Below are positions 1 to 40,746 of a stretch of 40,746 nt of DNA, in pieces (positions within the stretch are counted from its first letter, which is position 1; every line of letters starts with the position of its first letter). The notes beneath the pieces were generated by a model. It was not told the DNA's origin, did not search any database, and saw only the letters and a list, made by a program, of their open reading frames with translations. This stretch comes from Candidatus Eisenbacteria bacterium. Lineage in GTDB: Bacteria; Eisenbacteria; RBG-16-71-46. The translations under genes and the position numbers were made by a program. The DNA lies in assembly GCA_013140805.1 (NCBI GenBank), contig JABFRW010000094.1, positions 1 to 40,746 of the forward strand, read 5' to 3'.

Positions 1-637
1 CGATCCCGCTCGCAAGACCGAGGCGCGCTACTGGGCCGGACTCTCGTGGCTCGCGTCCGGGGACGCCACACGAGCCGCCTCGATTCTCGAAGAGGTCGGT
101 CGCCAGCCCTCGCCCTGGCGCGGCCCCGCGCTCGCTGCGCTGGGTAGCGCCTGGGAGATTTCGAAGCACCCGGAGCGGGCTCGGCAGGCGTTCATGGCCG
201 CGCTCGAAGCTCCACGCGCCTCGACCGCCGCATTCGCGGCCGAGCGCGCGGCCGCGTACGAAAAGGACGCGGGTCGGACGCGTGCCTCCTCGAAGCTGCG
301 GGAGCAGGTGGTGCGCGACTTTCCACGCAGTGTCGAAGCGACCTCCGCCCGCGAAGCACTTGCCGCACCGGCAGCGTCCCATCCCGCGCCCCAGGAGCGA
401 GGACGTTTCGCGATCGAAATCGGGACCTTCAACAATCCGGCCCGAGCCCGCTCGCTGGTCGCGGCGGCGAAGGCGGCGGGATTCCGAGACGCGCGCGTGG
501 TAACGAAAGGCGAGGGAGTCGGGGCCTTGCATCACGTGTGGCTCGGCAGCTTCCTCGACTCGAAGCGCGCCGAGAGTGCCGGTGATGCCGCGGGACAGGC
601 CCTCGGGGTGCGCTGGGTGGTCGTCGACCTCGACTAG
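1..637 (+). CDS. TPR-like / SPOR-domain envelope protein (5' partial)
   Basis: The reading frame is open from base 2 without a start, so the N-terminus lies outside the window; 211 residues are visible. The first ~130 residues are Ala/Arg-rich helical pairs in the style of tetratricopeptide repeats (for example GLSWLASGDATRAASILEEV). A short Pro/Ala linker follows, then about 75 C-terminal residues resembling a SPOR domain: FAIEIGTFNNPARARSLVAA, then VVTKGEGVGALHHVWLGSF. SPOR domains bind denuded glycan strands of peptidoglycan, often at the division septum, so a periplasmic or lipoprotein location is likely but the signal peptide is not visible. The stop is 8 bases before the mutS -35 box, so mutS starts a new transcript. 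The SPOR call is by pattern; the helical repeats could also be another solenoid. Confidence 0.75.
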   Translation, partial: DPARKTEARYWAGLSWLASGDATRAASILEEVGRQPSPWRGPALAALGSAWEISKHPERARQAFMAALEAPRASTAAFAAERAAAYEKDAGRTRASSKLREQVVRDFPRSVEATSAREALAAPAASHPAPQERGRFAIEIGTFNNPARARSLVAAAKAAGFRDARVVTKGEGVGALHHVWLGSFLDSKRAESAGDAAGQALGVRWVVVDLD

Positions 638-645
638 CGATCAGC

Positions 646-674
646 TTGGCAGGCTGCGAAGCGATCCCTATGCT
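646..674 (+). promoter_or_regulatory. mutS promoter, near-leaderless
   Basis: TTGGCA at 646-651, a 17-base spacer and TATGCT at 669-674 form a good sigma-70-type promoter. The predicted start of transcription is about 681, only about 4 bases before the ATG at 685, and there is no Shine-Dalgarno site. The TTG at 646, in frame with mutS, is part of the -35 box rather than a start codon. Confidence 0.65.
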
Positions 675-684
675 CGTGGGCCTC

Positions 685-3525
685 ATGTTCCCTCGAACAT
701 CCTCCAGTAACGGCCCCGACCGCGTTTCGGGCGGTTCCGCGAGTCCCGATCCCGCGCCCGGCGACCTTTTCGCGCCTCATTCGCTCCAGTCGGATCACTC
801 GACTGAACCGGAGTCGGCAGCGGATGTGGGTCTCTCGGACGCAGGCGATCCGCCCGCCGCATCACGGCGCGCTCGCGCCGCATCGAGTGGCGTCCGGCGC
901 TCCAGGCCCGAAGAGTCGCCTTTCATGGCGCAGTATCACGCCGCCAAGTCCCAGCATCCGGACGCCTTTCTGTTCTTTCGAATGGGCGACTTCTACGAGC
1001 TGTTCTTCGAAGACGCGGTCGAGGCGGCGCGACTGTTGGGCCTGACCCTGACTTCACGCAACAAGCAGGATCCTAATCCGATCCCGATGTGCGGGATGCC
1101 GTGGCATCAGCGAGACGGCTACGTCGCCCGGCTGCTCAGGCTTGATCGCAAGGTCGCCATCTGCGATCAGCTCGAGGAGTCGAGTCCGGGTCGCAAGCTG
1201 GTGCCGCGTGGAGTGACGGAAGTCCTGACGCCCGGCTCGGTGGTCGGAGAGGCATTCCTCGATCCGATCGCGAACAACTTCATTGCCGCGTTGTGGCCGG
1301 GTCCGGAGGGGATCGGGCTGTGCCTCGCCGACGCCTCGACTTCCGAGGTGCGTCTGGCCGAACTCACCTGGGAGGAATCCGCCGGGGCTCTCGCTTCGCT
1401 GCGAGTGTCCGAGTGGCTGCTCCCGGACGCGGCCGCCGTCCCGTCGGCGCTCGCCGAACGATTCGCCGCCTCGACCGCGGGACTTGCGGGAGCGCGGAGC
1501 ACGCTGGCGACCGGCGCCTATCTCGACGATTTCCGCGCGCTCGAACGCTGGAGAGACGCGGCTCGCGAGCTACTCGACTCCCTGTCGCTCGCGCGCGCCG
1601 CGGCCGCCGCCCTGCTGGCCTACCTCGACGTCGTGCAGGGCGGAACCGCACTGGTTCACGCGCGCGTCGAGAGCTGGCGGGCCGCCCGCACCCTTCGGTT
1701 CGATGCGGCGACGGCGCGTCATCTGGAGTTGTTCCAGCCGCAACCGGGCGGCGAAATCTCGCACACGTTGTGGCATCACCTGAACTTCGCCGTTACTCCG
1801 CTCGGCGCGCGGCGATTGCGAGGCTGGCTCGAACGCCCACTCGCCGAGAGAGCCGCCATCGAGGCGCGGCACGATGCGATCGCCGTGTGGATCTCGGAGG
1901 GCGTCACGCGAGCGGGGTTTCGTGAAGCTCTCAAGGGATTCCCGGATCTCGATCGGCTGGCGTCGCGCCTTGCGCTGGCGCGTTCGACCCCGCGCGATCT
2001 GGGTGCGCTTCGTGACGCGCTGGCGCGGCTGCCGCAGTTGTGCGCGGTGCTCGGAGAACTACGGGCTCCCGCCGTCGCCGCGATCCTGCCGGCACTGGCG
2101 GGAATTCCGTCGCTGCTCGACGATCTCAGTCGCGCGCTGGTCGACGATCCGCCGCCGCTTTCGCGGGACGGTGGAGTGATACGAGAGGGATTCGACGCGC
2201 ATCGGGATCAGGTGAGTGCACTGGCGCGTTCGGGCAAGCACTGGATCGCCGAGCTGGAGGCGTCGGAACGTGCTCGGACCGGCATTGCCACGCTCAGGAT
2301 CGGCTACAACCGAGTGTTCGGCTACTACCTCGAGGTCACGCGCCCGCATCTCGAGAGGGTGCCGGCGGACTACGAGCGACGCCAGACCCTGACGACCGCG
2401 GAGCGCTTCGTCACGCCCGAACTCAAGCACAAGGAGAGCGAAGTGCTCGGCGCCGAGGACAAGCTGCGCGCGCGCGAGCACGAGCTGTTCGTGGCGCTTC
2501 GCGATCGCGCAGCGGAGCACGTGGTGCGACTGCAGCGAGCGGCGGATGCACTGGCGGAGCTCGATGCGCTCAGCGGCCTCGCCGAGGCGGCAGCGCGCTT
2601 CGGCTGGACACGCCCCGCGATCGACGACTCGGACGTGCTGGAACTGATTGGTGCCCGACACCCGGTGGTCGAGCGCCTGCTGCCGCGTGGCGAATTCGTT
2701 CCGAACGACGTGCGGCTCGCGGGGGGTGAGCGTCAGATCCTGCTGCTCACCGGCCCCAACATGGGCGGCAAGAGCACCTATCTGCGCCAGACCGCCATGG
2801 CGGTGATCCTCGCGCAGGCCGGCTCCTACGTGCCGGTCGAACGCGCACGCATCGGAATCGTGGACCGCCTGTTCACGCGGGTCGGCGCGGCCGACCGACT
2901 CGGATCGGGACACAGCACCTTCATGGTCGAGATGCAGGAGACCGCAGACATCCTCCGCAACAGCACGCCGCGATCGCTGGTGTTGCTGGACGAGATCGGG
3001 CGCGGGACCGCGACCTACGACGGTCTGGCCCTCGCGTGGGCGGTGACCGAGCACCTGCACGCGGCGGACGGCCCACGGCCTCGCACGATCTTCGCGACCC
3101 ACTATCACGAGCTGACTCAGCTCTCGGATTCGCTCACACGACTTCGCAACGTCAACGTGACGGTCAAGGAGTGGGGCGACGACATCGTGTTCCTTCATCG
3201 CATCGCCGAGGGCTCGGCCGACCGCAGCTACGGAATCCACGTCGCGCAGCTGGCGGGGCTGCCGGCCCGCGTGATCGCGCGCGCGAAGCAGGTGCTGCAC
3301 GAGCTCGAGAGCGAGCGCACCGCGGAGCATCTGGGCGGAAGCATCACAACAGGTGGTGCGGAGGGCGGGAGGAGTGTGGATGGTGTCGTCGGGCTTCCGG
3401 CACGTGAGTTGGATCCGCGTCTCGAAGAATTGGATCGCCTCGTGCCGGATACGATGACTCCCATCGAGGCGCTTCAGAAGCTCATCGAGTGGAAGCGCCG
3501 AGGCGTTCCGCCCGCGCCGCGCTGA
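685..3525 (+). CDS. mutS: DNA mismatch repair protein MutS
   Basis: MutS recognises mispaired and looped bases and, with ATP, recruits MutL. From ATG 685 the protein has 946 residues. The mismatch-binding Phe-x-Glu is F103-Y104-E105 in the context GDFYELFF. The lever and clamp regions occupy the middle. The ATPase has a Walker A motif GPNMGGKST at about 690-698, and a Walker B region LLDEIGRGTATYDG with D769-E770, then the helix-turn-helix dimerisation tail. Family members are usually 850-880 residues; the excess is a Ser/Pro-rich N-terminal tail of about 75 residues before the conserved domain I, which starts near residue 78. ATG 685 is chosen because a promoter ends 10 bases upstream; ATG 925 would give the classical length but lacks any initiation signal. 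Identity is certain, the start is moderately sure. Confidence 0.97.
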   Translation: MFPRTSSSNGPDRVSGGSASPDPAPGDLFAPHSLQSDHSTEPESAADVGLSDAGDPPAASRRARAASSGVRRSRPEESPFMAQYHAAKSQHPDAFLFFRMGDFYELFFEDAVEAARLLGLTLTSRNKQDPNPIPMCGMPWHQRDGYVARLLRLDRKVAICDQLEESSPGRKLVPRGVTEVLTPGSVVGEAFLDPIANNFIAALWPGPEGIGLCLADASTSEVRLAELTWEESAGALASLRVSEWLLPDAAAVPSALAERFAASTAGLAGARSTLATGAYLDDFRALERWRDAARELLDSLSLARAAAAALLAYLDVVQGGTALVHARVESWRAARTLRFDAATARHLELFQPQPGGEISHTLWHHLNFAVTPLGARRLRGWLERPLAERAAIEARHDAIAVWISEGVTRAGFREALKGFPDLDRLASRLALARSTPRDLGALRDALARLPQLCAVLGELRAPAVAAILPALAGIPSLLDDLSRALVDDPPPLSRDGGVIREGFDAHRDQVSALARSGKHWIAELEASERARTGIATLRIGYNRVFGYYLEVTRPHLERVPADYERRQTLTTAERFVTPELKHKESEVLGAEDKLRAREHELFVALRDRAAEHVVRLQRAADALAELDALSGLAEAAARFGWTRPAIDDSDVLELIGARHPVVERLLPRGEFVPNDVRLAGGERQILLLTGPNMGGKSTYLRQTAMAVILAQAGSYVPVERARIGIVDRLFTRVGAADRLGSGHSTFMVEMQETADILRNSTPRSLVLLDEIGRGTATYDGLALAWAVTEHLHAADGPRPRTIFATHYHELTQLSDSLTRLRNVNVTVKEWGDDIVFLHRIAEGSADRSYGIHVAQLAGLPARVIARAKQVLHELESERTAEHLGGSITTGGAEGGRSVDGVVGLPARELDPRLEELDRLVPDTMTPIEALQKLIEWKRRGVPPAPR

Positions 3526-3565
3526 CCGAAGGGGCCACACGGACGGGTCTCGGCGATGCGATGCG

Positions 3566-4123
3566 TCACCGCTCGGCGGCGGTCGGTTCCTCGATCGAAA
3601 GCAATCCGGTCGAGCGCGCGTCGCGCCGATCCGCATGCGCATCCGCAACCGGGGGTGCTGCGGGCTCATGGTTGCGAAACGCCACCAGTGCCTCCCAGTG
3701 CCGCGGACGCTCGCGCTGGATCCAGGCCTCGAACGCGGGGGCGTCACGAAACCAGGCTCGAATGTCGGCGAGCGGCAGGCGACGTTCGCACTCGCGGGGA
3801 TCGTATTCACGACACAGCACGGGATGGCGGCCATAGATGCCGCAGCGCCCGGCATCATTCAAGTTCTCGCACGGTGCCTCGAAGCACACGAACCAGCGTT
3901 CGGGGCGCTCCACGAAGAGGCTCACGTTGCGATGCATGATCGCCCACAGCCACTGGTCGTACTCGCGCGGCGTGCGTGGCTTGTCGATCTCGACCGTGAT
4001 GTAGCTGCAGCACTTGGTACAGCCGGCGCACAGGTCGGCGTTTTCATCTGCGCTGAGCGCGAGCGCCGGCCGTGCGTCTCCGGCATCGGTCGCGATGGAA
4101 TCGACCTGGAGGTGCTCAGTCAT
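3566..4123 (-). CDS. YkgJ-family cysteine-cluster protein
   Basis: A 185-residue protein with the zinc/iron-chelating cysteine pattern of the YkgJ (CxxCxxCC) family: CAGCTKCC near residues 33-40, a further Cys in FVCFEAPC, then CGIYGRHPVLCREYDPREC. Members are thought to bind a metal or Fe-S cluster through these cysteines; no reaction is established for most of them. The last ~60 residues (Trp/Arg-rich, then Ala/Pro-rich) are not conserved to my eye. It is the last gene of a three-gene minus-strand unit, 4 bases after the holin-like gene, and converges on mutS with only 40 bases between stops and no clear terminator. Family call good, function unknown. Confidence 0.85.
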   Translation of the reverse strand: MTEHLQVDSIATDAGDARPALALSADENADLCAGCTKCCSYITVEIDKPRTPREYDQWLWAIMHRNVSLFVERPERWFVCFEAPCENLNDAGRCGIYGRHPVLCREYDPRECERRLPLADIRAWFRDAPAFEAWIQRERPRHWEALVAFRNHEPAAPPVADAHADRRDARSTGLLSIEEPTAAER

Positions 4124-4127
4124 CGCG

Positions 4128-4480
4128 TCAGGCCTTCTCCTGCTTGGTTTCGCGCGTCACGGCCTTCCAGATCATGCCGACCAGCGAGAGCAGGATCGAT
4201 GCGAGCAGGGCGGTGACGATGTTCGAGATGCGAAATCCCGGCACCACCAGCGAAGCGATCCACAGACACGCGGCGTTCAGCACGAACAGGAACAGCCCGA
4301 GCGTGATGATCGTGAACGGAAGCGTTAGGACGAACAGGATCGGTTTCACGAGCGTGTTGACGAACGCCAGCACCAGCGCCCCGAGCAGCGCCGGAACCCA
4401 TCCGGTGACTTCGAAGCCCGGCAGAAGCTGTGAGAGCAACAGCATCGCCGCGGCGATCACCACGAAATAGAGCAGATGCT

Positions 4481-4484
<4 letters not shown>
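4128..4484 (-). CDS. Four-helix holin-like membrane protein
   Basis: A 118-residue, very hydrophobic protein with four predicted membrane segments at about 4-22, 30-55, 58-80 and 88-110, with a short basic C-terminal tail. The patterns LVLAFVNTLVKPILFVLTLP and ITLGLFLFVLNAACLWIASL match the widespread 'phage holin family / mycobacterial 4TMS holin-like' family (PF04020 type), which despite the name is a chromosomal housekeeping-like membrane protein of unknown role. The ATG overlaps the TGA of the metH/metF fusion by four bases (ATGA), and a GGAGGG ribosome site lies about 7 bases upstream inside that gene, so it is translationally coupled. There is no sign of phage genes nearby. Confidence 0.85.
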
Positions 4485-6334
<1,850 letters not shown>

Positions 6335-6342
6335 GGAGCGCG

Positions 6343-6372
6343 AATGTATCCGCCACGTCATTCGGCGAGCAA
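6343..6372 (-). promoter_or_regulatory. Promoter of metH/metF fusion, leaderless
   Basis: On the minus strand TTGCTC (6367-6372), an 18-base spacer and TACATT (6343-6348). The -10 ends 8 bases before ATG 6334, predicting transcription to start within about 2 bases of the start codon. It stands back to back with the promoter at 6382-6410. Confidence 0.5.
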
Positions 6373-6381
6373 GCGCATGCG

Positions 6382-6410
6382 TTGGCCGCGCACCCACCCG
6401 CTGCTATAGT
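6382..6410 (+). promoter_or_regulatory. Promoter of the S55 peptidase gene, leaderless
   Basis: TTGGCC (6382-6387), 17 bases, then TATAGT (6405-6410) preceded by TGC, an extended -10. The GTG start at 6419 lies 8 bases after the -10, so the mRNA should be leaderless. The gap between the two divergent -35 boxes is 9 bases. Confidence 0.65.
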
Positions 6411-6418
6411 TCCGGCCC

Positions 6419-8350
6419 GTGATCACACCCGGACTCCGCGCATCCCGCACTTCATCGGCTCTCCGTCCTGCAGGCGCCGCCGTGGCGCTGGCGGTGTTGT
6501 CCGCGTGGTTTGGATTCGCGAGCGCCGCTCCGGTGCCGATCCTCACCGCCGATCGACTCAAGGCCGGAATGAAGGCCCAGGTCCTCACGGTGTTCGTCGG
6601 CGAGCGTATCGACACGTTCAGTGCGGAGATCGTGGGCGTGATGTCCGGGGGGCGCGCGGAGGGCGATCAGATCGTGGCCCGAGCCACGGATCCACGCGCG
6701 ATTCGAAGCGGAATCGCGCAGGGGATGAGCGGCTCTCCGGTCTACGTCGACGGCAAGCTGATCGGAGCGCTCTCGGGCGGCTGGTCGTTCGTGCGCGAAC
6801 CCGTGTTCGTGATCACTCCGATCGCTGAGATGCTCGCGGTGCTGGATCAGCCGGAACACTCGAGTGCTTCCGGCACTTCGGGGCCCGCCGGGCTCGACCT
6901 GGGACTCGAGACGCACGAGCCGCGCTACCAGTATTTCCGCTGGAGCGAGGAATCAACGCTCTCGATTCCGGCTCCAGCTGCCCCCGAAACCAGCGGCCCG
7001 GGCGCGGCATTTCCCGCACTCGGGCTCTCGCGGCCGCTTGCGCTGCCGCTCGCCGCATCCGGCCTGCATCCCGGCTCACGAGCGATCGCGGCTGAGCTGC
7101 TCGCCCCGCTCGGGCTCGCACTCACTTCGACAGGGGGCGGTTCCGGGCGTGCCTCGTCCTCCGCGCCTCGCGCCGTCGCCGGAAAGCGTTCGGGGTCTGC
7201 GGCCTCGCAGGTCGCGACGATCGAACCGGGTGCCGCGGTCGCGGTCGATATCCTGCGTGGTGACCTGAATCTCTCGGCGATCGGAACGCTCACCTATCGA
7301 GATGGCGACCGTGTGCTGATCTTCGGTCACCCGTTGTTCCAGGCCGGCGAGGTCAAACTGCCGCTTTCGCGCGCCGAAATCACCACCATCATTCCGACCG
7401 ATGTGTCGTCGTTCAAGCTCGGACGTCCGGGCGAGCCGATCGGCACCGCGACTCAGGATCGTCGGGCCGCGATGGCCGGCCGGCTGGGTCCGGTACCGCA
7501 CCTGCTGCCGATCACGGTGTCGCTCATCGAGGCCAGCCGTCGCCGGAACTTTCATTTCGAGAGCATCGAAGATCGCACTCTGCTGCCGAGCATGGTCGGA
7601 ATTGCCGCCTTCAACAGTCTGATGGAGTCGGGCGGCGCGGGCGCCGGTCAGACCCTGCGCTGGACTCTGCGTGCGAGCGGCCCGGGCCGTGAGCTGACGA
7701 TGTCCGACGTGGTTGCGGGTGAGGCTCCCGGTGCCGAAATGTTGAACGCGATCAGCGGACCGCTGCGATTCCTGGCCGGCAACCCTTACGAACGCCTCGC
7801 GCTCGACAGCATCCAGGTCGCGATCGAGATCGAGCCGCGACGTGAACAGTGGGTGCTGCGCGGCGTGCGACTCGCAACCGCAGCGGTGCGGCCTGGCGGA
7901 ATCGCCCACGTGGCGTGTGAGGTCGAGTCGTGGCGCGGGGGTCGTCGCACCGTCATGCTCCAGGTGCCGGTTCCGCACGAAGTGCCGGCAGGTCGCTACT
8001 CGTTGTTCGTGGGCGGCGCAGCGGAACTGATGCGGATGGAAGCTGCGCGTCTGCCGGGACGGTATCGCCCGACAACGCTCGACGACGCGATCGACCGCTT
8101 CAATCACTGGCGCTCGAGCGACGCGCTGAGAGCGGTGCTGATCGCGCGCGCCCCCGAGGTCACGCGATCAGGCATCGACTATCCGGAGCTGCCGACCTCG
8201 GCGCTCGCGCTGCTCGCGCCGGGGACCGAGGCCGGTGACGACATTCGACGTGGCGATCGGCTGCTGTTGTCCGAGACCCGGTTCGCGCTGGAAGGCGTGG
8301 TGCGGGGTGAAGTGATGCTCGAGTTCGTCGTCGACGAGGATGCGCCGTGA
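6419..8350 (+). CDS. Secreted SpoIVB-type (S55) peptidase domain protein
   Basis: 643 residues, GTG start. An Arg-containing N-region and hydrophobic stretch (about 17-36, ending FGFASA) form a signal peptide. Residues 45-140 hold the S55 core: LKAGMKAQVLTVFVGERIDT and the serine motif GMSGSP with S104 in the position of the chymotrypsin-fold nucleophile. A low-complexity Ser/Ala/Gly linker (about 145-265) separates it from a second conserved block with GDRVLIFGHPLF, where H304 is the likely general base, and SSFKLGRPGEPIGTATQDR. The C-terminal half is beta-rich and unassigned. The founding member cuts the pro-sigma-K processing regulator in Bacillus sporulation, but related proteins occur in non-sporulating bacteria with unknown substrates. 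Nothing here suggests sporulation. It begins a tight four-gene unit. Confidence 0.82.
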   Translation: MITPGLRASRTSSALRPAGAAVALAVLSAWFGFASAAPVPILTADRLKAGMKAQVLTVFVGERIDTFSAEIVGVMSGGRAEGDQIVARATDPRAIRSGIAQGMSGSPVYVDGKLIGALSGGWSFVREPVFVITPIAEMLAVLDQPEHSSASGTSGPAGLDLGLETHEPRYQYFRWSEESTLSIPAPAAPETSGPGAAFPALGLSRPLALPLAASGLHPGSRAIAAELLAPLGLALTSTGGGSGRASSSAPRAVAGKRSGSAASQVATIEPGAAVAVDILRGDLNLSAIGTLTYRDGDRVLIFGHPLFQAGEVKLPLSRAEITTIIPTDVSSFKLGRPGEPIGTATQDRRAAMAGRLGPVPHLLPITVSLIEASRRRNFHFESIEDRTLLPSMVGIAAFNSLMESGGAGAGQTLRWTLRASGPGRELTMSDVVAGEAPGAEMLNAISGPLRFLAGNPYERLALDSIQVAIEIEPRREQWVLRGVRLATAAVRPGGIAHVACEVESWRGGRRTVMLQVPVPHEVPAGRYSLFVGGAAELMRMEAARLPGRYRPTTLDDAIDRFNHWRSSDALRAVLIARAPEVTRSGIDYPELPTSALALLAPGTEAGDDIRRGDRLLLSETRFALEGVVRGEVMLEFVVDEDAP

Positions 8351-8373
8351 ACCCGCGGTCCCAAGGAGGAGTC

Positions 8374-10500
8374 GTGAAGCACTGGTGTTCGGCGATCGCG
8401 ATCATGCTCGTGACCTGCTCGGTCGCAGGAGCGGCCGAGACGCAATTGTGGATTCACGATGGCCCCGCCGACCATGCCGCGGCCGAAACTCGCGGCGTGG
8501 TGGTGCGACCTGATGGGGTGATCGCGCTCGGGCCGGCGGCGCGTTCGCACGCCGCCGACAGCACGACCGTGATCTGGGCGCTGCTGCCGCTTCCGGACGG
8601 GTCGGTCGCGATCGCCGGGGACCGCGGGCGAATCGATCGCTGGACCTCGGCGGGAGGCGTTCGACCCTGGGTGCGGCTCGCGGCGGGACAGGTGCTCTCA
8701 CTGGCGACAGACGGGGACGGCTTGATCGCGGGCACCGGGCCGGACGGTCGCATCTACCGGGTGTCGGCTGGTGGCGACACCTCGCTGCTGGTCAAGACCG
8801 GCGAACGCTATGTGTGGGCACTGGCGTCGGCGGGCAAGGGTGCCTGGTATGCCGCAACCGGTTCGCGCGGCCGGTTGCTCAAGGTCCAGCAGGGCGCGAG
8901 TCGCGTGATGCTCGACTCGGAGGAGAGTCACCTCATCTCATGCATCTCGGACGGTCGCGGTGGCGCCTACGCGGGCGGAGACTCGCGTGGTGGACTGGTT
9001 CACGTGAGCGCCGGCGGTGAGGCGCGGACATTGTTCGACGCCTCCGAAGAAGAGATTCGAGCGCTGGCACTCGGCGCGGACGGCTCCGTCTACGCTGCAG
9101 CGCTGAGTGCTTCCGCGGTGGCGCTGACGGGTGCCGCGGTGGACGACGACGAGAGCGACGGCCCGGCCGGAAGTGCCGCGCCGGTGCGTGCGGCCGTGAG
9201 CGGCGGGCGCGCAACGGTCTATCGCATCATTCCCGACAGCGTCGTGACCACCCTCTGGACTTCCCCTCAGCCGTTGCTCTACGCGCTTGCGTCCTACCGC
9301 GGTGCGCTGGCACCCGAGGGCGGGGTACTCGCGGCCAGCGGCAATCGGGCCGGCGTGTGGCTGGTGAATCCCAATGGCGGCGCGAGCCAGTGGATGGCCA
9401 TGCCGCAGGGACAGGTCACGGCACTCGCGGTCACGCCGCGCGGCGAGATCTTTGCGGCGACTTCGAATCCCGGCGCCCTGTGGCAGCTGGGACCGGAACG
9501 AGCCGCGCGTGGCGAGCTGATCTCGGCGCCGCTCGATGCGCGCCGTATTGCGGCGTTCGGCCGGGTTGCGTGGCAAGGGCGTGGTCGCGGCGCGAAGCTC
9601 GACACCCGCAGCGGCAACACCGACAAGCCCGATACGACCTGGAGCGCCTGGAAATCGGTCGGAGCGGACGATCGTTCCGCTTCGGCACCCGCGCGCTATC
9701 TGCAGTACCGCCTCGAGCTCAGCGGCGATGCCGAGGTGAGTGCGATCGAGGCGTTCTATCGCGAACGGAATCTCGCTCCGCGCGTGGACGAGCTCGCGGT
9801 TGCGCCCCAGGGGCTCGGATTTCGTGAAGGCGAGCTGCAGCCGCGCAGCGAGCCTGTGACGCAGAGTCTTCCGGGCGGTCAGCGCGTCGAGTATTCGATC
9901 TCGAATCAGCCGACGAGACCGCTGCGGGGCTTGCCCGCTTTCGCGCGTGGACTGCGCACGCTGCAATGGCGCGGCAATGATCCCAATGGCGACGCGCTGC
10001 GGTACAGCGTCGAGTTGCGTCGCGAGGGAGAGGATGGCTGGATCAAGCTTGGCGAAGACTACGAAGCCACTTCGTTCACGTGGGACACGCAGTCGATTCC
10101 CGACGGACGCTATCGCGTCCGGGTGACCGCGACGGACCGAGCCGGCAATGCAGTCGGCGAGGAGCGGTCCGGGAGCGCCACCAGCGAGCCCTTCACGGTC
10201 GACAACACCGCACCTCGACTCACCGCGTTCGAGGCCGGCGCCGACGGGAGCGGCATCACGATCTCGGGAGCGGGGGAGGACGGCGAGAGCGTGCTGTGGC
10301 GCGTCGAGGTCTCGCTGGACGATGCCGACTGGCGTCCGGTGACTCCCGAGAGCGGACTTGCCGACAGTCGCCAGGTTCGGTTTCGCGCACGCCTGAGCGA
10401 TGTCGAGCGCGGGCTCCATTCCGTGGCGGTGAGGGTGGTCGATCTGGCCGGGAACACGGCATCGCGCTCCCTTCCGGTGACGGTGGCCGTGCGGCGCTGA
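8374..10500 (+). CDS. Secreted beta-propeller protein with Ig/Fn3-like C-terminus
   Basis: 708 residues. The GTG at 8374 is chosen because AAGGAGG lies 4 bases upstream and a signal peptide starts there (KHWCSAIAIMLVTCSVAGA); the frame could otherwise start at 8347, overlapping the S55 stop. Residues ~25-400 carry repeated short blades such as IAGTGPDGRIYRV, YAATGSRGRLLKV, YAGGDSRGGLVHV and FAATSNPGALWQL, typical of a six- to eight-bladed propeller. Residues ~450-708 contain two or more beta-sandwich units (WRGNDPNGDALRYSVELR, DGRYRVRVTATDRAGN, GLHSVAVRVVDLAGN), as in extracellular Fn3/Ig-like repeats. No catalytic motif is visible; binding of a partner or polymer is a guess. Co-transcription with the protease is likely from the 23-base gap. 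Confidence 0.75.
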   Translation: MKHWCSAIAIMLVTCSVAGAAETQLWIHDGPADHAAAETRGVVVRPDGVIALGPAARSHAADSTTVIWALLPLPDGSVAIAGDRGRIDRWTSAGGVRPWVRLAAGQVLSLATDGDGLIAGTGPDGRIYRVSAGGDTSLLVKTGERYVWALASAGKGAWYAATGSRGRLLKVQQGASRVMLDSEESHLISCISDGRGGAYAGGDSRGGLVHVSAGGEARTLFDASEEEIRALALGADGSVYAAALSASAVALTGAAVDDDESDGPAGSAAPVRAAVSGGRATVYRIIPDSVVTTLWTSPQPLLYALASYRGALAPEGGVLAASGNRAGVWLVNPNGGASQWMAMPQGQVTALAVTPRGEIFAATSNPGALWQLGPERAARGELISAPLDARRIAAFGRVAWQGRGRGAKLDTRSGNTDKPDTTWSAWKSVGADDRSASAPARYLQYRLELSGDAEVSAIEAFYRERNLAPRVDELAVAPQGLGFREGELQPRSEPVTQSLPGGQRVEYSISNQPTRPLRGLPAFARGLRTLQWRGNDPNGDALRYSVELRREGEDGWIKLGEDYEATSFTWDTQSIPDGRYRVRVTATDRAGNAVGEERSGSATSEPFTVDNTAPRLTAFEAGADGSGITISGAGEDGESVLWRVEVSLDDADWRPVTPESGLADSRQVRFRARLSDVERGLHSVAVRVVDLAGNTASRSLPVTVAVRR

Positions 10501-10507
10501 CGCAAGC

Positions 10508-11854
10508 GTGAGCGGATCCGCACCTCAACTGCGAGTCATTCGCGGCGGACGCGCCGCGGTCGCCGACTCGGCGCCCGAAGATCCACGGCCCGCGCTCGAG
10601 CTGCTCGGACTCGGAACCGCGCTGGTGTTCGTGTGCGTGCTGCTTGCGCGCCTGCCATCGTGGCGTGCCGAACTCGGTACGTTCCAGGCACTCGCGGCCG
10701 TCGCCTTCGTGGCGTGGGGTGCGGCGCTGTGGCGTGCGCAGCCCGCCGCCGCCATTCGACACGCAGGCCTGCTGGTGCTCGGCATCGCAGTGGCCGCCCG
10801 TCTGGCGCTGTTGCCGGTCGCGCCCACCCTGTCGGACGATGTCTATCGCTACGTTTGGGAGGGCAAGGTCACCGCGCAGGGGGGCGATCCATATCGGCAG
10901 CCTCCGCTCGATCCGGCGCTCGCGTCGTTGCGGGATCGAGACATCCATCCGCGCGTCAATCACCCGGAGCTGGCCGCGATCTATCCGCCGCTCGCCATGG
11001 CGGGGTTCGCGCTCGTCGCTCGGGTCTCGGCCACGGTCGCGGCGTTCAAGCTGTGGATCGTGCTTTGGGACATTGCGCTGTGCGCCGCGCTCCTGTGGTG
11101 GTGCCGAGTTCGCGGCGTGCCCGCGCTGGCGGCGATTGCGTATGCCTGGAATCCTCTGGTGCTGATCGAGTACGCGGGCACGGCGCACTACGATCCGATC
11201 GCGCTCCTGCCACTCGTGCTGGCGTTCGGCTGGACGCCGCGGCGTCCGATGGCGGCCGCGGTGGCGCTCGTGGTGGCCTCGCTCACGCGGCTCATGCCGA
11301 TCGTCGCCCTGCCATTTCTGTGGCGCGAATGGCCGTGGCGGGCACGGCTGCTGGCGGTGTGTGGGATCGGGGCGGGCGTGGCGCTCTACGTGAATCGCAG
11401 TCTTCAGGGTCCTTCGGGACTCGCCGCTTATGCACGGCACTGGCAGCACAACGAGGCATTGTTCACGTGCTTCGCATGGATACCACTCGATCCCGTGGCC
11501 GGGCGCGTCCTGGTCACGCTCGGCGTGGCGTCGATCGCCGCGTTTCAGTTCTTTCGCGTGCCGGATGTCGTGCGCACGTTTCGGCGCACGCTCGGCAGCA
11601 TGCTGTTGTTCGCACCGGTGGTTCAGCCCTGGTACCTCGGATGGGTGCTGGTGTTCGAACCGATTCAGACCTCGCGCTTCTGGCTGTTCCTGTCGTTCAC
11701 GGTCCTGGCGTCCTATGGTGTGTTTGCTCCGCCCGCCGCGGGGGGCGCATGGCATCCACCGCTCGGGGTACGGCTGGTCGAGTACGGGCTGCCGGTTCTC
11801 GCGGCGGCTCTGCTGGCGAAGTGGGATGCTCGAGGGCACGAACCGCGTGCGTGA
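10508..11854 (+). CDS. GT-C-type polyprenyl-phosphate sugar glycosyltransferase (membrane)
   Basis: 448 residues, GTG start 8 bases after the propeller stop, no clear ribosome site. After a ~30-residue cytoplasmic tail there are about ten hydrophobic helices. The first large loop has SDDVYRYVWEGKV followed by GGDPYRQPPLDP, the Asp-Asp containing loop typical of GT-C enzymes such as GT87 and alpha-1,6-mannosyltransferases. EYAGTAHYDP and VVQPWYLGW are further conserved-looking loops. Such enzymes transfer a sugar from a polyprenyl-phosphate donor on the outer face of the inner membrane. The acceptor is unknown; neighbours are exported proteins, so glycosylation of a glycan or envelope component is possible. 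The precise family is uncertain. Confidence 0.75.
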   Translation: MSGSAPQLRVIRGGRAAVADSAPEDPRPALELLGLGTALVFVCVLLARLPSWRAELGTFQALAAVAFVAWGAALWRAQPAAAIRHAGLLVLGIAVAARLALLPVAPTLSDDVYRYVWEGKVTAQGGDPYRQPPLDPALASLRDRDIHPRVNHPELAAIYPPLAMAGFALVARVSATVAAFKLWIVLWDIALCAALLWWCRVRGVPALAAIAYAWNPLVLIEYAGTAHYDPIALLPLVLAFGWTPRRPMAAAVALVVASLTRLMPIVALPFLWREWPWRARLLAVCGIGAGVALYVNRSLQGPSGLAAYARHWQHNEALFTCFAWIPLDPVAGRVLVTLGVASIAAFQFFRVPDVVRTFRRTLGSMLLFAPVVQPWYLGWVLVFEPIQTSRFWLFLSFTVLASYGVFAPPAAGGAWHPPLGVRLVEYGLPVLAAALLAKWDARGHEPRA

Positions 11855-11880
11855 TTCGTCTTCGAAGGTCGGAGGCCGCA

Positions 11881-13818
11881 ATGATCCGTGAGGTGGTCGA
11901 ACGGACGCGCGCAGTCGTCGACGGCTCACGAGCGCTCGAGGACGTCCGGGCGCTCGCGGGCTTTCATCGCGTTCAGGCGAGTCCGGGTTACAACGCGGCC
12001 GCCGACTGGCTGGCCGAGTCACTCGAGAGCGCGGGGCTGGTGCCGGAGATCACGACTGTGTCGGGCGACGGACGCAGCCGACATCTGGGTGCTCTGATGC
12101 CGGAGGGGTGGTCGTGCGAGTTCGCCGAGGCCTGGCTGGTCGACGCAACCGGGCACCGCGAGAAGTGGTGCGACTACGAAGCGCAGAAGCTCTCGCTGGT
12201 GCTGCGCAGCATCGCCGCGCAGGGGCGCTACCCGATCGTCGACGGCGATCGCGACGATGCGGCGGCCCCCGGCTCGGCACGCGGTGCGGTGGTCCTCACC
12301 GAGTCGGCTGTCCAGACTCAGCATGAGCGCTACGTGCAGGGTCAAGGCGCAGCCGGTCTGCTCGCGTTCGGACGTCGTCTCGAGCCGCCGGTGCGAACCA
12401 ACGACACCGATCTCGACGCAGTCGCCTACACCTCCTTCTGGTGGGACGAGCACTCGCCTCGCGGATGGGGCTTTGCGATCTCCCCGGCGCGTGGCCGCTC
12501 ACTGCGTTCGCGGCTCGCCGCCGGAGAGCGACTGTGGCTCGAGATCCACATCGTCGCCCGCTTCGAACCGATCGCGATTCCGCTGCTGTCGGCCGTGCTT
12601 CCCGGCGCGTCTCCCGAGGGCGGCGAGATTCTGATCGTTTCGCATCTGTGTCATCCGCAACCGTCTGCCAACGACAATGCCTCCGGCGCCGCCTCGAATC
12701 TGGAGACCGCCCGCTCGCTGCAGCGGCTGCGACAGTCGGGGGCGTTTCCGATGGGCACGCACGGGGTGCGTTTCCTGTGGGTGCCCGAGTTCACCGGCAC
12801 CTACGCGTGGCTCGCGACTCGGCCCGAGCGGAGTCGGCGCCTGATCGCCGGTCTCAATCTCGACATGGTCGGCGAGCGACAGAACGAGTGCGGCAGCGTG
12901 CTGCTGCTCGAACATCCTCCGTGCTTCGGAGCGTCGTTCGCCGAGGAACTTGTGGAGGCGGCGCGACGCCTCGCGGTCGATTGGATCGATTCGTTCTCGG
13001 GACCCGGCCACTATTCGCACGTGCGCATGGCCGAGGTGCCGTTCAGCGGTGGCAGCGATCACGCGGTGTTCAACCACCCCGCGATCGATGTCCCGTGCCC
13101 GCTGCTGATTCAGTGGCCGGACCGCTACTACCATTCGACGCTCGACACTCCGGACCGCTGTGATCCGAGCTCACTGGCGCACGCCGCTCGCACCGCGGCA
13201 ACCTTCGCGGCGGTCGCGTCCGACGGAGGGCCGGAGGCGCTCGATCGGATCGCCGAACTGGTGCGTCGCCCTGAACGTCGCGGTCGGCTGCGCCCGATCG
13301 ATCGGCCCGATGCGCGCGAGGAAGCGCGTCATGCGCTGCGCGAGGACTCGGTTGCCCGTAGCCTCGAGCGACTCGGCTGCGACGCGACCTCGATTCGAAA
13401 AGAGCTTCGGAGTTGCCTGACGGCGACCCGCGATCGAACCAACGCGAGCGATGCGCACGAGGCGTGGCGGGTGGTGGAGCGCGAGACCACTCGTCGGCGA
13501 CGCGGTGCCGGAATCGTCTTCGAGCGGCGTCTCGAGGCACCGCTTCACGATCAACGATTTCTGTTGCCGGGCTGGACCGAGCTTCCGGCCTTCGAGCGAG
13601 AGGCCTGGCTCGCAGATGAGGCGAGGACTCCGAACGCGCACCTGCATGCAGAGCTGGCCTGGATGGCGTGCGACGGTTTTCGCAACGTGGAGGAGATCGC
13701 GGATCTGGTGTGGCTCGAGACCGGACAACGCTCGGACGTATTCATCGAACGTTTCTTCGACCGCCTGGAGCGTCTCGAGCTGGCGCGTTCGCTCGACCCC
13801 TCGGAGCCGAAACGATGA
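11881..13818 (+). CDS. DUF4910/M28-like aminopeptidase with C-terminal winged-helix-like domain
   Basis: 645 residues from ATG 11881; GGAGG lies 6 bases upstream. The open frame extends much further upstream as noncoding shadow of the glycosyltransferase, so that extension is rejected. The M28-type di-zinc residues can be read in order: H255 and H258 in SHLCHP, D265 in NDNASG, the Glu in VPEFTGTYAWL, Asp in LNLDMVGE, and H418 in RYYHSTLDTPD. DUF4910/DUF2172 proteins are aminopeptidase-like and associated with polysaccharide or modified-peptide metabolism. Residues ~580-645 (LAWMACDGFRNVEEIADLVW) look like a small winged-helix or PqqD-like domain. No signal peptide, so it is probably cytoplasmic, unlike the first two genes of the unit. 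A strong hairpin follows the stop. Confidence 0.82.
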   Translation: MIREVVERTRAVVDGSRALEDVRALAGFHRVQASPGYNAAADWLAESLESAGLVPEITTVSGDGRSRHLGALMPEGWSCEFAEAWLVDATGHREKWCDYEAQKLSLVLRSIAAQGRYPIVDGDRDDAAAPGSARGAVVLTESAVQTQHERYVQGQGAAGLLAFGRRLEPPVRTNDTDLDAVAYTSFWWDEHSPRGWGFAISPARGRSLRSRLAAGERLWLEIHIVARFEPIAIPLLSAVLPGASPEGGEILIVSHLCHPQPSANDNASGAASNLETARSLQRLRQSGAFPMGTHGVRFLWVPEFTGTYAWLATRPERSRRLIAGLNLDMVGERQNECGSVLLLEHPPCFGASFAEELVEAARRLAVDWIDSFSGPGHYSHVRMAEVPFSGGSDHAVFNHPAIDVPCPLLIQWPDRYYHSTLDTPDRCDPSSLAHAARTAATFAAVASDGGPEALDRIAELVRRPERRGRLRPIDRPDAREEARHALREDSVARSLERLGCDATSIRKELRSCLTATRDRTNASDAHEAWRVVERETTRRRRGAGIVFERRLEAPLHDQRFLLPGWTELPAFEREAWLADEARTPNAHLHAELAWMACDGFRNVEEIADLVWLETGQRSDVFIERFFDRLERLELARSLDPSEPKR

Positions 13819-13849
13819 TCGGAGCCCGCGAGGCGCGCGGGCTCCGATC
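13817..13849. terminator. Bidirectional intrinsic terminator
   Basis: A perfect 14-bp stem (13817-13830 with 13836-13849) closes a 5-base loop AGGCG. It begins inside the TGA of the aminopeptidase gene and lies between two convergent genes. Downstream sequence is only moderately T-rich (GGTTGTTTGG on the plus side, ATCGTTTCGG on the minus side), so it probably serves both strands. Confidence 0.75.
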
Positions 13850-13872
13850 GGTTGTTTGGGCGTTCTCAGGTG

Positions 13873-14595
13873 CTAGTGGTGAGTCGAATCCGCGAGAGTC
13901 GCCGCCGGCTTGACGCTCGAAGCAGGAGGAGCGACGCCTTCGAAGCTGCTCAGCGGCGCGAGCCGGGCCTTCTTGATGAGAGCCTTCTTGCCGGGGTTGC
14001 GCCCGCCGCCACCCGCTTGCGGCAGCTTGGCGTCGGATGCAAAGGCGGCGATCTTGTCGACCGCGTCCATGCCCTTGATCACCTGGCCGAACACCGTATA
14101 GCCGCCTGCGTCGAGCGACGGGAGCTTGGTGAGGTCGATGAAGAACTGGCTTCCGCTCGACGCCCGGGTCGGGTTGACCTGATCGCCCTGGCGAGCGGTC
14201 GCCACGGCTCCACGCACGTGTGGCAGGCCGATCTCGGCCTCGACGGTGTAGCCGGGACCACCCTGTCCGTCATCGGCCGGGTTCGTATTCTTCGAATTGG
14301 GGTCGCCACCCTGAATCATGAAGTTCGCGATCACGCGATGAAAGGACACGCCGTCATAGAATCCCTGCTTCACCAGCTTGGCGAAGTTCGCGCTGGTCTT
14401 CGGCGCCTTGACCGGGTCCAGCTTGATGACGATGTCGCCGAGCGTCGTCTCGAGCACGACGGCCTGCGCTTCGGACGGAGTGGTCGCGGCGGTCGTCGCC
14501 GGGGCGGTCGACGCCGGCGCCACGGTGATAGAAACGAGCAGCGCAGCAGCGATGCAGAGCGTCGTGACACCCGTCAAGGGGTTGCGTCCGAGCAT
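13873..14595 (-). CDS. Exported cyclophilin-type peptidyl-prolyl isomerase
   Basis: 240 residues. An N-terminal signal segment (about 8-30, TTLCIAAALLVSITVAPAST) is followed by an Ala/Thr linker and a cyclophilin domain at ~45-205. Catalytic-site signatures are present: FYDGVSFHRVIANFMIQGGD with the active Arg in FHRV, GSQFFIDL, and VFGQVIKGMDAVDKI. It would catalyse prolyl cis-trans isomerisation in the periplasm. Bacterial cyclophilins often lack the Trp of the cyclosporin site; the expected position here has YTVFG. The C-terminal ~35 residues are Lys/Arg-rich then Ala/Pro-rich and not part of the fold. The ATG has a strong GAGGAGGT site 4 bases upstream. A weak minus-strand -10-like TAGACT at 14680-14685 would give an ~80-base leader. 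Confidence 0.93.
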   Translation of the reverse strand: MLGRNPLTGVTTLCIAAALLVSITVAPASTAPATTAATTPSEAQAVVLETTLGDIVIKLDPVKAPKTSANFAKLVKQGFYDGVSFHRVIANFMIQGGDPNSKNTNPADDGQGGPGYTVEAEIGLPHVRGAVATARQGDQVNPTRASSGSQFFIDLTKLPSLDAGGYTVFGQVIKGMDAVDKIAAFASDAKLPQAGGGGRNPGKKALIKKARLAPLSSFEGVAPPASSVKPAATLADSTHH

Positions 14596-14688
14596 GGTGA
14601 CCTCCTCAGAGAGTCGAATCAGAGACGCGGGGGCGATGAAGAGCCCCGCGTGGGTACGTCGGTCCGGGAGCGATGACGCAGTCTAGCA

Positions 14689-14717
14689 TTGGGGGAGTGC
14701 GAAGCGATTGCTATACT
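14689..14717 (+). promoter_or_regulatory. Orphan promoter antisense to pgeF
   Basis: TTGGGG (14689-14694), a 17-base spacer and an extended -10 TGCTATACT (hexamer 14712-14717). It points into the 3' end of pgeF on the opposite strand, with no convincing sense gene downstream; the ATG at 14741 opens only a 53-codon frame lying opposite pgeF. The 37 bases from 14689 match the mutS promoter region from 646 at 27 positions without gaps, including the 11-mer TGCGAAGCGAT three bases before the -10 in both. Confidence 0.5.
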
Positions 14718-14754
14718 CCGCGGCCGTTCGTCGAACCAGAATGTCACCGAAGCG

Positions 14755-15513
14755 TCAGGCGCGTGTCGCCATCGCCACGACACCCCACTGGCGTCCGGTG
14801 ACTCCCCGGTCCCGACGGTGCGAGAAGTACCGGCCATTGCTGCACGAGGTGCACTCTCCGACGTCCTGGATGGCGGCGGGGTCGACCCCGACCGCTTCGA
14901 GCTGAAGGCGGGCGGCACCGGGGACGTCGAGGCGCAGGCTTTCACCTCGATGGGTCACGCAAGGCGCCGGAAAGTGAGCCGCCACTTCCGGGCCCACTTC
15001 ATAACAACACGGGCGATTGGCGGGGCCAAAATGGACATGAACGTCGCCGGCACTCAGGCCCGTTGCGTCGCACAGCGCTTCGAGCGCACGTCGCGGGATG
15101 TGGGCGGCGACGCCGCGCCAGCCGGCGTGAGCGACGGCCACGCCGCGGTGGGTCGTGAACAGAATGGGAAGGCAGTCAGCACCAGACACGGCAAGGGCGA
15201 GACCCGGGTGAGTGGTGACGAGCGCATCACAGTCCGGATGCAGGCCGGGCGAGTTCACTCGGGTGACGACGGCGCCATGGATCTGGCCGGCGGTTGCGAG
15301 TCGATCGATCGACAAGTCGAGAGCGGCAAGGACACGGGTGCGATTGGCTGCGACGAAGGAAGCGTCGTCCGCTGTCGATCGGCCGAGATTGAGTGAATCG
15401 TAGGGCGGAGGGCTCACACCGCCGAGGCGGGTCGTGAACGCGATCCGCGCGAGATGAGGATCATCGAGGTGCCGCCACAGCGGCGGTGTTCCGTCCGAAT
15501 CGAGTTTCCACAT
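14755..15513 (-). CDS. pgeF: PgeF/YfiH laccase-domain purine nucleoside / peptidoglycan-editing enzyme
   Basis: 252 residues, the usual size. Signatures in order: FTTRLGGVS, TAGQIHGAVV, SGADCLPILF, HAGWRG and GPANRPCCYEVG, with the metal-ligand His of QIHG, Cys of GADC and His of HAGWRG all present. Family members have been described as multicopper-like phenol oxidases, as zinc-dependent purine nucleoside phosphorylase/adenosine deaminases, and in E. coli as an enzyme correcting wrong amino acids in peptidoglycan precursors. The sequence cannot choose between these. ATG 15513 sits 9 bases after a minus-strand -10 box. The gene diverges from the SurA-like gene with 60 bases between starts. It ends 159 bases before the cyclophilin start. 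Confidence 0.93.
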   Translation of the reverse strand: MWKLDSDGTPPLWRHLDDPHLARIAFTTRLGGVSPPPYDSLNLGRSTADDASFVAANRTRVLAALDLSIDRLATAGQIHGAVVTRVNSPGLHPDCDALVTTHPGLALAVSGADCLPILFTTHRGVAVAHAGWRGVAAHIPRRALEALCDATGLSAGDVHVHFGPANRPCCYEVGPEVAAHFPAPCVTHRGESLRLDVPGAARLQLEAVGVDPAAIQDVGECTSCSNGRYFSHRRDRGVTGRQWGVVAMATRA

Positions 15514-15522
15514 GGGTCGCGC

Positions 15523-15551
15523 ACGCTAGGCGCGCGACGTTGCGAGGTCAA
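15523..15551 (-). promoter_or_regulatory. pgeF promoter, near-leaderless
   Basis: On the minus strand TTGACC (15546-15551), 17 bases and TAGCGT (15523-15528). The -10 ends 9 bases before ATG 15513, predicting a leader of about 3 bases. No Shine-Dalgarno site is visible. Confidence 0.5.
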
Positions 15552-15573
15552 GATCCGTGAGGCGACGAGCATC

Positions 15574-18423
15574 ATGATGCAGCGAAGCGTCGAACGAATG
15601 ATCGGGAGTGCCGTGCTTGCCCTGATGATGGCGGTCGGAACGGTGGTCGGGACTGCGCAGCACTCGGGAGCTCAGACGAGCGGAGGAGTGCCTCGCAATG
15701 CGCCCGGTGTCAGCCGTGCGATCGCGCGGGTGGGCACGATGGAGATCACCGAGGGCGAACTCGACCGACGATCCGACGAAGCACTGGCTCAGATGCGGGC
15801 GCGCAGTGGCGCCGACATTCTGGCAAGTCAGCGCCTCACGTTCCGCCGGCAGATTCTGGAGTCGCTCATCTGGCAACGACTCGTAACGCTCGAGGCGCGG
15901 CGAACCGGCCGCGAGCCTGCCGTACTCGCCGACGAGCTGCGCCGCAATGCCACGCCGAACCGCGATCAGGTGCGCAAGGACATCACACGGCGCGCCACCC
16001 TGGCTTCGATCTCCTACCTGCCGCTTCGCGTCAGCGACTTCACGGAGGCAGTGCCTCCGCCCTCGGAGCTCGAAGTACTGGACTGGTATCGGCGGAATCT
16101 CGACGCCTTTCCGCGTCCGGCCGAGAGCCGACTCAGCTTGATCGTGATTGCGAATCCTCCATTGTCGCAATCGCGCGCGATGCGGGTGGACCAGCGGCGC
16201 GAGTGGGAAGCGCTCATGCAGCGCCGCGCCGACAGTCTGCTCGCGGCGATTCGTGCCGGGACCCGCTTCGAGGACGCCGCGGTCGGGTTTGGCGGGGTGC
16301 AGCACGTGGGAATTGCGCGCGGCGGCCGGATGCCCTCCGAGTGGCGCGGCTCGGACTCGGAACGGAACAGCCTGTTCGAAGCGGCTCCCGGCGTCGTCTC
16401 GCCGCGATCCTTCGAGTGGTCGCCCGGCCGCGTGATCGTCCGTGTCGATGCGCATCTGCCGATTCATCCGGCGCCGATCGAGGCGGTCGCGACGGACATT
16501 CGCCAGCGCATCCTGGCGGAGCGGCCGCGTCGGGGAGGTGAGTCCGATCTTCGCGCGCTCTATGCGCAACTCGGAGATAGCCTCATCAACTCGGGTTCGC
16601 CCGTGCGCTACGCGGTTGCCGACACCGGCGCGATTCGGACCAGCGAACCGACCGCAGCAGAGCTCGACCGCTTCTATCGTCTGCACCTTGCCGACTACTC
16701 GAGCTTCGATGCACAGAAAGGCACCGTGGTCTCGGTGCCGTTCGCTGAAGTGAGAGAAGATGTGCGAGTGCGAATGCGGCGCGAACGTGCGCTCGCGAGT
16801 ACGCGTCAGGTGGCGGACCGCATCGCCCAGGCGTGGAAAAGTGGCCGCCGGGATCGTGAAGCCGAAGGGCTGGCGAGCGCCGTTCGCGATCTCGGAGTGG
16901 TACCCACCGGCACGGCCGTCGATACCGGACGTGTCGGACGGATGCTCACCGACACGCTCGCGCGTCGCAACGGATTACCCGGCACCCGTGTGATCGAGGA
17001 CGCTCGCGGGTACGTCGCTGTGTGGATCGGCGAGCCGGTCTCCAGGCATCGGCTGACCTACGAGCAGGCGCGCCCCATGCTCGCGACTCGATTCAACGAA
17101 CGCGATGCGGCTGCGGAAGAACGCGAAGCGCTGGAACTCTACCGCCGTGAGCCGGGTCGCTTCGCGACCGGCAGGCGGGTCCACTTTGCTCGGCTGATCG
17201 TTGCACCGGCGGTCGCCACCGACATCCCTCTCAAACGCAGCGAGGTGGAGGGATTCTACCGTCGCAACATCGCGGACTACTCCGCGCCGCCAACCGCGCG
17301 CGCTGCCCACATCCTGGTGGCCATGGCCGAGCCGGGCGCGGAGGCTGAGCGCGCGGCACGACAGAAAGCCGAACGGCTGGTCGCGGCTGCGAAGGGTGGA
17401 GCCGATTGGTCCACGCTGGTGCGTGAGAACAGCGACGACGAGACCACGCGTGATGCGAATGGTGAAGTCGGCACCGTCATGCCCGGATCGCTGCAGACCG
17501 AATTCGAGGCGGCGCTGTTCCAGATGGAGGCCGGAGAGATCCGTGGCCCGGTGCGATCGAGCGCCGGATTCCACGTCATCCGTTGCATCGAGAACCTTCC
17601 GCCCGAGCCGGTGCCGCTCAGGTACTGTTACGTCAACGTGGCCTACGATCTCGCGCAGCAGCGCGCCGAAGCGGCCGCGAAGGCGCGAGCCGACAGCTTG
17701 TTCCGGGTCATTCGCACTCCGGCGGATGCGCAGGCGGCCTCGAAACGGTTCAACTACCTCATCTTCAGGAACGATCAGGTGATCGGAGACCGGCGCGTCG
17801 TCAAAGGGCTGGAGGAATTCTTCGACCTCATCGATCGCACACCCGCGGGCCGAATCGTGCCGAAGGTTCAGAGGTATCGGGGGCTCGGCTATGCGATCGC
17901 CTGGGTCGACAGCCTGAGCGAAACACGGATCGAAGACTGGAGCACCGCCCGAACCAAGGCGCTCGAGATGCTTCGGCGAGATCGAGCCGTTCGCACCATC
18001 GCGGCCCGCCGCGCCGCGCTGGATTCGCTCGCGCGGTCCGGCTGGTCGCTCGACAGTCTTGGTGCATTGCGCGGTGGGCTCGAAACGCGATCACTCGAAG
18101 GGGAGGGCCGCGCGTTGATTCAGCTCGGTGGAGCAAGTGTGGTCGACTCGTTGATCTTCGGCAGCGCGGTGAGACCGGCTGCGCTCGATCCGGGCGACAT
18201 TTCCGACTGGGTGACGTTTCCGGAAGGCATCGCGCGCATCCGGCTGGACGCCCGCGTGCTTCCAGATGCGGTCATCGTCGACGATCGGATCGAGCGCGCC
18301 TGGAAGGCCCGGGCTGAGCGGCAGCTGTTCGATCAGTTCGAAAGCCTCAAGCAGCGTTACCCGGTGAACATCCTCGATTTCGACCTCTCGCAGGTGGCGG
18401 TTCCGATGCCGTCGGAGCGTTGA
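15574..18423 (+). CDS. Large SurA/PrsA-like parvulin foldase
   Basis: 949 residues from ATG 15574; ATG 15577 and 15598 are alternatives, and the frame also extends back to 15454 opposite pgeF, which I reject. The N-terminus is a signal peptide (hydrophobic ~10-27, ending near GAQ). Residues ~45-150 resemble the SurA N-domain (VGTMEITEGELDRRSDEALA, LESLIWQRLVTLEARR). A divergent parvulin-like segment lies at ~185-300. The clear PpiC-type domain is at ~570-675: ARAAHILVAMAE, WSTLVRENSDD, GEVGTVMPGS, FEAALFQMEAGEIRGPVRSS, GFHVIRC. A further ~270 residues after it are helical and again end in SurA-like DFDLSQV. Typical SurA has about 430 residues, so this is double size. It probably folds outer-membrane proteins in the periplasm. 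Confidence 0.85.
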   Translation: MMQRSVERMIGSAVLALMMAVGTVVGTAQHSGAQTSGGVPRNAPGVSRAIARVGTMEITEGELDRRSDEALAQMRARSGADILASQRLTFRRQILESLIWQRLVTLEARRTGREPAVLADELRRNATPNRDQVRKDITRRATLASISYLPLRVSDFTEAVPPPSELEVLDWYRRNLDAFPRPAESRLSLIVIANPPLSQSRAMRVDQRREWEALMQRRADSLLAAIRAGTRFEDAAVGFGGVQHVGIARGGRMPSEWRGSDSERNSLFEAAPGVVSPRSFEWSPGRVIVRVDAHLPIHPAPIEAVATDIRQRILAERPRRGGESDLRALYAQLGDSLINSGSPVRYAVADTGAIRTSEPTAAELDRFYRLHLADYSSFDAQKGTVVSVPFAEVREDVRVRMRRERALASTRQVADRIAQAWKSGRRDREAEGLASAVRDLGVVPTGTAVDTGRVGRMLTDTLARRNGLPGTRVIEDARGYVAVWIGEPVSRHRLTYEQARPMLATRFNERDAAAEEREALELYRREPGRFATGRRVHFARLIVAPAVATDIPLKRSEVEGFYRRNIADYSAPPTARAAHILVAMAEPGAEAERAARQKAERLVAAAKGGADWSTLVRENSDDETTRDANGEVGTVMPGSLQTEFEAALFQMEAGEIRGPVRSSAGFHVIRCIENLPPEPVPLRYCYVNVAYDLAQQRAEAAAKARADSLFRVIRTPADAQAASKRFNYLIFRNDQVIGDRRVVKGLEEFFDLIDRTPAGRIVPKVQRYRGLGYAIAWVDSLSETRIEDWSTARTKALEMLRRDRAVRTIAARRAALDSLARSGWSLDSLGALRGGLETRSLEGEGRALIQLGGASVVDSLIFGSAVRPAALDPGDISDWVTFPEGIARIRLDARVLPDAVIVDDRIERAWKARAERQLFDQFESLKQRYPVNILDFDLSQVAVPMPSER

Positions 18424-18590
18424 GGGGACGCAGCCGGCCGGATTCCAGCCAGGTGGAAAAGCTCCGACCGGTCGCGTTTTGCCACGCGTCCGTGCGGGTC
18501 GCACGCCGGGGCGTGATTTCACCCGATTTTGGCCACCACCGGCGTCCCTAACTCCATCAGGCGTTAGCCCGGAGCGCAATTCGTGGCTGG

Positions 18591-18596
18591 TATGGT
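18591..18596 (+). promoter_or_regulatory. Possible extended -10 upstream of the GAF/GGDEF-like gene
   Basis: TATGGT preceded by TGG forms an extended -10 without a recognisable -35 box. Start would be near 18603, giving a leader of about 38 bases. The rest of the 217-base gap 18424-18640 contains no gene I can see. Confidence 0.25.
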
Positions 18597-18640
18597 CCCT
18601 GCACTCCGGAACCGGTGGACATCCTTCTGAGAGCGAGATC

Positions 18641-19972
18641 ATGGCCATCGATACCACCATCACCGGCACCATTCCCCAGCGCATCGTCCTGGTCGACTTC
18701 GACTGGGAGGATGCGGATCTGGTGCCGCGGCTGGTCCGACACCCGGGTTCTTCGGTGCGACTGGTGGCCGGAACCCGTGCCGACGACCCCGGGATGCGAC
18801 TGGCCGAGCTGTGCGGACTGCCTCGTACGACCGACCTGGCCGATCTGACGAGAGAGATCTTCGACGTCGCACTGGTGAGCGAGCGCAGCCCTCGACGGCC
18901 GCAGATCGAGGGCCTGCTGCTGGCGCTCGGCACTCCGACGCTCGACCCGCGCGCGTTTCTGGAGGGCGGCGGCGTGAGCGGCATGATTCCGCCCGCGCCA
19001 CATGCGCCGCTCGCGCTCCACGCTGCGGCCTTCGAAGACGCGATCGGTGGCGAGAACTTCGACGCAATCGTCGAACAGGCGCTGCCCGACTTGCTGGACG
19101 CGGATCCGCTGCGCCCCCACGCGCGGAACTCTTCTCGTCGCATGCACGTCGAAAGCCTCGAGGACTTCCCGAGCGCCGAAGACCGCGGGCTGCTCGAGTC
19201 CGCGCTGCGCGAAGCAATGCTCGCCACCGGGGCGGGGCGGGCCGAACTTCACGTCGGCACTGTCGGGCACATGGAAATGGTCGTCCAGGTCGGACCCGAT
19301 GACGCCCTGCTCAAGGGACTCGTCGCGCTCGCAATCGAACTGGGCACCCCGCAGGTCGTGACCAGCGTCACCGGAAGTGAGGAAGGCCGAGTGTGGGGTG
19401 CATGGCCCTTCCGCACCGCGCAGCGCCGTGGTGTGGTGGCGGCTGCCGCCATGCCACCGCAGACCGACTGGTCGGCCTGGCAACGGACGGTCGAGGACCT
19501 GCGCACCTCCTGGGACAAGGAAGACCGCGCGATGGCCGGCCCCGCGTTCCCGATGCTCCCGGATGCTGAGATGTCGTGGCTCGAACGCGATGAGTTCGTC
19601 GTGCGGCTCGAACTCGCGGTCGATCGACATCGCCGCGACGGCCTGAGGTTCGCGCTGCATCGCCTGCGCTTTCCGATGTCGACCGTCGCGGTCGATCAGC
19701 TCGCCAGCGAGCTGCCCGCTCAATTGCGAGACACCGATTGCATCTGTCGGCCCTCGAGTCAGCGCATCCTGCTCCTGACCGGCGGCTCGAAGGATCAGTT
19801 CCCGTTTCTGCGGCGAAGAATCCTCGCGCTGTGGCAACGGGTGTGGCTCGAGCTCGGGCTCGAGCGACCGATTCCGGGCATCTCGGACGAACGCATCGAG
19901 ATGCTCAGTGCGGATCACGCCGCGGGATTCCTCGCCGGCGCGCTCGCGTGGCTGGACGACACGGGGGCCTGA
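18641..19972 (+). CDS. Hypothetical protein with GAF-like and degenerate GGDEF-like domains
   Basis: 443 residues from ATG 18641. Residues ~12-110 alternate beta strands and helices (RIVLVDFDWEDADLVPRLVR, VRLVAGTRADDPGMRLAELC), reminiscent of a Rossmann or receiver-like fold; no nucleotide-binding glycine motif is clear. Residues ~165-290 resemble a GAF sensor domain (ESALREAMLATGAGRAELHV, DDALLKGLVALAIELGTPQV). Residues ~310-443 look like a diguanylate-cyclase fold (LERDEFVVRLELAVDRHRRD, LPAQLRDTDCICRPSSQRIL) in which the GGDEF signature itself is absent, so no cyclase activity is expected. An intracellular sensor or scaffold is plausible. It precedes mutL by 51 bases but mutL has its own promoter. 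Domain calls are by eye. Confidence 0.55.
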   Translation: MAIDTTITGTIPQRIVLVDFDWEDADLVPRLVRHPGSSVRLVAGTRADDPGMRLAELCGLPRTTDLADLTREIFDVALVSERSPRRPQIEGLLLALGTPTLDPRAFLEGGGVSGMIPPAPHAPLALHAAAFEDAIGGENFDAIVEQALPDLLDADPLRPHARNSSRRMHVESLEDFPSAEDRGLLESALREAMLATGAGRAELHVGTVGHMEMVVQVGPDDALLKGLVALAIELGTPQVVTSVTGSEEGRVWGAWPFRTAQRRGVVAAAAMPPQTDWSAWQRTVEDLRTSWDKEDRAMAGPAFPMLPDAEMSWLERDEFVVRLELAVDRHRRDGLRFALHRLRFPMSTVAVDQLASELPAQLRDTDCICRPSSQRILLLTGGSKDQFPFLRRRILALWQRVWLELGLERPIPGISDERIEMLSADHAAGFLAGALAWLDDTGA

Positions 19973-19983
19973 TTCCGCGACGG

Positions 19984-20013
19984 TTGCCGGGCGCGCGCGG
20001 CGCGTGTCATTCT
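19984..20013 (+). promoter_or_regulatory. mutL promoter, near-leaderless
   Basis: TTGCCG (19984-19989), 18 bases, CATTCT (20008-20013) preceded by TGT as an extended -10. The -10 ends 10 bases before ATG 20024, predicting a leader of about 4 bases. No ribosome site is present. Confidence 0.5.
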
Positions 20014-20023
20014 CGCCCGCCCC

Positions 20024-21901
20024 ATGACGACCGTCTCCGCGCCCACGATCCGCCGACTGGCCCCCGACACCGCTGCGCGTATCGCCGCAGGTGAGGTGAT
20101 CGAGCGTCCGTTGTCGGCGCTCAAGGAGATCCTCGAGAACGCGCTCGACTCGGGCGCCCGCCGTATCGAGGTGGTCGTCGAACGCTCGCTCGATCATCGG
20201 TTCTCGGTCGCGGACGACGGGCACGGCATCGGCGCGAACGAGCTGGAACTGTCGCTCGAGCGACACGCGACCAGTAAGCTCACGGCGCTCGAGGACCTCG
20301 ATCATCTGCGCACGCTCGGATTTCGCGGCGAGGCGTTACCGAGCATCGCGGCAGTGAGTCGGTTGACGCTCACCAGTCGTCCGCCGGATGCCGATGCGGC
20401 CGCGCAGTTGATGGCGGACGCGGGATCGATCACGGCGCTCGGCACCGCGGCACGTGCACACGGCACCACCGTCGAAGTCCGAGATCTGTTCTTCAATACC
20501 CCTGCGCGTCGCAAGTTCCTCAGCTCACCCGCCGGCGAATTGCGTGCGGCGCTTCGGTTGGTCGAGCACTACGGGCTTGCGTACCCGGAGGTCGCGTTCC
20601 GGGTCGTCGTGGACGGACGCCAGCGGCTCGACTGGGCGGCGGCCGCCGGCCAGGGACTGGCCGCGATCCGGGAACGTGCGACCTCGGCATGGGGCGCGCG
20701 ACACGCCGGCCAGCGACTCGAAGTCGAGGCCGAGAAGAACGGCGTGCGGCTCACAGCTCTGCTCGGCCTGCCTGAGCACGGCCGAGCGAATCGAGAGGGG
20801 CAGACGTTCCTCATCAATCGTCGCTGGATCCAGAGCCCTCTGCTGTCGCAGGCATTGCGCCAGGCCTATGGAAATCTGTTGCCCGCGGGGCGCTTCCCGG
20901 CCGCGGCGCTATGGCTCGACGTGCCATCGGACCGGCTCGACGTGAACGTGCATCCCACGAAGCGCGAGGTGCGATTCGCGGACGATGACACCGTATTCTC
21001 GCTGGTGGCGGGCGCCTGCGCGCAACAACTGGCGCATCTTCACCCGCCGTTCACCGTGGTCTACGGCACGCAGCCCGAACCCCGATGGGCCGAGCGCGCG
21101 AACGCCCCCATCGAAGACCCTTCTCAGCTCGGACTCGAACTGGGATCTGCGCGACCGAGTGGCTCCAGTCTCGTGAGCTCCGCGGGCGCGGCGACGGATC
21201 CGGACGCTTCGGCACGCTGGGGGGAAGCGGGCGGCGCGGGCATCGTACGTGATGCGTCGCGTGCTTCCGAGGGCGGCGAGTTCGCGATGGCGGGCGCGTC
21301 GAGCGCCGGTCCCGCCCCTGCCGGGCTCGGCGAGCCCGAACTCTGGCAACTGCATCGCACGTATATTCTCGCACCGGTGCGCGGCGGGCTCGTGATCATC
21401 GACCAGCACGCCGCACATGAGCGCGTCTTGTTCGAGGAGGCAATGACGCGCTTGACGGGCCGCCCCGGAGTCTCCCAGCGCATGCTGTTTCCAACCACCG
21501 CAGACCTGACACAGGACCGATTCGACTTGCTGCTCGAACTCGGCCCGTGGCTCGAGATGCTGGGATGGGACCTGAGCCCCCTGAGTCCGCCGACGGTGGC
21601 AATCCAGGGGACTCCTCCGAATGTCGGTCCCGAACATGCGGTGGAATTGCTTCAAGACCTCCTCGATGGGGTAGGGGAGTCGACCGGACGCGACGCGCTT
21701 GCCGATGTCGCCGAACGCGTCGCTCGCTCGTTCGCCTGCCATGCGGCGGTGCGAGCCGGGGACCCGCTGACGCTCGACGAGATGCGAATGCTGGTCGATC
21801 GGTTGTTCGCGACTTCACGGCCGCACGGAGATCCACACGGCCGCCCGACGTTCGTGCGTCTCGATCTCGACGAGCTGCATCGCCGATTCGGTCGATCGTA
21901 G
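20024..21901 (+). CDS. mutL: DNA mismatch repair protein MutL
   Basis: 625 residues. The GHKL ATPase half shows AARIAAGEVIERP, KEILENALDSGA (catalytic Glu and Asn), DDGHGI, HATSKL and GFRGEAL, then the transducer domain with RKFLSSPAGE and DVNVHPTKREVRF. A Gly/Ser/Ala-rich linker covers ~345-435. The C-terminal domain contains DQHAAHERVLFEE from D460, an intact DQHA-x2-E-x4-E endonuclease motif, so this MutL may nick DNA as in MutH-less bacteria. However the usual ACR/ACK reads ACH (C572-H573) and the usual CPHGRP reads DPHGRP (D603), removing one expected metal ligand. It is followed by miaA after 30 bases, a common pairing. Confidence 0.96.
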   Translation: MTTVSAPTIRRLAPDTAARIAAGEVIERPLSALKEILENALDSGARRIEVVVERSLDHRFSVADDGHGIGANELELSLERHATSKLTALEDLDHLRTLGFRGEALPSIAAVSRLTLTSRPPDADAAAQLMADAGSITALGTAARAHGTTVEVRDLFFNTPARRKFLSSPAGELRAALRLVEHYGLAYPEVAFRVVVDGRQRLDWAAAAGQGLAAIRERATSAWGARHAGQRLEVEAEKNGVRLTALLGLPEHGRANREGQTFLINRRWIQSPLLSQALRQAYGNLLPAGRFPAAALWLDVPSDRLDVNVHPTKREVRFADDDTVFSLVAGACAQQLAHLHPPFTVVYGTQPEPRWAERANAPIEDPSQLGLELGSARPSGSSLVSSAGAATDPDASARWGEAGGAGIVRDASRASEGGEFAMAGASSAGPAPAGLGEPELWQLHRTYILAPVRGGLVIIDQHAAHERVLFEEAMTRLTGRPGVSQRMLFPTTADLTQDRFDLLLELGPWLEMLGWDLSPLSPPTVAIQGTPPNVGPEHAVELLQDLLDGVGESTGRDALADVAERVARSFACHAAVRAGDPLTLDEMRMLVDRLFATSRPHGDPHGRPTFVRLDLDELHRRFGRS

Positions 21902-21931
21902 GTTGCGGCTGCTCATGGATGCGACGCGCCG

Positions 21932-22906
21932 ATGAAGCCACTCGCGACGAGCCTCACGATTGCGATCGTTGGCGCAACTGCGACCGGCAAGACGGCCGTC
22001 GCGGAGCGCGTGGCGGAGCTGACCGGTGGCGAGATCGTGTGTGCGGACTCGCGACAGGTGTTCGCAGAGCTCGACCTGGGTACCGGCAAGCCCTCGATCG
22101 CCGAGCGCTCGGCGCGCCCGCATCACCTGTTCGATGCTCTGACGCTCGATGGGCGCGCGAGTGCGGGGTGGTACGCCGAAGCGAGCGCGAAGGCGCGAAA
22201 CGACGTCCGTTCACGGGGTCGCGTGCCGATCCTGGTTGGAGGTTCGGGTTTCTACCTGCGCGCCGCGCAGGAAGGACTCGCAGACGAGCCACCTCAGGAC
22301 GCGGTCATCCGTGCGCGACTGAGGCAGGAGCTGGCAACCGACGGCGCGCCCGCATTGCATGCCCGACTGGCGGAAGTGGACCCGGAGAGCGCCGCCCGGA
22401 TACATCCGAACGACGGGCAGCGTGTCGTGCGCGCACTCGAGGTGTTCGAGACCAGCGGGCAGCCCCTCGGATGGTGGCATCGCCGCACCGCTCCCACGCC
22501 GTTGGCGGAACGCTGGCGCGTCTTCGAACTCGTGGTGCCGCCCTCTCCGCTCAATCGAAGGATTCGCCTGCGGACCGCCTCGATGCTCGAGCACGGCCTC
22601 ATCGACGAGGTGAGAGGGCTGCTCGGAGGTCCACATGGGGATGCACTGCGCGCGCTCCAGGCGATCGGTTACGACGAAGCGATCGACGTGATCGAGGATC
22701 GCATTTCCATGACGCAGGCTCGCGACCGAACCAACCTCCGCACCCGACAGCTCGCCAAACGTCAGCGCACCTGGTTCCGACATCAGGCGACCAGCGTGCC
22801 GCTCGAGGCGCTGGAAGTGGAAGCCGACGTGCTGGCGGAAACGATCGTCGCGATGAGTGCGATCGACCCGCCGCGCTCGATTGACACCCCTCCGGGGACC
22901 GCCTAA
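21932..22906 (+). CDS. miaA: tRNA dimethylallyltransferase MiaA
   Basis: 324 residues. MiaA adds a dimethylallyl group to N6 of A37 in tRNAs reading codons that begin with U. Signatures: P-loop GATATGKT near residue 14, CADSRQVF, LGTGKPS, HHLFD, GGSGFYLRA with the prenyl-binding region, GYDEAIDVI and the C-terminal RTRQLAKRQRTWFRH. Length is normal. ATG 21932 is the only good start near the P-loop; no strong ribosome site is visible, and it likely shares the mutL transcript, 30 bases downstream. The TAA stop (22904-22906) lies within the -10 box of the following tRNA promoter. Confidence 0.96.
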   Translation: MKPLATSLTIAIVGATATGKTAVAERVAELTGGEIVCADSRQVFAELDLGTGKPSIAERSARPHHLFDALTLDGRASAGWYAEASAKARNDVRSRGRVPILVGGSGFYLRAAQEGLADEPPQDAVIRARLRQELATDGAPALHARLAEVDPESAARIHPNDGQRVVRALEVFETSGQPLGWWHRRTAPTPLAERWRVFELVVPPSPLNRRIRLRTASMLEHGLIDEVRGLLGGPHGDALRALQAIGYDEAIDVIEDRISMTQARDRTNLRTRQLAKRQRTWFRHQATSVPLEALEVEADVLAETIVAMSAIDPPRSIDTPPGTA

Positions 22907-22909
22907 CTT
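22881..22909 (+). promoter_or_regulatory. tRNA-Gly promoter
   Basis: A perfect TTGACA (22881-22886), 17 bases, then TAACTT (22904-22909). The miaA stop codon TAA forms the first half of the -10. Transcription would start near 22916, about 24 bases before the mature tRNA. Confidence 0.7.
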
Positions 22910-22939
22910 CCCTGCGGCGCACTTCCGAAGTGCATTCGC

Positions 22940-23015
22940 GCGGGCATAGCTCAGTTGGTAGAGCGCGAGCTTCCCAAGCTTGAGGTCGCGGGTTCGAACC
23001 CCGTTGCCCGCTCCA
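22940..23015 (+). tRNA. tRNA-Gly (anticodon CCC)
   Basis: Full cloverleaf. The acceptor stem GCGGGCA pairs with TGCCCGC, discriminator T73 is typical of tRNA-Gly, and CCA is encoded (23013-23015). The D-loop has AGCTCAGTTGGTAGAGC. The anticodon stem CGAGC/GCTTG encloses TTCCCAA, giving anticodon CCC that reads GGG. The T arm has GGTTCGAACCC. Confidence 0.96.
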
Positions 23016-23112
23016 GTCTTCCTCGTCGCGCCGGCCCGCCGCGCGCGGGCCGCGACGCGTCGGACCTCATCCGCCGCAGGACCGGCTCCACCGCCGGTCG
23101 GACCCCACCCTC

Positions 23113-24423
23113 ATGGCCACACCCACGGTTGCGATCATCGGGCGCCCGAACGTCGGGAAATCGACGTTTTTCAACCGCGTCCTGGGCGTCAAACGTGCGG
23201 TCGTTCACAACCGTCCCGGCATCACGCGAGACCGGAACACCGCGCGCGCCGAGTGGAGCGGCCGTCACTTTCTACTCGTGGACACGGGCGGCTTCCTGCC
23301 GGCAGCCTCCGAGGGGCGCGATGCGGAGGTACGCAAGCAGGCCGAGATGGCGATCGGACTCGCGGACGTCGTGCTGTTCATGGTCGACGGTCTGACCGGG
23401 GTCACCGACCTCGACAACGCCATCGGCCAGAGCCTGCGGCGACGCGGTAGCCGTTGCTTGTTGATCGTGAACAAGGTCGACAAACACGGCAATCCGGTCG
23501 AGCACGAGTTTCATCGACTGGGGCTCGGCGAGCCGATCGCGATCTCTTCGGAAGGTGGCCTCGGGATCGGCGACCTGCTCGATCGCGTCGTGGAGCTCCT
23601 GCCTCCCGACAGCGGACCGGATGACGAGGGTGTGCCGCGGATCGCGATCGTCGGGCGACCCAACGTCGGAAAGTCTTCGCTGGTGAACGCGCTGCTTCGC
23701 GAAGAACGCGTGATCGTCGAGGCGAGCGCCGGCACCACGATGGATTCGATCGACACCCGGTGGAGCACGAATGAAGGTGACTTCATTCTGATCGATACGG
23801 CCGGGATCCGACGCCAGGCACAGTTCAAGGACGAGGCCGAGTTCTTCGCCGTCTTGCGTGCGATCCAGGCAATGGAGCGCTCCGATGTCGCCTGCCTGAT
23901 CGTCGACGCGACGCATGGATTCCAGCGTCAGGAAGCGCGCCTTGCTCAGGACGCGCTCGAAGCGGGCCGCGCCGTGCAATTGCTCTACAACAAGTGGGAC
24001 CTGATGACCGAGCGAGAGCAGACGTGGAAGGCGCTGCAGGCCGACCGGGAGCGTCGCTTCCCGACGCTCGCCGACCTGCCCGCAATTCCGATCTCGGCCA
24101 CCGAGCGCACGCATATTCAGAAGCTTCCGAAGCTGTTCAAGGGACGCATGGATCAGATGACACGCGCCGTTCCGACGGCCCAGCTCAACAAATGGCTGGA
24201 GGACGTGCAGCGGCGACGCCAGATTCCGTCGAATCGACTCGGCCGAGCGCCACGGCTCTACTACATGACTCAAAGCGGAAAGCGTCCGCCGGAATTCACG
24301 TTCTTCGTCAACGGTCCGGAACGGCTGAACGAGTCCTATCGTCGGTTTCTGTGGTCGCAGTTCGTCGACCGCTTCGACTTTCAAGGCACTCCGATTCGGT
24401 TCAGGTACCGCAAGAGTCAGTAG
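23113..24423 (+). CDS. der: Ribosome-assembly GTPase Der (EngA)
   Basis: 436 residues with the diagnostic tandem GTPase domains. Domain 1: GRPNVGKSTFFNR near residue 9, DTGGF and NKVDK. Domain 2 from about residue 176: GRPNVGKSSLVNAL, DTAGIRRQ and YNKWDL. The C-terminal KH-like domain carries RAPRLYYMTQSGKRPPEFTF. Der is needed for maturation of the 50S subunit. It follows tRNA-Gly by 97 bases; no ribosome site or separate promoter is convincing, so it may be read through from the tRNA promoter. plsY begins 8 bases after its stop. Confidence 0.97.
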   Translation: MATPTVAIIGRPNVGKSTFFNRVLGVKRAVVHNRPGITRDRNTARAEWSGRHFLLVDTGGFLPAASEGRDAEVRKQAEMAIGLADVVLFMVDGLTGVTDLDNAIGQSLRRRGSRCLLIVNKVDKHGNPVEHEFHRLGLGEPIAISSEGGLGIGDLLDRVVELLPPDSGPDDEGVPRIAIVGRPNVGKSSLVNALLREERVIVEASAGTTMDSIDTRWSTNEGDFILIDTAGIRRQAQFKDEAEFFAVLRAIQAMERSDVACLIVDATHGFQRQEARLAQDALEAGRAVQLLYNKWDLMTEREQTWKALQADRERRFPTLADLPAIPISATERTHIQKLPKLFKGRMDQMTRAVPTAQLNKWLEDVQRRRQIPSNRLGRAPRLYYMTQSGKRPPEFTFFVNGPERLNESYRRFLWSQFVDRFDFQGTPIRFRYRKSQ

Positions 24424-24431
24424 GAGGTTGG

Positions 24432-25091
24432 GTGTCGACGCTCGAGCCTTCCGTGGTGCTGCGACTCGCACTGATCCTGCTCGTCGGCTACCTGTGCGGC
24501 GCCCTTCCGTGGGGCCTGTGGCTCGGTCGCTGGTTCAAGGGGGTCGACATCCGCCGCGTGGGCTCCGGCAACCCTGGAGCAACCAATGTGTATCGCACGC
24601 TCGGACCTGCGGTCGGCGTTGCGACGCTGATTCTCGATGTCCTCAAGGGCTCGATTCCGGTGTGGTTCGCTCCGAGCCTCCTGCTGTCGCAGCCCGATCC
24701 CATGATCCTCGAGCTCGGTCGCATTGCGGCCGGTGTCGGTGCGGTGCTCGGACACGTCTTTACGTTCCTCGCGGGATTCAAGGGTGGAAAGGGGGTTGCG
24801 ACCACTGTCGGGGTGTTGCTCGCCCTGTCGCCTCCGGCGTTCGCAATCTTCGTGACCGTATTCGTGGCCACCGTGGCGATCACCCGCTACGTTTCGCTGG
24901 GTTCGACATTCGGTGCTCTGGCTTTCGCAGTCGCGCTGTGGCGGTTCTCGCCGCGTGGCGTGCAGAGCCCCGCCTTCGTACTCGGACTCGTACTCGCGGC
25001 GCTGATCGTGTGGCGGCATCGGGATAATTACGCGCGCCTGGCCCGAGGCGAGGAGCGCAAGTTTTCGCTCACGGGAGGGAAGCGAGCATGA
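24432..25091 (+). CDS. plsY: Glycerol-3-phosphate acyltransferase PlsY
   Basis: 219 residues from GTG 24432, with TAGGAGG just upstream overlapping the der stop; the much longer open frame upstream is shadow of der. About five membrane helices. The three PlsY motifs are present: IRRVGSGNPGATNVYRTLG, GHVFTFLAGFKGGKGVATT and a C-terminal RHRDNYARL. PlsY transfers the acyl group of acyl-phosphate to glycerol-3-phosphate at the inner membrane to make lysophosphatidate. Its stop overlaps the gpsA start by four bases, so the enzyme and the supplier of its substrate are translated together. Confidence 0.96.
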   Translation: MSTLEPSVVLRLALILLVGYLCGALPWGLWLGRWFKGVDIRRVGSGNPGATNVYRTLGPAVGVATLILDVLKGSIPVWFAPSLLLSQPDPMILELGRIAAGVGAVLGHVFTFLAGFKGGKGVATTVGVLLALSPPAFAIFVTVFVATVAITRYVSLGSTFGALAFAVALWRFSPRGVQSPAFVLGLVLAALIVWRHRDNYARLARGEERKFSLTGGKRA

Positions 25092-26080
25092 GTGTCGAGC
25101 GAGTCGCGGTGTTGGGTGCGGGATCGTGGGGAACGACGCTCGGGCTGGTGCTCGCTGGAGGCGGGCACGACGTTCAGTTGTGGGATCACGATCGGGCCCA
25201 CCTGGATGCGATCGACGGTGCGCGTGAGAACCGGAAGTTTTTGCCTGGCATCATCCTGCCGGGTGGGGTTAAGGTTCAGCCGGAACTCGGACGGGCGCTC
25301 GAGGGCGCTGGCTTCGCGGTGTACGCGGTTCCTTCGCACGCATTGCGCTCGGTCGGGACCCAGGTGGCTCGCAGTTCGCGAGGCGTGCTGCCAGTTTGTG
25401 CGACCAAGGGGCTGGAACTCGAAACGCTCAAGCGTGCGACGGAAATACTTTCCGCCACGCTCGACGACGATGCACCTGTCCTGCTGGTCGGACCGAGCCA
25501 CGCGGAGGAAGTCAGCCGCGGAATTCCGACTTCGGTGGTGGCGGCGAGTCGTGACGAGGAGCGTGCTCGCGATGTTCAGCGACTCTTCGCGGGGCCGCGA
25601 TTCCGTGTCTACACGAATACCGATGTGGTGGGTTGTGAGTATGGCGCAGCACTCAAGAACGTCATCGCGATTGCGGCCGGCGTGTGCGACGGCCTCGGGT
25701 ATGGCGACAACACGAAGGGCGCGCTGTTGACGCGCGGACTTGCCGAGATCACGCGTCTGGGACTGGCGCTCGGCGGGAGACGCGAAACGTTTTATGGATT
25801 GACCGGAATGGGCGATCTCATCGCAACCGCCATGAGCCGGCACAGTCGCAATCGGCACGTGGGCGAGCGGTTGGGGCGCGGAGAATCGCTCGAGGCGGTG
25901 CTTGGCAACATGGTGATGGTGGCCGAGGGCGTCAACACTGCGCGTGCGGCGCGAGACGTCGGGCGCGCTCAGGCAGTCGAGCTGCCGATCACCGAACAAG
26001 TGTGCGCGATCCTCTTCGATGGCGTCGCGCCGGCGCGGGCACTCGAAGCGCTGATGACGCGCGATCTCAAGAGCGAATAG
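25088..26080 (+). CDS. gpsA: NAD(P)-dependent glycerol-3-phosphate dehydrogenase GpsA
   Basis: 330 residues. It reduces dihydroxyacetone phosphate to sn-glycerol-3-phosphate for phospholipid synthesis. The N-terminal Rossmann motif is GAGSWGTTLG. VYAVPSHALR, GPSHAEEVSRGIPT, the catalytic Lys in EYGAALKNVIAIAAG, and GLTGMGDLIATAMSRHSRNR follow in normal order. GGGAGGGA lies about 7 bases before the ATG inside plsY, and the four-base ATGA overlap implies coupling. The MerR gene follows after 13 bases. Confidence 0.97.
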   Translation: MSVERVAVLGAGSWGTTLGLVLAGGGHDVQLWDHDRAHLDAIDGARENRKFLPGIILPGGVKVQPELGRALEGAGFAVYAVPSHALRSVGTQVARSSRGVLPVCATKGLELETLKRATEILSATLDDDAPVLLVGPSHAEEVSRGIPTSVVAASRDEERARDVQRLFAGPRFRVYTNTDVVGCEYGAALKNVIAIAAGVCDGLGYGDNTKGALLTRGLAEITRLGLALGGRRETFYGLTGMGDLIATAMSRHSRNRHVGERLGRGESLEAVLGNMVMVAEGVNTARAARDVGRAQAVELPITEQVCAILFDGVAPARALEALMTRDLKSE

Positions 26081-26093
26081 TCGGGAGGGAACC

Positions 26094-26495
26094 ATGACGC
26101 CGATTCGCACCGAGGAACCCGAAGGGAAACTCTATCGTCCGATCAGCGAAGTCGCCGACCTGGTCGGCGTGAAGCCGCACGTGCTGCGCTACTGGGAGAC
26201 TCAGTTCAGCATGCTTCGGCCGCGCAAGAATCGCGCGGGCAATCGCATGTACCGCCCGGACGAGATCAAACTGCTGATGCGCATCAAGGATCTGCTGTAC
26301 GCGCGGCGGTACACGATCGCGGGTGCGCGGCGCACCTTGCTCGACGAGCGCAAACTCGACGAGCCGCAGGTCGAGCTCGGCTTCGGGGCGGCCGACCGCA
26401 AACTGGTGCTGCACGAAGTGAAGACCGAGTTGGCGCGACTGGCGGAGCGGCTGCGTGCCGCGGCGCGGGACGCGCGCGAGGTCACTCGCGCGTGA
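26094..26495 (+). CDS. MerR-family transcriptional regulator
   Basis: 133 residues. Residues 12-80 are a MerR winged helix-turn-helix: LYRPISEVADLVGVKPHVLR, YWETQF, LRPRKNRAGNRMYRPDEIKL and the following RIKDLLYARRYTIAGARRTL. The remaining ~50 residues form a short helix with no metal-binding cysteines, so the inducer is unknown. The subgroup with R-Y-W-E-T-Q-F is widespread as a small chromosomal regulator next to housekeeping genes. GGGAGGGA precedes the ATG by 4 bases. It is the last gene of the der-plsY-gpsA run. No MerR-type promoter with a 19-base spacer was recognised nearby. Confidence 0.92.
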   Translation: MTPIRTEEPEGKLYRPISEVADLVGVKPHVLRYWETQFSMLRPRKNRAGNRMYRPDEIKLLMRIKDLLYARRYTIAGARRTLLDERKLDEPQVELGFGAADRKLVLHEVKTELARLAERLRAAARDAREVTRA

Positions 26496-26502
26496 TGTCG
26501 AC

Positions 26503-26532
26503 TTGCGGCTCGCGGCGCTCCTCCCGTAGATT
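26503..26532 (+). promoter_or_regulatory. tRNA-Pro(GGG) promoter
   Basis: TTGCGG (26503-26508), 18 bases, TAGATT (26527-26532). Predicted start near 26539, 11 bases before the mature tRNA. Confidence 0.5.
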
Positions 26533-26549
26533 CGTCGCCGAGTACCGGT

Positions 26550-26626
26550 CGGGGCGTAGCGCAGCCCGGTAGCGCACCTGCATGGGGGGCAGGTGGTCGC
26601 TGGTTCAAATCCAGTCGCCCCGACCA
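26550..26626 (+). tRNA. tRNA-Pro (anticodon GGG)
   Basis: Complete cloverleaf with CGGGGCG/CGCCCCG acceptor stem including the C1-G72 pair typical of bacterial tRNA-Pro, A73 and encoded CCA. The anticodon stem CCTGC/GCAGG encloses ATGGGGG, giving anticodon GGG for CCC and CCU. The T arm has TGGTTCAAATCCA. Confidence 0.95.
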
Positions 26627-26690
26627 TTTCACTTTCCGCCCGCCCGCACGGCCCCGCGGAATGCCGCCCCGGCTCCAATCCGAGGCACTC

Positions 26691-27461
26691 ATGGCTCCGC
26701 GAAACTTGCGCGTCACCGCGCTGATTCCTGCATTCGACGCGGCGGCCCATCTCGGCGGTGTCCTCATGGGTCTCGCGGCGCTGGAAGTGCCGATCGAGAT
26801 CCTGGTGGTGGACGATGGTTCGCGCGATGCCACCGCGGAGGTGGCGCGCCAACACCGCGTCCCGGTGCTCCAATTCGCCGCCAATCGAGGCAAGGGTCAC
26901 GCGCTCATCGCGGGCTTCGAGGCGCTCAAGCACTGCGACGCGGTGATCACGCTGGATGCGGACGGTCAGCATCCTCCCGAGTGTGTGCCGGCGCTGATCG
27001 CCGCCGCAGAATCGGGAGCAGACGTGGTGCTGGGGAGTCGGCAGTTCGGTGCCGGGATGCCGCCCCTGCGGCGCTTCGCCAACCACTGGAGCTCGGCCTG
27101 GTCGAGCGCGATCGCAGGAGCGCGCATCTCGGACAGCCAGTGCGGCTATCGATTGTATCGACGCGAAGTGCTCGAAGCCGTGCCGGTGACTCCGGGACGC
27201 TACGAAATCGAAACCGAGATGGCGATCCGCGCGGCGATGCTGGGATTTCGCGTCGTGGAGGTCACGGTGCCGACGGTGTATGGCGAGGAGAAGAGCGGCA
27301 TTCGACTCACGCGTGACGTACCGCGCATCATCGGCACCATGGCGCGATTGACGGTCGAGCGCTGGCTGCCGCCGATCTCGATGCGTTCCGCGCGCCGCCG
27401 TGTCGCGGCGGTTCCGCGAGGCGAAGCGCCTCGCACGCCGAACGCCGGGGCCGGGTTGTGA
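26691..27461 (+). CDS. Family 2 glycosyltransferase (polyprenyl-phosphate sugar synthase type)
   Basis: 256 residues from ATG 26691 (GAGG 5 bases upstream); ATG 26661 is an alternative. The GT-A fold starts VTALIPAFDAAAHL, with the nucleotide-binding VVDDGSRDAT, the metal-binding DADGQHPPE and a later ISDSQCGYRLYRREV and GRYEIETEMAIRA. This resembles dolichol/polyprenyl-phosphate mannose or glucose synthases that lack membrane helices. It could make the lipid-linked donor for a GT-C enzyme such as the one at 10508-11854, but that pairing is an inference. Its stop overlaps surE by four bases. Confidence 0.88.
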   Translation: MAPRNLRVTALIPAFDAAAHLGGVLMGLAALEVPIEILVVDDGSRDATAEVARQHRVPVLQFAANRGKGHALIAGFEALKHCDAVITLDADGQHPPECVPALIAAAESGADVVLGSRQFGAGMPPLRRFANHWSSAWSSAIAGARISDSQCGYRLYRREVLEAVPVTPGRYEIETEMAIRAAMLGFRVVEVTVPTVYGEEKSGIRLTRDVPRIIGTMARLTVERWLPPISMRSARRRVAAVPRGEAPRTPNAGAGL

Positions 27462-28204
27462 GGATCCTGATCACGAACGACGACGGCATTCACGCTCCGG
27501 CACTCGAGGCCTTGCATCGCGAGTTCGCGCCGCTCGGAGAGGTCGTGGTGGTGGTGCCGGACCGCGATCAGAGCGCCACCTCTCATTCACTCACGCTGCA
27601 TCGTCCACTGCGCATTCGTGAGGTACGGCCGGGTTGGTTCAGCGTCGATGGAACCCCGACCGACTGCGTGCTGATCGCGTATCACGGGTTGCTCGAGCAT
27701 CCGCCCGAGATGGTCGTGTCGGGGATCAACCACGGCCCGAACATGGGCGAGGATGTCTTCTATTCGGGCACCGTGTCGGCGGCGATCGAGGGAGCAATGC
27801 AGGGATCGCTTGCGATTGCCGCTTCGCTGGTAACGCGCGAGCCCTCGGATTTCGTCGCGCCCGCGCGATTCGTTCGACGCGTGACGCAGGAGGCGATCGC
27901 GCGGGGATTCGGCGGCAAGCGAGTGCTCAACGTGAACATTCCATTTCGACCGTGGGACGAAGTGAAGGGCGTCAAACTGACGCGGCTGGGCACCCGCGTT
28001 TACAGCGATACGCTGATTCGAAAGGAGGATCCGCGTGGTCGGCCGTACTACTGGATCGGCGGGCTCGATCCGGTGTGGCAACCGGTCGAGGGCACCGACT
28101 TTCACGCGGTCCACGAGGGCTACGTTTCGGTGACGCCTCTGGCCATGGATCTCACCGACGTGGCTGCGCTGGCGGGTATGGACTCATGGCAGCTGACGCC
28201 ATGA
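27458..28204 (+). CDS. surE: 5'/3'-nucleotidase SurE
   Basis: 248 residues, GTG start in the overlap GTGA with the preceding glycosyltransferase. The metal site begins RILITNDDGIHAPAL; VVPDRDQSATSHSLT (Ser and Asn region), VDGTPTDCV and SGINHGPNMGEDVFYSGTV complete the family signatures. SurE dephosphorylates nucleoside monophosphates and short polyphosphates with a divalent metal. Its TGA overlaps the pcm start, the same surE-pcm order as in enterobacteria. Confidence 0.97.
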   Translation: MRILITNDDGIHAPALEALHREFAPLGEVVVVVPDRDQSATSHSLTLHRPLRIREVRPGWFSVDGTPTDCVLIAYHGLLEHPPEMVVSGINHGPNMGEDVFYSGTVSAAIEGAMQGSLAIAASLVTREPSDFVAPARFVRRVTQEAIARGFGGKRVLNVNIPFRPWDEVKGVKLTRLGTRVYSDTLIRKEDPRGRPYYWIGGLDPVWQPVEGTDFHAVHEGYVSVTPLAMDLTDVAALAGMDSWQLTP

Positions 28205-28893
28205 TGCGCGACGGCGGGCCCGACTTCGAGGTCGCCCGCCGGCGCATGGTCGACGAACAGCTCGTGGCTCGCGGTATTCGCGACCGTCGGGTGCTCGACG
28301 CCATGTCCGAGGTTCCGCGCCATCCGTTCATCGACCCGAGTTTGTGGCCTCGAGCGTACGGTGACCACGCGTTGCCGACGGCTTCGGGTCAGACCATTTC
28401 GCAGCCGTTCATCATCGCGCGAATGTTGGAACTGGCGGCGATCGAAGCGGGCAATCGAGTCCTCGAGGTCGGGACGGGCAGCGGGTACCAGACTGCATTG
28501 CTGTCTCGACTCGCGGAGCGCGTGCTCAGCATCGAGCGGGTCGCGAACCTGGTGCGCGCAGCGCAGTCCCGGCTGGATCGCCTGGGAGTGCGCAACGTCG
28601 CGCTTCGACAGGGGGACGGCTCGCTCGGTTGGCAGGAGTTCGCACCCTATGCTAGGGTCCTTGTCGCCGCGGCGGCACCTCGAGTCCCGGATGCGCTTTT
28701 CACGCAGCTGGACGAGCGGGGTGTTCTCGTGATCCCGGTGGGGAGCGCCGAAGTTCAGACGCTGGAGGTCTGGCGCCGCACCGGAGAGGGGCGCTTGGTA
28801 CGCGCCGTTCACGGCGAGTGTCGGTTCGTGCCACTGATCGGACATGACGCCTGGAAACGGGCGCCGGACACGCGCAACGGCCTCACTACTTGA
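28201..28893 (+). CDS. pcm: Protein-L-isoaspartate O-methyltransferase
   Basis: 230 residues from ATG 28201, which overlaps the surE TGA as ATGA; ATG 28186 and 28204 are alternatives. Signatures: [45 protein letters not shown] with the substrate Ser/Thr loop, the AdoMet motif [15 protein letters not shown], and [20 protein letters not shown]. It methylates isoaspartyl residues in damaged proteins to start repair. The stop lies 6 bases before tRNA-Pro(CGG), which has no obvious promoter of its own. Confidence 0.96.
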
Positions 28894-28899
28894 TTTTGT

Positions 28900-28976
<77 letters not shown>

Positions 28977-29034
28977 CTTGTTCGGCGCGGCGACCCTCGG
29001 GTTCGTCTGCGCCGATTTGATTTCGCGGCGGAGC

Positions 29035-29063
29035 TTGAACCTGCGCTGTGTCGAGCGCATCCT
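29035..29063 (+). promoter_or_regulatory. Possible acylphosphatase promoter
   Basis: TTGAAC (29035-29040), 17 bases, CATCCT (29058-29063). The -10 ends 12 bases before ATG 29076, again implying a very short leader. The -10 is weak (3 of 6 consensus bases), like that of mutL. Confidence 0.3.
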
Positions 29064-29075
29064 GCGGGCGTTATC

Positions 29076-29348
29076 ATGCCGTGTCTCCACGTGATCGTCC
29101 ATGGTCGCGTCCAGGGCGTCGGGTTTCGCTACTTCGCGCGGCATGAGGCGCGACAGCGGCGCCTCACGGGCTGGGTCCGCAACCGCCCGGATGGCACGGT
29201 CGAGGCGGCGGCGCGCGGCAGCGCGCCGGACCTCGAGCACTGGATCGCGGCGCTTCGCAGTGGGCCGCCAGCCGCGCGAGTCGACCGGATCGAGCGCGAC
29301 GAGAGGGAGATCGCCGGAGCCGACGACGAGTTTGCAATCGTCGACTGA
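29076..29348 (+). CDS. acyP: Acylphosphatase
   Basis: 90 residues, the full family length. VHGRVQGVGFRYFAR carries the phosphate-binding loop and catalytic Arg, and LTGWVRNRPDGTVEA the catalytic Asn. It hydrolyses carboxyl-phosphate bonds of small acyl phosphates. PlsY in this window uses acyl phosphate, but a link is speculative. GTG 29091 is a possible alternative start. The sigma-factor gene begins 13 bases after its stop, so they are probably co-transcribed. Confidence 0.95.
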   Translation: MPCLHVIVHGRVQGVGFRYFARHEARQRRLTGWVRNRPDGTVEAAARGSAPDLEHWIAALRSGPPAARVDRIERDEREIAGADDEFAIVD

Positions 29349-29361
29349 GCGCCGCAATCGC

Positions 29362-30426
29362 ATGGAACGCGTTCGATTCCTGACCCGACTCGCGGAGACG
29401 CTGACCGCCGCCCGTGCGGGCGGCGGTCTCGCGATCTCGGAATACGAGTCCCTGCTTCTCGACCCGGACTTCGACGAACGCGATTTCGCCGCCTTCCGCG
29501 AACAAGCCGCAACGCTCGGGATCGCGCTACCCGAAGCGGAGATCGCGGTGTCGGGTTCGAGCGACCTGCGCGCTGCCCCGGGAGAGGCCGACCGGGATCT
29601 GCTCGACCTCTACCTGAACGAGATCGGGCGGATTCCGTTGCTGCCGCACGAAGAGCTGTTGGAAGTGTCGAGAAGGGCTCGCGGTGGCGACGAGCTGGCG
29701 CGCAAGCGAGTCATCCTCTCGAATCTCCGCCTGGTGGTGCACCTGGCGCGAGGCTATCGCGGCCGCGGACTGCCGATGCTCGACCTGATCGAAGAGGGCA
29801 ACCTCGGGCTCATCCATGCCGCCGACCGCTTCGAACCCGAACGCGGGCTACACTTCAGCACCTATGCCGTGATCTGGATCCGGCAATCCATCCTGCGAGC
29901 GATTGCGGAACAGTCTCGAGCGGTTCGGATTCCGGTTCAGATGTTTCAGCAGGCCAGCCGTTACGTGCGTGTCGAACGACTATTGAGACACCGACTCGGC
30001 CGCGAACCGATCGCGGAAGAATTGGCGCGTGAGCTGGGCATCTCCGTCGGTCGTACCGAGCGTCTGGCAGCGCTGCTGGCAGGCTTTCGTTCGTTCGACG
30101 ATGGCTCTGCGGCCGCAGCCTTCGATCGCCTGACGCTCGAAGACCTGGGCGATCCCCCGGCGTCGGTCGAACGATTGATCGAACTACAGCTCGAGCACGA
30201 GAAGATCGATCGTCTGCTGCGATCGTTGAGTCAGCGGGAGGAGCAGGTTCTGCGCATCCGATTCGGATTCCTCGACGGCGATGCACACACGCTCCAGCAG
30301 ACCGGCGAGCATTTCGGCATCTCGCGCGAGCGCGTGAGACAGATCGAGGCGCGCGCGCTCGACAAGCTCCGCAAAGCAATCGAGTACGCCGAGTTGCATC
30401 ACGGCGCGGGCACTCTTCACCACTAG
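29362..30426 (+). CDS. RNA polymerase sigma factor, RpoD/RpoS family
   Basis: 354 residues from ATG 29362; the open frame upstream is shadow of acylphosphatase. The first ~65 residues weakly resemble region 1.1. Region 1.2 is DLLDLYLNEIGRIPLLPHEE; region 2 includes RKRVILSNLRLVVHLARGYR, GLPMLDLIEEGNLGLI and FSTYAVIWIRQSILRAIAEQ; region 3 follows; region 4 ends HFGISRERVRQIEARALDKL. In region 2.4 the Gln contacting the -10 is kept (Q175) but the usual Thr three residues later is Leu (L178), as in Bacteroidota primary sigma factors. Size is between RpoS (330) and RpoD (>500). Its place after surE-pcm suggests an RpoS-like stress factor, but a compact primary factor cannot be excluded. Confidence 0.9.
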   Translation: MERVRFLTRLAETLTAARAGGGLAISEYESLLLDPDFDERDFAAFREQAATLGIALPEAEIAVSGSSDLRAAPGEADRDLLDLYLNEIGRIPLLPHEELLEVSRRARGGDELARKRVILSNLRLVVHLARGYRGRGLPMLDLIEEGNLGLIHAADRFEPERGLHFSTYAVIWIRQSILRAIAEQSRAVRIPVQMFQQASRYVRVERLLRHRLGREPIAEELARELGISVGRTERLAALLAGFRSFDDGSAAAAFDRLTLEDLGDPPASVERLIELQLEHEKIDRLLRSLSQREEQVLRIRFGFLDGDAHTLQQTGEHFGISRERVRQIEARALDKLRKAIEYAELHHGAGTLHH

Positions 30427-30445
30427 CGCGAGGAGCGAAGTCCAG

Positions 30446-30976
30446 ATGGACACCGAAGTCGAGCTGCGGTCGTACGTCCGCGACGTCCCGAATTTCCCAA
30501 GGCCCGGCATCCTCTTCAAGGACATCACTCCGCTGCTCGCCAGCCCGCGCGCTTTCGCGAACTGCATTCGTCGGCTCGCCGGCCGAGTCGAGCGGCCCGC
30601 GGCGGTTGTCGCGATCGAGTCCCGCGGGTTTCTCTTCGGCGCGGGGCTGTCGTTGCACTGGGGCGTGCCGCTGGTCCTGGCGCGAAAGTTCGGCAAGCTT
30701 CCGGGTCCCACCGTGCGGCAGGTCTATTCGCTCGAGTACGGGGAGGACACGTTGGAACTCCATCAGGACTCGCTGGAATCCGGTCAGGCGGTGGTGATCG
30801 TCGATGATCTCCTCGCGACCGGTGGCACTGCGGCGGCGACCGCCGAACTGGCTCGGCAACTCGGAGCCACCGTGTCGGCGTGTCTGTTCGTGATCGAGCT
30901 CAGCGGGCTCGGTGGACGCGAGCGACTTGCGGAGTATCCCGTCGAGGCACTTCTCGCCTACGAAGTCAGCGAGTAG
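30446..30976 (+). CDS. apt: Adenine phosphoribosyltransferase
   Basis: 176 residues. It forms AMP from adenine and PRPP. Signatures: LRSYVRDVPNFPRPGILFKD, IESRGFLFGAGLS, LARKFGKLPGPT and the PRPP loop VVIVDDLLATGGTA. A GAGGAG ribosome site sits about 10 bases before ATG. It follows the sigma factor by 19 bases. The last 11 bases overlap the 3' end of the opposing EamA gene, so the two transcripts converge without a visible terminator. Confidence 0.96.
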   Translation: MDTEVELRSYVRDVPNFPRPGILFKDITPLLASPRAFANCIRRLAGRVERPAAVVAIESRGFLFGAGLSLHWGVPLVLARKFGKLPGPTVRQVYSLEYGEDTLELHQDSLESGQAVVIVDDLLATGGTAAATAELARQLGATVSACLFVIELSGLGGRERLAEYPVEALLAYEVSE

Positions 30977-31868
30977 TCGCGCCTCTCGGACCCTTCACGA
31001 GGCCGAGCCCGAGGAGTACGCCCGCCAGCACGATGGCAGCTCCGAGCAGTGTGAGGGGCCCGAGTCGTTCATGCCTCACGAGCGCACCCAGTGAGAGCGC
31101 GATGAGTGGGGTGAGTACTGCCATGAAGCTGACGCGGGAGACCTCCCAGCGATTCACGAGCCACGCCCACAGAACGAACGCTCCGACTGATCCGGCGATC
31201 GCCAGATAGAGCACGGAGAGCCACGCCGTGGTCGTGCCCGGCAGCGTCCGGGATTCGCCGCATGAGACGCTGAGTGCAATGCACACCACCGCCCCGACCA
31301 GCGCGCCGACGGCATTGGCCGCGATCGGCGATTGGCGAGGTCCGCTCTTGAGCACCAGGCTGCCGAGAACGGCGGCGATCGTCGCCCCGAACACCGCGAG
31401 CATCGGGAGGATGCCGGCTCCGCGCAGCTCACTCGAGAACACCACGGCGATTCCCGCGAGCGAGACCAGTCCGCCGATGAGTCGTAGCGGGGAGAGGCGT
31501 TCGACTCCAAACGCGGCTGCGAGCAGCGCTCCGCTGACCGGAATGGTCGCGAAGATCACGGCGGTCAGCCCGCTCGGGACCGCCAGTTCCCCCCAGTAGA
31601 GCAACGGAAAGTTGACCCCGAACTGAAGCAGTCCAAATCCGACCGCGGCCGTGCGAGCCGCGCCTCCCGGCAGGCGCTCGCGCCGTACCGCGAGAATTGC
31701 GAACAGAATGGCCGCGGCAATCGACAGTCGCAGGGCTGCCGCCCACATCGGGGGCAGCGAATCGTGCCCGATGCGAATGAAGAGAAAAGTGCTGCCCCAG
31801 ATCAGCGTGCAGCCCACGAAGGCGGCGACGCTCGATGCTTCGATCGGACGAGTCGATGAAGTGTCCAT
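30966..31868 (-). CDS. EamA/DMT-family transporter
   Basis: 300 residues from ATG 31868; the frame extends to 32012 but the conserved N-terminus begins MDTSSTRPIEASSVAAFVGC, then TLIWGSTFLFIRIG. Ten predicted membrane helices in two EamA repeats (first ~10-135, second ~145-285), with LRLSIAAAILFAIL and LLGAAIVLAGVLLGLGLVKG as typical ends of the repeats. Drug/metabolite transporters export amino acids, nucleotide derivatives or similar small molecules; the substrate is not readable. It is divergent from the lipoprotein gene (130 bases between starts) and convergent with apt. Confidence 0.92.
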   Translation of the reverse strand: MDTSSTRPIEASSVAAFVGCTLIWGSTFLFIRIGHDSLPPMWAAALRLSIAAAILFAILAVRRERLPGGAARTAAVGFGLLQFGVNFPLLYWGELAVPSGLTAVIFATIPVSGALLAAAFGVERLSPLRLIGGLVSLAGIAVVFSSELRGAGILPMLAVFGATIAAVLGSLVLKSGPRQSPIAANAVGALVGAVVCIALSVSCGESRTLPGTTTAWLSVLYLAIAGSVGAFVLWAWLVNRWEVSRVSFMAVLTPLIALSLGALVRHERLGPLTLLGAAIVLAGVLLGLGLVKGPRGATTR

Positions 31869-31997
31869 GACTGCATCTTGCCACAGCCCCGCGGTGCGAT
31901 CCGGGTGCAGACTTTCCGCTGAGGAATTGGCCACGAGCGGCCGAAAACCATGGAGCCCAACCAACGCAATCACCAAACGGCTGTAAACGGGAGTCGC

Positions 31998-32552
31998 ATG
32001 CGCATCCGACATCGAATCTGGCCGGGACTGACGCTCGTCCTGATGCTCCTGGTCTGCAGCTGCACGAGCAATGGGCAGCGCATCGTCCTTGCGAGTGCCG
32101 CGGCGACCGATGCGGACGCCAGTGAGATTCGACGGATGCTCGAGTCGGAACCATTTCGACCGAGCGGAAAGCCGGGCCAGCGTCTACACGAAGCGCTCGA
32201 GTGGCGACTCGAGGGCGGTGCGCACGTCACGGGACGCTTCTTCGACGGGAAGCTGCGTTCGCTCACCGCTCAATTTCCAGATCCGTCGCAGCTTCCCACC
32301 ACCGACGCTCTTGCGGGGACGCGCGTGCACCCCGGGATGACCGTCGATGAACTCGATCGGGTCCTCGGCTCGCCAGGGTTTCTCGAGCGCTACTCCATTG
32401 CGCTCAATCGCAGGCGCACGCATCGGCCGGTCGAAGTCGAGGGTCGAGTGTGGTTGCTCGATTCCATCGGAGCCGAGGCTGGGCAGCGATTGACCGTGTT
32501 GATCGAATCGGGCCGGGTTCGAAAGTTCGCGATCACGCCGATCGGCGCTTGA
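31998..32552 (+). CDS. Putative lipoprotein
   Basis: 184 residues from ATG 31998, with CGGGAG 5 bases upstream; an in-frame ATG at 31950 would bury the signal peptide. The N-terminus is a lipoprotein signal (RIRHRIWPGLTLVLMLLVCS) with lipobox VCSC, the acylated Cys at about residue 22, then TSNGQ. The mature part has ALEWRLEGGAHVTGRFFDGK and later HPGMTVDELDRVLGSPGF, which resembles the BamE/SmpA-like 'GMT..EV...LG.P' pattern, so a small BamE-like fold is possible. No function is assigned. A hairpin lies 40 bases after the stop. Confidence 0.75.
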   Translation: MRIRHRIWPGLTLVLMLLVCSCTSNGQRIVLASAAATDADASEIRRMLESEPFRPSGKPGQRLHEALEWRLEGGAHVTGRFFDGKLRSLTAQFPDPSQLPTTDALAGTRVHPGMTVDELDRVLGSPGFLERYSIALNRRRTHRPVEVEGRVWLLDSIGAEAGQRLTVLIESGRVRKFAITPIGA

Positions 32553-32591
32553 GCGGCGGTTCGCGCCGTGAGCGTGGGCCAGTCGCAACGA

Positions 32592-32621
32592 GCGGGGCGC
32601 CCCTGAGTCCGAGCGCCCCGC
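32592..32621. terminator. Convergent hairpin terminator
   Basis: A perfect 9-bp G/C stem, GCGGGGCGC (32592-32600) with GCGCCCCGC (32613-32621), and a 12-base loop. It sits between two convergent genes, so it may stop both. No T-run follows, so this is less certain than the hairpin at 13817. Confidence 0.5.
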
Positions 32622-32647
32622 CGCGTGCATCCGTTACCGCGTGAACC

Positions 32648-33517
32648 CTACGTCGTGAGAATCACGACGTGTTTGACCTTTCGGAATGCCGACGGATCCT
32701 TGATCCGCAGCTCGGTCTGGTTGCCGACCGTCAGCAGCTCGTAGCTGCCGACCGGCTGGGCGCTCAGCACCTGGACCTTTGCCGCTGGAATCTGAATCAC
32801 CGTCTGCTGATCGGTGTCGATCGGAGTGAAAAGGGTCTCGTTGACCTCGCCCGACGGCTTGAGCGTCTTGCCGAGGCCGAGCACACCGCCGGTCGACGCA
32901 ACGACGCCGGAAGTCGTGAGGTCCTTCCGATTGCCGATGAGGTAGTAGACCGTCCCGATCTCGCGACGCTTGTCTTCGATCGCCTGGGTCTGCTCGGCAA
33001 TCACCGTCTGGTCCTGAGCGACCGTGGTCTGGAGTCCGGTGACCTGCGTCTGAAGCTCGGTCACCCGCGATGTCAGCGACGCCACCAGTTCTTCCTTCTC
33101 GACCACGGACCGCTTGAGTCCGTCGACCATGCGCTGCATGCCGACGATTCGGACTCCACTCTTCTTCATGCCCGCTTCGAGGTCCGAGATCCGCGTCTTG
33201 GCGCGATCGATCCCGGCCTTCAGCACCGCGATGCGCCCGAGGATCTCGTTGCCCTGCGTCTGCGTCAGGTGTGTTTCCCCTTGAAGCTCGGCGGGGTTGA
33301 GAGTTCCCCCATGCCCGAACGCAATCGCGCCCAGGCTGTCCTGGATCTCGGCGATCGCATTGATGGACTGGGTGTAGCGGTTCTGCGCCTCGGCTTCGGT
33401 GGCCTGGAGCGTGGCGTAGTTTGCGGACGTCTGCTGATACTTCTGATAAAGCACAAACGTGGCGCCGAGCAGGGCAACGAACAGAGCCACGACGGCGATT
33501 CGAACCGGCTGGGACAT
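32648..33517 (-). CDS. Membrane-anchored coiled-coil protein
   Basis: 289 residues from ATG 33517, with AAGGAG 7 bases upstream; the frame opens earlier at 33577. One N-terminal membrane helix (about 5-24, RIAVVALFVALLGATFVLYQ) anchors it. Residues ~27-195 are Gln/Ala/Glu-rich heptad sequence without prolines, a long coiled coil (MQRMVDGLKRSVVEKEELVA, VTELQTQVTGLQTTVAQDQT). The last ~95 residues are a compact domain: VYYLIGNRKDLTTSGVV, LFTPIDTDQQTVIQIP, VLSAQPVGSYEL, ending KVKHVVILTT. I do not recognise the domain. A periplasmic spacer or tether is suggested by the layout. It faces the lipoprotein gene across a terminator. Confidence 0.7.
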   Translation of the reverse strand: MSQPVRIAVVALFVALLGATFVLYQKYQQTSANYATLQATEAEAQNRYTQSINAIAEIQDSLGAIAFGHGGTLNPAELQGETHLTQTQGNEILGRIAVLKAGIDRAKTRISDLEAGMKKSGVRIVGMQRMVDGLKRSVVEKEELVASLTSRVTELQTQVTGLQTTVAQDQTVIAEQTQAIEDKRREIGTVYYLIGNRKDLTTSGVVASTGGVLGLGKTLKPSGEVNETLFTPIDTDQQTVIQIPAAKVQVLSAQPVGSYELLTVGNQTELRIKDPSAFRKVKHVVILTT

Positions 33518-33813
33518 GAGATAGCTCCTTGGCTGAACGCCGCCGCGATGAATCGTCGCGATGGCGAAGTCGTGCATCTACCGACCGTCGTGGGGTTGAG
33601 GAGATCGGTCAGCCTTGGATGCGAAGCGAACGGACACCGAACGGGGTGGAGAGAGCCGGCGGCCGACGTGACGACCCGGGACCTTCCGGATCGGCTTCGT
33701 GCAACGAGTATCCACACAACACGACGCGAGGGGAAGGTGTCGCGAGGTTCCTTTGCGGTTCCCTGATGGTTCTCGAAGAGGTCAAGTAACCGGTTTCCAT
33801 CGCGCCTGAAACA
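33518..33813. other. Intergenic stretch without recognised gene
   Basis: These 296 bases hold the upstream region of the coiled-coil gene and the downstream region of glnS, both on the minus strand. A small inverted repeat CGCGA-TGAATCG-TCGCG lies near 33546-33562. Short open frames here have no family-like features or ribosome sites. No strong promoter was recognised. Confidence 0.4.
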
Positions 33814-35655
33814 TCAGTTTCCCGCTCCCGCCTTCTTTTCGATCCGCGCCCACGCGTCCTTCAGCGTGACCGTGCGGTTGAAAATCGGCCGCTCGTGACT
33901 CCATTCCGCAAGGTCGGGGACGAAATAGCCGACACGCTCGAACTGAACACACTCCCCTGGCGAGGCGACCGCGAGGGCGGCCTCAAGCTTGCAGTGGGCC
34001 AGCACTTCGAGCGAGGCCGGATTGAGATCTGCCACGAAGTCTTCCCCGTCGGCGAGATCCTCGGGATTCTCGCGCGTGAAGAGCGTGTCGTAGAGGCGCA
34101 CTTCTGCATCGACCGCATGTTCGGCCGAGACCCAATGAATCGTGGCCTTCACCTTGCGCCCGTCCGCCGCGTTGCCGCCTCGAGACTCCGGGTCGAAAGC
34201 GACACGGATCTCGATCACCTCGCCGGAACCGGGATCCTTGATGACCGACGTACACCGCACGAAATACGCGCCGCGCAATCGCACTTCAGCCCCCGGGCTC
34301 AGCCGAAAGTACTTGGGTGGCGGAATCTCGCGGAAGTCGTCGTGCTCGATCCACAACTCGCGAGAGAATGCCACGTCGCGCATACCCGCCGCGGGGTCTT
34401 CCGGGTTGTTGCCGATCGGGAAGTGTTCGACCAGGCCTTCGGGGTAGTTCTCGACCACCACCCTGAGCGGCCTCAAGACCGCCATCCGACGCAGGGCGCG
34501 GCGATTCAGCTCCTCGCGAACGCAGTGTTCGAGAAGCGCGAGTTCGACGCGATTCTCTCGCCGGGCAATGCCGATGCGTTCGGCAAAGTCGCGCAGGGCT
34601 GAAGCCGGGTATCCACGCCGCCGCATGCCGGCGATGGTCGGCATGCGGGGGTCATCCCATCCGCGGACGTGACCTTCGTTCACGAGGCGCAGTAGCTTGC
34701 GCTTGCTCATGAGCGTGTGGGTGAGGTTGAGGCGGGCGAACTCGTACTGGTGCGGGACCGGTCGTGGCAGATCGAGTGATTCCAGCAGCCAGTCGTACAA
34801 CGGACGATGAGGTACGAATTCCAGCGTGCAGATGCTGTGTGTGATGCCCTCGATGTAGTCCGAGAGTCCGTGCGCGAAGTCGTACAACGGATAGACACAC
34901 CAGCGGTCGCCGGTGTGGTGGTGCGCGAGGTGACGAATCCGATACAGCACCGGATCGCGCAACCAGACGTTCGGTGACTCCATGTCGATACGCGCTCGGA
35001 GCGTCCGGGACCCGTCGGCGAACTCGCCAGAGACCATGCGACGAAAGAGATCGAGACACTCCTCGATCGAACGATTGCGGTAGAGGCTCGGCTGCCCCGG
35101 GGCGCCCGGCGCCCCACGCATTTGATCGACCTCTTCGGCGGAGTGATCACAGACGAAGGCGTGCCCGTTCTCGATCAGGCGAACTGCCAGGGCATGCAGC
35201 GCGGCGAAGTAGTCGGAGGCGCGAAACGATTCCAGCGGTGCGTCAGTCGCCGCGCCGGCGGGCGCCGCGACGAGTTGATAGTCATCCCGTCCGTCCGTGC
35301 GTGAGTGGGTAGGGGTCGACCCCGCTGCTTTGAGACCGAGGCATCCATCGGCCCAGCCTGCGATCAACCACCGCACGTCCGCGAGGATCGCTGCCTCGTA
35401 CTCGAAGTCTTCCTTGGCGGGATTTGTATCGTCCATTCGCAGGTTGCAGACGCCGCCGAACTGACGGGCGACTCCAAAGTTCAGACAGATCGCCTTGGCA
35501 TGTCCGACGTGAAGGTAACCATTCGGTTCGGGAGGGAAGCGCGTGACCACGCCGCGAACCCGCCCCGACGCGAGATCGCCCTTCACGATTTCGCGAATGA
35601 AGTCCTCGCGCTCGGCAGGAGCGTCCATTGGCGTAGCGAGTGTCTTATCCGACAT
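33814..35655 (-). CDS. glnS: Glutamine--tRNA ligase
   Basis: 613 residues versus about 555 in E. coli. The class I HIGH motif is in PPEPNGYLHVGHAKA (residues 41-55), and KMSKS-equivalent MSKRK follows LTHTL. Also present are MDDTNP, DPVLYRIRHLAHHHTGDRW, YPLYDFAHGLSDYIEGITHS and, in the C-terminal anticodon-binding barrels, ADGRKVKATIHWVS and FNRTVTLKDAW. These match GlnRS rather than GluRS. Between RWL (residue ~97) and SDYF (~148) there are about 49 residues where E. coli has 11, a ~38-residue insertion near the active site. The ATG has no clear ribosome site. The presence of GlnRS implies direct charging of tRNA-Gln rather than sole reliance on GatCAB. Confidence 0.96.
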   Translation of the reverse strand: MSDKTLATPMDAPAEREDFIREIVKGDLASGRVRGVVTRFPPEPNGYLHVGHAKAICLNFGVARQFGGVCNLRMDDTNPAKEDFEYEAAILADVRWLIAGWADGCLGLKAAGSTPTHSRTDGRDDYQLVAAPAGAATDAPLESFRASDYFAALHALAVRLIENGHAFVCDHSAEEVDQMRGAPGAPGQPSLYRNRSIEECLDLFRRMVSGEFADGSRTLRARIDMESPNVWLRDPVLYRIRHLAHHHTGDRWCVYPLYDFAHGLSDYIEGITHSICTLEFVPHRPLYDWLLESLDLPRPVPHQYEFARLNLTHTLMSKRKLLRLVNEGHVRGWDDPRMPTIAGMRRRGYPASALRDFAERIGIARRENRVELALLEHCVREELNRRALRRMAVLRPLRVVVENYPEGLVEHFPIGNNPEDPAAGMRDVAFSRELWIEHDDFREIPPPKYFRLSPGAEVRLRGAYFVRCTSVIKDPGSGEVIEIRVAFDPESRGGNAADGRKVKATIHWVSAEHAVDAEVRLYDTLFTRENPEDLADGEDFVADLNPASLEVLAHCKLEAALAVASPGECVQFERVGYFVPDLAEWSHERPIFNRTVTLKDAWARIEKKAGAGN

Positions 35656-35785
35656 GGCGTTTGGGATTCCGTCGACGGTTGTGCGCGGAGCCGGGCACCG
35701 GGAGGCTCATGGAGTCAACCGTGGGAGATAACGGGATTGGCCGATGCGTGTCCAGTTCGAGAACACCGCCGCGCGCGGAATGAGC

Positions 35786-35815
35786 CGGGCCCCCGCGCAC
35801 TTGCGCGAGGGCCCG
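35786..35815 (-). terminator. Probable terminator of the OmpA-like gene
   Basis: A 13-bp stem with one C-A mismatch (35786-35798 with 35803-35815) and a 4-base loop, 45 bases downstream of the OmpA-like stop on the minus strand. Sequence after it on that strand is only weakly T-rich (GCTCATTCC). It also lies upstream of glnS and would insulate it. Confidence 0.5.
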
Positions 35816-35860
35816 CTGGTGTTGCCCCCTACGATCGCGCGAGCGAAGGGCGAGGCTTGA

Positions 35861-38800
35861 TCAGTTGGAACAGTCGAGCACTCGAGACTGCGGGAATGTC
35901 TGCGCCGCGGGACGCCGAGGCCGCCGAGGCGGGCCAATGGGTTCGATCTGCAAGTCCGCCTCCTGCGGATCCATCGCGATGGGGCGTCCTTCGGAATCGA
36001 GGAACCGCGTCTCGACGCGCCGATTGCGAGCGTGTGCGTACCGCGATCGCTCGGGAGTCAGCAACTCCGACTCGCCGCGAGGCGTGCGGACGATGCGCGA
36101 GTCATCGATTCCCTCGTTCAGCAGATAGGTTGCGACTGCACAGATGCGACACCGCGAGAGCCCCTCGTTGTAGGCGTCGGTTCCGCGCGCGTCGGTGTGT
36201 CCGATCAACTCGATGCGAGCGTCCGGGTAAAGCTTGAGCACCGACGAGATCCTGGCGAGCACCTTCCTCGCTTCGGCATTGAGATCACACTCGTCGAACG
36301 CGAAGTGAACATTGCTCGGAACCCGCAATCCCGGCTCCGGAAGTCGAGGAGCGACGGGCGCCGCGGGAGGCGTGACGGCCGGCGTCGGCGGTAGGGCGGC
36401 CAGCTTGTCCGCAGCCCGCTTCGCCAGATCCTCGGCCTCCTTGAGGTGAGGCACGGTCTCGCATTCACCCTGATTGACCTGCTCGTTGCCCGCCCACGCC
36501 AGTTCGGTCTCGAGGCGCGCCAGCTCGTCGGCGGCCGTGAGGAAGTTGGGATCGCGCTTCATGCGATCGAGCTGCTTCCACAAATCCTCGCGAAGCGCTT
36601 TGGACCCGTTGAGCACCTTCGCCTCGGGTACGTTGGCCGAAGTCGCGGGACTTGCGCCGGTCGCGATCTTCGAAACCAGCGAACGGCCGAGCTCGAATGA
36701 ACTCTCTGCAAAGCCCGTCTCGTCGTTGTCGGTGTATTCGATCTCGGCAATGTCGAGCCAGCTCCGTGCCGCGGCGGCACGCCACGGGTCACGGGCGCGG
36801 CCGGAGAGCCCGTCGAGTCGGTTCTGCCACGCGTCGATCTGCGCGAGATCGCGCGCGATCACCTCGTCGGTGGTGCGCTGCCGAAGCGGGGTGAGTGCGT
36901 CGGGTCCGGGCTCGGCCGGAGACGACTCCCTCACGCGAGCCGCATCTGTCACGGCGGTGGGCGGGACTGCCCCTGCACTGGTCGGGGGGGAAGTTCGGCG
37001 GCCGAACAGCCCCTCGTCGAACTTGAAGCCGAAGCGCACGTACGGACCCCGATCGGTGCGGTCTCCGCCGCCGAGGTCGGCATCGCTGAAGCCCATCACG
37101 TTGTAACCGACACCGAGTCGCAGGTTGCGAACCAGGATCGCGCCCAACTCGACGCCGAGGCCGGTCTGACTGGCGTCGAAGTGATCACTGTAGAGTCCGC
37201 GGCCGATGAGGCCGAGGTCGAAGCGCGGCGTCAGGTCGACGGTCGCGCGCGCCGAGAAGAGTTGAGCGTCGGTGCGAATCGTCAGGCTCTCGCGCTCATC
37301 GGTGAGCCACTTCGCGGCCGCCTTGCCACTGAGTGTCCAGGCTCGCATCGGATGCCAGTTCAGATCGGACGCCAGAATGTGCACGCTGCGTTCGAACGGA
37401 TCATCGCCCGCATCCTTGTCGAATCGATGCTCGTAGCGGGCCAGCGCATCCCACTGATTGCGATCGGTCTGTCTCCAGGCGATTCCGAACTGCGAACGAC
37501 CTTCGGCACGATCCTCATCCGGGGCCAGGAACCACGTGCTACGTGCGAGACCGGTCCAGTCTCTCGCGAGCTTGCGCGCGGCACCGAGGCTACCGAGCCA
37601 CTGTTCGCGATTCGACTCCGTGCGGAACTCGAGCCGCGCCGTGCCCTTCCACGACGGATCGTGCGTGTATTCGAGTCCGCTCGTCACCGAGGTTGCGCTG
37701 CCCGATCCACCGCGAATCGTCTCGATGTGCTCGATGGACCCGTCGACCCGCGTGCCGGGCGAGACCAGCCACCGATTGCGAACACCCATGGCGGCCTGAG
37801 TCTCACGTCCCGCGAAGGCATCGCGTGCACGGTACTCGGTGAACAGATAGCCGTCCCGCAGTTCGTCGCTGGCGATGCCGACCAGCGTGGTTGCACGGTT
37901 CTGTTGATCATTGAGGGCGAAGGGCCCGGCGAATGCGTCGATACTCTCGTGACGAGCGTAGAGGCGCGTCCGAGGTGCGACCTGCGTGTCGGCGCCCAAC
38001 GCCCAGCGGTCAGCGTTTGCGTCATCGAGGCTGACTTCGTACTCGCCGAACGCCGACGACCGCCTGGCGAGCGGCAGATCAGCCGACAGTCGCCCACGAA
38101 CCGATGAGAAGTCGTTCGGTGTCGTACCGACGCTTCCGGGCGTGGCGGGGGTGGCGGTCTCCTCGGCCCAGCGGTAGGCAGCCTCCGCGCTCCACGCGCC
38201 GAAACGTCTGCCGAGCCCAAGTTCGGCGCCGTCACGATGACCGTCGGCCACCAGGTCCTCGGTGCGCAGGTAGCGCGCGAACATCGAAGCGGCTCCCAGC
38301 TGATAGCGCGCGTCAGCACCCAGCTCCTGCCGACCCGGCAGAATGCCAGAGGAAGCGGCATCGAAGCCGCCGTCCACTCGTTGCCCGTAGGTTCGCGCAA
38401 GGAAGCCGCCGCGTTCGAAGCGAGCATCGCCGCGCCATGCATCGGACTTGCGGTCCCCGTCGAACAGCGCGCCTCCCGAATCGCTGTGTGCGAACTCGGC
38501 GCCAAGCGTCACTCCGCTCCAGGGCAAGAGCGTCGCATTGACGCTCGAGAGGCCGTTGGACGCGCTCGGGTCCTCATCGCGCGAGGCGGCGAGGCCGAGA
38601 GTCAGTCGCGGCGACGGGGTGAGCGTCAGCTCGCCACCGTAGACGCCGTAGCCGTCACCGTTGCCTTCGATTTCATAGATGACTCGAATCGACACGGGAT
38701 TGAGTTCCGAATCCACACTCGGCACCGGCTGACGGAAGAGCAGGCGACCGGAGAACGGTTCGAGCGTGTAGTCCGCGAAGCGCATGCGGGGTTCCCGACG

Positions 38801-40746
38801 GAGCACTCTCGAGGGTTGATTGCGATCGCGTACCAGAACCTCGACGACCTCGGTGCCGAGCACGCCGTCGGAGCGGGACAGGGCATACGGTCCCGACACG
38901 CCACGTGCCGCAATCTCGTCGATCACCTGATGCTCTCGTGCCTGAGTGCCGTAGGCGGTCAGTTGGGCGAGACGTCCCCCGATGTGCCCGACGCCACCAT
39001 TCAGGGTGCGTGTGAATGCGCCGAGCTGACGCGCGTCCGCGGCAGGCGTGACGAAGTCGCCGAACATCACGTACGAGGACCCGCGATCCAGTCGCGCGTA
39101 GAGCCGGCTCGAAGACTGGGCGGCGAAGTCGTGCACCGAGGCATCACCGAAGACGTCATAGCCCTCGAAGGGTCGAATGTCACGGAAGCGACGCTTGTCG
39201 GGATCGCGTTCCGAGTCGTAGCGAAGTGTCAGCAGGAAATCCCGGCCGATGTCGCCCTTGGCGAACAGCGCACCGCGAGCGCCTCCGAAGGTGCGACCGT
39301 CGTCGTCGTCGAAGGAAGCATCGCGAAGCGCATCCTCGAAGTCGTCGCGGTGTCCGCTGCAGAGCTCGGCGGTCTTCAGGCGGCGCCAGTCGATGCGACC
39401 CTCGAGGAGTCCTGCCATGAGGAGCGATCGCAGGTTCGGGACGAAGCGGACGGGGAGGGACGATTCCGCGCCATCGATCGTCGCCCGAAGCCTTCCGTCT
39501 GCCGGCGACTGTGATGCCCTCAGCATCACCGTCATCGAGCTGCCGCTCATCGCAACCTGCGTTCCGGGCAACGCCGGATCTTCATCCGGCACCATCCAGG
39601 TCCCGACTGAGCTCTCGAGCGTGACGAGAACCGAGCCGGAGGCCGGCCGGCGCGCGATCCTGACGGGAAGCTCGGAGGTGCCGTCGGCTGGAACCGCGGA
39701 GGCTGAGACCGTCAACCAAAGCGCCTTGCCGATGCCTTCCGGCGCGTCGGTCGAAGCTGACGGGGCGAGGCCCTCGACGAACGGACCCGAGACTTCGCCG
39801 GCGCGGCGACGAGCCTTGACCTCGGCCAGCAAGTTGGGGCCGCAGCCCTGCGGACTGAAGTCCGCGCGATGGAGTTCTCCCTTTCGCAGATCGACGAATC
39901 GGCTCTCTCCATCGAGTGCATTGCGATTGGCCAGGGGTTTGAGCGTCGCATGGGCCGGAAGTGTCGTCGGATCGGCGCGCAGGACATGGAGCCGCGGACG
40001 CACATGTTCGAAGGAGTATTTGCCCTCTGCGTCCGTCACTGAAGAGGTGCCGTCCTCGAGATAGAGCCGCACTCCCGGAATGCCGAGTTCCTCGGGACCC
40101 TGCACACCGTTCGAGTCGCAGTCGCAGTCGAGGAAGACCTTTCCGACGATGATGCCTTCGTCGCTGAAGGGTCCACCCGTGATCTTGACGTCGGCGTCTG
40201 CAACGTTCGAGACGATGCCTGGGACGACTGGAACCGTCGTCGAGTCTCCGGGCGTGCTGGCCTGGGCAATGTTTCTGGCGGTGCCGAAGGCGATGCCGGA
40301 TCGAATCTCGAGACGGTAAAGAAGCGTACGCACCTGTTCCGGGACCACCGTACCGATCGGGAACGTGAGTTGAAGCGTGTTGGCGCCCTCGGGATCGCGT
40401 TGCCGCACCCCGTCCAGTCGCGTCGAACCGCGCACATAGCGCATCCCCGGCGGAATCTGATCGGTGACGCGCACGTTCTCAAGCGTGGTCTGGCCGACAT
40501 TGCGAATCTTCACCGTATACGTCACGACGTCGCCGACCTCGGCAATGCTCGGCGAGGCCTCTTTCTCGATTACGAGTTGACCGGGGGTCGGAACGCCGGT
40601 CGGATCCACGTCGCGGTCGTTGGTCGGGTTGTCATCGCCGGGCGTGCTGACGGTCGCGGCGTTGATCACCTGAGGTACTGCCGCCGGTCCAACACCGACC
40701 GTGAGGGTGAACCTCAAGCTGTCGCCGATCGCGAGTGGTCCCTGAT
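35861..40746 (-). CDS. DUF11 / SdrD-B / beta-barrel / OmpA surface protein (5' partial)
   Basis: Open to the window edge, so the N-terminus is missing; 1627 residues remain. In order: the end of one DUF11 repeat (INAATVSTPGDDNPTNDRD) and a second (VIEKEASPSIAEVGDVVTYT); an SdrD-B/Cna-B-like domain (VGKVFLDCDCDSNGVQGPEE, TDAEGKYSFEHV); two Ig-like sections; then ~700 residues of alternating short beta strands with many aromatic and acidic residues (SYVMFGDFVTPAADARQLGA, VIYEIEGNGDGYGVYGGELT), typical of an outer-membrane barrel. A helical linker (~36480-36930) precedes a C-terminal OmpA domain (VHFAFDECDLNAEARKVLAR, IELIGHTDARGTDAYNEGLS) with the Asp of GHTDARG and the Arg in SRCRICAVA for diaminopimelate binding. 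It likely spans the outer membrane and grips peptidoglycan. Confidence 0.85.
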   Translation of the reverse strand, partial: QGPLAIGDSLRFTLTVGVGPAAVPQVINAATVSTPGDDNPTNDRDVDPTGVPTPGQLVIEKEASPSIAEVGDVVTYTVKIRNVGQTTLENVRVTDQIPPGMRYVRGSTRLDGVRQRDPEGANTLQLTFPIGTVVPEQVRTLLYRLEIRSGIAFGTARNIAQASTPGDSTTVPVVPGIVSNVADADVKITGGPFSDEGIIVGKVFLDCDCDSNGVQGPEELGIPGVRLYLEDGTSSVTDAEGKYSFEHVRPRLHVLRADPTTLPAHATLKPLANRNALDGESRFVDLRKGELHRADFSPQGCGPNLLAEVKARRRAGEVSGPFVEGLAPSASTDAPEGIGKALWLTVSASAVPADGTSELPVRIARRPASGSVLVTLESSVGTWMVPDEDPALPGTQVAMSGSSMTVMLRASQSPADGRLRATIDGAESSLPVRFVPNLRSLLMAGLLEGRIDWRRLKTAELCSGHRDDFEDALRDASFDDDDGRTFGGARGALFAKGDIGRDFLLTLRYDSERDPDKRRFRDIRPFEGYDVFGDASVHDFAAQSSSRLYARLDRGSSYVMFGDFVTPAADARQLGAFTRTLNGGVGHIGGRLAQLTAYGTQAREHQVIDEIAARGVSGPYALSRSDGVLGTEVVEVLVRDRNQPSRVLRREPRMRFADYTLEPFSGRLLFRQPVPSVDSELNPVSIRVIYEIEGNGDGYGVYGGELTLTPSPRLTLGLAASRDEDPSASNGLSSVNATLLPWSGVTLGAEFAHSDSGGALFDGDRKSDAWRGDARFERGGFLARTYGQRVDGGFDAASSGILPGRQELGADARYQLGAASMFARYLRTEDLVADGHRDGAELGLGRRFGAWSAEAAYRWAEETATPATPGSVGTTPNDFSSVRGRLSADLPLARRSSAFGEYEVSLDDANADRWALGADTQVAPRTRLYARHESIDAFAGPFALNDQQNRATTLVGIASDELRDGYLFTEYRARDAFAGRETQAAMGVRNRWLVSPGTRVDGSIEHIETIRGGSGSATSVTSGLEYTHDPSWKGTARLEFRTESNREQWLGSLGAARKLARDWTGLARSTWFLAPDEDRAEGRSQFGIAWRQTDRNQWDALARYEHRFDKDAGDDPFERSVHILASDLNWHPMRAWTLSGKAAAKWLTDERESLTIRTDAQLFSARATVDLTPRFDLGLIGRGLYSDHFDASQTGLGVELGAILVRNLRLGVGYNVMGFSDADLGGGDRTDRGPYVRFGFKFDEGLFGRRTSPPTSAGAVPPTAVTDAARVRESSPAEPGPDALTPLRQRTTDEVIARDLAQIDAWQNRLDGLSGRARDPWRAAAARSWLDIAEIEYTDNDETGFAESSFELGRSLVSKIATGASPATSANVPEAKVLNGSKALREDLWKQLDRMKRDPNFLTAADELARLETELAWAGNEQVNQGECETVPHLKEAEDLAKRAADKLAALPPTPAVTPPAAPVAPRLPEPGLRVPSNVHFAFDECDLNAEARKVLARISSVLKLYPDARIELIGHTDARGTDAYNEGLSRCRICAVATYLLNEGIDDSRIVRTPRGESELLTPERSRYAHARNRRVETRFLDSEGRPIAMDPQEADLQIEPIGPPRRPRRPAAQTFPQSRVLDCSN

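Follow-up and report, generated by a model that had tools for sequence, protein, structure and literature searches.

A half-swapped S55-family serine protease paired with a beta-propeller protein in many phyla points to an undescribed cell-envelope system

The window, a stretch of 40,746 nucleotides from Candidatus Eisenbacteria bacterium (contig JABFRW010000094.1 of assembly GCA_013140805.1), carries four plus-strand genes separated by gaps of 23, 7 and 26 bp, an arrangement given in the preliminary description and confirmed by the open reading frame coordinates. The first two genes, an S55-family protease and a propeller protein, are placed between mutS and mutL. The features are as follows.

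6382..6410, + strand, promoter-like TTGGCC-17 nt-TATAGT with 9/12 consensus matches (shuffle mean 0.4)
6419..8350, + strand, P0001 (643 aa), predicted exported serine protease of a half-swapped S55 family (Pfam S55)
6527..6862, + strand, Ser half of P0001, residues 37-148, containing Ser104 in GMSGSP; matched to the C-terminal barrel in HtrA/Deg and SpoIVB 9lnf
7226..7573, + strand, His half of P0001, residues 270-385, GTLTYRDGDRVLIFGHP with His304, Lys333 and Asp347; matched by profile to the SpoIVB protease domain in its N-terminal half
8363..8369, + strand, Shine-Dalgarno-like AAGGAGG of the propeller gene, read from the sequence
8374..10500, + strand, P0002 (708 aa), predicted exported beta-propeller and Ig-like protein, putative protease partner (Pfam, profile and model)
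10508..11854, + strand, P0003, GT87-like membrane glycosyltransferase; neighbour of the pair within the window's family and also in one genome from its taxonomic order
11881..13818, + strand, P0004, M28/DUF4910 aminopeptidase-like protein whose C-terminal tail is conserved but unclassified; neighbour of the pair within the window's family alone
13816..13850, + strand, terminator-like hairpin between convergent genes, 15-bp stem, fold z-score -4.66

The promoter-like site was the only one detected within 6300-14000 and ends 8 bp ahead of the GTG start of the P0001 gene, in agreement with the promoter proposed earlier for the first gene. The hairpin proposed after the fourth gene was also found, with a weak T-tract (GTTGTTTGGG), and the whole stretch holds four terminator-like sites of this kind against a shuffle mean of 2.5. 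The four genes are probably co-transcribed as a single transcript.

Domain assignments made earlier from the letters alone agreed with Pfam searches for S55, for Big_13 in P0002 (38 bits) and for M28/DUF4910, with GT87 falling below its cut-off. P0003 scored 17.5 bits against GT87 (PF09594, cut-off 25), and 9 of 11 members of its family matched GT87 at E<=0.01, the best at 1.1e-12. P0004 scored 52.3 bits against M28 (PF04389, cut-off 21.3) and 53.7 bits against DUF4910, and both models matched all 14 of its family members. Residues H255, H258, D265, E303, D328, H394 and H418 are invariant in the 14 sequences and occupy metal-ligand-type positions; the zinc-binding residues are presumably among them. 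The C-terminal tail of P0004, putatively winged-helix-like in the earlier description, is conserved within the family and was matched by no Pfam model in the window protein or the 14 family members. No signal peptide is visible in the P0004 sequence.

The four genes had been proposed to form one glycoprotein or glycan system. Such a system would make a surface glycan or glycopeptide: an exported product would be glycosylated by the GT87-like enzyme, bound by the propeller and trimmed by the two peptidases. Tight co-directional spacing, with a single promoter-like site ahead of the genes and a single terminator-like hairpin after them, would fit this, and all four genes occur in order in 8 of 14 family loci, with a ninth (L067) having the last three on a contig that begins inside the propeller gene. 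Gene neighbourhoods in relatives, the check suggested at the outset, upheld the first two genes as neighbours but not the other two. Of 59 relative genomes, 43 had both the S55 and the propeller gene, and in 42 of the 43 the two were adjacent with their order kept, G058 being the exception and G042 judged from a contig-end fragment. Where a glycosyltransferase match was present (27 genomes) it adjoined the propeller in 12, lay apart in 13 and was undecided at contig breaks in 2. The match was missing from 6 of 20 family genomes that nevertheless retained the pair, and among the searched genomes outside the window's family the glycosyltransferase adjoined the pair only in G020. No genome searched outside the family had the M28 gene beside the pair; where a class relative gave a strong M28 match, the gene was 0.8 Mb away (G032) or on a different contig (G026). 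A four-gene glycan system is thus rejected as a conserved unit by the placement of these two genes in relatives, and with an M28 protein that has no visible signal peptide it is very unlikely to be the function of the window's locus. The GT and M28 genes look like local add-ons.

P0001 matched Peptidase S55 (PF05580) at 53 bits (cut-off 25), covering only profile positions 107-191 of 210. S55 matches were found in 44 of the 59 relative genomes, and a search of genome contigs gave at least 592 relatives. Its earlier label of SpoIVB-type protease held for the S55 match but not for the architecture. P0001 scored 51.3 bits against the SpoIVB equivalog (TIGR02860, cut-off 305.25), no PDZ family in Pfam matched it at E<=0.1, so that the PDZ-before-protease layout of SpoIVB was absent, and the two protease halves are in swapped order. 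By these sequence features P0001 is not SpoIVB. Two further S55-related candidates, a second S55 ORF in L032 (4350-6050) and a 1190-aa ORF in L040, were rejected as probable antisense shadows of the MTHFR gene picked by the simple gene caller, which also overlooked the S55 gene of L066. Separately, a virus scan confirmed one of 11 candidate stretches, as a 95-residue match in IMG/VR.

The order of the halves was consistent across relatives. Peptidase S55 is expected to have His before Ser, whereas the Ser motif preceded the His motif in 20 of 20 loci read by sequence and in 72 of the 80 best loci, with the remaining 8 left unassigned by the motif search. Within the S55 half-match set, Ser-before-His order was read from sequence in a subset of the genomes. 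The alignments used 29 of 36 (A1) and 26 of 36 (A2) S55-cluster ORFs and 10 of 12 other-lineage loci (A4), the latter without L088 (no His-motif match) and L091 (no ORF found). The Ser half matched the C-terminal half of SpoIVB strongly (hhalign E 4.4e-20; profile match to 9lnf E 1e-12), and SpoIVB 9lnf was the sole PDB chain that Foldseek matched to the P0001 model at E <0.001. VIA aligned P0001 residues 39-148 to residues 312-426 of 9lnf, with Z values of 7-8 for Ser-barrel alignments, a range that its tool calls unremarkable, and structure alignments to double-barrel proteases covered only the Ser barrel (model residues 38-148).

The link of the His half to SpoIVB is modest. A first hhalign run with little-diverse alignments gave E 0.028, and a run with 59 permuted and 39 of 42 canonical sequences gave a score of 28.1 against the SpoIVB N-terminal half, with 100 shuffles at or below 20.3. 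An hmmsearch of the His half against the PDB returned nothing at E<=10. Aligned in its natural order to a doubled SpoIVB domain, P0001 scored 153.85 over 203 columns that span the junction, and none of 200 shuffles reached this score, although the margin was small with the top shuffle at 151.9, only 2 lower. Restoring the halves to SpoIVB order gave no gain, as the score of 140.9 (59 permuted and 42 canonical sequences) was within the shuffled range (median 141.2, maximum 148.5). Since the alignment to the doubled domain crosses the junction, P0001 probably has the S55/SpoIVB domain in circularly permuted form, with the two halves predicted to form a single fold.

Ser104 (GMSGSP) and His304 (G-x-x-GH) were invariant in a 39-sequence alignment, and Asp282, Lys333 and Asp347 were each kept in 38 of 39. 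The third catalytic residue of SpoIVB, Asp363 or Thr393, was kept at neither position in this alignment: the Asp363 equivalent (column 91) was Asp in only 5 of 39, while at the Thr393 equivalent (column 119) 24 sequences had Ala, 15 Ser and none Thr. The family is therefore a natural test for the identity of the third residue in S55 catalysis. These substitutions, together with the variable linker that separates the Ser and His halves, would fit a catalytically dead scaffold in a structural envelope complex, its permuted barrels only binding peptides or lipids. We consider this unlikely, as Ser104 and His304 are invariant within their GMSG and GH motifs, Asp347 and Asp282 are nearly so, and a passage of the SpoIVB crystal paper itself doubts a catalytic role for Asp363 (PMC12502668). 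From its sequence, P0001 is predicted to be proteolytically active.

The propeller fold of P0002 was supported by profile and by a predicted model, whose best Foldseek E-values were to periplasmic sensor propellers such as BT4663 (whole-length TM about 0.33). Export of P0001 and P0002 is predicted by their N-termini, and no membrane anchor was seen in P0001 apart from the signal peptide. At the loci where both genes were called (n=33) they were on the same strand in all, with a gap of at most 100 bp in 29. Among the best 80 of at least 592 loci, drawn from many phyla, the propeller was directly downstream (gap <=300 bp) in 62, fused in 4, further away in 2 and absent in 12, of which 5 had less than 1.1 kb of downstream DNA; this pairing rate is biased upwards because the loci were chosen by likeness to a propeller-rich alignment. 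The fusions (L186, L204, L221 and L232) are single ORFs with the S55 part N-terminal to the propeller and a mutual identity of 30-44%. Two suspected fusions, G114 (1361-aa ORF) and G071 (1216-aa ORF), turned out to carry the S55 motif on other ORFs, of 613 and 689 aa, and were therefore left out of this count.

Outside the window's class a propeller was found in 43 of 54 S55 genomes (half-match at E<=0.001, some under the Pfam cut-off), with partial propellers in G063 and G211, and was directly downstream in 38 of those 43. Each genome contributed a single place for each of the two genes, and in G145 the propeller place used was the second-best one, chosen because it adjoins the S55 gene. A propeller was found in 0 of 16 genomes without S55. 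These 16 came from the controls, 26 genomes without S55 taken from the start of the handle order, and G059, which lacks Omp85, was among those omitted. No constant third partner of the pair was found in 100 loci (L145-L244); the best clusters covered 7 loci each and were lineage-specific (riboflavin genes, Sua5, FlgI and others). The earlier statement that no such system had been described stands for the S55-propeller pair within open-licence full texts. The pairing in many phyla points to an undescribed cell-envelope system in which the two proteins may be in physical contact.

In the phylum of G098, taken as Bacillota because its SpoIVB gene sits between Spo0A-like and RecN-like genes, S55 half-matches co-occurred with Omp85. 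Across the 46 sampled genomes they were present in 10 of 11 Omp85-positive and 0 of 35 Omp85-negative genomes, with p 2.7e-9 if the genomes were independent, which phylogenetically they are not. The S55 gene was often directly upstream of TamB (L145, L149, L150, L152, L153 and L154) or Omp85 (L151), so that Bacillota-type members are both TamB/BamA-adjacent and missing from Omp85-lacking Bacillota. The propeller was found in 0 of 10 Bacillota-type S55 genomes and is therefore dispensable for the role there. Outside this phylum there was no contrast, with Omp85 in 54 of 54 S55 genomes and 25 of 26 controls. The window's own locus is not a TamB/BamA-linked locus; a search for TamB/Omp85 in the window at 33814-40744 found a tRNA synthetase and an OmpA/DUF11 protein instead. 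The L221 fusion comes from a MAG titled Actinomycetota, a group usually without an outer membrane of this kind, and unless mislabelled it counts against an outer-membrane reading.

The TamB and Omp85 neighbours also bear on whether the pair could act in signalling as SpoIVB does, the protease cleaving a membrane sensor or an anti-sigma factor and the propeller sensing a ligand. The relation to SpoIVB, the sensor-propeller matches of the P0002 model and a GAF/GGDEF gene downstream in 10 class loci would agree with such a role. We regard it as quite unlikely, given these Bacillota-type neighbours, a protease with neither PDZ match nor visible anchor besides its signal peptide, and no constant regulator beside the pair.

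The reading that we prefer, at a probability of about one half, is that P0001 and P0002 are an exported permuted serine protease and its dedicated propeller partner, most likely maturing or policing envelope proteins of outer-membrane bacteria. The functional unit would be this first gene pair. P0001 would consist of a Ser barrel, a His barrel and a beta-rich C-terminal region, with the barrels encoded in swapped order, and P0002 would probably bind substrate or anchor the protease in place. The pair would act on envelope proteins in an HtrA/DegP-like manner, close to the TamB/BamA pathway. Within the Eisenbacteria family of the window the GT87-like and M28 genes downstream would probably be on the same transcript and need not share the function. 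A broader proposal, which we hold only tentatively, is that bacteria with an outer membrane possess in this pair an ancient envelope machine that has so far gone undescribed. Its protease would be a naturally circularly permuted trypsin-fold enzyme that works with a Ser-His dyad or with an acid relocated to Asp347 or Asp282, and its propeller would be either a separate partner or a fused part. The machine would once have been coupled to TamB-BamA and have been lost with the outer membrane as Firmicutes turned monoderm; SpoIVB, with its PDZ domain and the ordinary order, would have branched off from it, unless descent ran the other way.

The persistence of a protease-propeller pair across many phyla, with occasional fusion of the two, makes it a strong lead to an envelope function that has gone unstudied, in phyla whose outer-membrane biogenesis is barely known. 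It also connects the outer membrane with a sporulation protease that is poorly understood, and offers S55 as a further marker for the diderm-to-monoderm transition in Bacillota.

S55 peptidases have been widely detected in acidobacteria, and many of the best 80 of at least 592 loci here are acidobacterial. Cultured organisms with the pair include Singulisphaera acidiphila DSM 18658 (L201) and Acidobacteriaceae bacterium TAA 166 (L243). The acidobacterial account, in the portion available, is a family count without architecture, partner or function (PMC8841776). Vpar_0521, found in the Veillonella outer-membrane fraction, has a SpoIVB-type domain conserved in diderm Firmicutes (PMC5491611, Poppleton 2017), and according to its authors had been noted in Antunes 2016. 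The passages on Vpar_0521 in that paper say nothing of a permutation or of relatives in other phyla. It is presumably orthologous to the Bacillota-type S55 members, which differ from the paired P0001 in having no propeller gene. Within open-licence full texts, SpoIVB and circular permutation came together in one paper, on the beta-grasp fold. SpoIVB (MEROPS S55, 9lnf) is the top Foldseek match, has a homologous Ser half and shares the motifs GMSGSP and GTxT...GH, whereas the P0001 family has swapped halves, no PDZ, a spread over many phyla and a propeller partner. P0002 resembles the BT4663 sensor propeller as an exported propeller scaffold but has Ig-like C-terminal domains and no kinase. BamB is likewise an exported propeller scaffold. 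HtrA/Deg proteases have His-Asp-Ser order and PDZ domains. HtrA, DegP, DegQ and DegS are exported PA-clan envelope serine proteases, as P0001 is predicted to be, and the Ser barrel aligns to them (VIA Z 7-8.3 over about 100 residues), but in these S1C enzymes the His barrel comes first, whereas P0001 leads with its Ser motif.

The four plus-strand genes at 6419-13818 had been described beforehand as one closely spaced unit between a promoter and a terminator, and coordinates, site and fold checks bore out the genes, their gaps, the promoter-like site and the hairpin. Pfam places P0001 in S55, and the labels given below to the other three products come from profile matches. Read by eye, P0001 and P0002 are predicted to begin with signal-peptide-like stretches and P0004 lacks one. 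The genes and their surroundings in the window, a complete contig of 40,746 bp, are:

925-3525, mutS
4481-6397, minus strand, homocysteine S-methyltransferase fused to methylenetetrahydrofolate reductase, oriented divergently to S55
6419-8350, plus strand, S55 protease (P0001)
8374-10500, plus strand, Ig-like and propeller protein (P0002)
10508-11854, plus strand, GT87-like glycosyltransferase (P0003, GT)
11881-13818, plus strand, M28/DUF4910 protein (P0004, M28)
13873-18423, downstream of the block, cyclophilin, laccase-like protein and 941-989-aa PpiC/SurA-like protein
20024-21901, mutL
35861-40744, minus strand, 1627-aa protein carrying DUF11/SdrD_B stretches and, at its C terminus, an OmpA domain, reaching the contig end

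The block sits between mutS and mutL, and mutS precedes the S55-propeller pair in other class members as well, which places it outside any glycan cluster. Conservation of the neighborhood was assessed in 59 relative genomes, the window's own included, which gave matches to S55 in 44, propeller in 44, GT in 27 and M28 in 25. S55 and propeller co-occurred in 43 genomes and adjoined in the same strand and order in 42 of them, one of which (G042) was counted from an S55 gene fragment at a contig end; the sole exception (G058) belongs to another lineage. The family relative G012 also carries the pair. Of the 27 genomes with GT, 12 have it next to the propeller, 13 do not (3 of these had no propeller match) and 2 were undecided at contig breaks; M28 adjoined the pair in the window's family only. 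All four genes were present in 8 of 14 family loci; the region after the propeller was readable in 13, with GT in 9 and the propeller leading directly to M28 in 4. The proposed four-gene unit is real DNA yet composite rather than one conserved system, its first half being a widespread protease-propeller pair, with GT beside the pair in the family and in one genome of the same order and M28 beside it in the family alone. A PCC-domain protein lies downstream of M28 in nine family loci (L033-L039, L067, L068) and is missing from the window. Two class relatives carry an M28 homologue elsewhere (L070:5412-7864, L071:5349-7112), followed by a second common gene that is thioesterase-like by Pfam in L070. 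A SurA-type protein lies upstream of the pair in locus L161.

One scan of named genomes returned at least 592 S55 relatives, the best being VBOY01000018.1 from Candidatus Eisenbacteria (L165). Titles among the best 80 of these covered Eisenbacteria, WOR-3, Zixibacteria, Gemmatimonadetes, Acidobacteria, Krumholzibacteriia, Planctomycetes, Latescibacterota, Aminicenantes, KSB1, BRC1, Poribacteria, Armatimonadetes, Opitutales, Myxococcales, Chrysiogenales and others, with one Actinomycetota-titled MAG (L221). The accessible part of one report describes wide detection of S55 in acidobacteria (PMC8841776). Within the same best 80, the propeller was directly downstream (gap <=300 bp) in 62 loci, fused in 4, further off in 2 (625 and 1232 bp) and missing from 12, 5 of which have <1.1 kb of DNA downstream; among the 70 loci with >1.5 kb downstream, a propeller was matched in 63, being adjacent in 60, fused in 1 and further off in 2. 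The fused ORFs (L186, 1431 aa between stop codons; L204, 1344; L221, 1514; L232, 1371) have the S55 part N-terminal and the propeller part starting at about residue 710-810, and are mutually 30-44% identical over their best segments, which points to an ancient fusion or to more than one fusion event. At genome level (E<=1e-20), 43 of 54 S55 genomes from classes other than the window's had the propeller, G063 and G211 through partial matches; it lay directly downstream of S55 in 38 of the 43 and was found in 0 of 16 genomes without S55. RibD follows the pair in seven Latescibacterota and Gemmatimonadota loci (L168, L174, L178, L183, L193, L235, L241), with RibE and RibBA in most. No description of the pair as a system was found in searches of open-licence full texts.

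Within one phylum, Bacillota by inference, an S55 matched by its Ser half only occurred in 10 of 46 genomes, 8 of which also had a canonical SpoIVB; none of the 10 had a propeller (E<=1e-20). Omp85 was present in 11 of the 46, namely these 10 and G358 (Fisher p 2.7e-9, treating the genomes as independent); in 7 of the 10 its coordinates place it 2-9 kb downstream of the S55 match and on the same strand. S55 is directly followed by TamB in L145, L149, L150, L152 and L153, and also in L154, from outside this sample, where Omp85 comes after TamB; Omp85 itself directly follows S55 in L151 and is the second gene after it in L147. Outside this phylum the comparison is uninformative, since Omp85 was found in 54/54 other S55 genomes and 25/26 controls without S55. 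Directly upstream of S55, L150 has a protein with Pfam matches to phosphodiester glycosidase (NAGPA) and AMIN domains, and L148, L149 and L152 have a member of its sequence cluster there; Vpar_0519 (DUF2233), encoded close to Vpar_0521 in Veillonella, is possibly the same protein. In the parts of the papers available, an annotated membrane-associated protease is listed among the poorly understood conserved proteins of the locus that diderm Firmicutes have and monoderms lack (Antunes 2016, PMC5007114), and Vpar_0521, a SpoIVB-domain protein from the outer-membrane fraction, is a named target for study (Poppleton 2017, PMC5491611). Neither permutation nor a propeller is mentioned in the accessible parts of PMC5007114, PMC5491611 and PMC8841776. 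Among possible roles of the S55-propeller pair, maturation or quality control of envelope proteins ranks first; a signalling protease, which kinship with SpoIVB might suggest, seems less likely beside the Omp85 and TamB neighbors in the Bacillota-type genomes.

Ser104 and His304 were invariant in 39/39 sequences, and Asp282, Lys333 and Asp347 were each kept in 38/39. The SpoIVB Asp363 column held Asp in 5/39 only and the Thr393 column Ala or Ser. A dead scaffold, to which the poorly kept Asp363 column could point, is unlikely given the invariant Ser and His. The SpoIVB crystal paper, in the part available, gives a distance of about 24 A between Asp363 and His236 and proposes Thr393 (PMC12502668). 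The P0001 alignment supports the doubt over Asp363, yet the family keeps no Thr. Asp347 lies 43 residues from His304 and by profile alignment matches the Asn of the SpoIVB motif N[TS]xxG, which is kept in 39/39 canonical sequences. The His57-Asp102 spacing of chymotrypsin is close to these 43 residues, and because of the spacing and the alignment Asp347 would be the first candidate for the catalytic acid.

P0001-type proteins matched the S55 profile from about position 104 onward only, while canonical SpoIVB matched about 2-210. The Ser half of P0001 matched that of SpoIVB (E 4.4e-20; E 1e-12 by profile against the SpoIVB structure 9lnf), and 9lnf was the sole Foldseek match below E 0.001 (3.9e-4) for the AlphaFold model (mean pLDDT 84.7). 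VIA superposed residues 39-148 on 9lnf 312-426 (Z 7.0, rmsd 3.3, 108 residues) and on the C-terminal barrel of HtrA-type proteases, where Z reached 8.3; the tool rates such values as middling. The His half matched the SpoIVB N-half with a score of 28.1 (E 6e-4), or 32.6 (E 9.5e-5) in the reverse direction, against no more than 20.3 across 100 column shuffles; it gave no match to the C-half in the same profile comparison. The natural order, set against a SpoIVB profile that had been doubled, aligned over 203 columns across the junction (template 107-330 of 438) with a score of 153.85, as compared to 140.7 against a single copy; 0/200 His-half shuffles reached it (best 151.9). Rearranging the two halves into the SpoIVB order did not raise the profile score above the shuffles. 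Ser preceded His in 20/20 loci of the profile-comparison set, in G348 and in 72 of the best 80 of the at least 592 relatives (8 unresolved). The motif order of P0001 is GMSGSP (Ser104) and then, 200 residues on, GTLTYRDGDRVLIFGHP (His304), the opposite of SpoIVB, where RDSAAGVGTLTF...GALGH stands first and GMSGSP last; with its modest margin and the negative reordered-halves test, the junction-crossing alignment is probably the signature of a circular permutation relative to SpoIVB.
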